A stretch of DNA of 64,000 bases from Watersipora subatra (lineage: Eukaryota; Bryozoa; Gymnolaemata; Cheilostomatida; Watersiporidae). A program made the translations under genes and the position numbers. Within the stretch, counting starts at the first letter, position 1. Every line of letters starts with the position of its first letter. This document shows positions 1 through 64,000 of this stretch, one piece after another. The stretch lies in the NCBI RefSeq assembly GCF_963576615.1, contig NC_088714.1, positions 29,198,558 through 29,262,557 on the forward strand. Reading direction: 5' to 3'. The notes under the pieces are model-generated. The model was not told the origin of the DNA and did not search any database. It saw only the letters and a program-made list of their open reading frames with translations.

Positions 1-173
1 CTTCGGGTTAAACTTTGATTTGCTCTATTGCTTAGCTGTACATCGGTTTTATTCGTTCACCAAACGAAGTTTAAGAGTCTGGGCATCATTTTGATACCAA
101 ATATGTGATTGAACAAGAAAGTTTTAACTAACAAATTATGTGATAGATATCAACTGTTTTGAAAATTTGTTGA

Positions 174-309
174 TCGCCATTTTGGAAAAGGTTTATCCGA
201 ACGACGGCGAACCTTTTAAGTGACTTAGATGTGGTAATCAGCTCAAGGGAAGAAAATACCAACAAAAGTAATGTTCAAGAAGAAAATGAAAATTTTCTGA
301 TGGAAGAAG
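174..309 (+). CDS. Putative penultimate exon of a plus-strand gene (left boundary uncertain)
   Basis: An open frame follows a TGA at 171-173 and runs into a strong donor, GAAG|GTAAGT, at 309/310, leaving phase 1. The tail reads acidic and polar (EENENFLMEE). The next candidate exon on this strand (905-996) starts in the matching phase, so the two join as ...MEE-G-EDSQG.... No convincing acceptor was found, so the true start may be inside this interval (for example near 190) or left of the window. The family is not recognised. Support is the donor, phase agreement and protein-like composition only. Confidence 0.35.
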
Positions 310-904
310 GTAAGTTTTAGGTGGCTATTTATAGAATTTTACCGATAAAAAACAATAAAAAGCCGAAAATTTTTTTGTGAATTTCTAACAAACTTTAATC
401 TAACAGTGTACGATATGGACTTTTCATGATACACATGATTATAACATTTTCAATCCAATAAAATTTAGATCTTTTTGCAGCATGAACTCATCACTCTATT
501 ACCCCATAATAAATAATAGTTTTATGATTTCCTTGTAGAACTACAAGATAATAAAAATTTCTTATTTCATTTATATCCAATGGTTCAACCCACAATTAGT
601 CAAGCATATAGTTCTCAACCTCAACATCTACTATAAACTAGCCCCAACCACTAGGCTCTAATATTGGTTGATAGGGGACACTTACCACAGTAATCATCTT
701 CATGACTTTCTGTGTTTATATCTACAGTATCAAAAATATTGGCAATTTGTATTACCAATTGATAGCTGCAGTAGGCTACTTATTTTCAATTTGTTATCAG
801 GTATTTACCCTGAAAAGCTACTAAAGCACAATTTTTTTCTAGGCTGTACGAGAAGTTTGAAAGCAAATAGGTTGCTTACTACCGATCATATTTGCTACAT
901 GAAG

Positions 905-996
905 GTGAAGACAGTCAAGGGCTTGTGAGTGATGATGCCGTTGATGATGAGCCTAGGGCTTCAACACCAATATCTGATGAATACTGCATCAACTAA
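905..996 (+). CDS. Putative terminal exon with stop, plus-strand gene
   Basis: After an AG at 903-904 an exon in phase 1 encodes 29 residues and ends at TAA 994-996. The peptide is strongly acidic and ends in ASTPISDEYCIN. It joins in frame to the donor at 309. The composition (acidic, a TP motif, a short C-terminal tail) resembles the minus-strand terminal exon at 2181-2269, so the two may be tails of related, convergently transcribed genes; that is inference. The polypyrimidine tract before the acceptor is only moderate and no clear AATAAA follows closely. Confidence 0.4.
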
Positions 997-1297
997 CTTA
1001 TAATGGGAGCAAATATGCATGTGTAGTTGGCATCAAATAACTCTCACCGTGTCATCATTTTTTTATGAACACACCCATATTATACATGTATATATTTTTT
1101 CGTTTTCATGCATATTCATTTTTACTGTATTTTTTACAATATATTTTACTGTATTTTTACGCCTATTTTTTTGCTGGTGATTGATTGTCTGTTAGCTGGT
1201 AACTTGAGTATCTTTTTTACGCATAATATATTCATAATAATCTCTGCAATGCATTTCAATATAAATTAACAAATTGTTAAATTATAATTAGATTGTA
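997..1297. other. AT-rich intergenic stretch, nothing recognisable
   Basis: This is 3' flanking sequence of the plus-strand exon. It is AT-rich with no open frame, repeat or RNA that I can support. Confidence 0.5.
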
Positions 1298-1313
1298 TAT
1301 ATATATATTATAT

Positions 1314-1404
<91 letters not shown>
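1298..1404. repeat. (TA)n microsatellite
   Basis: About 100 bp of almost pure TA dinucleotide. The 1405-2020 flank that follows holds no gene I can support. Confidence 0.95.
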
Positions 1405-1406
<2 letters not shown>

Positions 1407-2019
1407 CAGATTATATAATTGATAAAACTGTCAGTGACGTAGTGTTGGTTAGAGGCTAGTAACACCTGTTCTATTGCTTGGAATTGAGAAATCTTGTTTT
1501 ATTTGCAGCTGATAAAGTTTGCTATCAATCTAACATAGCTCCAACAATGTCAGTATCAAAAAACTGCTTGTGAGCTGCTATGAAACATAAAAAACAATTT
1601 TGATCAAAAAAAGTTCACAGATTTATTAGAAATTGTGGTTAGTAGAATTTGTAAAGGTGCACAAGAGTTTATTTCAAATTGTAGCTTAGAATGTCTTTGT
1701 TAAACTGCAAAAAACAAATCAAGATTATTTTGAAAAGAACTCTAGTTATAGTCAATTTTGTGTAGCTCTATTTTAATTGTAAGGCTAGTAAAAAATTAAT
1801 TAGGCTGGGGGAGCAGTCAACCAATAACTAATTAGTCCTGAATGCACAATCCACCTGTTGGTTCATTCCACCACTCTTAACTTTAAAGGTGGATACTGTG
1901 TATTCTTTATTTTGGGCGAGCATGTAGAAAGCAAGCATAGAATACAGAATCACGGACACAAATAAAATCATGTACCATGTTTGTTGAGAATAAACACAGC
2001 TCTTCAGCAATGAACAACA

Positions 2020-2036
2020 ATTTATTTTATTTATAA
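2020..2036 (-). terminator. Candidate polyadenylation signal of the minus-strand gene
   Basis: The plus-strand TTTATTTTATTTA reads as overlapping AATAAA motifs on the minus strand, about 150 bp past the stop codon at 2181. That spacing is plausible for a 3' UTR. Confidence 0.4.
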
Positions 2037-2180
2037 ATGTAATTACAAATACCGTATATAAAACAACATTCAACTTGACAGTGTTGACTGCAATTCTACA
2101 TACATCTACAAATAAATTGCGTGCTTATTAATAACTAACATGGAAGAAGTAAGCAGCTTACTTCTAATAGTTATATTCTT

Positions 2181-2269
2181 CTAATGTAGTGTATCAGAGC
2201 ATTGCCAATCATCGGATTTCGATGATGTTGGTGTTAAAACTTCCAAATCAGCATCCTCGGTGTTTTCAC
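2181..2269 (-). CDS. Putative terminal exon, minus strand (acidic C-terminal tail)
   Basis: An acceptor (CATTGGTAG|GTGAAAAC) opens a phase-1 exon whose peptide starts GENTEDADLEV and ends in SDDWQCSDTLH before TAG at 2181-2183. A candidate poly(A) signal lies 150 bp further on. It is the most downstream coding-looking segment on the strand of the GTPase gene and takes the same phase (1) in which exon 13911-14052 exits, so it may be that gene's last exon. Exons between are not identified, so the link is inference. It could belong to a separate gene. Confidence 0.4.
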
Positions 2270-3450
2270 CTACCAATGATGACAAAAATCAATTAGAGTA
2301 CGAACTACAAACTAAACAGAAACATAAAATATAGAGCAGTCCGCGAACATGAGGAGAGTGAACAGCGAAGAGTAAAATTTTGCAAGCATCAATGTCTATA
2401 TCAGTAATTGTCATTCTAAAAGCTTTGAACAACATCTACATTATATCATAAAATTTTGTTCTTGAGAGCTTCAAAAAAATAACGCACATTATTAAAATGA
2501 TAGATTTTATTTAAGGCCAGGTAGTTAGTTAAGTGCATACTGGAAACAAAACTCCTAATGATAAGGAATTAATTATTACAATTAAAAAAATAATGCAACT
2601 GACAAAGTGTATGGTTTGGAAATTATCATTGACAGTCATAACAAACATGAAAATTTTGAGTTCGAGTTTTGAATAAATAATATTTTCATTAATTCTGCTG
2701 CTTAGCTAGGATTTCCTCTTCATTTAAATTTATAAAAAAATAGTACGGACACTAAAGCTGTAATAACTGGCAAGTCAATGTAGACGGCTGTCCATCTGAT
2801 TAGCATCAATCTTTATTGAATAAATAATAAAAAATTGATGACTCCCACCCATGCATATGATAGATTTAGACTTACAGATTAGAATAAAAAATCAAATGCT
2901 TCCCAGCCATACCAACTAACGCTCCAAGGGGGGGTCCTACCACACAAAGTTGTCGTCAGAATAGTCACTTTTAAAATCACTGTTGTCACTTTTAAAATCA
3001 CTGTCACCTTTTTTCCAGTTGGTAACCAAAACAACCTCTTTCTTAACATTCGTTATGTTAATACAAATATCCTTTCTGGTGGCACTGGGTTGCGTTAAAA
3101 ACCTGAAACTTGCTCAGCTTGAACTTCTGCTAACAAAAAGCATGGCTCAACCAGCGACCTTCACAAACTTATTAGTTATGTTCGGGAGCGTTGCTAATTA
3201 CTCCGCGAAGCGTGACAGCCGTCTCAGGCTTTTAGGGCTACATTTCTTGTACTGAAAATAGACCGAGATTGTCTTTAATAATCACTGTTAATAACAGACT
3301 TGGAAAAGGATTTTCTGTCAATGTTGTGGCATTTCGTTGATGTTTACTCTAATTATTTGGCAGTCTATAAATGCTGGACCAGATGCTTCAAACCTAAACT
3401 AGTGAAGTTTCGGTTGAACGTGTTGATTTATGGACAAATAATAAGTTAGT
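2270..3450. other. Non-coding stretch, no supported feature
   Basis: AT-rich sequence without a supported exon. An open frame at 2983-3255 on the plus strand has no recognisable protein features and no flanking signals, and is treated as chance. Confidence 0.4.
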
Positions 3451-4193
3451 AAAGGTACGACTACACGTAACAACCTTTTCGTTGGTTCTAACCGAAATCA
3501 CGAAATGATTGAAACACACAGAATTATTCTGCGCTGCTAGAATCGTGCTAGCGAGCACGATTCCAGAAGCTTTTGCAATGAGTATAGTCCAAGAGACGTA
3601 TAATGATGCACAATAAAAGTATAAGTGCAATTCAACATAGTGCACACGCTGCAACTGCTTAGATTGCATTATTGTAAGTATTTATTGTTTGGACGCTATA
3701 GCTTCAAATTGTTTATTTTTAATTATATTTCCTTTTAAGCATCAAAAGTTTTGTGGTAGAAAATGTTGCCATCTTTAGCGCAATCAAGTCGGTTGCATCT
3801 TATTTACTATGGTGAATTTCCGTAAAATTTTTCTTGCGTGTCCCATTATGTTTTTGGGCTACATAAATTTTAAAATTTGCTAGAGTCGTGCTCGCTCACC
3901 AACAATAGCGCAACTTAAACAGTTACATCGTGTGTTCTATGTTGAATTGCTTTCGTACATTTATTGTGTGTCGCGATACATGTATTGGACTATACTAATT
4001 GCTAAAGCTGCTAGAATCGTGCTCGCTAATAATTTGTTTACCTACTCTGTTAAAAGCGTTTTGTCGACAAACTCGGTGGGCATGCACAGCTCAAATAATT
4101 CTGTGAATTTCCACCGATTAATTCTGCGTTTTTTTGTGATTTTGGCCAGAACTCAGAGCCAACGAAAAATTTGTTAGGTGTAGCCATACCTTT
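3451..4193. mobile_element. Foldback MITE with long terminal inverted repeats
   Basis: The left end AAAGGTACGACTACACGTAA (3451) is matched inverted at the right end (ACCTTT at 4188-4193), with inversion continuing inward through CGTTGGTTCT and through GCTAGAATCGTGCT-type blocks near 3540 and 4010. The two arms therefore encode look-alike peptides in opposite frames (both contain WTILIAKA). No transposase is present, so this is a non-autonomous DNA element. The superfamily is not assigned because the target-site duplication is ambiguous. Confidence 0.75.
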
Positions 4194-4240
4194 AGTAATC
4201 CGATTACTAAAGGTACAGCTACACGTAACAAATTTTTCGA
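4166..4240. repeat. Perfect-looking hairpin formed by two abutting element ends
   Basis: The right end of the preceding MITE is followed after 3 bp by a fresh left end (ACTAAAGGTACAGCTACACG). This gives arms of about 33 bp around position 4202. Only a stub of the second copy is present. Confidence 0.65.
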
Positions 4241-4814
4241 TTAGGATTACTTTAATCCTACAGACTTACATAATCTCCAACACCTCGTCACCTACATTAA
4301 TAAATGGTCGTCTCGTCTGTCACTTTTTAAATATCCCTGTCATCGGGTCGTCAGAATCGTCACAAAACATCGGAGGACCCCCACCAAGTCCCGACACAAA
4401 CCTTAAGTGTGACCACTCATGCCCTAACATTGAGTATAATAAGAAACAATGAAAGCATTTACCTTCTGCGATACTCTCGCCGTTCTTTCTAGCATGACGA
4501 CTCTTCTTCCTGCAAAGAATGGCTCCCTGCGACGAAACATCATCTTCATCCACCAATCAATCTGCTCTATTTCGGCGCCCCTTTTACCATGGGACAACGG
4601 TTGCTTGGTCTACCTGAGTGCGTACCGATACCGCATGAATGTTCACATAATTGTTCGGAATTCTCGGTGCGTGAACAACCGCACCGCGCGGTTTCATTGT
4701 GACGTTTTGACCGCTAGGTTTTAAAAGCAAGTACCGCGAAAAAAACAGTAATACCGACATACCGCCCAGCTTTAACGTAAACAGCTGATCAATTACACGC
4801 AGTTGGATTTGAAT

Positions 4815-5135
4815 GTTATCCTGTGGGTAAAATAATCCAAGTTCTTTATTTAACTGCTCAGTCAAGCCTGCCCCTAAAGATAAGCATTCTCATCACCCTC
4901 AAGTACCAACATATGAACCGAGAAAACCTCTTCTACTCATCCAACAGTACAGTATATTGAGAGTCAATTTACTGAACAACAACAAGCCTATTAATTCATG
5001 AAATCAACAAATGTGACCTATGAAGTGTTTGAGAAATAAGTGGGCTATTGTTAGTGCGCTTTTAAAAAGATTCCACTATCAGTCAAATACTATGTAGATG
5101 TAGTTATTCAAAAGAACAGCAGAATTGCAACTCAG
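4815..5135. repeat. Diverged segmental duplicate, copy 1 (partner 5757-6085)
   Basis: TAAGCATTCTCATCACCCTC occurs at 4881 and again at 5823 (offset 942), and similarity continues on both sides to the shared AATACTATGTAGATGT block. On the minus strand copy 1 keeps an open, protein-like frame (TEQLNKELGLFYPQDN) after an AG, while copy 2 has stops in the same frame. This could be a decayed duplicated exon of the minus-strand gene or an unclassified repeat. Confidence 0.5.
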
Positions 5136-5756
5136 AGAAGGAAGAAATGAAATCTAATCTTGAACCTGCCGTCAAAGTAAAATACCACAAATGCTAGCCC
5201 GTGTATTATCTAGAGATGCAAAAAAGTTTATTATGTTCATTTAAATTTTCTTCAATAATATCATATAAAAATACTCCTCTCTTCTCACAAACTATAATTA
5301 CACCTAAACACAATCCATTTGATCGACTAAATTACATCTATTATTTTTGTTATGTCTACTAAACCTTTTGAGATCAGGGCCACATGTTTCCTAAAAACCC
5401 AAAAACAAAGCCAACAGACACGGCTGCGTTAAAGCTGCTATAACTTACTTCTATATATACTTCCATATATACTTTGCATATACCACTATAACAACAGTAA
5501 ACAATGAAACAACAGTTAATAACCTTCATTATTCAAATTAATCACTTAGACTGTGAGATCATGAACTAGCACATCAAGAAAACCTGCAAGCTATCTAGCC
5601 ATAAAATGTGGTCATCCCAGTAGGATCTTGACAACTTTGTAGATTGCCTGAGATCTGGTGCACCTCAAAGTGCTGCTCGTAATGACAGTTACAGTAATAA
5701 CTAAAATCAGTAAAAAATCAATCATTTGGTCATGGAGAAGCAGTTTGAGTTGACCA

Positions 5757-6085
5757 ATGTTATACTGCATGTACAATTATCCAAGTTTATTATTTACCTG
5801 CTTAGTCAGACTGCCCTAAAGATAAGCATTCTCATCACCCTCAAATACCAACAAATAGACACAGAAAACCTCTTCCACTCATCCGATAATACAGTATATC
5901 AACCAACATGCCATATCATCTCTTGACTGCAAGACATTATTGAGAGTTAATTTACTCAATTACATCAAGCCCCTCAGTTCATTGAAACAACAGAGGTGAC
6001 TTCTGAATTGTTTAATAAATGAGTGAATGAACTTCGGAAAAAATTATGTCATCAACTAAATACTATGTAGATGTCATTGTCCAAA
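5757..6085. repeat. Diverged segmental duplicate, copy 2
   Basis: Partner of 4815-5135, about 80 percent alike by eye with small indels, and interrupted in the frame that is open in copy 1. The intervening 5136-5756 and the following 6086-6458 hold nothing I can name. Confidence 0.5.
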
Positions 6086-6458
6086 GAGATACAAATTTTT
6101 GTGAATTGCCACGCTGCAAAGAAAGCACACTCACAGTCTCATTTAAGAAGAGCACTAAGGCTACAATGTGTAACATCTAGGGAACAAGTTTCAATTATGA
6201 ATCTGCTAGCTGAGTACCCGGCGGTACACGAATAATAGAAAGTTTTCGCAAAGAAAATTTAGCATTCATTGCTAAATTTACATGTAGTTGAACAACTTAA
6301 GCTAGTAACCTAAACTAGAAACTTTTACTACAATAAGAGTCATGTATGAAGCTGTTCAAAGGCAGATTGCTTATAATCATTAATTTATTATAGTCGTTTC
6401 GTTATACCTCAAGAGTAACGTTAAGTGTGCTTATAGTAACCAATAGTATTTTCGCCAG

Positions 6459-6604
6459 CTGCATAAGTATGTGAAACTTGCTGTAATTAATCTGCATAAG
6501 TATGTGAAACTTGTTGTAATTAATCTGCATAAGTATGTGAAACTTGTTGTAATTAATCTGCATAAGTATGTGAAACTTGTTGTAATTAATCTGCATAAGT
6601 ATGT
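6459..6604. repeat. 33-bp minisatellite, about 4.5 copies
   Basis: CTGCATAAGTATGTGAAACT recurs at 6459, 6492, 6525, 6558 and 6591, a strict 33-bp period with one or two substitutions. The open frame across it exists only because the period is divisible by three. Confidence 0.9.
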
Positions 6605-6659
6605 GTATAATTAGCATATAATATGGCGATGACATAATAAAATAATATTATAATAATAT

Positions 6660-6735
6660 TGCAAATTGGACAGCGCCCCTGTCTGCAGAACTTGACGTTC
6701 TGAGTTCAAATCCAGTGCGAAGCAGTTTTTCATTG
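6660..6735 (+). mobile_element. tRNA-derived SINE fragment
   Basis: The block contains GACAGCGCCCCTGTCTGCAG followed by an arm-like CAGAACTTGACGTTCTG and a Pol III B-box-like GAGTTCAAATCC, then a T-run. This is the layout of a tRNA-related SINE head. It does not fold as a full cloverleaf and is not a working tRNA. Confidence 0.5.
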
Positions 6736-6807
6736 CTAGATTTAACTCACTATTATTAGACACATGAACGACGTACAGATCGACAAACAATAATACATAT
6801 ATACATA

Positions 6808-8132
6808 CAGTGAAACTCGGATAACTCGCCCTCGGATATCTCGAACACATGGGTAACTCGAACGGATTTGTTTGGTCCGTTCCCACGCAATAATAAATTG
6901 CTTCAGAAAACTCGACCTTAACTTCGTTAACTTGAACAGTTTTTTTGCCCAACGGCCACCGAGACGGTTGTTATCGCTTTTGAATATCACTTTATTCCAA
7001 GCCATAAAGATAAACAACAATTTTTAGTAGTTCTTAGGCGTCATTATTACCACTATCGGCAAAATATTTTCGTTAACAACTTTTCTAAAGGTTTGCAAAA
7101 AATCAAATTTTACTAAACATCCGCTTGGGGATAGCCCTCCGCAAGCAAGAAGAAGCGAAGTAATCTTCAGATAAACTTAAAGAAAAATCAGCAAAACTGG
7201 TTTTTGTTAAAACGCTCAAAAGAAAAATATGACTTTTTTTCTGAGTGTTTCAACCGCGATCAGGTTTTGCATATTTTAATTTGAAAACATCCTGGCAGTC
7301 ACATCACCTAAAACAAACGAATCTCAAGTAATAAAAGGAAAATATTTATACTTTCTGGTAAAAATTGTTCAAACATTACATGAGAGGTTCCTTAACTTGC
7401 AACTGTGAGGGGGTGCTGTCCTTACACTTATGGGTTCGGCGTGAAACAAGACGTTCACTCTAAGTATTAAGCGAGATATTATATTTGAGTCAGATACCGT
7501 GTGTACATAGCAATCACTTGTAAAATAACTGTTGATATAAAGCTAAAAACCGTTCTTGTATGCAAAAACTATGACAGCAAGATTGGCATCAAAGTATAAA
7601 CATCGCCAAACACAACTTGGTATATGTGGCGCGCAACATTAGACAAAATATAGATTGTATGTTTTTAGACACCGATGGCACGACAAAAGTTCACAGGAGA
7701 ATATATCATTAAGTATGATGAAATGTATCAAGAATAAATATTGAAGGCAGAGACAGGATGAGATTGTTGGCTTTAGACATTGTTCATAGTAATTAGTGTC
7801 AGCAATGACTGTCAATATAAATAAAACAGTAAACATTGCATAGCTTGTGTAAATGAGTGTAGTTCTTGGAATGTTACGGCGTTGTTACTATAATGAGATA
7901 ACGGATGTCGTATAAGGCTGACATATTCAGGTCAACTCGGGCGGTCTTCTTTGCTGAGATATAATATCTTATACAACAAGCAATCAATGATTTTGATTTA
8001 TATATAGTTTGTATATGTACTGATAAATACAATAATACATGCACTTGTGACAGTGTTCTCATAACTTGAACGCTCTGATAACTCGAACACTTTCTCTCGA
8101 TCCCGTGAAGGTCGAGTTAGCCGAGTTTACTG
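6808..8132. mobile_element. Tigger/pogo-like non-autonomous DNA transposon (TA target)
   Basis: CAGTGAAACTCGGATAACTCG-type terminus at 6808 and its inverted partner ending CCGAGTTTACTG at 8132 are each flanked by TA (6806-6807 and 8133-8134). TA duplication plus a CAGT-starting terminus with ACTCG repeats is typical of Tc1/mariner-Tigger elements. The 1.3-kb interior has no long open frame and no recognisable transposase. Confidence 0.75.
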
Positions 8133-8234
8133 TATATATATATATATATATATATACATAAATAAATACATGTATATATATATATATGTATATATATATA
8201 CATAAATAAATATATGTATATATATATATATATA
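8133..8234. repeat. (TA)n/TATATACATAAATAAA microsatellite at the LINE 3' end
   Basis: Imperfect TA repeats with two TACATAAATAAATA interruptions. They abut the 3' end of the minus-strand LINE. Confidence 0.85.
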
Positions 8235-8296
8235 AAATTGTTTCCTCACCCCGGATACCTCGTATGGGTGGTAAATTCTGCTCTAACTCGGGTCTC

Positions 8297-8834
8297 CTAC
8301 CAGAGACCTGGGAGTTTGAGCACTCGCCTCAAGATCTTAGCTGTTACCAATAGCGCACTTTTCTGCAACTCACTTGAGTTGATTGTTGTTGGTATTTGGG
8401 CAAGCCACATTTTATGCGCCAGTGTTATTGCCCCCAGTGCCCCAATGACTACTGGGATTACAGTTGTTCTTCCATTCCAGCATTTTTCAATTTCTTCTCC
8501 AAGAGGGAGATATTTATCTACCTTTTCTTTTTCTTTGCTGGCTACGTTGTAGTCATTGGGTACTGCTATATCTATTATAGTAGCCCTCTTGTTCTCCTTG
8601 TCTACCACCACTATATCTGGTTGGTTTGCTAGGACATGCTTGTCAGTTTGGATGTAGAAGTCCCAGAGGATCTTAGCGCGGTCATTTTCATTGACCTTAC
8701 CAGGAGCTTCCCACCAGTGTTGTGGTTTATTAAGGCCATACTTATCACATAGACTTCTATACACAACATCTGCGACATGATTATGCCGCTCAGTGTATGC
8801 GTTCCCTGCTAGCTGCTTGCATCCACTGATGATG
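8297..8834 (-). pseudogene. LINE restriction-like endonuclease domain
   Basis: The motif QPDIVVVDKENK followed by IIDIAVPND and a KEKEKVDKY stretch is the PD-(D/E)-type core of the RLE nuclease that nicks the target in R2-like elements. The conserved C-terminal region PVVIGALGAI follows, then the tail ending LRRVLKLPG. Just upstream a zinc-knuckle CRLCKDAPETI-(stop)-HIISGC is split by an in-frame TAA, showing that the domain was continuous with the RT frame and is now inactivated. Confidence 0.8.
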
Positions 8835-8836
8835 TG

Positions 8837-9730
8837 TTAGATGGTCTCAGGTGCATCTTTGCACAGTCTGCATCTAGGATCGTCTCTAGTGTGATAGATT
8901 TCCGTTTGGAGTTGCCTTGTTGGGAGCACTTGCTCCTGGGCTGCCGTGATTAGCAGTTCTGTATTGGCCATTAGGTTTCCTTTGTTCAGCCACATATATG
9001 TCTGGTAAAAATCGCCAACCTTAGATATTTGTTGGTGGTAAGCACCATGAAGAGGTTTCGTGTGCCAGTCAATTTCCTCATCATCAGGGCGTAGGTCCGT
9101 TGAAAGAGCAGCCGATTGAAAGTCAGCTAGCAACTTATCTGAGATGGCCATGGATGCTGTATATGCTTTGATGCTTTGCTCCTCCTCTTTCACTGTCTGC
9201 TGTACACTTTTGAGTCTCCTACCGCCATCTTTCCTATCAAGATACAATCTAGTAGTATAAGATTTTGGGTGGAGTGCTCCATGCATGGTCAGCAGTTTAC
9301 GAGTTGCTTTATCTGTTTCTTTGATGGCTTCCTCAGTCCACTTTATTATGCCTGCTGGATATCTTATTACTGGCAGCGCGTAGGTATTTATTGCCATGAC
9401 TTGGTTCTTGGCATTGAGCCGGCTCTGTAAGACCTGCCGAAGGCGATTCTTGTATTTGGTAATGGCTTTGTGACGTACCTCGGCTTCGTGGTTGATGTTG
9501 CTTTGCATAATCCCCAAGTACTTGTACCCTTCTTCTATATTTTTGATGGTACTATTTGGCATTATTAGGCCATCTGTGAGCATAGAATGGCCTTTCTTAA
9601 GAATTAGCTTTCCACATTTCTCAATACCGAAGGTCATTCCGATGTCCTTGCTGTATACCTGAGGGAGGTGTATTAGCAAATCAATGTCCCTTTCTTTGTT
9701 TGCGTACAGCTTGATGTCATCCATGTACAA
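8837..9730 (-). pseudogene. LINE reverse transcriptase, C-terminal part (YMDD) and thumb/linker
   Basis: The frame opens at the catalytic motif LYMDDIKLYAN, with YMDD as the RT motif C metal ligands. It continues through the thumb (YKYLGIMQ) and the conserved linker block RLYLDRKDGGRRLKSVQQ to the CxxC of a zinc knuckle at the end. It is separated from motif A by a frameshift upstream and ends at an in-frame stop, so no functional protein is made. Confidence 0.85.
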
Positions 9731-9848
9731 GAGGTGGTTTATCTTGGTGCAACTTTTAAACTAGTACCCGTATTGAGTCTCATCCAGCATATTGCTAAGA
9801 GGGTTTAGGCATATGCAGAAGAGCAGCGGTGAGTAAGCACCGCTCTTC

Positions 9849-10682
9849 TTATGCAGAAGAGCAGCGGTGATAAGGAGTCACCTTGATAGATGCCTCGCTT
9901 AATTTGTACACTCGCCAGATTTTGCCATTAGCCTCCAGTTCCGTCTTCCATTTGGTCATTGACATCTTGATGAATGCCACAAGAGCAGGGTGAACATTGT
10001 ACATACTGAGGCACTTAAGTATCCAAGTATGGGGAATTGAGTCATAGGCCTTTTTGTAGTCAATCCAAGCCATGGCAAGATTGGTTTGCCTTTTCCTGCT
10101 GTCTTGACAGACCGTCCGATCCACCAGTAACTGATGTTTAGCTCATTGGGTGTTGCACCCAATTCCTTTTTGAGCACTGGTCATATAGTGACTCATGTGC
10201 TCTTCCAGTTTGTCTGCAACTATTCCTGAGAGCAGTTTCCAAGTGGTGGGCAAGCACGTTATTGGTCGATAGTTTTTGGGAATCGGCCCCTGCTTTGGAT
10301 CTTTTATCAGAAGTACAGTTCGTCCTTTGGTCAGCCATTCTGGATGGTCACCTTGTTCTACATGTATTAGGCATTCCATCTGCTTAGCCATTCTAGTGTG
10401 AAGTGATGTCAATTTCTTTAACCAGAAGGCTTGAATCATGTCATGGCCAGATGCTGCCCAATTCTTCATACGCTGCACTCTGCTCTTGATGTCCTCTATG
10501 CTGATGGTGAGTCCTTGCTGAGCCACAGTGTGTTGATGGCTCTCTTTAAGCCTCTTCAGCCAATTAGCAGTGGTGTTATGAGTAGTCTCTTTCTCCCAGA
10601 TGTCCTTCCAGAACTTTGAAGTGCTAGATCGGAGAGGCTCAGACATTGGCCTCCACAGTTCACCTTTGAACTGGGAATACAC
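9849..10682 (-). pseudogene. LINE reverse transcriptase, N-terminal part (motifs 0-A)
   Basis: Two same-frame pieces are separated by a stop near 10142. The upstream piece has the RT approach region (WLTKGRTVLLIKDP, then NYRPITCLPTTWKLL, motif 1-2). The downstream piece has motif A, MAWIDYKKAYDSIPHTW, with the first catalytic Asp. The reading frame is lost near 9850 at a short duplication, before motif B. Confidence 0.85.
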
Positions 10683-10756
10683 TCTAGATGAATTATTGAT
10701 GAACAGTTTAGTTTGTTCATTCTCTTGTTATCCCGCTCTTTGGTGTACCGCTTCAG

Positions 10757-11660
10757 TCATGCCGAGAGTGCTACTAGCTGCTGTTTGGCAGATTCTAGAG
10801 CTTCTATTGTGGCTTTCCTTTTTGGACGCTCCAAACTGTAGTTAGATCTCTCACTGAGCCTACTAACTTTCTTGCGCAAGTCCTTGATCTTATTTTGTAG
10901 CCTCAGCTGCCAGGATGGAATGGCTTGAAGCCTTGTTGGCATTGGCTTAATATCCATCTCTTCCAAGATGACGGTTGCTGTACTGTAGATTAAGGCATTA
11001 GTCTCACTGATTGATCCAGTTGAGATCGACTCCAGTGCCAAGTTGATGTCTTCTAACAGCTTCTTAGGTATGGCCTTGCTAATTCTCCGTAGTGGTACCC
11101 TGCTTCCATAATCATTAGCAGCTGACATCTTGTTGATGATATTTTCCGCAAGCTCTTTCACCCTTGGGTCAAGGTCCAAGTGCATGTCTTTTTCAACCCG
11201 TGAGTCAACACATGATCGTGTATGTGTGACAGTGTGTGTTGATATGCACTCCTCGTTGGTTGAGGTTACTTGGGTAAACTGTTTTCAAACTAATTTCATC
11301 TACATGTACCTCAAGTTCCGATATGAGGTGCCGCTTGATTATGTTACTCCTCTGAGCTACAAGTTGCTTAGCGGTTAGTGGCAATTCAGGGCGCATGTTT
11401 ATCCACAGTTGCCGCATCCTTCCCATATAGCCTCACTTTTGAGGTTCACTCATAAAGTAGCACTGCATGAGGTCCGTGTTATCAGTCCGAGTCCATTTCA
11501 TCCGTTTTGAACCAGTAGCCCATTTTTCACTGCCTTGTCCTGGTTCAGCTACAGGCAGTGCGGACCTTGTTTGACCGGGCGACGCCCGAGCCGGCATGGC
11601 TTTGGTTATTGCACTCATCGTAGAGGTTGTAGACACTATACAAGCAAGGGTCTTGTCCAA
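10757..11660 (-). pseudogene. LINE N-terminal region, Myb-like DNA-binding segment
   Basis: The first segment contains RMKWTRTDNTDLMQCYF, and after an in-frame TGA it continues GYMGRMRQLWINMRPELPL, then QRSNIIKRHLISELE. This is the tryptophan-spaced Myb/SANT-like start seen in related elements. After a frameshift a second, lysine/leucine-rich helical segment follows (KIKDLRKKVSRLSER). Such N-termini bind target DNA in R2-type elements; that role is inferred here. Confidence 0.65.
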
Positions 11661-11667
11661 GGACCAC

Positions 11668-11742
11668 TAGAAAAGTGCAGTTGTTGGCGTTTGAACCGAA
11701 AACCTAATGATCACGGTCCTGACACCTTACCAACTGCACTAT
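11668..11742 (-). other. tRNA-like (Pol III A/B-box) head fused to the LINE 5' end
   Basis: On the minus strand, TAGTGCAGTTGGTAAGG (A-box-like) is followed about 30 nt later by CGGTTCAAACGCC (B-box-like). A GTCCTTGGACAAGAC block, common in animal SINEs, then leads directly into the LINE N-terminal frame. This is either a SINE inserted at the LINE end or a tRNA-like promoter belonging to the LINE 5' UTR. Confidence 0.5.
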
Positions 11743-11766
11743 CTGTCCTGTATATATATACAGGAC

Positions 11767-11835
<69 letters not shown>
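11743..11835. repeat. 26-bp palindrome plus (TA)n microsatellite
   Basis: CTGTCCTGTA and its inverted copy TACAGGACAG flank a short TA run, followed by about 65 bp of pure TA. Confidence 0.9.
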
Positions 11836-11838
<3 letters not shown>

Positions 11839-12192
11839 TTGGTAAGAAATTTATTAAAATTTGACTAAGCAAAAAATTACTAAAAGTTTCGTATTACACG
11901 AAAGGTGTGTAACACTCATCAGATAAAATGCTTAGTGAGGACTATACACAAGATTCTGCATTAGCTGGTAAGCTGAAATAAAAGCTCAGGTATTAAAAGC
12001 TAGATGGATAAGCTGTTAATCTAGCTTTTAATACCTGAGCTTTTATTTCAGCTTACCAGCTAATGCAGAATCTTGTGTATAGTCCTCACTAAGCATTTTA
12101 TCTGAAGAGTGTTACACACCTTTTGTGTAATACGAAACTTTTAGTAATTTTTTGCTTAGTCAAATTTTAATAAATTTCTTACCAAATTTATA
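11836..12192. mobile_element. Near-perfect palindromic (snap-back) element
   Basis: The arm starting AAATTTGGTAAGAAATTTAT at 11836 is repeated inverted, ending at 12192, with only a handful of mismatches over about 170 bp per arm. The centre lies near 12013 (AGCTAGAT ... ATCTAGCT). There is no coding frame. Both sides are (TA)n tracts, so it sits inside, or generated, a TA microsatellite. It is most likely a palindromic MITE. Confidence 0.8.
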
Positions 12193-12245
12193 GTAAGCTC
12201 TACTTTAGTATCGAGCACTTTATGCTGACTTTTAGCCTATACTGT

Positions 12246-12246
<1 letters not shown>

Positions 12247-12339
<93 letters not shown>
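12247..12339. repeat. (TA)n microsatellite
   Basis: About 90 bp of pure TA on the far side of the palindromic element. Confidence 0.95.
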
Positions 12340-12342
<3 letters not shown>

Positions 12343-12386
12343 GTAGCCTATGCTCATCTATATTTGCCGCTATAAAAACATATAAA

Positions 12387-13160
12387 GTGGAACCTCTACT
12401 TACGAAATTATTTCGTTCGAAAAGCAGTTTCGTAAGCAAAACATGTTTTACCTTATATGTAAATGCCCTAATCTTTTTAAGCCCACAAAACACAGACATG
12501 ATGTTTCTATATATTAATCATACATGTAATGCTTAAAACCTATAAAAGATGCATGTAGACGTTAGAGTTATATTAATTTAATACAAAATAAAACGACTAA
12601 CACAAACACAAAAAGAATAGAGAAACAGCGAACAAAAACTTCATGTTTGTTTACATTTGGCATTGGTTGTCTAGACGAGGCTAAGCAAAGATTGTGGAAA
12701 GTGGGAGGGTATTGGTCAGAAGAGGTGGGTATTGCATTGCTGTCCTGGTTTTGTTTTATTCAGAGTAAATGTTTCAAGAGTACAAGCAACAAATTTATTT
12801 AGGACGCTACAAACTGAAAAATGTTATAAAGAAAGTGTTGAGCTTGAATTGTTAGACATCAGTTGTTTGTCCCTTTACGTAACATAAGATACATTGTAAC
12901 TCGAAACAAATAGGGCCTAACACAAACAGAAAAATTGTTGTTTGCTGGCTTTTGGTAACAATTGAAACTGAGTTAGGCATGTTGTGCGCCTTACCCGTGG
13001 AAGTATTATCAAAATATAAAACAAACAACTGGCCCAAAATACAAAAGCCCTGTTGTATCTAAACAAATATTTTGTAATTTGAAGCAAATTTTTCACCAAA
13101 AGATGTTTTGTAACTTTAAAATTTTATATGAAAGTAGTCTTTTGTAAGTACAAGTTCCAC
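12387..13160. mobile_element. Probable Tigger-like MITE with imperfect TIRs
   Basis: GTGGAACCTCTACTTACGAA at 12387 pairs with an inverted end finishing TACTTACAAA...GTTCCAC at 13160 (GTGGAACTTGTACTTACAAA when reversed). The 0.77-kb interior has no transposase frame. The TA flanks are less clear than in the other elements. Confidence 0.55.
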
Positions 13161-13910
13161 GGTAACAAAGTTTCAGTAACCACAACCTATGAAACACCTA
13201 ACACACATAATTATATTTGCTATATAAAATGGCTTATCTTTTATTTCAATAACACCCACTAGACTAACTTTAGATTTACTCACCAACTTCAATCTAAACA
13301 GCGTAAAAAGTCTAAGTACCCAATGCGCTTTCCTAAAATGGAAAATTGAATAATTTTATTTGCAAAATAACCCTTATCATAGTAGAAATTATATCTAGAA
13401 AAATGATCAGAACAAGAATCTTTTTGCATATCTTTATTTAAACTACCCTTTGGGCTGATAGTGAGAACGAGTAAAAAGTGGGATTTTTTGTACAAGATAT
13501 ATAAGATGCCGCTCTTGAATTGTTGAAGCAATCATCTTAATCGGTTGCCATAAAATTAAATGTCCATTTTTTTAATATTAGGTTCCCTAGTTCAAAACCA
13601 TTTCTATTACCTATTCTAAGCGAATGAATAGTTGGGTCAATTAGATCATAACTTCAATGATATTTTATTTCGACGTAAAACCATCTTTAAAAATTTGATT
13701 ATAGTTGAAGACTTGAATGTCAATCTATTAAACTGAAGTTTAGCTAATAAGTAAAAACACATAGGCCTTATTCATTAACACTGGTTACCATCAAAGCCAT
13801 TTGAGTTACAAATAATTCTTTGATGTTGCTATAACATATAATGACAGTAGCTCACTGAAATATTCATGTTTTCAGCAAGTCAATGGTCTCAGTAATTCTC
13901 CCAAACTTAC
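13161..13910. other. Non-coding stretch downstream of the LPHPG exon
   Basis: AT-rich and without a recognised repeat. If the donor at 13911 is used this is intron; otherwise the frame closes at TGA 13864-13866. Confidence 0.4.
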
Positions 13911-14052
13911 CACCAATAGTGATACCTGCTGTCTCATCCGCTTTACCAACTGTTTTTCCAGGATGAGGAAGAGTTTCAACATCAAAAATACGGAAAGCCT
14001 TCATGATACCCTTTAATTCATCTTTAGCAGATGCCGACTCTGTCACTTTATA
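13911..14052 (-). CDS. GTPase gene exon with LPHPG block
   Basis: The acceptor TTTACAG|TATAAAG gives phase 0. The peptide has KDELKGIMKAFRIFDVETLP followed by HPG, the conserved end of the large-GTPase domain. Two endings are possible: the strong donor GGTG|GTAAGT after 13911 (phase 1), or reading on through KFGRITETIDLLKT to TGA at 13864-13866. The read-on residues still look family-like, so an alternative truncated C-terminus cannot be excluded. Confidence 0.75.
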
Positions 14053-17000
14053 CTGTAAATAATTGACTAAATGATAGCAAAGAGTTCTTTTTGAGTGCAG
14101 TTTGCTTTAAAACGTTCAAACAGTAATACTGCAGACAGAAATTTTGTATAATTTATGTCTGAGTTATTGAGAGATACATGTAGGTCTACGTACATCATTT
14201 TAACATTTCTAAAGGCTGATGAAAGGAAGCTAATGAAGAGGTAAGTGTTTTGAGTAGTCCGAATAATCCCACTTAGATATATGTGAGAATGTACATTTGC
14301 TTTAAGAATTGATATTAGACTAGTAATCTGCTTTAGTGTTTTTACTAGTTCCAACAGCATCACCTCACCACCTTGAACCCAATATGATGTTTCAGTTAGT
14401 CACATGACATGGGGACCAGAACAATAACTACAGTAAGATCAACCTATGTCCCATATTTTATACAACTTTACTGTCAGCTTTGAAACTCGAAATTACACAT
14501 TAAATTTACAAAATAATCAAAGCAATGAAATTATTTTAACAAAACTAGCAACAATGCCATTTTTTCCAAGCAATTTGATTACTAAAAATTTCTCAAAGAA
14601 GATAATAAGCAGCCGCTGGAAAGCTCATTTGACTACACATCTGATTTGAGCATAAAAATTCTAGAAGCGAATAAGAGCTTTGTGATAGGAATTAACTAAC
14701 TAGGTTAAGTCAAAAAGAGACCATCAAGAATTCTAGCATTGTGAAGCCATTGACGCTTAACTGAGTGTGCTCTGTCATCATGATACATACTAGGCCTATA
14801 ATGTAGTAGTGTTTAAGAGATGCATTAAATATGTCTTCAATGTTGAGAGAAGTAGAACCAAATATACGCTAGCTGATATTTCGGTAAATAATCAAAGTTT
14901 TTGAGCCAGCAAAAGTGGAAACATTTTTTTACCTTGACCAACTAAACATTTTATGAAAAATGACAAAACTTCAGTTTGATCATGTTCAATTTGTAACAAC
15001 TAACCAAAGCAGATCAGATACAGTTCCATTTTTTAATCAAAACGAACTATTGAACACTAATAATTGATAAGATATGACAACCGTTTTCATGTGTGATATC
15101 AAGCAGCAGTGTAAGTCAGTAGATGTGCTTTTTGTTAAAACTAGTTTGCAGCTGCAAAAATTGGCTGGAAGCTAATAACAGATTATTGACTAGCGTATTA
15201 TTTGTGTATCAAAATGTAACTTGGGAGCAGGTAGTTTTTCACACCTAAAAAAAGCTTAAAATTGCTAAGTGGGCTCTGTTGGCTCTGCATATATACTGTA
15301 AAACCTCTAATTGCACGAAATGTCGTTCGATTTTTCAACCGCTCATCTAGTGGTGGCCAAAAAGAGGTGGTGTTCACATAAAGGCTGACATTGTATTTTT
15401 TCAAGTAACTCATCGAAATTTTGTGAAGATAATTTCACAGGTGAAGCAAATCCGCCTTTTTTGACACTTATCTTCGGGGCGAGAGACATTAACCCTTTTA
15501 CATGCAAGAAATCTGCTAACTTACCTTCAACATGTTGTAGATGTCTAAATAAATATGCATTAAAAAAACAAAAAAAATATCTTTACCAGTTGATATCTAC
15601 TGCTTGCAAAATACCTGTGCGGATATTAAAACCTGTGCTCTACGTTGCAAACTGTTAAAGTTTCAAATTTTCTATTTCATTCTACAGGTAAGGCATATTG
15701 TTATTTTGCAACTATATTTAACAAATTTGCATAAAATCTCCTTGTGCATATGCTTGCTACAGTTTTCAGGCGTAACTGGCTATTTGTATACAATAGAAAA
15801 GGAGTTACGAGCGTTGATTGTTTGTAAGCCAAGTTAAGATAACCGCAAGGATGATATCACGTAATATGTTGTAAATCTGCAAATTTGTTAAGCTATATAA
15901 TAATAATTTATCAAATGCTATAAATATATCTTCTAAAACAAGTGACATAAACAACCATGCTTATAATACGCGCAGAAACAAAAATTTACATTTTGGAAAC
16001 AAAAATATTGGCATCGTTTGCTCGGCCAGTTGCCTTCTGATTGTTGCTTTAGTTGGAAACAATTTCATCTTCTTCTGGCTGTTTAGTTATACCTTCCACA
16101 ATGTCTTTTGACCTCAACTTTTTTTCTGCACTGCTAAACTAGTCGACATTAGCGTTCAAACAATTTTTTTAACAGAGCAAACTTTTTATGCATTGCATTT
16201 CTCCCTAATAATGATAATAACCTTTAGCTGCATAGGCGCTAAGCCTGTTTTTCACATACGTCGATGTCTCAAGCCCGTAGTAAAATAAAAAACCACTATT
16301 ACTCTGATGCATTTATTATTCCTATGGTGTTGCTGTCAAAGTTTTAACAAAAAAGACCAAAAGAGTCTGCTATCGAATAACCCTAATACAGCTCGCAACA
16401 TAGGCTGGATTGCCAGAGACTAAACTTGCAACACAAGCTGCCAGTTTAGCTAGGTTAACGGCCACATAGCTAAGAGACGAATCTGGGCATTATGTTGGAG
16501 CAACATAAGATTCCCAACAAAGAGTCACACCAAACTGTATGTCATGACCACAACCAAAGGCGGAGTAGAAAACTTATCCTCTGGCTAACCACTAGGATGT
16601 CAGTTTATCTGAACCTGTTCTGCCCACTAGATAACATTTCTGTACAGCCGAGAGATACTCTAGTAGCGCAGCATATAAGGTGCTGAGCCGACTATCCAGC
16701 AGACATCAAGATTAGCTCAGAGAAAATGAGAGGGAGAGAAAAAAAGGAGAAAGAAGAGAGAGGGCAAAGACAAGAAAGAGGAGTTATTAAAAATCTCTAC
16801 TACATTTAAAGGCTGCTCTACTTTGTGATAGTAATTTACTCTAAAATAGATAATTGCCATTAAACTGATATATACATGTATTATGAATTCATTAAATGTT
16901 AGCATTCCAAGTAAATAAACTTTTGCACGGCACCCGTTTGACTATCTAGATACAATATCTTGATCATCATATTCACATAGCAATAGTGCAAAAGTAAATT

Positions 17001-20000
17001 GACATTTTCTGATAAAGAATTAATTTGGTTTTAGCTTAAGCTGATATGCCATTTTTCTTTCAGTTTTACGCATTATAAACAATGACTCATCATTATTTAT
17101 AGCCATTCCTTCTTTTGATTAAAGTGTAACAGTAAAAAATTTAGTACCGACATTACTGCAACGCTTCTGAAATTACTCACTTTTCAGACTAATTTATAAA
17201 AAAAATTGAACAACTGATCTTTGAAATAATAGTTATACCTAAAAAGAATAGCATATTTAAATACTCTAGCAAGAGGACTATTACATTTATCTCCATAAAC
17301 CCACTTCTCATTGGCCAATCTTTGGCCAGCACCATGTGCCATCATTATGTGCTTTCTCAACTCATTTCCTTGGTAAGCGCGCCGCAGATTACTTCCTAAT
17401 AATTGTTCACATCTAATCTGTAGCAGGCACAGGAGTCCAATAAAGCTTTATTGCTGACACATTCAAATCTATTCTGATTTAAGGTGAATCAAGGACAAAA
17501 CTGTTGTAGTCATATCAAAACTAATTAACTTACATGAACACTTGAAGTGATTGTGTTTACCAAGTTTTTTGGTTTGAATGAAGAGTTGTTCCTCATTTTG
17601 TACTATTCTTAATAGTTTGAAAACAAAACGAGCCTCAAAAAGGTGAGGTGATATAATCTATGGTACTAATAATAACAATAATAATCTATTACTATAAGCT
17701 ACCTTTCAGTCATCAACTGCCTTCAACATATTGTTCATTACAATCCAGATCTTGCATAAAATTAAGAAAGGCTACATGACAACACTACCCTATTGTTTAC
17801 TAACTTTTCGACCACAGCGAAAGTAGTTTTGATTGTTTTTTTCACAAGAAAGTTTTTTTAAATGTCTTTCAGTAATTTATATTAATGTATTTTGCCTTAC
17901 CATTTCATCAAGCGTCATTGGTTTCTCATCAAATTCCCAATTTCTCACCAAAACAACGTTTCTTTGGAAAATATATCCTGTTGCATCATCATCAGCATGA
18001 AGGGCGCATACCTAAAATATTTGATATAATGTGTTACCTGATGTACAAATTGCCCTCAGCAATATGTTAATGTAGACAGGAAGAAACTAGAGGAACCTTA
18101 CACAGACATGACAATGTACATACATACTGTACGTACTGCATTACATTCAGCAAATATGATTGAAGCCTACTAAAATATTATACTGTTTCATAGAAACAGC
18201 TGGCTCGTTTCAAATTTTTGCCACCAGAAATGGTGAATATTTAATTTCGATGACCAATCTATAAAAAACCAGAAAAAACTAGCTCACACTAAACTCTAAA
18301 AATTCATTATCGCACAGCGAGAAATCAAGTCTCTTTCTTTAAGGCACACTACACTTTAAGACACTGAAAAGGGTTTTTACTGCAATAGTCTGTTAACCAC
18401 ACATACCCGTGTTTACTGAGGTAAATAGACATTAAATACGGCAGCCAAACTATCTGCTAAATTATTGCTGGATCAAAACCAAATAATGTTCAGCCGTCTT
18501 GCAATTTTACGTCTGGAGAAGGTCACCAAATGTTATCACCAGGCAATCCACCTTTGGTACGACTTTGAACAAGCTTTTGTCAGAGTATCTAGCAGCTAAA
18601 TTTTTAACAGAGAACGTCGATGTTAGCAATAAGCTTAAATATACCGTGTGTTATATACATGTATCTATACAAATCTCAGTGTTTGTTGGTTAGATTGTCT
18701 GTCAATGTCCGTATGTCCGTATGTAGAGAAGTGTGCTATTCATTACCCTACGCATTCAACTGGTCATACCATGTAACAATTGGGGTGATGCTTTTTACAC
18801 CTGCCAATATTTAACGATTCACGCTTGATCTAGCACGCTTGGAGTAAATGATTACATGACAGTCATGATGCAATCTTTTTCTCTAATACTGGCTTCAGAC
18901 ACGGCTCTTAGTTACTCGCTAAGTTACTAGCCTTTATTACTAGCTAAAGTTGCTCGAATTTATTAGATAAAGAAACTTAGAATACATTACATTGCAATAG
19001 GTAGCGTAAGAAAAATGCAATTTAAAAATCTATTTTTGATTAAAGCCTTTCTTTTTTCCTTATGCAACGCAGGGCATTCACTAGTGTGTATATATGTATA
19101 TCTATATACTATAGTATATATTATAGATATAGTATATAATACTAAAGTATATATATATATATATACTATAGTATATAGATATATATATGTATATATATAT
19201 ATACATCTATATATATATTTCTCAAAGTATGTCGTATACTATGTTGTATATATATCATTTTCTACTACGTAAATACAAATCATCATATGTACGTAACTCA
19301 TATATAACTAGCTACTTAAAGGTTGACTTGCAACAAAATTCGCATTACAGTTATTTGGTACCAAAAGATTCACTATGTTTTACTCTGCTGTGTTGTAATT
19401 GCAAAAAAAGTGGAAATGTGATTACAAGCTCTTAAAATCGCAAAAACGAACAGTTAATCACGGCCATCACGAGACCGCCATAGATTAGATTCTCTTTCCA
19501 AAACGGCTCAAATGGGACGTAGTTGTTACAAGATGGCTTCAGTTTACACTTTTGCGCAACCTCCTTCATCAAAATATTTTCACAAATATACTTGATGCAT
19601 TCAATAAAACCATGTCTATTGTTCTTACGCGTCTATTTAATCATCATTGTAATGCTGTCATTTCGAGCAGTGATATCTCAAAACCTACCGTAAAAATTTG
19701 CATTATTCTTTAACCTTAGCTCGAATGGGGGCATATCATCATCTGATAAACATGACGAGCCTGTTGATCACCAGTGATAGTCGAAAAATGCTGCAGAAAT
19801 TATTCACGCTGTTTGGCAAGAAGTATGGGACACATGATCAGATTACGACTAGACAATTAGACCAAGCCGAAACAAAACTAAACTAGCGAGCATCTATATT
19901 TGGTAAGGGCTCTTCGGTAAAACCCAAAGTGTTTGTCATAAACTAGTGCTACGAGCAGTTTTGAATTGAGCCTTTTATTGGCCTTTCAATTTATATGACA

Positions 20001-21264
20001 ACATCACGTGACAAAACAATTACCAAATTGTAAGGACTACATCAGAGAAATAAACTGATTTCCATCTACGGCGGTTTCGTGATGGCGGCGATTAACTGTT
20101 CGTTTTTTAGGTTTTAAGAGCTTGTAATCACATTTCCATGTATTTTGCACCTACAACACAGCAGAGTAAGACATGGTGAATCTTTTGCTAAATCTCTGCC
20201 CTTTAGGGTATGAATACGTACAAACTTCTGTATGTCTGGTTACTTTGATTCTTGTGCCCATTTCATACAAGACAAACTACTGTACAACCTTCTCTGAATC
20301 ATTTTACAAGCTTTAGCTAGCTAGCAATTTTCAGCATTGCACCAGCATTTACAGTGCACCAGCAAGCATCATTCTCAATAAGTGATCAAGTGCGGTACCT
20401 TCTACATTGCACTAAGTTAGCTTGTTTTCTTCGAGCACTCTCTGTACCAGCAGCAAAGCTGTGTCTTCCTGGCAGTTTCTGCTTTTTAAAACCCAAAAAT
20501 AATAAACTAAACAACTTTATTTAGCCTGCTAGAAAATTTAATTACGTAATAAATTTATTTTCAAGTGTACAAGTCACGTAATTGGCGTTGATACGATTTT
20601 TGTTTTCTCTTTGCTCGCTACATGTACCAGATCAAGTCACTTTACTCTAAAGGTATGTACGTACACTACTGTATAGTAAATAAAATTTCATTTTTTGATT
20701 GCCTTTAAAGGGTAAAGTGTACGAGAGGCCGCTTTCGAGAATTGCATCGCACAGTGTTTATGGTCAAATTAGGTTGAAAAGGTTTTAACCAGACTTGCTA
20801 AAGGTTATAGTGAAAGCTGAGAAGTGATAAAATTTTAGAGATGAAAAGTTGAATATTAGTGAAATATTTAAAAATACATACTAAAACTCAGATTTAATTA
20901 GCTTTAGATGTGTGTTTAGTAAGCTGAACTAATTTGAAATGATTTCTAAGCATATGTTGTACGTACATCTTGAAAGTTAGAACTCCTTACCGTGCGTACT
21001 GCATTTCATACACAAATTATGATGTTGCATTTCACAGTATTGCAGATCATAACCACTAGGCGCACTTAACACAATGCAGCTGCTGCAGGTAACTACAGTT
21101 ACTAAAGTTAACATACTGTTTTGTTAGTAATTTTCAATATGTACAGCATTTTTATAAAATTTTGGACGGTTTTTACCATTCTTTTGCATTGTATAACAAC
21201 AATGGTTTCTATACCCCTACATAGGATTTTTTCGGCATACGATGCCAACCTTGGAACCTATCTA

Positions 21265-21315
<51 letters not shown>

Positions 21316-24300
21316 TTATATATATATATATATATAATTTATTCATGTTAAACCTTAGATAAAAAACAACTTCATTACTATTAGTTTCATGTCTGCTACG
21401 CAGACAATCATCAGATAAAATTGTTTTGGTCCAACTGAGTTATATATGTAAGAGAGGTGTAATTACTATAACGACTGATAGCTATGTAATTGCATTTCGT
21501 AGTGTGTATTTAGTAGAATGTCGGCATGTGGAAGCTAGCTCGTTACGCTTGTTGAGTGAGCTCATTTCTGGTTTTGTGAGGATGATGTACTTTTCTGATA
21601 TGCACAGGTTACAACGCTTGGTGGCTGGGTCGTATGGCCTTGCGTGTTGAACGATTTTCCATTTAATTGTATACAGTGTGTTCAGGCCTTTTAGCTGCCA
21701 GATGTAGTTACTAAGCTCTGTGGCAGATTGCTTGTCCTGGTGCCTGAAAGATGATATGTGGCCGCTGAATCGTGTCTTAAAGGTATTTTCTGTGAGGCCA
21801 ACATAACTTTCTGTAGGCTTGCTACCGTCGTCTGCGGTGACTACAGCTTGGTAAATGAGCGACTTGCTAAGACAGTTACCTTCGAGAGGGCATTCATTTG
21901 GTGCGCGACAGTTGCATGTTTTGTTGTTTGCTGGGTGCGTCGAGGCGTTGTTCAAAAGCTTCTTATTGTGATTGTTGATGGTTTGTTTGATGTTAGGCAT
22001 GCAGCTGTAGCCAATCTTTGTGTTGTTTCTATTAAATAGCTTTCTTAGAGGGTGATTGCTCGGAAAAGATTTATTTAATATTTTGATGAATGTCTGACCG
22101 ATGTTATTTGCCACGTTTCTGCTATATGGTGAGTTGAACCATGTGATTTTTCTTCGTCGCCTGTGTTGTCTAGTTGGTGTAGTGGTCTCATGGGGTGTGA
22201 ATTTCAGCTGGTGTGTATATCCGCTTGTTGTCAATGCCTGCTGGTACGGTGGTGCTGCTCGGTTGAACTCATTAGCATCGGATGAGATTGCTGATAGTCG
22301 GTGGTTGATTGCTTGAGGTAACTGCTTTATAATGCAGGGTGGGTGGTTGGATTGAGTGTGGATGTATGATGGGATGTTATTGGGTTTGTTGTACGGTGAG
22401 TATTTCCCAGTTGTTAGGTCGAAGGTGACGTCTAGGAAGTGTGTCACTTTTTTGTTGGTTTCGGCTGTGATGTTTAGTCCGTGCTTCTTGAATATAAGGC
22501 AGAGGTCTTTTTTTTATTTTTTTGGTTTGGCGGGGTGTAGATCCTGTTACTGCTAAACCGTCATCTCTATACAGTCCTAGGTTGATGCTGTGCTTCTTAC
22601 TGATCTCGTGTAGTAAGAATGAGCCAATTAATTCGCACGTTTCTGCTCCGTCGTAACTCCCCATTGTCACGTCAAAATGGGAGTTTTCTCCCCTTTTGCC
22701 CCACGTTGTATTTCCGTTGAATAATACTGATTGTTTGGTGTGCATGATGATGTCTGTGTCCTCAGGTGTAATGTTATCGTATTTTGATGCAAATTTCAAG
22801 GCTGATTGGAGGAGTTCGGCTGAGATAGAGGAGTAGAAATTGACTACGTCAAACTCTATAAAAATAGCTCTATCTCTGTTCTGGATATTCTTGAACCAGG
22901 TAATGACCTCTGCGGTGTTTTTCCACTGGTTGATGCTTAGACTCTTGCTGATGTTACAGTTTATGCAGGCGAGAATTGCTTTGCTTATGCATCCGATGTT
23001 TGATTTAGCAGGGTTTATTAATCTACATGCAGGGTTCTCTTTGAAGTTGGTTTTGTGGTCTTTCAATGTGATAAATGCGTCTCGTTGGGTCATGCCATTA
23101 ATTCTGTCGTCTAGGTCGAGAGTTGTAGTGATCTTTTTGGCTTCTCTGTTAATACTGTCTGTTACGTCAGCATCGATCTTTTTGTATGAGTTGGTTATGC
23201 TGTTTTGGAGTAGTCGGTTGTATTCGGCAGTGCCTATTTTGTAGAAGTTTGATGTCTTGTCAGCTGGGACTACCATTGATTGTGGGTTGTTAGTGATGTT
23301 CGCCATGTCTTTGGATAGTTTCTGTTGGAAAGTGCACGGCTGCTGTTGCCTGAATCTTACGTTGCGTATCATATTAGCCATTTCTCGTTCGAATTTCTTT
23401 AGTTCGTGTATTTGCGGTGGTGATTTGCGTGAGTTAAATCCGAATGTTTCTTTGCTTTCAAATGTGATGTGCGGGTTCAGGTGGAAAAATGCTTTCCATC
23501 GCATTCTCTTTATAAGGTGTTCTACTTTTTCTACAAGTCGTTTAGTATACTCTTGTTGTGATGGTATGCGGATGTTCTTGACTGAGTATCCAAGGTTTAT
23601 ACAATCCATGTTGGCGTCTTTAAGCGGAGAGTGCTCTACTGTTTATGAGGAGCGTATATATTCCAATGTAGTGTGTTAAAGCTGCCAAATAGTGCTCAAT
23701 GAGTGGTCAGAGCTTAAATATAAAATTTATTCATGTAAAACCTTAGATAAAAAACAACTTCATTACTATTAGTTTCATGTCTGTTACGCAGACAATCATC
23801 AGATGAAATTGTTTTGGTCCAACTGAGTTATATATGTAAGAGAGGTGTAATTACTATAACGACTGATAGCTATGTAATTGCATTTCGTAGTGTGTATTTA
23901 GTAGAATGTCGGCATGTGGAAGCTAGCTCGTTACGCTTGTTGAGTGAGCTCATTTCTGGTTTTGTGAGGATGATGTACTTTTCTGATATGCACAGGTTAC
24001 AACGCTTGGTGGCTGGGTCGTATGGCCTTGCGTGTTGAACGATTTTCCATTTAATTGTATACGGTGTGTTCAGGCCTTTTAGCTGCCAGATGTAGTTACT
24101 AAGCTCTGTGGCAACACAGAGCCTAACACTCCGTATACAATTAAATGGAAAATCGTTCAACACGCAAGGCCATACGACCCAGCCACCAAGCGTTGTAACC
24201 TGTGCATATCAGAAAAGTACATCATCCTCACAAAACCAGAAATGAGCTCACTCAACAAGCGTAACGAGCTAGCTTCCACATGCCGACATTCTACTAAATA

Positions 24301-24663
24301 CACACTACGAAATGCAATTACATAGCTATCAGTCGTTATAGTAATTACACCTCTCTTACATATATAACTCAGTTGGACCAAAACAATTTCATCTGATGAT
24401 TGTCTGCGTAGCAGACATGAAACTAATAGTAATGAAGTTGTTTTTTATCTAAGGTTTTACATGAATAATTTTTATATTTAAGCTCTGACCACTCATTGAG
24501 CACTATTTGGCAGCTTTAACACACTACATTGGAATATATATATATATATATCCAATGTAATTGGAATATAATATATATATATATATCTATATATGTATAA
24601 ATAAAAACTTTTTACTACCAAAGCAATACTGGGCATTCACCTAGTATATATATATATATATAT

Positions 24664-24723
<60 letters not shown>

Positions 24724-27700
24724 TATTGAATGCGCGAAATAAATTGTTTGGGTAATAAAAATATTTTATTAAAAACTTTGGCCAAAATGGATTTTGGCGA
24801 ATTAAACATAGACATCTTCACTATTTCGTTATAATCAGTTCACCAACTGCCAAATTTTAATTATTTGTGTGTATTGTATGGCAGAAAAAAAAATAAATAA
24901 AGCGTTCCATATAGAAAGGCAAACAAAATCTTGTATCAGGGCACTGCTACTTAAGGACACGATGTATTAATTAATAAGGTAGCGCATGCAATAGCAAAAA
25001 GGGTATACTGTATATTGTAAGAATTAAGCTTACGCTCATATATATAATCAAAAGCATAATTATATACATCTATATAGTGTATATAAAAGCATATGCATAA
25101 TTATATATAGAATATATGTAAGCATGAGCAAAATTGTATGACGTTTTTATAATCGTTGTAAGATTTTCTTCATTCTACTATTTAGAACAAAATATTTTTC
25201 CGTTCTCGCCATATGAGGACCAAAATTGATTCAACTTTTCTCGCCAGAGGAGATCAACAAATTTTTGTCTCGAAATTGAAATTTAGCATTCGGTGTCCTG
25301 ATTACGACTAAATAATGAAAATGCCGACATGGTATTTGCCAAAATCTCCCCAAAAACGCCTGAAAGAAATACAATGCTCATTTGATCTATATATCAAGTC
25401 CGCATTATTCGTTATTAGTCATAGGAAAAAGGAAACTAAAAACCGAAAAGTAATAAAATTTTAGCCTATGAGAAATTTGAAGTTTAGTTTAGTAAAATAC
25501 ATACTAAAACTTAGCTTAATTATGTGCTTAGTGAGCTAAATTCATTAAAGTTAAAATCAACATCTAATATCAATGTTATACGTCTGTGTCAAAGGTAAGA
25601 ACTTCCCACTAAACTGCACTATATACTGTACACAGTATATAGTAATGTTATGTCTCTTGCAGATCAAAATTACTAAATACGCTAAAGTTATTGTAGGTAA
25701 TTATAGTTACTATGGTTACCATATTATTTTGTTACTACTTTCTAATATGTACTGTTTGTATATAAAACAGTGCATAATATAACTTAGCCTTAATTAGGTG
25801 TTTAGCAGGCTAAACTAATTTAAATTAAATCAATGTTTATGTTATACGTCTGTCTCAAAGGTAAAAACTCCTCACAGTATGTTCTGCACTTAGTATATGG
25901 TAATATTACATTTTCTTGCAGATCATAATCACTAAAAACAATAAAGTTACTGTAGGTAACCACAGTTACTAAGGCTAATATATTATTCTCTTGCTAGTTT
26001 TTAATATGTACAGTACTTGCATAAAATTTTGATTATTTTTACCACCGGGATGCTTGCATTAAATAATTACTGTGGGTTTCTATACTCCTCCACACGAAAT
26101 CTTTGCCTTACGATGACAACACTAAAACGAATTAAAATCATATAAATGTTTATCAAATAATTGTTCATTGTAATCGTAGCAAAACAGATTTTATTCAGCC
26201 ATCACTTGCTAAATATTTTACACTTACATTTAAATACATTGTACACCGTTGTTTTGAAAATTGGTGTACAAGGTATGCAAGGTTCAAGGCATTGGTACAA
26301 TCTTGCCCCAATGTTTGTACAAAATTAATTTTATTACTATTAGAAGCAAATTGTAAAGAAAAACCTAACATGTCACTTCTACTACATAATATCAGTAACG
26401 CCTTTTTTAAAATTTGTAAGTCAACTTCATCCCAATAACGAATCAATTATCTATTATTTTTAACACATGTAGTAATTATTACCATTGCCATTGCTAGACC
26501 CAAGATATAATATAATGCATTTGAAGCAAAGAGAATGCGTATAGCAATGCTTTACTATTTATGCTTGGTTAATAATTCTCTAGATGTTTGTATTATCGAC
26601 TGTGAATGGGGTTTACATTTCAAACTTTGTCTTGTCACTACCCTTGTGGTATATGACTGTATTGCCAACATGAAAAACTGGCCATATATGCTAATTGGCA
26701 ACTTATCTGAAACAGCAAATTACTAGAATAAATATTTCATTTACGATTAACAAAGCTCCCTTTTCTTCTCTATTCTTCTCTATCGCCTCTTTCTTTGCCT
26801 CTCAGTCTCATCTGTCTCCTAACATCTTTTTTGCCTCTAACTCTTTTTCTGTTTTTTCCGCTTCCCTTTTTCCTTTCTCCATTCACCTTCTTCATTATGC
26901 TCTATTTTTCTCTTTTCTTTTCTCTTTTCTCCCTTATCTCCCTTTTCTGTTCTCCTTTCTTCTTCCCATTTCCTCTTCCCTTTCTCTTTTGCATTTCATT
27001 TTCTTTTTTTCCTTGTCTTTTCCTATCTGCTCCCTTTTTGCTTCACTTTTTTCTTGTTCGTTATTTTCCTTTCTTCTCAAACCTTTTACTTCTTTTCTTT
27101 TCCCATGGTCACAACTCTCCCTTTTTCTTTCTTCCTTTTTACCCTTCAGTTTTCATTTTTTCCTTCACTCTCCTCTCTTCTTTTCTTTCTTCACTTTTCC
27201 CCCTTTTCTCCTTTACTCTTTTTTTATCTCTCATTTTCTTTTCTCCCGTCTGTTTATTTCCGTTTCCTTTTGCTCTCTTTTGTCCACTGTTGATTGTTTT
27301 TGTTTCATGTTTTTTTGCTCTAATAATTGTTTTCTTTTCCGCTCTCCTCATTCTTCCCCATTCATCCCTTTTTTCTTTATCCCACCCCTCCTTATCTTTT
27401 GCTCATTGTCATTCCCTCTTTCTTTTTTTTAACTTTCACTCCTTCCAATTTCACGCTCCATTTCTCTTTTTTCTCTCCTTTGCTTTTCCTCCCTCTTGCT
27501 CCTTTTTATCCCTCTTCTTCTCCTTTCCATTCTTTGAAAACGGATTCAAAATGATTTGTTCAGTTTGGACTTCTGAGCATTGGTTAAACCTACTTTTTAT
27601 ATAAACCATATAGAGTTCTACTCACATTGAGCTGAGAAAGATCTTCATTTCCAAAAGTCTGATTGACATTCAGAATGTGCACATCGCCCAACTGTAGAGC

Positions 27701-30700
27701 GATGAACAGAATCAAGTTGTCCAAAGTTGGGTCACTTCTCGTAGGATCTGCATACCCTTGACAGTCTAGTAGAATGATTGCTTTCTGTAAAACCGATTCT
27801 TTGTATAAATCAGTAACTCACACAGAATTCAGTTTAATTAGTACATAAATGTATGAACGATTTCATGTTAAACTAGCTCTGCTATTATTGACCAACAGAA
27901 TAAATAGCTTGTTAAGTTGATGAACTAGTTAAGTACACTGAATAAAAGTCAGAAAAACTTTACAAGCAACCTAATAAACTAAGTAGAATTTCTATTGGTC
28001 AACCATGAAGCCAACTAATTATTTTGTTATGGTATCTATTTCATTCTGTCAATCCCAAGTATTTTGGAGTTTTTTATCATGATCCTTGTTTAGCAGCTTA
28101 CATTTATCAATGAATATGTAAACTTCAACAGTAATGTATAACCTTCATAGCCTTCAACAGCCTTTAGCAGTCATGGATAATAGAATTATTCGAACCTGTT
28201 TACTGATTGAAAACATAAAAAACCCTTATTCACAAAGATGATGCACCTCTCTATTGGTATGATGTTGGATTTCATAGAGGTCGTTATTCGAATACATAAT
28301 TAATGAAAATTTTATTTACTGAGTCAGTCACTACAATAATTTTTTTAATCAGGGATGATCATTGCAGATATCAAAAGGCCCTTTCTGCGTAAAAAGGTAT
28401 CACATGACTTATAGAGCCCTAGCAATAATGTTTAATATTTAGGAGTGATGAACCAGGATTAGAACTGAAAGAAGAGAATAATGTAGACAGTAAAAGTTAT
28501 CACAAATACAGAAAAGGTTAATTGTTTTCCCGAAAAACAGGAATAATAAAGTTTTTTTCTGCATTCAAGTGTATGAATAAGAAAAATTATAAGTTGATAT
28601 TAAAATATAGCCACAGCTACATGTACATGTGCAAGGGAAAGGATCATTTATTATATATGTTCTTGAAGCGTTGTTCTTTGGATAAAAATTAAGATTATTG
28701 TGGTCAAGTGGCCTTTCACTAGTCTAGTGGTCATCTAAAAAAGGTCTTGGCTTTAAAAAAAAAGTTCAAACAATGGTGACATGATTACATGACTCATGCA
28801 AGCTTGAAAGTAAAAAATACATGATCAATGAATGTAATTAAAAAATATGTATAATCTTTGTAATATATACATTACCAGCAGCAAGGCCAGCTTTGCTCGA
28901 GGTATCTTTTACGGTGCACCCCAGATTATAATGTTTCTGTTTTACTGTTTTTTTACCTTACGATGTGGAGCACGATGTTTTTACGTCGCCTTGTTACAAC
29001 ATGTTTGCGTCATATGACATCAACAAAAATGGCTCTAAAACTCAAATTTGGCAGTCGGTGTGCTCAATATGCTAGAATAACCAAAATGCTGATAGGCTAT
29101 TTGCCAAAATCCCTCCCACAACGCATGAAATAGTTATGATGCTCGCTCTCTCTAAGTTCAGCATTATTCGCGTTTTGCAAATGCTTGATATTGCATGAGT
29201 GAAACCAAAATAGGTAAAAAGTAAGCGAATGTAAAAATTGATTGGAAATGTTATTGTTTAAGTTTTAAATTTATCTTAAATATTTAATACAAACTTTAGT
29301 TTAGTATATGTAGATAACTGTATAACTATATATATATAACTTTAATTTGTTAGCCAAGGGTCTTAAGATTGATAGCGACATTAAAGGATAAAGTAAGAAT
29401 CATATCTGCAGTCATAAGCAAATCATAACCACTAAATACACTAAAGTTACTGTGGGTAACTGTATTTTAAATCATTTTTAAAAAATCGCTACACTGCGTT
29501 CACAACAAAAAAAGGAGTAGTTTAGTTATACTTGTGCTTTTAATGCCTTGTAATCTTTCTTGAAACCGTCTCACTGAAGAAATAATAAAAGCAGAATTTA
29601 AAGGGCTTCATAAAATATTGCCTTGCATGGGACTTAAATGCAATTAAAACATTCTGTTTACAAGCTAACACTTTATTGCCTGCACTAATCAACTGTTCAT
29701 GAACGTATAAAGTAATAAATAAATGAAGATGAATAAAATAAGTTTTAAAATAAGATGATGACCTCACCTATGGCACAGAACATACGCTTGTGATGTTTAG
29801 ATGAAATTGACTAAAAAATGTGGCAACACATGGCATACACGCAGACTTACAGGCACACGCATACACACACAATGTCAAAGTGGGATGTATTGATATAGAC
29901 TGATGAATAACAGGTATATACGCATGATTGATGAACTTTGGGCATACATACCTTATTGACGATCTTTGGGTACACATACATCCAAATTCCATGCGTAACG
30001 CCTATTTGGCACTTCCTCCATTCCCATCCACGGATTGGTATATCTCTCGCAACTGTCCATCCATTATCTGTTTCAAACTACAACATCCGTATACAGCACA
30101 TATTGATATATACAGTGATTGTTTTCTGTTTGCATCTGCTTGCAAATCCCATTTTGCAAAGAAGTTAGCAAAATATTAAACTAGATAAATAGGATTATAG
30201 AAACACAGGCTTGTGATTGTTTCTGCTACAAAAAAACTAGCTCTAGATTTTCGCAAATGCTTTTCACAAATTCGTAATTTAATATTTGAAAAACTAAAGC
30301 TCAAAGTATTAAAAACATTTATAATACCAGAAGCCCTATTAGTTTACAGATATGAACAATTTAATTTGTTTAATAATGAATCTTACATTTACAGTAAGGG
30401 TACTCATAATTGACTGCAGTCCTGTATCTAACAGACTTGATAGATTTTTTATCTAGATTTGCTATACAGTGCAGTATTGCAACCTTTCCATATATTGCAA
30501 CTAGGATATTACATAAATACAGTAGACGCTCCTATAACGTACAACTCCTATAACGTAAATTCCAGATAGCGTAAAATATTTTTGAGAAGTTTTTGCTTCC
30601 TACTACGTAAAAAATTCCATATAACGTAAAGCATCGAGTCGGGTGAGTTTTTAAAATTGTTTTGAATGTTAGTTTAATTTGCCGCAGTTGCAGAAAAAAA

Positions 30701-31699
30701 ACGCCATGCATTTAGCATTATATCTATTACCAGTATAAAGCATATAACTTTCGCGACATCTTAGTTCATTGTAATAGATCACTAGATGTGTCGAAAAAAG
30801 GCGAATAGCATAGCTGCACAATTGTTCATGAATACAAAGGCGATCAATTGGTGCAGCTGTTACAGCGTCGGTCTACCAATCTTTATGTCACAAGTTGGAG
30901 CATCGTCAAAAAATATTCTAATTCTAACCTTGACCCCCCAGATAGTGATAGACGACAGACACGTAGAACTGCTTTTTATAGTGAAAGATTTTGTTGTTTT
31001 GTCTTATTGTAGACATACAAAATATTTTTTATTAGCTTTACTTTGCAGTATAGACTTTGCTGTTTAGAAAAATAAGCAAATCGTTGTAAATGAATGTCGC
31101 AAATGTGCAGTCCCTATCAAGTTGTTGTAAATTTACCGCAATCATGTTCTATAAAACCAGTGAGATTGATCATAAAATGGAGAAAAGTTGTCGATGCAAA
31201 CTAATAATTCTGTGGTTACCACACAACCCACAAATTAAAAGAATTAAATAAAGTTTTTCCCATTTGCATGGCCAAAGGGGTGAGTTTGGAAAGATTTTGG
31301 AAAGGATTAGGCAATTTACATGTATTATACTCTTCTTATACCGTTAATTTCCCATAGTGTAAACGTTCCTGGAACGGGTTATTTACGTTATAGGAGCATC
31401 TACTGTAATATGATGATTGCAATATACCTCTCATAATATTTTAACCATGATATTACATTATTAAACTTCTTAATTTCTCAAGTTTAACCTCTTATACCGT
31501 TACCTACCTGACTGTAGTAGTCCAGGTAGATCTTGAAGAGATTGAGGAGGAAGGATTTACCAGATCGGTATTTGCCTGAAATACTTATAACATGCACCTT
31601 CGTGTCTTTATTGCCAGGCACTTGTTTCAGTAGTTGTTTGAAGACTGCTATATCATATTGAGGACCTTGTTTAGTCAGCTGGATGATTGCCTGGGGTTT
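13911..31699 (-). CDS. Atlastin/GBP-family dynamin-like GTPase gene (core exons)
   Basis: A spliced GTPase gene joined from 31699-31504, 30067-29952, 27784-27626, 18011-17901 and 14052-13911; the last boundary is tentative. All internal junctions agree in phase. In order the exons carry the P-loop ISGKYRSGKSFLLN, the switch I region RGWEWRKCQIGVTHGIW (Thr before GIW), the G3 motif LLDCQG, the G4-region LVRNW, and the family block ETLPHPG after the G4 exon. Atlastins shape and fuse ER membranes; GBPs act at membranes in immunity. This order fits either, and LPHPG with FxWR...T.GIW argues for the atlastin-like side. The first exon(s), middle helical domain and any membrane hairpin are not located. 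Introns hold several transposons and a polypyrimidine tract. G4 has Asn where the family normally has Asp (RD). Confidence 0.8.
14053..15290. other. Intron sequence, no distinct feature
   Basis: AT-rich intron of the GTPase gene. Short open frames at 14067-14363 and 14446-14649 show no family features. Confidence 0.5.
15292..15470. mobile_element. Fragment of a Tigger-like element (one end)
   Basis: TACTGTAAAACCTCTAATTG followed by CACGAAATGTCGTTCG resembles a TA + CTGTA-type terminus. The partner end was not found, so this is a solo or truncated end. Confidence 0.3.
15471..17900. other. Intron sequence, one short purine-rich patch
   Basis: No exon supported. A GA-rich patch of about 55 bp (16729-16785) is the only compositional feature. 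Confidence 0.45.
17901..18011 (-). CDS. GTPase gene exon with G4-region motif (RNW)
   Basis: The exon is exactly 37 codons, phase 0 on both sides, between TTTTAG|GTATGC and GAAATG|GTAAGG. FQRNVVLVRNWEF aligns with the family's FLVRDW element, where the Asp contacts guanine. Here the residue is Asn. Spacing from G3 is close to that of atlastins. Confidence 0.75.
18012..18630. other. Intron sequence, nothing recognised
   Basis: AT-rich, no open frame or repeat that I can support. Confidence 0.4.
18631..19225. repeat. Unclassified interspersed repeat ending in GGGCATTCACTAG plus TA tract
   Basis: GGGCATTCACTAGTGTGTATATA at about 19070 recurs as GGGCATTCACCTAGTATATATA at about 24628, each running into TA microsatellites. 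It is probably the end of an interspersed element. The TA-rich block at 19085-19225 has internal ACTATAGTATAT symmetry. Confidence 0.45.
19319..20195. mobile_element. Foldback element, copy 1 (right end truncated)
   Basis: AAGGTTGACTTGCAACAAAA opens the left arm. The arm continues through GTGGAAATGTGATTACAAGC and ACGAACAGTTAATC, and the right arm (from about 20068) repeats this inverted. The right arm stops about 45 bp short of the terminus. The near-identical complete copy at 52203-53081 defines the family. No coding frame. Confidence 0.8.
20640..21255. mobile_element. Interspersed repeat family U, copy 1
   Basis: The order AGTGAGCTAAA/AGCTGAAC, CAGATCATAACCACTA, GGTAACTACAGTTACTAAAG, TTTTTACCATTCTTTTGCAT and TACGATGCCAACC is shared with 25190-26120 and in part with 28905-29465 and 61345-61740. 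It is a non-autonomous, non-coding family. The 61-kb copy ends in CAGTGCACCCTCGCC, suggesting a Tigger-type terminus. Confidence 0.55.
21266..21336. repeat. (TA)n microsatellite
   Basis: TA-rich tract immediately beside the 3' end of the Penelope-like element. Confidence 0.9.
21337..23724 (-). mobile_element. Penelope-like element with GIY-YIG endonuclease
   Basis: A minus-strand retroelement encodes an RT related to telomerase RT followed by a Cys-rich linker and a GIY-YIG nuclease, the defining Penelope-like architecture. Its 3' part (21337-21722) is repeated directly at 23725-24110 (offset 2388), as expected for the tandem, LTR-like ends of these elements. A further inverted copy follows. 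The coding frame has one apparent frameshift in an A-run, so this copy is probably inactive, though only recently. Confidence 0.88.
21482..23609 (-). pseudogene. Penelope-like RT + GIY-YIG ORF, one frameshift
   Basis: Starting at the ATG at 23609, the frame carries the N-terminal helical region, FITLKDHKTNF and CRLINPAKSNIGCISK (RT fingers), motif A FIEFDVVNFYSSIS, FDVTMGSYDGAE (motif B region) and motif C LYRDDGLAV. Near 22507-22523 a poly-A run shifts the frame. Coding resumes with THFLDVTFDLTTGKYSPY, the SNHPPCIIKQLPQ block, a linker CNCRAPNECPLEGNC that looks metal-binding, and the nuclease YVGLTENTFKTRFSGH, ending TKYTLRNAIT before a stop. Repaired length would be about 709 residues, close to full for the group. 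A single homopolymer slip is the only evident lesion, so an assembly error there is possible. Confidence 0.85.
23655..24540. repeat. Long inverted repeat (about 420-bp arms) at the Penelope 5' side
   Basis: Positions pair so that their coordinates sum to 48195: the ATTCCAATGTAGTGTG start at 23655 matches its complement ending at 24540, and the peptide-coding 23814-24038 block recurs inverted at 24157-24381. The loop is about 42 nt (24077-24118). The left arm includes the 5' leader plus the repeated 3' segment, giving the mixed direct/inverted organisation typical of Penelope insertions. Confidence 0.85.
24536..24720. repeat. (TA)n tracts beside the Penelope element
   Basis: Two TA runs (24536-24600 and 24643-24717) surround a short unique stretch with GGGCATTCACCTAG. 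With 21266-21336 they place the whole element between TA microsatellites. Confidence 0.85.
24721..25189. other. Intron sequence, nothing recognised
   Basis: AT-rich intron with scattered TATATA blocks and no exon. Confidence 0.4.
25190..26125. mobile_element. Interspersed repeat family U, copy 2 (longest)
   Basis: Contains the family's CATTCGGTGTCCTGATTACG / TTGCCAAAATCTCCCC region and two successive versions of the GTTATACGTCTGTC...CAGATCA...GGTAA module (25573 and 25838), so the 3' module is duplicated internally. No coding capacity. Confidence 0.6.
26126..26756. other. Intron sequence, nothing recognised
   Basis: AT-rich, no exon, no repeat match within the window. Confidence 0.4.
26757..27535. 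repeat. 780-bp polypyrimidine (plus) / polypurine (minus) tract
   Basis: The plus strand is almost entirely C and T, with very few purines, and no simple period. Overlapping open frames rich in F, S, L and P are a by-product of composition. It lies about 90 bp downstream, in the sense of the gene, of the donor of GTPase exon 27626-27784, so the transcript has a long purine run at the start of this intron. Confidence 0.9.
27626..27784 (-). CDS. GTPase gene exon with G3 motif (DCQG)
   Basis: It has 53 codons, phase 0 at both ends, acceptor TTTTACAG|AAAGCA and donor CTCAAT|GTGAGT. KAIILLDCQGYADPTRSD gives the DxxG switch II motif (family DTQG/DTEG). Downstream, DVHILNVNQTFGNEDL matches the atlastin strand and loop ending in ED. 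Confidence 0.82.
27785..28869. other. Intron sequence, nothing recognised
   Basis: No exon, no repeat shared with the rest of the window that I could confirm. Confidence 0.4.
28870..29470. mobile_element. Interspersed repeat family U, copy 3
   Basis: Starts near TTACGGTGCACCCC (28911). It shares GGCAGTCGGTGTGCTCAATA, TTTGCCAAAATCCCTCCC and CACTAAAGTTACTGTGGGTAAC with the other copies. Truncated on the right. Confidence 0.55.
29926..29951 (-). repeat. Intronic tandem copy of the adjacent exon end
   Basis: Directly after the donor, the intron reads GTATGTATGCCCAAAGTTCA, a diverged copy of the last exon bases (GTATGTGTACCCAAAGATCG). A duplication of about 27 bp thus spans the exon 29952-30067 splice junction. 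Confidence 0.6.
29952..30067 (-). CDS. GTPase gene exon with switch I
   Basis: The acceptor TTTGAAACAG|ATAATG (phase 1) and donor AATAAG|GTATGT (phase 0) enclose 116 nt. RGWEWRKCQIGVTHGIWMYV matches the family's F-WRGG-...-T-GI-W segment, in which the Thr coordinates Mg2+. Phase fits exon 31504-31699 only if that exon ends at its second donor. Confidence 0.8.
30520..31405. mobile_element. Tigger-like MITE with internal tRNA-like segment, copy 1
   Basis: TA|CAGTAGACGCTCCTATAACG at the left and CGTTATAGGAGCATCTACTG|TA at the right form clean TIRs with TA duplications. The interior (30838-30925) holds GGTGCAGCTGTTACAGCGTC, a SINE/tRNA-like head. The same arrangement is present in the copy at 36174-37048. 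No transposase. Confidence 0.85.
31504..31699 (-). CDS. GTPase gene exon with P-loop (G1)
   Basis: The acceptor CTTTTACAG|AAACCC is phase 0. The peptide starts KPQAIIQLTKQGPQYDIAVF and reaches the nucleotide-binding loop GKYRSGKSFLLN (GxxxxGKS). Two donors lie 4 nt apart: CAG|GTAGGT ending at 31508 and GTAG|GTAACG ending at 31504. Only the second preserves frame into the switch I exon. Confidence 0.82.
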
Positions 31700-33970
31700 C
31701 TGTAAAAGGAGAAAACATACAGAAAAAGAAAATATATACATATTACTTGTAATTTACTAACTGCAAATCAATAAACAAAAGTAATGTCGCAGCAGTTATT
31801 TTAATAGCCATGAATGACTGTATTAAATAAAATAATTGTTTCATCGATTTTGGCTGTTCCATTGTCTCCTTTACAGTTTGGGTATCGGTATGTAGTTAAC
31901 ATGTTGTAGATATTGTAAATACACCACTGAAATCTTATCGATTTAAACTAAAATGTTTGCTGCTTAGTTAATTTTTCTATTTGTAAATAATTGGTGCCAC
32001 TTTATGATTTTTCAGACAAATTAGAAAATCCAATTTTAAAAATAAAAATCAATAACTTAAAATTTACTCAATATCATTATTTTAATAATCTCAATTCATA
32101 ATTATGTCAAGTTCTCAAATAATAGTATAATGTTTATAATTGTTTTTAATATTTTTGCTCTCCAATAACAAGATCTACCTGTAGTTTATATAACTCAAGT
32201 TGCTTGTCTGAATTTAAATTTATAGATTATTAATAAAAAACATGTACAATTCAGAGTGAAGCCTGAGATATTTTAATGTATAGAATTGTAAATACTTTGG
32301 TAAGATCTAGTTTATTTATTTCGAGTTACTTGTGTGAAAGCTACGAGAATAACGACAATTTTTTCAAACATTCAAATTCATCGCAATTCAATAATGGAAA
32401 CATCTGGCAACTTTTTACACGAGGTCTCTGACAGTTGGTAGCCACAACAAATCTATTTGGAGATCAAAAAAGTTCTTGCAAAAGCGTTACATGTGTAGAC
32501 TTCTAGCAAAGATCTGCTTCGAAGTCTGAAATATAGTGAGCAGGTTGTACTTAGTTTGTTGAGTCATGTAATGTGTCACTTAAAAAGTTGAGGCAGTATT
32601 TTTAAGAATGACAGTTTTATAGAAGCAGAGAGACTTATTGATTAGAAATACATTACTCTTTTGAACTATAGGTTAGTGGTGGCAGACTAAATGAATAGGA
32701 GCAACAAACAATTGTACATACAATAATTGTATAATTGTACATACACAATTTTACAACAAACAATTGTACAGTCGTAGGTTTTTTGTAGTAGTACATATGT
32801 AAATGAATGTTTATGTACAAAAGAATTTGTTAATAAAAATAAATGTCACTTTGAGCTATGTATGTTCATAGAATACCGATTTTATTGACTTTTCAAAAAA
32901 TAAATTACCCGATTTATGATTGTTTTTGCAGGGCTTTTACCCAGCCAAAGAATAAATAAGAACTGCTGACATTAGACTCCTGATGCTTGTCACACAATTA
33001 GCAGCTCTTGTTTCAGCAAAATCAGGTTCTCTTAGATACAAGCAAGAAGTTTCTAAGCATCAAATCATGCCAGACATCAACTATAAATAGTTTATAAAGA
33101 AGGTCTATAATAGTAGAGGCTATTTAAGAACAAGTAGGTAATTAAAGAGTGTATAAAAGAAGGAGTGTGTTTTTCTGTAAATTTCTCAGACCACATAGTC
33201 TCAGTAAGGATATCACACCAAAAAGCAAAAATAATTTTTAAACACGACATGCAAGATTGCAAACAACAAACTCAGCTTTTATCAGAGAACTTTTAGAGAT
33301 TTACAAAAAAACATTAACTAGACAAAAACACAGTTTTGATCAAAAAACCTAGAGACTTGAAAAAGAATTTAAGTTCACTTATATCACTAATGGTCTAATG
33401 TATGTAAGTAGCAAAGGTGCTGCAGAAAGATTAGTTTCAAGTGTGAAGTCTTTATAATACCTTTACAAACAGTATATAAACTAAAATTACGGATGAGCTC
33501 TCTTGCTAAACTCTAAAAAGCATTATGTCAAAGCAGCCATATTATAAGTTTTTTAAAGCTAAGAATGATCTATAGAAAGAATGACATTTATCCTTGAAGA
33601 CAATTCTTACATGATGAAGGATTTGTTAGCTGTGTGTACTAGGAGAGGTTGTAGAATAGTAAGATGCTACGAAGGTCAGATCAAATGCCTGTGCCAATCA
33701 TAAAGTTGTTATTGAAGGTGCTCGTGTTTATTACATGGCGAGCAAAAGATAAAAATAATTTCAGTTATTAACTTCTCCACAGACAAAAAACTAACAGATA
33801 TGGTGCTAGAAATTCCTAGACAGTAAAGCTTAAATTAACCTGAGACATGTGAAGTGTAACTGCCTGAACAAGGTAACTTATATTATAATTATTTGCTTTG
33901 TGAGTATTTGAAGAGACGCTGCATTGTTTCTGTGTAATTAGGAGTAAGTTCCTCTAGTATTAATCCTCAC
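31700..33970. other. Intron or 5' region, nothing recognised
   Basis: AT-rich, with no exon that meets splice and phase tests. Includes an imperfect ACAATTGTACA cluster near 32710-32770. Confidence 0.4.
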
Positions 33971-34006
33971 CTCAAATAATTGTTCTAATATACAAAGGGC
34001 TATTTT
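33971..34006 (-). CDS. Candidate 36-nt microexon upstream of the P-loop exon
   Basis: A good acceptor (GATTTTTTAG|AAAATAG) and donor (TTTGAG|GTGAGG) enclose 12 codons, KIALCILEQLFE, phase 0 at both sides, which joins in frame to KPQAII of the next exon. Small exons arise by chance, so this is a suggestion only. Confidence 0.3.
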
Positions 34007-35040
34007 CTAAAAAATCGGCAATCAACAAAATAGATTCTGGGTTTTTCTATAAAAACGGTCAAGGTATATTCATTATGTTAGCGAAACAGCAAATATCTTT
34101 ATGCTTGAAAGGTTATTTCTTCCAAACAGTTTCGAGGTAAAAATATATCTCATTTAGGCGATTTATTCAAAGGCATGTTTCTATCCTAGTTTCCTTGTGA
34201 TGTTTTTTAATCAAACCTTGTTTAGATAATTGGCTGCAATTGCCAATTGAACTTATTTCAGTTGAAGCAATTTGGTATCAAAATGGTAAATTAGTTTGAA
34301 TTCATGTAGCTGCTAGATTTGTGTGTTTACATTTATATTTAAATTAATGCTGGTTAAAAAAGCATGTTTCCTCTGCTCCATTCATTTCGTGTACAGGCAG
34401 AGTCATCACTGTCTATGTATTATAACAGTAATTACGCTAATACTTTCTTTGCTAGTAACAAAGACTTGGAGTTATTCACTCACCGACTCTTCGCTCCCCA
34501 TAATGCTTGTGATGGAACTATAAGATTCACCACATCAGAGTTAGAAGATCAACTGAAATAACAAAATAGTTGAAAATTTAGAACAATAGTTTTTATATGA
34601 CTTCATACAAGCTGCTACCAGCAGTTGTGTTCATGGTTCTCAATGACTCTGGACAAATTATAAAATAACTTTTTTTTCCATTGACTGCCTTTTTTAAAAA
34701 CTACATATTGTAGTAATTTTATGTTATTTAATTGAAAGTACAAAAATAAATTTTTAAATAGAAATTGTCTAAATAAATTTAGGCAAATATAGCTAGAATT
34801 AGGTATTTAATTGCAGCTAACAACTTCCGGGTAGTGGAGGGCTACAGTAAAAGAACTAAAGAAGTACTTGAATTTCTGTAAATATTTATTGTGAATTGAA
34901 AAAGTAATTATTGTGAATCAAGAAAGTAAAACATATTATTTTCAATACTTAGCCTGTGTCCCATTCATGATGAAAAGTAGAAATTAGAAAAGTGTGAACG
35001 CTCGAGTTCTTGTTAATGTAAAATGAAATTGCATATTTAT
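34007..35040. other. Non-coding stretch, nothing recognised
   Basis: No supported exon or repeat. Confidence 0.4.
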
Positions 35041-35155
35041 AGTTATAATGTACATGTACCTGTATATGCAAATTTGCATAAATAACTTATATTTGCATAA
35101 GTATGCAAAAATTTATATATTTGTTTGCATAAATATTTGCATATTTATGCGTAGT
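35041..35155. promoter_or_regulatory. Cluster of ATTTGCATA/ATGCAAAT octamer-like motifs
   Basis: At least six TTTGCATA or ATGCAAA motifs on both strands within about 110 bp, including the palindrome ATGCAAATTTGCAT. This matches the POU/Oct octamer. The function is inferred; it could also be a decayed simple repeat. Confidence 0.35.
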
Positions 35156-35704
35156 TTATGAACATAAAATATCTTCCTCCGATGATAAGAGAGAGTAGGA
35201 GGATTGAAGATATATAGCAACAGATAAGAGGTAACTCTGCGAGAGAATAAAGGAAATAGGAAAGAGACAAACAGAATTGCTAGCCAGTGAGCTTGTCATC
35301 TGTAAAAATATGCTAGACATCTCTCTCTACCACTTCATTGACAAAAACTACAGTTTAACAGGCCAAATAAATAAACAAGTAAAATAAATGTTTATCATTT
35401 GATGAACTCTGACACAGTTGAGTGTCAACCGCTGATAGCAGTATCTTTCACTATTGAGATAAAGAGTTACCCTACATCTGTGATGAGTTTAGGAGACTCA
35501 GCCACTTTGAAGAGCTTATACTTGTGCTACTAGCAATGGTTTAGCCTTATTTATAAGTATTGATGGAGGATTAGTTTCCATAATAAATTATTTGACAGAG
35601 GAGCTCACTAAACTGTCTTAGTTAGACACAAAGTTAGCAATAAACTAGCTGTAAAACAATCCAAGACTTGTCCTATCACACAATTTTTCAGTAGATGATT
35701 GCGC

Positions 35705-35960
35705 AATCTGCTGAGTGAAGGTAAGTGAAGCTTTTTATATTTGCACTAAACTAAACGTCATATCAGTGACTTACAGCACCAAGGTAATGCACAAAAAGTT
35801 TTAACTGACACAGAGGTGTTTACTCAAAATAACAAAATTGATTGAAGACTAATAACTGTTTTACTGAGTGAAAGCTGAGTGAAGCCTTTTATATCTGCAC
35901 TAAACTAAAAGTCATACCAGTGACTCACAGCATCATTGCTATGTATGTAAAGTGTAAATT
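35705..35960. repeat. Tandem duplication, about 165-bp offset
   Basis: GTGAAGCTTTTTATATTTGC...GTCATATCAGTGACTTACAGCA recurs as GTGAAGCCTTTTATATCTGC...GTCATACCAGTGACTCACAGCA. No coding. Confidence 0.6.
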
Positions 35961-36173
35961 AACACAGAAGTGCTTACTGAACACTTTCTATAGCGTATTA
36001 GAGAGGAGAAATTATGGCATGTATGTTCATCAGAGTCCAATGCGTTAGAAATGTGTTTTAGCAATATTTGTACAACTAAATTACTTTGACAAAAAATGGT
36101 CAACTATTTTCCATTGGTCAATAAAACAATTTTTGACAAAGGTACTTATATATACACTTTGTATATAATTATA

Positions 36174-37048
36174 CAGTAGATGTTCCCACAATATATACAG
36201 CATATAGCTTTAGTTCCAGATAACGTAAACAATTTATGCAATGTTTTTAATTTGTACTACATAAAAATTTCCATATAACATGAACTGCCATGTCTGGGCA
36301 ACTTCTCAAATTCGGTTTAAATGGCAACATATCTCGCTGCAGTTGGGAACAAAAACAACGCACATAAAGTGTTATATCTATTATATATACGGCTTCCATG
36401 ATATTTTAGTTCGCCGTGATAGATTGTCACATGTGTTGACAAAACAAAGAATTGGTAGCTGAGCAATTATTAATAAATAATGTACATGTAGTTGAAGGCG
36501 ATCGACTTGTGCAAGTGTTACAGCATCGGTCTACCAATCTGAATGTAAGGAGTTTGGTGATACTGCAAAAGGTTATATTTTATCCCCACCTTGACCCCTG
36601 AATACAGATAGACAACAAACAGGAAGACACCGTCTTATTACAGTGAAAGTATTTTTGTTTTGCTTTATGGCCGGTGTATAAAACATATTAGTTTGACTTA
36701 GCAGAATAGATTTTGGTGTCTACAAAAATAAGCAGATCGTGGAAAATGGAAGTTGAATATGTGCGTTCCCAATCAACTTATTGTATAATTAGTCTATAAA
36801 ATCAGTGTAATTGAGTAGAAAAAAAGACAAGTTATCAATGCAAACTAATAATATTACGTTTATGATACAGCCAAAAAATTAAAAAGTTAAGCCTAGTTTT
36901 TTCTTATTTTATGGTCAAAAGAGTGAGTTTGGAAAAAGCTTACATTGGATTAGACAATTTACATATATTATACAGTTCTTATAATGCAAATTGTCTATAA
37001 CGTAACTGTTTTTTGAATGAATTATTTACGATGTAGAAGTGCTTACTG
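36174..37048. mobile_element. Tigger-like MITE with internal tRNA-like segment, copy 2
   Basis: TA|CAGTAGATGTTCCCAC on the left and GTAGAAGTGCTTACTG|TA on the right. The interior (36497-36600) has GGCGATCGACTTGTGCAAGT...GGTCTACCAATCTGA, matching copy 1. It ends 38 bp from the donor of candidate exon 37086-37154. Confidence 0.8.
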
Positions 37049-37085
37049 TAATCCGTAAAGCTTGAATAGTAAGTAATAAGCTCAC

Positions 37086-37154
37086 CTATGTTTCTCTTCT
37101 TTTTATATTCTTCAAAAACAGTCTGAGTCTCACTTGGCCTGATCTCAACTTGAC
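37086..37154 (-). CDS. Candidate exon, minus strand, unknown gene (possibly GTPase 5' exon)
   Basis: 69 nt between TTGATAG|GTCAAG and AACATAG|GTGAGC, open in one frame only (phase 1 to 1), encoding QVEIRPSETQTVFEEYKKKR followed by NI. It reads like real coding sequence. Its exit phase does not fit the known P-loop exon directly, so at least one exon would be missing between them. No domain recognised. Confidence 0.35.
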   Translation of the reverse strand, partial: VKLRSGQVRLRLFLKNIKRRET

Positions 37155-37729
37155 CTATCAAATGATATAAGAACTAAATATTAACCATCCTACAGCTAGT
37201 TAGTAGCAATAAAAAAATAACTATAACTATGACGTCATCTCATGGAATAATTAATAGCAACCTATTTTCATTAATCACATTTAAACTATTAGAGACTTTA
37301 TTATACTAATTTGCAAACAATACATTTCTTGGTTGTCTGTAATCTTGTCTCACCCTAATGATGTCTCTACAGAAACATCCAGCCAGCTCTAACTTTGATG
37401 TTTGAATGATTGCGTATCCTGATATCAGTAAGTGAGTACCTGCTAAAACGTTTGTTACAATGCACAACGTGACTTAAATAAAACAAATGCAAACCAATCA
37501 AAAACAGGCGATCTTTTTAATTTCATGATATCCTTTTGGAAGCTTCAAAAACACATTTCTAAATGAAAGCAGTGCCAAAAACATGGCATTCTAATCATTA
37601 TGGATTGAAGCTGCAGCAGATATCATGTAGTAAGTTTCCATAGGAGGTTAGAAGTGACTTAGGCTTGACCTAACAGACAGTGTGAGAGCTGAACACAAAC
37701 CACGTTTACAACACAACACAACATTACAC

Positions 37730-40700
37730 CTGAAACAATCATTACAACTCATACAATCACTACAACTGATACAATCATTACAACTCATACAATCATTACA
37801 ACTCATACAATCACAACAACTCATACAATCATTACAACTCATACAATCATTACAACTCATACAATCATTACAACTCATACAATCATTGCAATTCATACAA
37901 TCACTACAACTCATACACTCACTACAACTCATACAATCATTACAACTCATACAATCATTACAACTCATACAATCAGTACAACTCATACAATCATTACGAC
38001 TCATACAATCATTACAACTCATACAATCATTACAACTCATACAATCATTACAACTCATACAATCATTACAACTCATACAATCATTACAACTCATACAATC
38101 ATTACAACTCATACAATCATTTCAACTCATACAATCATTACAACTCATACAATCATTACAACTCATACAATCATTACAACTCATACAATCATTACAACTC
38201 ATATAATCATTACAACTCATACAATCATTACAACTCATACAATCATTACAACTCATACAATCATTACAACTCATACAATCATTACAACTCATACAATCAC
38301 TACAACTCATACAATCATTACAACTCATACAATCATTACAACTCATACAATCATTACAACTCATACAATCATTACAACTCATACGATCATTTCAACTCAT
38401 ACAATCATTACAACTCATACAATCATTACAACTGATACAATCATTACAACTCATATAATCATTACAACTCATACGATCATTTCAACTCATACAATCATTA
38501 CAACTCATACAATCATTACAACTGATTCAATCATTACAACTCATATAATCATTACAACTCATACAATCATTACAACTCATACAATCATTTCAACTCATAC
38601 AATCATTACAACTCATACAATCATTACAACTCATAAAATAATTACAACTCATACAATCACTACAACTCATACAATCATTACAACTCATACAATAATTACA
38701 ATTCATACAATCATTACAACTCATATAATCATTACAACTCATATAATCATTACAACTCATACAATCATTACAACTGATACAATCATTACAACTCATACAA
38801 TCATTACAACTCATACAATCATTACAACTCATACAATCATTACAACTCATACAATCATTACAACTCATACAATCATTTCAACTCATACAATCATTACAAC
38901 TCATACAATCATTACAACTCATAAAATAATTACAACTCATACAATCACTACAACTCATACAATCATTACAACTCATACAATAATTACAATTCATACAATC
39001 ATTACAACTCATATAATCATTACAACTCATATAATCATTACAACTCATACAATCATTTCAACTCATACAATAATTACAATTCATACAATCATTACAACTC
39101 ATATAATCATTACAACTCATATAATCATTACAACTCATACAATCATTACAACTCATGCAATCATTACAACTCATATAATCATTACAACTCATATAATCAT
39201 TACAACTCATATAATCATTTCAACTCATACAATAATTACAATTCATACAATCATTACAACTCATACAATCATTACAACTCATACAATCATTACAACTCAT
39301 AAAATCATTACAACTCATATAATCATTACAACTCATACAATCATTTCAACTCATACAATCATTACAACTCATACAATCATTACAACTCATAAAATCATTA
39401 CAACTCATATAATCATTACAACTCATACAATCATTACAACTCATACAATCTTTACAACTCATACAATCATTACAACTCATACAATCATTACAACTCATAA
39501 AATCATTACAACTCATATAATCATTACAACTCATACAATCATTTCAGCTCATACAATAATTACAATTCATACAATCATTACAACTCATATAATCATTACA
39601 ACTCATAAAATCATTACAACTCATACAATCATTTCAACTCATACAATAATTACAATTCATACAATCATTACAACTCATATAATCATTACAACTCATATAA
39701 TCATTACAACTCATATAATCATTACAACTCATATAATCATTACAACTCATATAATCATTACAACTCATACAATCATTTCAACTCATACAATAATTACAAT
39801 TCATACAATCATTACAACTCATATAATCATTACAACTCATATAATCATTACAACTCATATAATCATTACAACTCATATAATCATTACAACTCATATAATC
39901 ATTACAACTCATACCATCATTACAACTCATACAATCATTTCAACTCATACAATCATTACAACTCATACAATCATTTCAACTCATACAATCATTACAACTC
40001 ATACAATAATTACAACTCATATAATCATTACAACTCATATAATCATTACAACTCATATAATCATTACAACTCATACAATCATTTAAACTCATACAATAAT
40101 TACAATTCATACAATCATTACAACTCATATAATCATTACAACTCATATAATCATTACAACTCATACAGTCATTTCAACTCATACAATAATTACAATTCAT
40201 ACAATCATTTCAACTCATATAATCATTACAACTCATATAATCATTACAACTCATATAATCATTACAACTCATATAATCATTACAACTCATATAATCATTA
40301 CCACTCATACAATCATTTCAACTCATACAATCATTACAACTCATGCAATAATTACAACTCATACGATAATTACAACTCATATAATCATTACAACTCATAT
40401 AATCATTACAACTCATATAATCATTACAACTCATATAATCATTACAACTCATATAATCATTACAACTCATACAATCATTTCAACTCATACAATCATTACA
40501 ACTCATACAATAATTACAACTCATATAATCATTACAACTCATATAATCATTACAACTCATATAATCATTACAACTCATACAATCATTTCAACTCATACAA
40601 TCATTACAACTCATACGATAATTACAACTCATATAATCATTACAATTCATACAATCATTACAACTCATATAATCATTACAACTCATACAATCATTTCAAC

Positions 40701-43700
40701 TCATACAATCATTTCAACTCATACAATAATTACAACTCATATAATCATTACAACTCATATAATCATTACAACTCATATAATCATTACAACTCATACAATC
40801 ATTACAACTCATACAATAATTACAACTCATATAATCATTACAACTCATATAATCATTACAACTCATATAATCATTACAACTCATACAATCATTTCAACTC
40901 ATACAATCATTACAACTCATACAATAATTACAACTCATATAATCATTACAACTCATATAATCATTACAACTCATATAATCATTACCACTCATACAATCAT
41001 TTCAACTCATACAATCATTACAACTCATGCAATAATTACAACTCATACGATAATTACAACTCATATAATCATTACAACTCATATAATCATTTCAACTCAT
41101 ACAATCACTACAACTCGTGCAATCATTACAACTCGTGCAATCATTACAACTCATATAATCATTACAACTCATACAATCATTACAACTCATACAATCATTA
41201 CAACTCATACAATCATTACAACTCATATAATCATTACAACTCATATAATCATTACATCTCATACAATCATTTCAACTCATACAATAATTACAATTCATAC
41301 AATCATTACAACTCATACAATCATTACAACTCATACAATCATTACAACTCATACAATCACTACAACTCATACAATCATCACAACTCATACAATCATTACA
41401 ACTCATACAATCATTACAACTCATACAATCATTACAACTCATACAATCACTACAACTCATACAATCATTACAACTTATACGATCATTACAACTCATACAA
41501 TCATTACAACTCGTGCAATCATTACAACTCATATAATCATTACAACTCATATAATCATTACAACTCATACAATCATTACAACTCATACAATCATTACAAT
41601 TCATACAATCATCACAACTCATATAATCATTACAACTCATATAATCATTACAACTCACCCAATCTTTTCAACTCATACAATAATTACAATTCATACAATC
41701 ATTACAACTCATACAATCATTACAACTCATATATTCATTACAACTCATACAATCATTACAATTCATACAATCATTACAACTCATACAATCATTACAACTC
41801 ATATAATCATTACAACTCATACAATCATTTCAACTCATACAATAATTACAATTCATACAATCATTACAACTCATATAACCATTACAACTCATATAATCAT
41901 TACAACTCATACAATCATTTCAACTCATACAATAATTACAATTCATACAATCATTACAACTCATATAATCATTACAACTCATATAATCATTACAACTCAT
42001 ACAATCATTTCAACTCATACAATAATTACAATTCATACAATCATTACAACTCATATAATCATTACAACTCGTGCAATCATTACAACTCATATAATCATTA
42101 CAACTCATATAATCATTACAACTCATACAATCATTTCAACTCATACAATAATTACAATTCATACAATCATTACAACTCATATAATCATTACAACTCATAT
42201 AATCATTACAACTCATATAATCATTACAACTCACACAATCATTACAACTCATACAATCATTACAACTCATACAATCACTACAACTCATACAATCATTACA
42301 ACTCATATAATCATTACAACTCATACAATCATTACAACTCATATAATCATTACAACTCATACAATCACTACAACTCATACAATCATTACAACTCATACAA
42401 TCATTACAACTCATATAATCACTACAACTCATATAATCATTACAAATCATACAATCATTTCAACTCATACAATAGTTACAAATCATACAATCATTACAAC
42501 TCATATAATCATTACAACTCATATAATCATTACAACTCACACAATCATTACAATTCATACAATCATTACAACTCATACAATCATTACAACTCATACAATC
42601 ATTACAACTCATACAATCATTACAACTCATATATTCATTACAACTCATACAATCATTACAATTCATACAATCATTACAACTCATACAATCATTACAACTC
42701 ACCCAATCATTTCAACTCATACAATAATTACAATTCATACAATCATTACAACTCATACAATCATTTCAACTCATACAATCGTTACAATTCATACAATCAT
42801 TACAACTCATACAATCATTACAACTCATACAATCATTACAATTCATACAATCATTACAACTCATACAATCATTACAACTCACCCAATCATTTCAACTCAT
42901 ACGATAATTACAATTCATACGATCATTACAACTCATACAATCATTACAACTCATGCAATCATTACAACTCATATAATCATTACAACTCATATAATCATTA
43001 CAATTCATATAATCATTTCAACTCATACAATAATTACAATTCATACAATCATTACAACTCATACAATCATTACAATTCATGCAATCATTACAACTCATAT
43101 AATCATTACAACTCATATAATCATTACAACTCATACAATCATTTCAACTCATACAATACTTACAATTCATACAATCATTACGACTCACATAATCATTACA
43201 ACTCATATAATCATTACAACTCATACAATCATTTCAACTCATACAATAATTACAATTCATACAATCATTACAACTCATATAATCATTACAACTCATATAA
43301 TCATTTCAACTCATACAATCATTTCAACTCATACAATAATTACAATTCATACAATCATTACAACTCATACAATCATTACAACTCATGCAATCATTACAAC
43401 TCATATAATCATTACAACTCATATAATTATTACAACCTATACAATCATTTCAACTCATACAATAATTACAATTCATACAATCATTACAACTCATGTAATC
43501 ATTACAACTCATATAATCATTACAACTCATACAATCATTTCAACTCATACAATAATTACAATTCATACAATCATTACAACTCATACAATCATTACAACTC
43601 ACCCAATCATTTCAACTCATACAATAATTACAATTCATACAATCATTACAACTCATACAATCATTACAACTCATGCAATCATTACAACTCATATAATCAT

Positions 43701-46700
43701 TACAACTCATATAATCATTACAACTCATACAATCATTTCAACTCATACAATAATTACAATTCGTACAATCATTACAACTCATATAATCATTACAAATCAT
43801 ATAATCATTACAACTCATACAATCATTTCAACTCATACAATAATTACAATTCATACAATCATTACAACTCATATAATCATTACAACTCATATAATCATTA
43901 CAACTCATACAATCATTACAACTCATGCAATCCTTACAACTCATACAATCATTACAACTCATACAATCATTACAACTCATACAATCATTTCAACTCATAC
44001 AATAATTACAATTCATACAATCATTACAACTCATACAATCATTACAACTCATACAATCATTACAACTCATACAATCATTTCAACTCATACAATAATTACA
44101 ATTCATACAATCATTACAACTCTTATAATCATTACAACTCATACAATCATTACAACTCATACAATCATTTCAACTCATACAATAATTACAATTCATACAA
44201 TCATTACAACTCATACAATCATTACAACTCATACAATCATTACAACTCATACAATCATTTCAACTCATACAATAATTACAATTCATACAATCATTACAAC
44301 TCATATAATCATTACAACTCATATAATCATTACAACTCATACAATCATTTCAACTCATACAATCATTACAACTCATACAATATTTACAACTCATAAAATC
44401 ATTACAACTCATATAATCATTACAACTCATACAATCATTACAACTCATGCAATCATTACAACTCATACAATCTTTACAACTCATACAATCATTACAACTC
44501 ATACAATCATTACAACTCATACAATCATTACAACTCATACAATCATTACAACTCATACAATCATTACAACTCATACAATCATTACAACTCATACAATCAT
44601 TACAACTCATAAAATCATTACAACTCATATAATCATTACAACTCATACAATCATTACAACTCATACAATCATTACAACTCATACAATCATTACAACTCAT
44701 ACAATCATTACAACTCATACAATCATTACAACTCATAAAATCATTACAACTCTTATAATCATTACAACTCATACAATCATATCAACTCATACAATCATTA
44801 CAACTCATACAATCAATACAACTCATAAAATCATTACAACTCATATAATCATTACAACTCATACAATCATTACAACTCATACAATCATTACAACTCATAC
44901 AATCATTACAACTCATACAATCATTACAACTCATATAATCATTACAACTCATATAATCATGACAACTCATACAATCATTTCAACTCATACAATAACTACA
45001 ATTCATACAATCATTACAACTCATATAATCATTACAACTCATATAATCATTACAACTCATACAATCATTTCAACTCATACAATAATTACAATTCATACAA
45101 TCATTACAACTCATATAATCATTACAACTCATATAATCATTACAACTCATATAATCATTACAACTCATATAATCATTACAACTCATATAATCATTACAAC
45201 TCATACCATCTTTACAACTCATACAATCATTTCAACTCATACAATCATTACAACTCATACAATCATTTCAACTCATACAATCATTACAACTCATACAATA
45301 ATTACAACTCATATAATCATTACAACTCATATAATCATTACAACTCATATAATCATTACAACTCATACAATCATTTCAACTCATACAATAATTACAATTC
45401 ATACAATCATTACAACTCATATAATCATTACAACTCATATAATCATTACAACTCATACAATCATTTCAACTCATACAATAATTACAATTCATACAATCAT
45501 TACAACTCATATAATCATTACAACTCATATAATCATTACAACTCATATAATCATTACAACTCATATAATCATTACAACTCATATAATCATTACAACTCAT
45601 ACAATCATTTCAACTCATACAATCATTACAACTCATACAATAATTACAACTCATATAATCATTACAACTCATAAAATCATTACAACTCATATAATCATTA
45701 CAACTCATACAATCATTTCAACTCATACAATCATTACAACTCATACAATAATTACAACTCATATAATCATTACAACTCATATAATCATTACAACTCATAT
45801 AATCATTACAACTCATACAATCATTTCAACTCATACAATCATTTCAACTCATACAATAATCACAACTCATATAATCATTACAACTCATATAATCATTACA
45901 ACTCATATAATCATTACAACTCATACAATCATTACAACTCATACAATCATTACAACTCATATAATCATTACAACTCATATAATCATTACAACTCATATAA
46001 TCATTACAACTCATACAATCATTACAACTCATACAATAAATACAATTCATACAATCATTACAACTCATATAATCATTACAACTCATATAATCATTACAAC
46101 TCATACAATCATTTCAACTCATACAATAATTACAATTCATACAATCATTACAACTCATACAATCATTACAACTCATACAATCATTACAACTCATACAATC
46201 ATTACAACTCATACAATCATTACAACTCATACAATCATTACAACTCGTGCAATCATTACAACTCATATAATCATTACAACTCATATAATCATTACAACTC
46301 ATACAATCATTTCAACTCATACAATCACTACAACTCGTGCAATCATTACAACTCGTGCAATCATTACAACTCATATAATCATTACAACTCATACAATCAT
46401 TACAACTCATACAATCATTACAACTCATACAATCATTACAACTCATATAATCATTACAACTCATATAATCATTACAACTCATACAATCATTTCAACTCAT
46501 ACAATAATTACAATTCATACAATCATTACAACTCATACAATCATTACAACTCATACAATCATTACAACTCATACAATCACTACAACTCATACAATCATCA
46601 CAACTCATACAATCATTACAACTCATACAATCATTACAACTCATACAATCATTACAACTCATACAATCACTACAACTCATACAATCATTACAACTTATAC

Positions 46701-47318
46701 AATCATTACAACTCATACAATCATTACAACTCGTGTAATCATTACAACTCATATAATCATTACAACTCATATAATCATTACAACTCATACAATCATTACA
46801 ACTCATACAATCATTACAATTCATACAATCATCACAACTCATATAATCATTACAATTCATATAATCATTACAACTCACCCAATCATTTCAACTCATACAA
46901 TAATTACAATTCATACAATCATTACAACTCGTACAATCATTACAACTCGTGCAATCATTACAACTCATATAATCATTACAACTCATATAATCATTACAAC
47001 TCATACAATCATTTCAACTCATACAATCACTACAACTCATACAATCATTACAACTCATACAATCATTACAACTCATACAATCATTACAACTCATACAATC
47101 ATTACAACTCATACAATCATTACAACTCATACAATCATTACAACTCATATAATCATTACAACTCACCCAATCATTTCAACTCATACAATAATTACAATTC
47201 ATACAATCATTTCAACTCATACAATAATTACAATTCATACAATCATTACAACTCATACAATCATTACAACTCATACAATCATTATAATTTATACAATCAG
47301 TATAACTTATACAATGAA
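37730..47318. repeat. 9.6-kb array of an 18-bp satellite (ACAATCATTACAACTCAT)
   Basis: About 530 uninterrupted head-to-tail copies lie between unique flanks. The consensus has no G, so the plus strand is almost G-free for 9.6 kb. Variant units (TCATATAATC, ATCATTTCAAC, ATAATTACAATTC) are ordered into higher-order repeats, for example a 16-unit (288 bp) block repeated at about 38590 and 38878. Because 18 is divisible by three, four frames stay open: TIITTH and QSLQLI on the plus strand, MSCNDC on the minus. A 798-codon chance frame results at 44959-47355. I see no sign that any is a gene. Confidence 0.97.
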
Positions 47319-47599
47319 CCTTAAATCATACTCTGGCACAAGATTACGTTTCTAGGAACTATGATGACCGAGACAGACATCAAAGAAAATCGCCTCACAA
47401 TGACATCTACTGATGAAAATGATGACTTCACAGCTGTGATTGAGCAGCCTTCTGCAAGCATTTTAGTCCATTAAACGTGGCAAGCTGGTAAGCTCGGTTG
47501 ATATAGTGAACAATAATGAGGAAGTTTTTTCATATTAGTTTGCTTGGGGGAGTAATATATTTATAGACGAGAAGGCAACTTCTATGTACATCATGCGTA

Positions 47600-48370
47600 T
47601 TATACTAGAGCCAACTCGTGAGAAAACAGAAGTTATCTATTGCATGAGTGATCCCTAGCATTGAATAAATGGTCTCGTTTTAATTTAAAAAAAGAGTAAT
47701 AGTGCTGCCTATGTTTTGATCCTACAGATTTCCACAAGTCTATCAAACGAGCACATTACGCATTCCCAACTATAGAGGAGATAGCGGTAAGGATTTCTAA
47801 AAATTTAAACGTAAAATTATTCTCCAATCATAGACGCGCATAAACAGGTTCTGGCAAATCCAGCTCATCAACAAAAGCAGCATAGTTGACAACTTTTAAC
47901 ATCCAAAAGCCAAAATTTGTGGTGACAGGTTTGCCAGTCCATTTAATATATAGCTTTAAGATTTTGTTGGCTGTGATCGCTAAGATGCCGCAAGAGCTTG
48001 AAGGATTGGCTGTTATTGGAGTTATCTATTGCAGGAGTGAAACATAGGCTGGATAAATAGCTTAGCTTTGTTTAAAAATAGAAAATAGTGTTAGGATATG
48101 TATTGATCTCACAAATTTCCACAAGTCTATCAAACGAGCTCATTGCACATTGCCAACTGTAGAGGAGATAGCGACAAGGATTCCTAATATAGAAAGATTC
48201 TCCATACTTTGATGTACATAAAGGGCTTTGGCAAATCAAGCTCACTTACAAAATTAGCATGCTGATGATTTTTAACACCCTAATAGAAAATTTTGTAGTT
48301 AGAGGTTTGCCATTCCGTATAAAATATAACCTAGAGATTTTGTTCGTTTTTTTTGGTGAATTTGTTCATC
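47600..48370. repeat. Diverged tandem duplication, 387-bp offset
   Basis: TCCACAAGTCTATCAAACGA occurs at 47731 and 48118, with TAGAGGAGATAGCG and GAGTTATCTATTGCA-type blocks shared in order. No coding frame; probably an old repeat beside the satellite. Confidence 0.65.
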
Positions 48371-50783
48371 TCCAACATGATGCAAGGGCTTGAACGATCG
48401 GCAGTTGTTATGGATGACACTATTCTTTTAACTGAAGACAGGCACGCATGACTGCTAGTGTTTTTCTTGATCACTTTAAAGAGCACAATTCGAAACTAAA
48501 CCAATAAAAATTGCAAATTGCTGTCAAGAGATTAAACCAGCCAGACCATCAAAAATGAAACAGATGACCCCAGACAAATTACGACTATTGCAGACAAGGG
48601 TGGGGTCTTCGGTATGATAAAGATAAACTATTTCACACAATTTATCCCTAACCCGTCAGAGGTTCTCATAGACATATACCATCTGACAGCAATAGATGTG
48701 AAGTGGCAGCAGTCGATTAAACAATGCACTGCATATTCTATTTTATGATTCAAGCTGACTATTATATCAGTTGCTATAAACTGATAACTGCAAACTGACA
48801 GGCATCTGTGGCATTAGTGTTACTACTGGCTTACAGGCGTTCAAGGAACATTTCCAAGTTGTCCACAGCAGTTGAGTTGAAATGGACGCAAATGAAGAAA
48901 AACTGAGAGCAACAACATTTAGCACCATATGCTGCCAACAATGCATATATGGCAATCATCTTACTATTGAAACCGATCATTGACAACTTGAGAACATCAT
49001 ACAAAAACCAATAGAAATGATCTAGCTGCACATGCTGAAACTTATATGTAGATTATTAGGCTACAATATGTACAGTTGATACAGAGAGAATGTACAGTAG
49101 TATAATACTGATAACCTCAGTAGGGCTGAATATGACTAATCTGACTCTTCAGATGTACTTCTTCAAGTTGTCCGTTTATCAGTTTATACTTCTTCAGTTT
49201 CAGAATAATCCTGAAATGTGCCTTTTAGCCATATCTAATATAGATGGAGAGGATAACTTCTAACAGCAATAAACCATAATAAAAGTTGAGCACAGAACCT
49301 AAATAACTTTTCAAGATTGTAATCGATGGGTCACAAATAGTTGTGCACCACACTCTTTAACGCAAGCTGTTGTATTACATTCTTGCGAGTCACCTCGGCC
49401 AGACTCTGCACCTACAAAATATACAACTAGTAAATGAATGCTCAAGCTGCAACAGTCACCAAAGGGAGGAAATGGAAAGGAGATGCAACAAAATGAGATG
49501 CTGAGGTCTGTGTCAACACCTGCTACTCTCTGCTACTCTATAAACAGTAGATGGTACTGATTTGTAATAGTTCACTAACTACCTACATCTGATTTCAGTT
49601 AACTATTAGTTTCTATATTATATATGTGAATTTAGTGAACACTATTTCATAAACCACTATCAATAGCCTTAGAAGCAGGTTTGCTCGTTACAGTATAGCC
49701 TACCTACTCAGTGGGAGAGTTATTACATATTATATGTCACAACAGCTTTAAGCGATTCATAACTTCCAATATCGTACTTGTATTCCATGCAGCCTACAAC
49801 TGAACAGCACAGCATAGAAAGCAGTCGAGATTCTTAGTGCTGTTAATCCTCAGGATCTTACTAGGCACTCCTTGGCTATTGTAATATAACACGCTCATTA
49901 GAAATCCGGTAGCCAGCTAAACTTACATTCGAATGTGAAGCTCGTAGTTTACCTCCATCAACAACATCAAAGCAACACTTTTGCAACAACAATGTACGAA
50001 ATGTACCATTGTTGCAGCTACCAAACAACCTGCAGCCCAGCCTGTGAGTGCTCAGATTCACCTAAAGACAAGAAGGCTACAGAAAAAGTGCGTTATGACC
50101 CAATGGCAAGAATTCAGATTACTGCAGATTGGTCGGTCAGTACGATTGTTCAACAGGGTTACTCAATTCTGGGTGGCAGCAAAGGTGGTAGAATGGAAAG
50201 TTGAGCATAGCTATAATGTTGCTTGTTGATGAATGGAAATTATTTTGTAGAAATGAAAACAGTGTTTGCTCAAACAGCTTGAGCAACCTTACAGATTGTT
50301 AGTTAACCACTGTTAATCTGCCCATTTCCCAGCCCACAGACCTTGGTGCTGCTAGTTTAAGATGTTTTGGGCATCCTTTGATTAGACCAGCACACCTGAA
50401 TAAATATACTAGATAAGTTTAATGCTTTACTATATCACACCAATCTTGGGGGTATGTTAATAAGGCTCAAGACAATGTCTAGCAAAGGAGACTTTGTCTG
50501 TGTTTAAGCTGTGCGTTGCTCACAGAAATCAAGCATCTCAGACAATGTATTTATGATTAATAGCATTCATACAAAACACAAACTGTAGAGGTTGACATTT
50601 GAGCAGCCTTGTCTAAGCAGCAGGATATTTAACAAAGTGCATGAAGGCCTACTTATTAATAATGTCTACAAGCTAGTCCTTTTGAGTAATAAAGTATGCA
50701 TAAGGGCAAGAAAAACCATAAGAATACTATAAATAACATGGTGAGTTTTGTACAAGTTTTTAGACACAATAATAAAAGGGTTA
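48371..50783. other. Intergenic stretch, no supported gene
   Basis: Contains the 3' flank of the DUF229 gene. Open frames at 48767-49031 and 49876-50229 lack splice context and recognisable domains. Confidence 0.4.
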
Positions 50784-51990
50784 TTAGTTAAAATATGATT
50801 TACAGCTACAGTATAGCCTCATTTCAAAGTCAGCAACACAGTTAGCTGATTGGCCGTATAGACTGACCCTACTGATGCCCTTCACCTCTGCTTTCTTGGA
50901 GCCATCCGAATACACATGAACTGTTGCTGAAAACTCAGCATCGCTCGGTTTCATTCCGATTGTCACTAAAAGTTCATTAATATTGGAGTCTTGAATATCG
51001 TACCTGTGGTTGATATTCGCAGCTTTAATGTAGCGTAACTGATAAGTAAGGCAGAGGTTTCTGTTAACTTCGGTTAACTCGTTAACTCGATCTACAATAG
51101 CTTGTGCGGCTTCCTGTGTTAGCTTATTATCAAGAGGGTATTCTGAAGAGCTTCGACAGCCACAAAAATGGTCAGAAATACCGGCATCAGCGCAAGTCCT
51201 TTTTTCGTCTATCGGTTCAAAAAAACTTTTTCCATAATTTTCCATACCAGCGGCAGCAGCTGACGACAGCGCTCCGTCCGCAAAATCTAGTAAAGTTCTA
51301 TGTAAGTCATACGGTGAAGTGAGTCTATTGTCAGCATTTACTTTAAATATCTCCATCTCCTTAGCGTACTTGCGCTGAAACCAATCCGGAATAATCCAGT
51401 GCATCATGGGACTGTTTTCCTCATTTTGACCTATTTTGGTGGCTCTAAGTCCTCCATAACGATAGCCATGATCCGAATAGAATACTAAAATGGTGTTGTT
51501 TAGAGAGTTCGACTTGTCGAGGTCTCGAAAGAGATTATAATAGTACACATCTGATTGGCCGAGAGAGTTAGCGTTCTCGTGAGATACCATCGTTGTCCAG
51601 CTCCATAAAAAGTAAGGAAAATTGATCTTAGAATACTGTTTTACGAACGATGATGTCCAATCTCCTTCCCACACATGCATCCCCTTATCGAGGTAACAAA
51701 AGTCGACCCACCAACTTTTAGCTATTCTCGGCTCGGCCACAACAGAAAATGGTTTAGAATAGTGATCAGACGGCTTGTAATGAAATCCCTTTTTTAGCCA
51801 GTTAAAGAGGGCTCCAGTCTTGTAGTCCTCATAGTAGCCAGTTACGAAACTGTCATTGTTAAACCACTTAAATATAAGGGGGTCATCATCAAAGAATCTG
51901 TTGAAATTGATGCCGATCCCTTCTTCTACAGGCCTGCCTGTCAGCACGGTGTACAGGTTCATGAATGTGTTATCTTGCAGCCTATTATAG
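50784..51990 (-). CDS. DUF229 gene exon 6 (catalytic core and C-terminus)
   Basis: Acceptor TGTTTTTAG|CTATAA, phase 2, stop TAA at 50784-50786. Carries NRLQDNTFMNLYTVLTGRP, the HEN motif and FYSDHGYRYGGLR, then the family's long C-terminal part, with cysteines near CADAGISDHFCGC. Uninterrupted for 402 codons. Confidence 0.9.
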
Positions 51991-54900
51991 CTAAAAACAT
52001 AAAGTAAAACAGCCATTATTATATTTCTTGGTTTTATATAAATTTTTAGGACTTGAATTATTACACAAAAACACTGGACTTAAGTATAACTTAGCTAAAA
52101 TATCATAAAAATAAACAACCAAATACATGTTACAATCATACCTCTACATATGGAATAAATTTATTCCAAGATTTGCTTTATATGTTAAAACTCATGTCTT
52201 TTAAGGTTGACTTGCAACAAAATTCACATTACAGTTATTTGGTATCAAAAGATTCACCATGTCTTACTCTGTTGTGTTGTAGGTGTCAAATACGTGGAAA
52301 TGTGATTACCAGCTCTTAAAAGCTCAAAAACAAAAAGCCGCAGTAGATTGGAATCTGTTTATTTATCTGACATAGTCATTACAGTTTGGTTATCATCTTG
52401 TCACGTATGTTCTCACATGAATTGAAAGGCCAATAAAAATTTTAATGTAAAACTTATCGTAGCCCTAGTTTATAACAAACACTTCGGGTTTTACCAAAGA
52501 CCCCGTATCAAATATAGATGCTTGCTACTTTACAGTTTTCTTTCGGCATTATTCAATCGTCAAGTCGTAATCTGATCACATGACCCAATACTTCGCAAAT
52601 AACTTTTGCACCTCTTTTCGATTAACACAGGTAACCAACAGGCTCGTCATGATTATCAGACAATGATATATACTCCTTCGAGGTAAGGTTAATAAATTTA
52701 ACGATTTTTTACAGTAAGTTATAAGATATCAGTGCTAAAAGTGACAGCATTACAATGACGATAAAACAGACGCGTAAAAACAATGGACATGGTTTTATTG
52801 AATGAGTGAAGTATATTTGTGAAAATATTTCGACGAATGAGGTTGCATGAAAGTGTAAACGGAAACCATCCTGTAACAACTACGTCTCATTTGAGCCCTT
52901 TGGAAAGCAAATCCACACTACGGCCGTCTAGTGTGGCTGCGATTAACTGTTCGTTTTTGAGTTTTTAAGAGCTTGTAATCACATTTCCATATATTTTGCA
53001 CCTACAACACAACAGAGTAAGACATGGTGAATCTTATGATACCAAATAACTGTAATGTGAATTTTGTTGCAAGTCAACCTTCAAACATTTAAACACATGT
53101 AAAAAACCTACATAAAAAACTAAAGTTAAACATTTAGTAAAAGGTAAAGAAGGATATAAATAAAGCAATGAGTGTTAAATAAAGATTTAAATTGTTACTT
53201 TAGCCTAAAGAGACGTGAAATAATGTAAGTACAGCGATGAACAGAGGTAAATATGGTGCTAAAGAATTACAGTGTTACTTACTCTATCATAAACTAGCTA
53301 AAGCTTCAACTAACTTAGGTTTAATTTTTTTATTATCTGTGTAAATTTTTGCATTTTTAATTTCTCTGGTCTTTTCACCTCTAACTACAAACTCTGAGAT
53401 GTTTAAAAATTTCAAACAGTTTAAAACATTAGGAAATATTTTGAGCGTAGAATCAAATATTTGTAGAAAATCCATGCCTCATGTTGAAAAGTTGGTACAC
53501 TAAACAACTTTAACAATGTAAGTAAATGTGAGTAATGTAGGTTCTCAACAATTGCAAGAATTAACAGGATGATAAGTAATGACTTCAAGAGGGAACTTAA
53601 TTCACAGTAACCTACTAACACAAAAATAGTTTATATTAAAGTTGTGTCCAACCATTTATGATTTAATGGAATCCTGTCAAAATATTTGTCAAATATAAAA
53701 CTTTCACGTGGGGTTGAATTACAGATGCTTTTAACTGAAATGAATGTTGTTAGCCGAGCATTGTCAAGGATTTAAGGACATTGTGCCTGCTGCCTTATTT
53801 AACACAATTCAGGGCTGTTACATATTTATCAAGTAAGATGATTTCTCAGTTTGTATGAGCAGCAGACGCTGCCACGAGTATAGATAGCTTCTATTTTTTA
53901 TACAGATAGACTTCAAAATTGCACCTTCAATCTACCGGCTCTTTACACAAAAAAATATCCATCATCCAGAGAAATGTAAAATGGGTGAATATAATTTTGA
54001 ACAAACCAAGCTGTTATATTTCACATGAAAGAGAAGGCTGTAAATAATGTTGAAACTGATAGATTTGATGTCATAGATGACTAAAATAAAATTGGAATCA
54101 ACTCGATCGACAGTTCACCTCTACATAGGTGAATACATCATCAATAAAGAGCAACATTTTAGTGTTGGACACGAAATACTGCAATTTAATTAAATGTAGA
54201 CAATTCACACTCAAGTCTTCAGACAGACGTCCCCTCAGCGGTTATCTGTCGCCTGTGTTCACTGTAAACCGATGGCATCATTGAGGCGATGCTGATACGA
54301 TGAGGAAGATTCCTGCTTCCGATAGTGTGCTGAGCATTTGCAACAACCTATACAATGTGCACCCTTTCAGTGATTGGCCGCTATGGACTGCTTGATCTAT
54401 GTTTTCGTATATGACAGTTGCTGCAGGACTAGTAAATCATCGTTTCAGCAACTGTGATGTGTAATAAGAATGCCAAGTCACAGATTATTTGTTGATGGAA
54501 ACACGGATGGGTTTGTGATAGTATAAACATTGATATCACAGACGATCACCAAAGTATTGTGTGAACACGTATGTGTGTTAAACCAGACACAACGATATAG
54601 TGTGAACCAACCTTATGTAATGCTTACAACATGCAATGTCAAAGTAAGTAAGTCAAACCAGCAATTACGACAGTAAATCTGACGAATGAACATTGATAAA
54701 TGCACCAACTGAAAAAGCTTTGAGTTTGTACAGGAAATATCTGTCTCAAGCTTACCAGGCATGAAAAAGCCAATAGTGTGCTACTAACCCTTTGAATGTA
54801 ACCAGATTATGATTCTGTCTCAAATATCCGACAGTCCTCGGCAGGTGTCTATAGCCCTGATTCAATGACGTGGAGTCAATACCAAACATCAAAATGCTCA

Positions 54901-57900
54901 TCTTTTCTGTGAATCTACGTGATTTAGTTTGTTTGACTTTCCTTTCTAGAGCTTCCTTAGCTCGTCTCTGTGCGAGTTTAAGAGGTACATAGCTGGAGTA
55001 GTCTCTGTATGTCTGTAGAAGGAGCAAAGTTTATGACTAAATATGTGAGTTTACTAGATACATAGCTGGAGTAGTCTCTGTATGCCTGTAGAAGGAGCAA
55101 TGTTTATCACTAAATATGTGAGCTTACTAGGTACATAGTTGGAGTAGTCTCTGTATGTCTGTAGAAGAAGCAAAGTTTATAACTAAATATGTGAGTTTAC
55201 TAGATACCTAGCTGGAGTAGTCTCTGTATGTCTGTAGAAGAAGCAAAGTTTATGACTAAATATATGAGTTTACTAGGTACATAGCTGGAGTAGTCTCTGT
55301 ATGTCTGTAGAAGAAGCAAAGTTTATGACTAAATATGTGAGTTTACTAGATACATAGCTGGAGTAGTCTCTGTATGTCTGTAGAAGAAGCAAAGTTTATG
55401 ACTAAATATATGAGTTTACTAGGTACATAGCTGGAGTAGTCTCTGTATGTCTGTAGAAGAAGCAAAGTTTATGACTAAATATGTGAGTTTACTAGATACA
55501 TAGCTGGAGTAGTCTCTGTATGTCTGTAAAAGGAGCAAAGTTTATGACTAAATATGTGAGTTTACTAGATACATAGCTGGAATAGTCTCTGTATGTCTGT
55601 AAAAAGAGCAAAGTTTATGACTAAATATGTGAGTTTACTAGGTACATAGTTGGAGTAGTCTCTGTATGTCTGTAGAAGGAGCAAAGTTTATGACTAAATA
55701 TGTGAGTTTACTAGGTACATAGCTGGAGTAGTCTCTGTATGTCTGTAGAAGGAGCAAAGTTTATGACTAAATATGTGAGTTTACTAGATACATAGCTGGA
55801 GTAGTCTCTGTATGTCCGTAAAAAGAGCCAAGTTTTTGACTAAATCGTCCAGGCAAGGTCAGGTGAAAATAACAAGGAATAGAAATGGTGTGTCTGGACT
55901 ATGAAAAATGAAGCTCTCATAAAAGTTAATAGTAGCCACACTTGAAGAACCAACAAATGTTTTGATAATGGTATTGATGATTCACGAGCACATGTAACAC
56001 AAGAATTTTAATAACTCTAATATATCTTGTTCTGACTTTGATCTATGTCAAAACCATTGAACAGCACGTACAACTAATAGGTCAGCCAAGGTCAATTATA
56101 AGCAACAATCAATGCAGAGTGCATGCCAAAAATCTATGGGAGGATACTGTGATGAAGTCAGCAAAGGTCAATTGTAGGCAACAATGAGCAGAGAGTGTAT
56201 CCCTGGGCTGTGGAAAGCAAAGCTATCATAACGAGTGATGCTGTTAAAGTTCATAGATTAAACTGTACTAGGGAGTACCTAGTATAGTAGTAAATCTTAT
56301 TAGGCTCTTTAAAGGTGTTCAATATGCAGAGCTATGATTAAATCCTGCCAGAAATACATGTTTACTTCTGCCTGTGCAATAGTATAGAATAAAAATAGAG
56401 ATGGACTCTTTACATAGTCTTAGTGAACGAAGCAAGGAAACAAAAAACCACATGATATACATATGCATAATATAGTGTATATACCACAAGTAACTAGATA
56501 CCATAACAATACATGCTTTACATAAGGAGATACCATAACAATACATACATCAAGTAACTATGTACCATAACAATACATACCTCAAGTAATTAGATACCAT
56601 AACAATACATACCTCAAGTAACTAGATACCATAACAATACATACCTCAAGTAACTAGATACCATAACAATGCATACCTCAAGTAACTAGATACCATAACA
56701 ATACATGCCTCAAGTAACTAGGTACCATAACAATACATACCTCAAGTAACTATGTACCATAACAATACATACCTCAAGTAATTAGATACCATAACAATAC
56801 ATACCTCAAGTAACTAGATACCATAACAATGCATACCTCAAGTAACTAGATACCATAACAATACATGCCTCAAGTAACTAGGTACCATAACAATACATAC
56901 CTCTAGTAACTAGCTACCATAACAATACATACCTCAAGTAACTAGATACGATAAGAATACATAACTCAAGTAACCAGATACCATAACAATACACACCTCA
57001 AGTAACTAGATACCATAAAAATACATACCTCAAGTAGCTAGATACCATAACAATACATACCTCATGTAACTAGGTACCATACCAATACATACCTCAAGTA
57101 GCTAGATACTATAATAATACATATCTCAAGTAACTAGATACCATAACAATACATACCTCAAGTAACTAGCTACCATAACAATACATACCTCAAGAAACTA
57201 GATACCATAACAATACATACCCCAAGTAACTAAATACCATAACAATACATACCTCAAGTAACTAGATACCATATGAATACATAGCTCAAGTATCTATGTA
57301 CCATAACAATACATACCTTAAGTAATCAGAGTAACAATTATATATGTTACAATATTTATGTTCATTATGAGTGATCACACAGGGTCACCGTATGAGGTTG
57401 TCATATTAAAATTCTGTTTAATCTGGGTTAACATGGCCTCAGAGTGACAGACTCATAACAAGTTAGTGATGACAGCATTTAGACATTCATAGTTGCTTCG
57501 TGAAACCTAATATAGTGTTGATTCTTAGATTAATTATAGCATGCAGTACCTTCTCATGTAAGATTATTTGTAACATGTGTACAAAGAAAACCAGCTACAC
57601 AAGACCCATGCACAACCTCCTACCTCTACAAATGCCCAAGTGCAGACAATTTCCACAAACTCATCAGTCAGTTCTGTGGGCTTGTTTGTCAGTGACAGCC
57701 AATCGGTGAAAAATGCTGCTTCATCCGTTTCGGCATAATCATATGTTCTGTATATGTATCGGAATTTACAACTTTCCCCTAAATGAGACCAACTCTGAAG
57801 TCATGCAAGTAGCATCACACATCACCCTGTGTTACTTTAAGGCACGCTCGTATGCTAGCATTAGGTAAGTATTTCATCTAATGCTAAAATGGCAGAACAA

Positions 57901-60900
57901 TTTAATAGACAGAGAGCAAACCTGTAGTTGTCAAAATTGAAATGATTAGTATAAATATAGCAGACACAACTAAACTGTTTACCACGGCTCACTAAGATGA
58001 GTCATGAGAACAAGGGACAAAGTCAAAAGTGAAATGATTAGTATAAATATGGCAGACATAACTAAACTGTGTACCACGGCTCGCTAAGATGAGTCATGAG
58101 AACAAGGGATCAAGTCAAAAGTGAAACGATTAGTATAAATATGGCAGACACAACTAAACTGTTTACCACGGCTCGCTAAGATATGTCATGAGAACAAGGG
58201 ATAAAGTCAAAAGTGAAACGATTAGTATAAATATGGCAGACATAACTAAACTGTGTACCACGGCTCGCTAAGATGAGTCATGAGAACAAGGGATAAAGTC
58301 AAAAGTGAAATGATTAGTATAAATATGGCAGATACAACTAAACTGTTTACCACGGCTCGCTAAGATGAGTCATGAGAACAAGGGATAAAGTCAAAAGTGA
58401 AATGATTAGTATAAATATGGCAGACATAACTAAACTGTTTACCACGGCTCGCTAAGATGAGTCATGAGAACAAGGGATAAAGTCAAAAGTGAAACGATTA
58501 GTATAAATATGGCAGACATAACTAAACTGTGTACCACGGCTCGCTAAGATGAGTCATGAGAACAAGGGATAAAGTCAAAAGTGAAATGATTAGTATAAAT
58601 ATGGCAGACACAACTAAACTGTTTACCACGGCTCGCTATGATGAGTCATGAGAACAAGGGATAAAGTCAAAAGTGAAACGATTAGTATAAATATGGCAGA
58701 TACAACTAAACTGTTTACCACGGCTCGCTAAGATGAGTCATGAGAACAAGGGATAAAGTCAAAAGTGAAATGATTAGTATAAATATGGCAGATACAACTA
58801 AACTGTTTACCACGGCTCGCTAAGATGAGTCATGAGAACAAGGGATCAAGTCAAAAGTGAAATGATTAGTATAAATATGGCAGACATAACTAAACTGTTT
58901 ACCACGGCTCGCTAAGATGTGTCATGAGAACAAGGGATAAAGTCAAAAGTGAAACGATTAGTATAAATATGGCAGACACAACTAAACTGTGTACCGCGGC
59001 TCACTAAGATGAGTCATGAGAACAAGGGATTAAAAATGACAGCTATGGCGCCTTACATTGCCTCGCGCTCCGTGTTCGCAACTCGAGTTTTACAACTCGA
59101 GTTGCCGAGTTTTTGAGTTTTAGTTTTTGAGTTTGAGTTTTTTTACTCGGCCTGGGTTTTTGATGAGCTTGAGTAATGTTACGCAAAACCAACACGGGTT
59201 TGTAAAAAAAGCAAAGTGAGTAATTGGGGTGTCTCATTTACAGAACATTAACAGAAATTTAATAATAATTATTTAAATATATATACACATTTAAATTATA
59301 TATATTGGCGATATTTTCGCATATTTATTTCTATAAATATAACGAGACAAAAACAATTGTAGAATGTAAAAGGCAAACTAAAAAACAATCTATGTGGGAG
59401 CCGGGCCACTTCTTTTTCAAATGAAAAAAGAGTTATCTCTCTAGAACCTGACAAGTAGCTGAATGAACACCAAAAATAAACTTAGAAATTATGTCAACGA
59501 CGTTTAATGATGCACCAAAAAAAATTCCATATAAAAATATAGCTAGAGAAAATGAAATGGTGAGATGTTCTTAAGCCGAGTTGTTGAACTCGAGTCGTTG
59601 TTGAAAGAACTCGGCTTGGGTTTTTGATCAACTCGAGTTGTGTAACTCGAGTTGTACAACTCGAGTTATATTTACAAACTCGAGTTGGTAAATATAACTC
59701 GAGTTGTACAACTTGAGTTGCAAACTCCGCACACTATAATTCGCCAGTAGCTTTAGTTTTACAGTACATACAAACATAGTGTAATTTTCTATTAGCTAAC
59801 TGGTGCCTATTGATGTACCATTGTTAATATAACCAGACCTATGGTTATGCTACCGTATGTTGCGTGTTCACAACTCGAGTTGTGCAACTCGAGTTATGCA
59901 ACTCTAGTTGTGAACACACAACGCGAGGCACTGTAAGGCGCCATAGATAATGTACCTGATACTAGCTAATGTCCCTGTTACTAGGTACTGTGCCTGATAC
60001 TAGATAATGTACCTGATATTACGTAATGGTAATATGCCTGATACTAGGTAATGTCCTTGATACTAGGTAATGTACCTGATACTAAGTAATGTACCTGATA
60101 CTACGTAATGTACCTGATACTAGGTAATGTACCTGATACTAGGTAATGTAACTGATACTAGGTAATGTACCTGATACTAGGTAATGTACCTGATACTACG
60201 TAATGTACCTGATACTAGGTAATGTACCTGATACTAGGTAATGTACCTGATACTAGGTAATGAACCTGATACTAGGTAATGTACCTGATACTACGTAATG
60301 TACCTGATACTAAGTAATGTACCTGATACTACGTAATGTACCTGATACTAGGTAATGTACCTGATACTAGGTAATGTACCTGATACTTGGTAATGTACCT
60401 GATACTAGGTAATGTACCTGATACTAGGTAATGTACCTGATACTAGGTAATGTACCTAATACTAGGTAATGTAGCTGATACTAGGTAATGTACCTGATAC
60501 TAGGTAATGTACCTGATACTAGGTAATGTACCTGATACTAGGTAATGTACCTGATACTAGGTAATGTCCTTGATGCTAGGTGATGTACCTGATACTAGGT
60601 AATGCACCTGATACTAGGTAATGCACCTGATACTAGGTAATGCACCTGATACTAGGTAATGTACCTGATACTAGGTAATGCACTTGAAACTAGGTAATGT
60701 GCCTGATACTATGTAATGTGCCTGATACTAGGTAATGAACCTGATATTAAGTAAATGTGCCTGATACTCGGTAAAATACCTAATACTAGGTAGCAAAAAG
60801 AGCCAGCGAATAGACTATGGTTTATCAACAATGCCGACGAATCCAAAAATATGGCAGAAGTTTAACATATAATACCTGGCATGAATGTTCTATCTATAAT

Positions 60901-63138
60901 ACCTAGCGTGAATGTTTTATCTATAATACCTGGTATGAATGTTTATTTATAATACCTGGTATGAATGTTTTATCTATAATATCTAGTAGGAACGGTTTAC
61001 CAATAATACCTGGTAGGAATGGTTTACCTATAATATCTAGTAGGAATGGTTTACCTATTATATCTAGTGAACATTTACCTATTATATCTGGCGAAAAAGA
61101 TTTACCTATCATTGTTGAAGTTGTTAATTGTATTTCATCATTTTTAATTGCAAATCTCCGCTTTATTGTTTGCTTGCATTTATACTCTTTCATAATTGGT
61201 TGTCGATCAGTGATGTCAGCTATGGAGGCATCATAAGGGTGGTAATTCGGTCTGTGACAAGCTGAGGCATGAACTAAACTTTCTTCCTGGTAGGACTCTA
61301 TAGCATTAAGTTTTTCTGAAACAAAAAGAAAAAGTGCATATTAATAGTACAGTGCACCCTCGCCGTACTACATTAATTTTTCTGGTGTTGGTATCGTAAA
61401 GCAAACGTTGTATAGAAGAGTATAGACACACAAAGCTAAGTTTTAGCATGTATTTTTATAAACTTAACTTTAATTTTGTCATCTTTAAAGTTTTCTTACT
61501 TATCTGTTTCCGGTTTCGCTTTCACTATAACTTATAACAAATAAGACTGAACTGAAAGAGAGCCAGCATTGTATCTCTCCCAACCATTTTGGGAAAGATT
61601 GTGACAAATATCATATCAGCATTTTCATTATTCTGACGTATTCAGGGCACTGACTGCTGAACTTGAATTTCGAAAGAAATTTTTTTCCATATTGTCTGGC
61701 GAAGAAATGTCATATGGGGGAGATGAAAAGACATCGGGTGTCACATAATAAGACAAAAACCATTCAAAAGGGACATAGTAGCACTGTAGCAATTATAGTA
61801 TATCACCCACTGCAATTTTATACGAGCAACTGTTAGTATGCTGTGACACATTGGAACAGTCCAGCATCAGTTGTCATATTCATTATTTTGATGTTTTATA
61901 TACTGAACCTACACAGACATCGACTAGCCTTATGATATCCTTTATATAGTTACCAGCTTTATCATATGAATTCATGAACCAATTACTCTGATATATTGTG
62001 TACTCATGCACGTGAATGGAGAGTAAGCAACCATACCTTTGGGTTGTATAACATACTCTGATATATTGTGTACTCATGCAAGTGAATAAAGAGTAACCAA
62101 CCATACCTTTGGGTTGTATAATATACTCGGATGTATTGTGTACTCATGCATGTGAATGGAGAGTAAGCAACCATACCTTTGGGCTGTATAATATACTCGG
62201 ATGTATTGTGTACTCATGCATGTGAATGGAGAGCAAGCAACCATACCTTTGGGTTGTATAATATACTCCGATGTATCGTGTACTCATGCATGTGAATGGA
62301 GAGTAACCAACCATACCTTTGGGCTGTATAATATACTCGGATGTATTGTGTACTCATACATGTGAATGGAGAGTAAGCAACCATACCTTTGGGCTGTATA
62401 ATATACTCAGATGTATTGTGTACTCATGCATGTGAATGGACAGTAACCAACCATACCTTTACGTTGTATAATATACTCCGATGTATTGTGTGGCATACAG
62501 TCGCTTTGAGAGTCCCTAGCAAAGAGTTGAGTAAAGCAGTTGGAAGTCACACGTGACGGATAAAACGCAGAGTAGTGGCACAAACTATCCAGAGAGCAAA
62601 TCTCCCCACATTCTGACGCGCTCTTGACAGTCAAGTAGCAAATATTTTTATATGCCCCATGCACGGGTTCTGCAAATGGGTAGAAAGAATGTTATAGTGT
62701 TAGTAGAAGAAATCCTCGCTTTTTCTTATGAAACTTGTAAAAAACATGGAAGAAACAGACATACAAAATTCATAGAAACATAGAATATGTGATAACCAAG
62801 CAATGAGCTATCCACACCTGCAAAAACATCTAGAGACCACAGACATAGAGATACTATCAAATACACATAAATGTACAGCAATTCATAAACACGCAGACAT
62901 ATATTAGAATTTATCTAAATAAAGACTTCGGATATGAGGTAAAGATTCATGTGAAGGCAATTCCTGATTGATGATATATTGATATGAAGGCGTACTCTGA
63001 AGATGCGAAGGCATCCAATATATTCGGAACAGACAAAAAAGCATCTCATAACATACATACCCATTGTTTGGACAGTGTATGCTTACCTGACAAAGCAGAG
63101 CGAGTTAGAAAATCAAACACTAGCAAAACTACAATCAT
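50784..63138 (-). CDS. PAN/apple + DUF229 (sulfatase/alkaline-phosphatase-fold) protein, six exons, complete
   Basis: Joined from 63138-63087, 62669-62457, 61315-61106, 57778-57624, 55012-54789 and 51990-50784: 2061 nt, 686 residues plus TAA, with every junction in phase. In order it has a signal peptide (1-17), a six-cysteine PAN/apple-like domain (about 18-90), a linker starting CHRPNYHPYD that matches the DUF229 N-terminus, and the DUF229 domain to the end. The core has ILMFGIDSTSLNQGY (nucleophile/metal region), YNRLQDNTFMNL, TMVSHENANSLGQSD and VFYSDHGYRYGG (the DHG metal-binding motif). DUF229 proteins (Pfam PF02995) share the alkaline phosphatase/sulfatase fold, but their substrate is unknown. 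A secreted or lumenal hydrolase is inferred. Its introns carry six minisatellite arrays and two transposons. Exon order and phases make a pseudogene unlikely. Confidence 0.88.
52203..53081. mobile_element. Foldback element, copy 2 (complete, 879 bp)
   Basis: AAGGTTGACTTGCAACAAAA at the left and TTTTGTTGCAAGTCAACCTT at the right, with arms matching for about 140 bp each. Located in DUF229 intron 5, 200 bp upstream of the last exon. No coding frame and no clear target duplication. Confidence 0.88.
53082..54788. other. DUF229 intron 5, remaining part
   Basis: AT-rich and without an exon or named repeat. Confidence 0.5.
54789..55012 (-). CDS. DUF229 gene exon 5 (nucleophile strand)
   Basis: 224 nt, phase 0 in and phase 2 out: acceptor CTTCTACAG|ACATAC, donor AAAGG|GTTAGT. 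Encodes TYRDYSSYVPLK, then EKMSILMFGIDSTSLNQGYR and LPRTVGYLRQNHNLVTFKG. The GIDS segment holds the expected nucleophile/metal residue of the fold. The first bases of this exon are part of the 73-bp array. Confidence 0.88.
54985..55840 (-). repeat. 73-bp minisatellite copying the exon-5 acceptor
   Basis: CATAGCTGGAGTAGTCTCTG recurs every 73 bp from 54988 to 55791: 12 copies, the first inside the exon. Each unit has the exon's pyrimidine tract, CTACAG (a few copies read TTACAG or similar) and about 30 nt of exon start. All are in sense orientation. Confidence 0.95.
55841..56460. other. Intron 4 spacer with a short diverged repeat
   Basis: AGGTCAATTATAAGCAACAATCA and AGGTCAATTGTAGGCAACAATGA near 56090 and 56165 form a diverged pair about 75 bp apart. 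Otherwise featureless. Confidence 0.45.
56470..57325 (-). repeat. 32-bp minisatellite, about 26 copies, donor-like motif in each
   Basis: The unit CAAGTAACTAGATACCATAA + CAATACATACCT has point variants. On the transcribed strand each unit reads TGAG|GTATGTATTG, a near-consensus 5' splice site. It lies in intron 4 of the DUF229 gene. Confidence 0.93.
57624..57778 (-). CDS. DUF229 gene exon 4
   Basis: 155 nt: acceptor CATTTAG|GGGAAA (phase 1), donor GTAGAG|GTAGGA (phase 0). Peptide ESCKFRYIYRTYDYAETDEA, then TDEFVEIVCTWAFVE, which matches the family's V-V-C...Y-D-H run when joined to TYRDYSSYV of exon 5. Confidence 0.85.
57950..59035 (-). repeat. 92-bp minisatellite, 12 copies
   Basis: AACTAAACTGTTTACCACGG recurs every 92 bp from 57968 to 58980. 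Two main variants (GTTTACC and GTGTACC, CACAAC and CATAAC) alternate irregularly. In the transcript sense each unit has a pyrimidine-rich run, CATCTTAG and then CCGTG|GTAAAC. It lies in intron 3. Confidence 0.95.
59046..59943. mobile_element. TIR element rich in the palindrome AACTCGAGTT
   Basis: TA|TGGCGCCTTACATTGCCTCG at the left and CGAGGCACTGTAAGGCGCCA|TA at the right give about 24-bp TIRs and TA duplications. About ten copies of the 10-bp palindrome AACTCGAGTT sit subterminally at both ends and near 59640-59720. It has no transposase and is inserted exactly between two minisatellites. Confidence 0.82.
59946..60795 (-). repeat. 19-bp minisatellite, about 44 copies
   Basis: The unit GTAATGTACCTGATACTAG is strongly homogenised in the centre and degenerate at both ends. 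In the transcript sense each unit reads ATCAG|GTACAT. It lies in intron 3 of the DUF229 gene. Confidence 0.95.
60870..61110 (-). repeat. 27/24-bp minisatellite copying the exon-3 donor, in frame
   Basis: About nine units of TTTACCTATAATATCTAGTA + GGAATGG begin at the exon 3 end and run into the intron. On the sense strand they encode repeats of GKPFLLDII. Five units keep a usable donor (exon ends 61106, 61079, 61055, 61028, 61001), all in phase 1. Confidence 0.9.
61106..61315 (-). CDS. DUF229 gene exon 3
   Basis: 210 nt, phase 1 to 1: acceptor TTTTTGTTTCAG|AAAAAC, donor ATGATAG|GTAAAT. The peptide starts EKLNAIESYQEESLVHASA, then CHRPNYHPYDASIADI, a family N-terminal signature, and KEYKCKQTIKRRFAIKND. 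Reading past the donor stays open for over 60 codons. Confidence 0.85.
61345..61740 (-). mobile_element. Interspersed repeat family U, copy 4 (inverted, internally deleted)
   Basis: CAGTGCACCCTCGCCGTAC at 61351 begins the element. The reverse complement matches copy 2 through TACGATACCAACAC, AATGAAAATGCTGAT and CATATGACATTTCTTCGCC. No coding. Confidence 0.55.
61985..62460 (-). repeat. 70-bp minisatellite copying the exon-2 donor, 7 copies
   Basis: CCATACCTTT recurs at 62031, 62101, 62171, 62241, 62311, 62381 and 62451. Each unit holds about 35 nt of exon end (GAGTATATTATACA) plus AAAG|GTATGG and about 35 nt of intron. The highest-coordinate copy is the working donor. Confidence 0.95.
62457..62669 (-). 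CDS. DUF229 gene exon 2 (PAN/apple-like domain)
   Basis: 213 nt, 71 codons, phase 1 to 1: acceptor CATTTGCAG|AACCCG, donor GTAAAG|GTATGG. Six cysteines (NICYL, SECGEICSLDSLCHY, NCFTQ, SDCMP) with YSAFY and a closing YIIQRK are PAN/apple-like. Such domains bind proteins or glycans. A symmetric phase-1 exon is typical of shuffled extracellular modules. Confidence 0.82.
63087..63138 (-). CDS. DUF229 gene exon 1 (signal peptide, start codon)
   Basis: ATG at 63136-63138 opens MIVVLLVFDFLTRSALS, a hydrophobic signal-peptide-like run, and ends at the strong donor TCAG|GTAAGC in phase 1, matching exon 2. The start was chosen because it is the only ATG giving a hydrophobic N-terminus in the required phase. 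An alternative reading of the same bases as an acceptor (TTTTCTAAC...TGTCAG) is possible but would leave no start. Confidence 0.65.
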
Positions 63139-64000
63139 GAGTGCAAACTACAAGCGTGCCTACACAATTTATGCAAGCGTGGGAAACCTTGCCAACGGGT
63201 GTCATGAATGTTAGAAGCCACGAGAGTTTAGTTTCATGAAACCACAGTTGGCCAGACTTTTCTGTTACACAATGAAAGGGTGAGGTGAAGCTCTTCTTAG
63301 ATGAAAGCATTATATAAATAGCAAAATTTCAGAAAATTAGATATCAGAAAGAAACGGAAACCAAAAAGTGATCACATTTAAATCTTGATAACCTCAGCTA
63401 TAAAATAGAGGACAATACTTCTTATTACTTGCAAATGGTTCAAGCAATTAATATCATATAATATAGGCCAATGGAATTGCATCGATTTGTACAATTTGGT
63501 CTTTTTGATTGGCAGCATATAGCTTTGTCACTATATCGCCACAACTCTTTTGTTACTTCACATATACTCTAAGCTGAGTTTATCGAGGATTGAATGAGAT
63601 GAAAGGTTTTTGGTTTCCAGATTTCTTTAACAGCAAGCTAACGCTGAAATCATTTGAATTTACCACCTGTCAATCTGGAAAACAAACAACAGTTTTATTA
63701 AAATGAACAATTTGAAATGGCATCTATAATTGTATGTACATTTGATGACAAAGATAAAAGCATTATAAATACATGGAACTGACTAAACATTAACCACATG
63801 AACCTGCTGATTCAAAGTGTCTTAAACTAAGCTTTGGATGAAACTCAAAAGAGATTTTAACAAAGGTTTCCTTCGAGTTATCAATATGGACTTTGTAACA
63901 AATGTTTTTGATATAATATTGATATTTGTGAGTTTTATAACAACAATGAAAATGAACACGAATAATGGTTCCACATAAGTTACTCTCTTTGACCTAAAGA
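63139..64000. other. Upstream region of the DUF229 gene, no clear promoter element
   Basis: AT-rich. No TATA/Inr combination I would defend; presumably 5' UTR and promoter. Confidence 0.35.

Follow-up and report, generated by a model that had tools for sequence, protein, structure and literature searches.

Tandem repeat arrays over three splice junctions of one DUF229 gene in Watersipora subatra

Introduction

Tandem repeats that run over exon-intron boundaries reportedly received the name mirages in Canestro 2002, the original paper on them, which dealt with amphioxus Adh3. Mirages are described in amphioxus Adh3, in the globin genes BflGb6 and BflGb9, in PGBD5 and in TnC, with two separate arrays in the single lancelet gene PGBD5 (PMC3087553, PMC3902484). 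As far as the accessible parts of these two papers go, the repeated units measure 10-160 bp, cover donors as well as acceptors, vary in copy number and in many, not all, cases keep the AG or GT of the junction. Our literature search, which had most subscription journals outside it, met the name for lancelet genes only.

Repeats at comparable places have been reported under other headings. In human segmental duplications, tandem repeats at exon-intron edges alter gene structure between paralogues, and they reportedly give rise to new introns or to alternative splicing, with RNA support (PMC2812944). Intron gain through tandem duplication over AGGT was modelled by Rogers (as cited in PMC3087553), is described in the accessible text on the potato RdRp gene (PMC4974935) and is already proposed for mirages in the globin paper (PMC3087553). 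The available portion of a report on earthworm metallothionein introns describes intronic arrays and does not report that they span junctions (PMC12783039).

Here we examine a DUF229 gene in a 64,000-nucleotide stretch of Watersipora subatra DNA, which we call the window. A sequence-only reading of the window had claimed that tandem arrays built from splice junctions recur in this gene, and knew of no name for such a pattern. The main points of the first claim were confirmed, while a name does exist, since repeats of this kind are the ones called mirages.

A DUF229 gene in six exons

The gene lies on the minus strand from 63138 to 50784 and has six exons, introns bounded by GT..AG, and 686 codons without an internal stop (in the sequences quoted below, a slash marks the exon-intron junction):

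63087..63138, minus strand: exon 1, with the start codon; signal-peptide-like by eye; donor CAG/gtaagc
62457..62669, minus strand: exon 2, whose last 35 nt are the exonic share of the 70-bp unit
61106..61315, minus strand: exon 3, whose final 7 nt lie within the 27-bp unit
57624..57778, minus strand: exon 4
54789..55012, minus strand: exon 5
50784..51990, minus strand: exon 6, including the stop codon

The product is a DUF229 member (PF02995, E=3.3e-100, profile search) with a weaker match to the sulfatase family PF00884 (E 4e-8). A search of the PDB with the protein gave no match at 1e-3, and Rfam, run over the whole window at gathering thresholds, gave none either. Elsewhere in the window are a 9.6-kb satellite of about 534 copies of an 18-bp unit (37706-47315) and, on the minus strand, one exon of a gene resembling those for guanylate-binding proteins (31484-31753; PF02263, E 4.6e-6) as well as long open frames at 8297-11284 and 21482-23642. 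These frames we take to resemble reverse transcriptase and Penelope-like elements; three such candidate frames scanned against Pfam had no match at 1e-3.

Three of six arrays cover a splice junction

TRF finds six larger tandem arrays in introns 2, 3 and 4 of the gene (TRF copy numbers in brackets):

61984..62491, minus strand: 70-bp array (7.3 copies); seven donor copies AAG/gtatgg, headed by the one that exon 2 really uses in the gene model
60860..61112, minus strand: 27/24-bp array (7.3 copies; a second TRF row gives 8.6); leads away from the exon 3 donor; five in-register GT donors
59944..60792, minus strand: 19-bp array (44.3 copies); intron 3; AGGT on both strands
57930..59030, minus strand: 92-bp array (12.0 copies); intron 3; no AGGT
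56481..57325, minus strand: 32-bp array (26.4 copies); intron 4; AGGT in sense orientation
54974..55845, minus strand: 73-bp array (11.9 copies); twelve copies of the exon 5 acceptor, of which the last is the real one

Three of the six, the 70-bp, 27/24-bp and 73-bp arrays, run over a splice junction, so that three different junctions of one gene are amplified in units that are unrelated to each other, as the sequence-only reading had stated together with the copy numbers of seven and twelve. Half of the 70-bp unit, 35 nt, is the end of exon 2, and the other 35 nt come from intron 2. All seven of its donor copies are identical over the 9-mer that was scored, with an approximate matrix that makes the scores rough, and because of this identity something else must choose the donor. 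By eye, the 73-bp unit joins ~31 nt of intron 4 to ~42 nt of exon 5; AG precedes the exon edge in 11 of the 12 copies, TACCT occurs inside the exonic part at six places only, and the outermost intron-side copy adjoins other intron sequence in each paralogue of the gene.

The exon 3 edge is the weakest of the three cases. About ten units can be recognised by eye, and five of them, including the real donor, carry an in-register GT (four AG/GT and one TG/GT), which bears out the five intact donors first counted there. Units nearest the exon keep the GT and distal ones are without it, and the first units continue the reading frame of exon 3 without a stop. In the TRF output the array begins at 17 nt into the intron, BLAST with exon 3 and its 40-nt flanks returns copies of the intron side only, and the unit includes just 7 exonic nt, of which 6 match. 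The real donor sits in a 27-nt frame that shares 19 of its 27 nt with later units, and among 8410 frames of the gene region that are free of arrays there was none with so good a match.

The 32- and 19-bp arrays had been counted as part of the same pattern, on the grounds that every unit places AG/GT in sense orientation, and this did not hold. Sense AGGT occurs 18 times in the 26.4 units of the 32-bp array and 33 times in the 44.7 units of the 19-bp array, where it also occurs 31 times on the other strand. Neither array matches any exon with its 40-nt flanks by BLAST, and AGGT-bearing arrays are frequent elsewhere in the genome; we therefore rejected both as junction-derived, and both look ordinary. 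BLAST of exons 1, 4 and 6 with 40-nt flanks likewise gave no second copy in the gene.

Two further features of intron 3 were seen. On the minus strand most units of the 92-bp array read, by eye, TACTAAT, a pyrimidine-rich stretch, TTAG and then GTG/GTAAAC, an acceptor-like and donor-like pair flanking a would-be 9-nt exon; eight such donors were scored. Between the 92-bp and 19-bp arrays lie short 14-bp repeats (59107-59142, 59629-59667 and 59871-59912), two of them palindromic, CAACTCGAGTTG.

These overlaps were set against a chance model in which each of the six arrays falls with uniform probability within the introns or across their edges. The model expects 0.28-0.45 of the six on an edge. 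The probability is 0.0016-0.006 that at least three lie there and, with the exon 3 case set aside, 0.016-0.039 that at least two do so with 7 nt or more to either side of the junction; both tests are post hoc. Control edges, few in number, came from four stretches with DUF229 relatives on C10 and from two chaperonin genes of the same genome. None of their 52 edges (26 exon matches, whose ends are profile-match ends and may differ from the true ends by a few nt) is overlapped by an array. At five control exons arrays approach to 6 to 59 nt, and the junction lies inside the array in none of three close cases inspected by eye.

Paralogues with and without the arrays

The genome (783.7 Mb) holds two close paralogues on the same contig as the window gene, G2 at 28.40-28.42 Mb and G3 at 29.49-29.51 Mb, and more distant relatives on C10. 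G2 is identical to the window gene at 672 of 686 residues, has an intact frame and carries all six arrays, with 5.0 copies of the 70-bp unit, 5.4 of the 27-bp, 26.3 of the 19-bp, 5.0 of the 92-bp, 29.4 of the 32-bp and 3.9 of the 73-bp unit; the 14-bp repeats are present as well. Copy numbers thus differ among paralogues within this one assembly, the exon 5 acceptor being found 12 times in the window gene, 4 times in G2, where two copies have lost the AG, and 5 times in G3.

G3 has a mosaic-like make-up. Its exons 4-6 share 93-97% DNA identity with the window gene and keep the 32-bp (45 copies) and 73-bp (5 copies) arrays, whereas exons 2 and 3 are strongly diverged, with about 50% protein likeness (46% and 51% by tblastn), and the 70- and 27-bp arrays are missing from this part, which has arrays peculiar to G3; such a pattern suggests gene conversion or recombination. 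By eye, the donors of G3 exons 2 and 3 nevertheless stand at the same codon and in the same phase as in the window gene. The presence of introns 2 and 3 in a paralogue that lacks both arrays makes these introns independent of the arrays, and the comparison indicates that the 70- and 27-bp arrays, common to the window gene and G2, did not create them. The suggestion of the sequence-only reading that amplified junctions might mark intron gain finds no support for introns 2 and 3.

For intron 4, all three paralogues carry the 73-bp array, which would either predate the split of the three or have spread among them by conversion. One C10 relative shows, by eye, an acceptor near the equivalent place and in a different phase, which hints weakly that intron 4 is not old.

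A candidate AGGTA core in minisatellites of the genome

Per 10 kb there are 4.9 arrays in the window gene, 6.1 in G2, 4.4 in G3 and 3.1 near the C10 relatives, compared with 0.75 for eight 10-kb stretches chosen arbitrarily and 0.40 for the window outside the gene. Among 48 units from outside the gene, AGGT was the most over-represented of 87 4-mers tested (19 versus 10.0 expected) and AGGTA the most over-represented of 84 5-mers tested (12 versus 4.6 expected). Once overlapping arrays were removed, AGGT was present in 18 of 47 units versus 9.4 in shuffles, with 1 of 1000 shuffles reaching this value, and AGGTA in 11 of 47 versus 4.4 (0 of 1000), while AGGT was not enriched in 192 array-free control segments (25 versus 30.7). 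Most of this signal stems from C10: by source, AGGT was found in 14 of 29 units near the C10 relatives, in 4 of 11 from the arbitrary stretches and in 0 of 7 from the window outside the gene and the G3 region; without the C10 units the AGGT(A) excess was not significant (4 versus 2.4). The sequence-only reading had named an equal density of AG/GT-containing minisatellites in unrelated DNA as a finding that would overturn it, and the frequencies of 18 of 47 and 4 of 11 come close to this: AGGT within an array is not particular to the gene, while the three junction-spanning arrays stand. As a whole, that interpretation is partly supported.

For the whole genome, we counted patterns with four copies in register at the four periods tried (30, 31, 37 and 43 bp). 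AGGTA gave more matches than its reversal at each of them, with 5470 versus 2549 at period 30, 2153 versus 827 at period 31, 6599 versus 701 at period 37 and 1384 versus 362 at period 43; because these counts are matches, large arrays weigh heavily in them. A second control pair, the only other one, gave 656 and 853 matches at period 43. When distinct arrays were counted by eye among the matches listed, C1 to 39.4 Mb held 14 AGGTA versus 2 ATGGA arrays at period 37, one of the latter coinciding with an AGGTA array, and C1 to 61.9 Mb held 18 AGGTA arrays (8 in one cluster) versus 8 GATGA arrays at period 43. The AGGTA excess at period 43 is thus less lopsided by distinct arrays than by matches.

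AGGTA-rich arrays could be relics of true donors, a possibility that we rejected. The 22 AGGTA occurrences examined in array units, 7 of them in the DUF229 gene, fall on both strands (10 on one and 12 on the other), and in a recursive- or ratchet-site test restricted to the AGGTAAG form, 0 of 22 were followed by AG. Genome-wide at period 31, AGGTAAG accounts for 150 matches versus 2153 for AGGTA (7%), near the ~6% estimated from base composition. Judged by these contexts, the AGGTA core seems not to be a donor in disguise.

Predicted effect of the extra splice copies

When transcripts of the window gene were spliced in silico, each of the six later exon 2 donors and each of the eleven earlier exon 5 edges (one without AG) led to a premature stop. 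In G2 the same was true of three of three later donors and three of three earlier edges tested, two of those edges being without AG. As non-terminal copies at exons 2 and 5 lead to a premature stop, the exon-proximal copy must be the one that makes protein, and from this need we infer that it is also the copy that is spliced.

The exon 3 array behaves differently. In the window gene, six of its nine inner GGTA sites are in frame and would lengthen the protein by 9-50 residues (9, 17, 26 and 35 at the in-register sites, 32 and 50 at the CAG/gtatta sites); the three most distal give premature stops. In G2 the frame is kept at four of four inner sites and the entire array is open. Given that a unit length would be divisible by three by chance in about one case in three, the in-frame array is to be read as a lead only.

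Discussion

We think it probable that the three junction arrays are minisatellites of the mirage type, a by-product of unstable repeat DNA that the gene tolerates. A short segment straddling a junction by chance would be duplicated in tandem, and the resulting junction-spanning array would then expand and contract by unequal exchange. The copy next to the exon would stay the real junction while further copies fall into the intron. Because each copy carries the splice signal and the exon-proximal one is usable, growth would be tolerated and the intron would lengthen from its edge, whereas duplications entirely inside an exon would be purged. The gene family is set in DNA rich in minisatellites, and since minisatellites of this genome are enriched in AGGTA/TACCT, splice donors containing AGGTA would be natural targets; the enrichment is what suggests that the core motif promotes duplication. 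The donors of exons 2 and 3 contain AGGTA, but so do the array-free donors of exons 1 and 4. The 92-bp array, which is without AGGT, and the 73-bp array, with TACCT at only six places in its exonic part, also speak against this part.

A more far-reaching version of this explanation gives AGGTA the leading part, and we put it forward tentatively, as possible and short of an even chance. Minisatellites would form and spread around a strand-symmetric AGGTA/TACCT core, donors would be mutational hot spots, and introns would grow from their edges by a neutral ratchet.

Of the other explanations considered, one holds that the exon 3 array is partly coding, with alternative donors appending in-frame nine-residue repeats of the IGKPFLLDI type. 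The open frames in both genes and the retention of GT nearest the exon, with its loss distally, agree with this, but three of the nine inner sites in the window gene run into premature stops, unit lengths of 27/24 would keep the frame by chance in about a third of cases, and exon 3 of G3 ends at the same place without the repeat, so that we regard a coding role as unlikely.

We consider it improbable that the extra copies serve as functional decoys, donors and acceptors that compete with the real ones while array length tunes the share of unproductive, premature-stop mRNA and hence expression. AG is kept in nearly all acceptor copies of the window gene but gone from half of those in G2, and the 70-bp donors are undegraded, all seven alike, but homogenisation alone could explain alike units. 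Every non-terminal copy at exons 2 and 5 gives the premature stop that a decoy would exploit, and the arrays are retained in G2; the copy numbers are nonetheless far apart between near-identical paralogues, and G3 manages without the 70- and 27-bp arrays.

Intron gain in progress, with the arrays as relics or seeds of introns born by tandem duplication over AGGT, appears very unlikely to us. The model is published for mirages (PMC3087553), both donor arrays have AGGT, and intron content does vary, given that three C10 relatives lack intron 5 and give protein matches that cross its site. The array-free introns 2 and 3 of G3 speak against it, however, as does intron 5, which has no array, and the donor end of exon 4 has no copy elsewhere in the gene (exon plus 40-nt flanks).

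Long tandem arrays are error-prone in assembly, but an artefact is hardly credible here, as the units differ at several positions and related arrays with differing unit numbers occur at three separate loci, all of them in one assembly and so not independent.

If the far-reaching version, with minisatellites formed around an AGGTA core, is true, a core motif would determine how long introns are and, for one exon, perhaps how long the protein is; should the AGGTA core hold genome-wide, minisatellite instability would be tied to splice junctions and introns would grow without selection. The locus is also a natural experiment in splice-site choice, with seven identical donors and eleven AG acceptor copies and, for each set, one protein-making copy. 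What had been an amphioxus oddity is now testable in another genome, where three paralogues differ in the junctions that are amplified.

Judged by their sequence, the three junction arrays belong to the known mirage class. Like amphioxus mirages, the 70-, 73- and 27-bp units combine exonic and intronic sequence from the two sides of a real junction, both types of edge are amplified (two donors and one acceptor), and AG or GT persists in many units, here 7 of 7, 5 of about 10 and 11 of 12. Unlike them, three junctions are affected in one DUF229 gene, one array is largely in frame, a paralogue has two of the introns without the arrays, and the 784-Mb genome has AGGTA-enriched minisatellites. The repeats of human segmental duplications are similar in having minisatellite-sized units at exon-intron boundaries; in contrast to that RNA-supported case, introns 2 and 3 here are independent of the arrays. 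With the Rogers model and the potato RdRp gene the locus shares tandem duplication over AGGT, but it shows no new intron, and for introns 2 and 3 the paralogue evidence is contrary. In human VNTRs, many unrelated arrays share a short minisatellite core; compared with those, the core here is AGGTA and coincides with the splice donor. The array-free introns of a paralogue, the largely in-frame array and the candidate core motif are useful additions to the known mirages.
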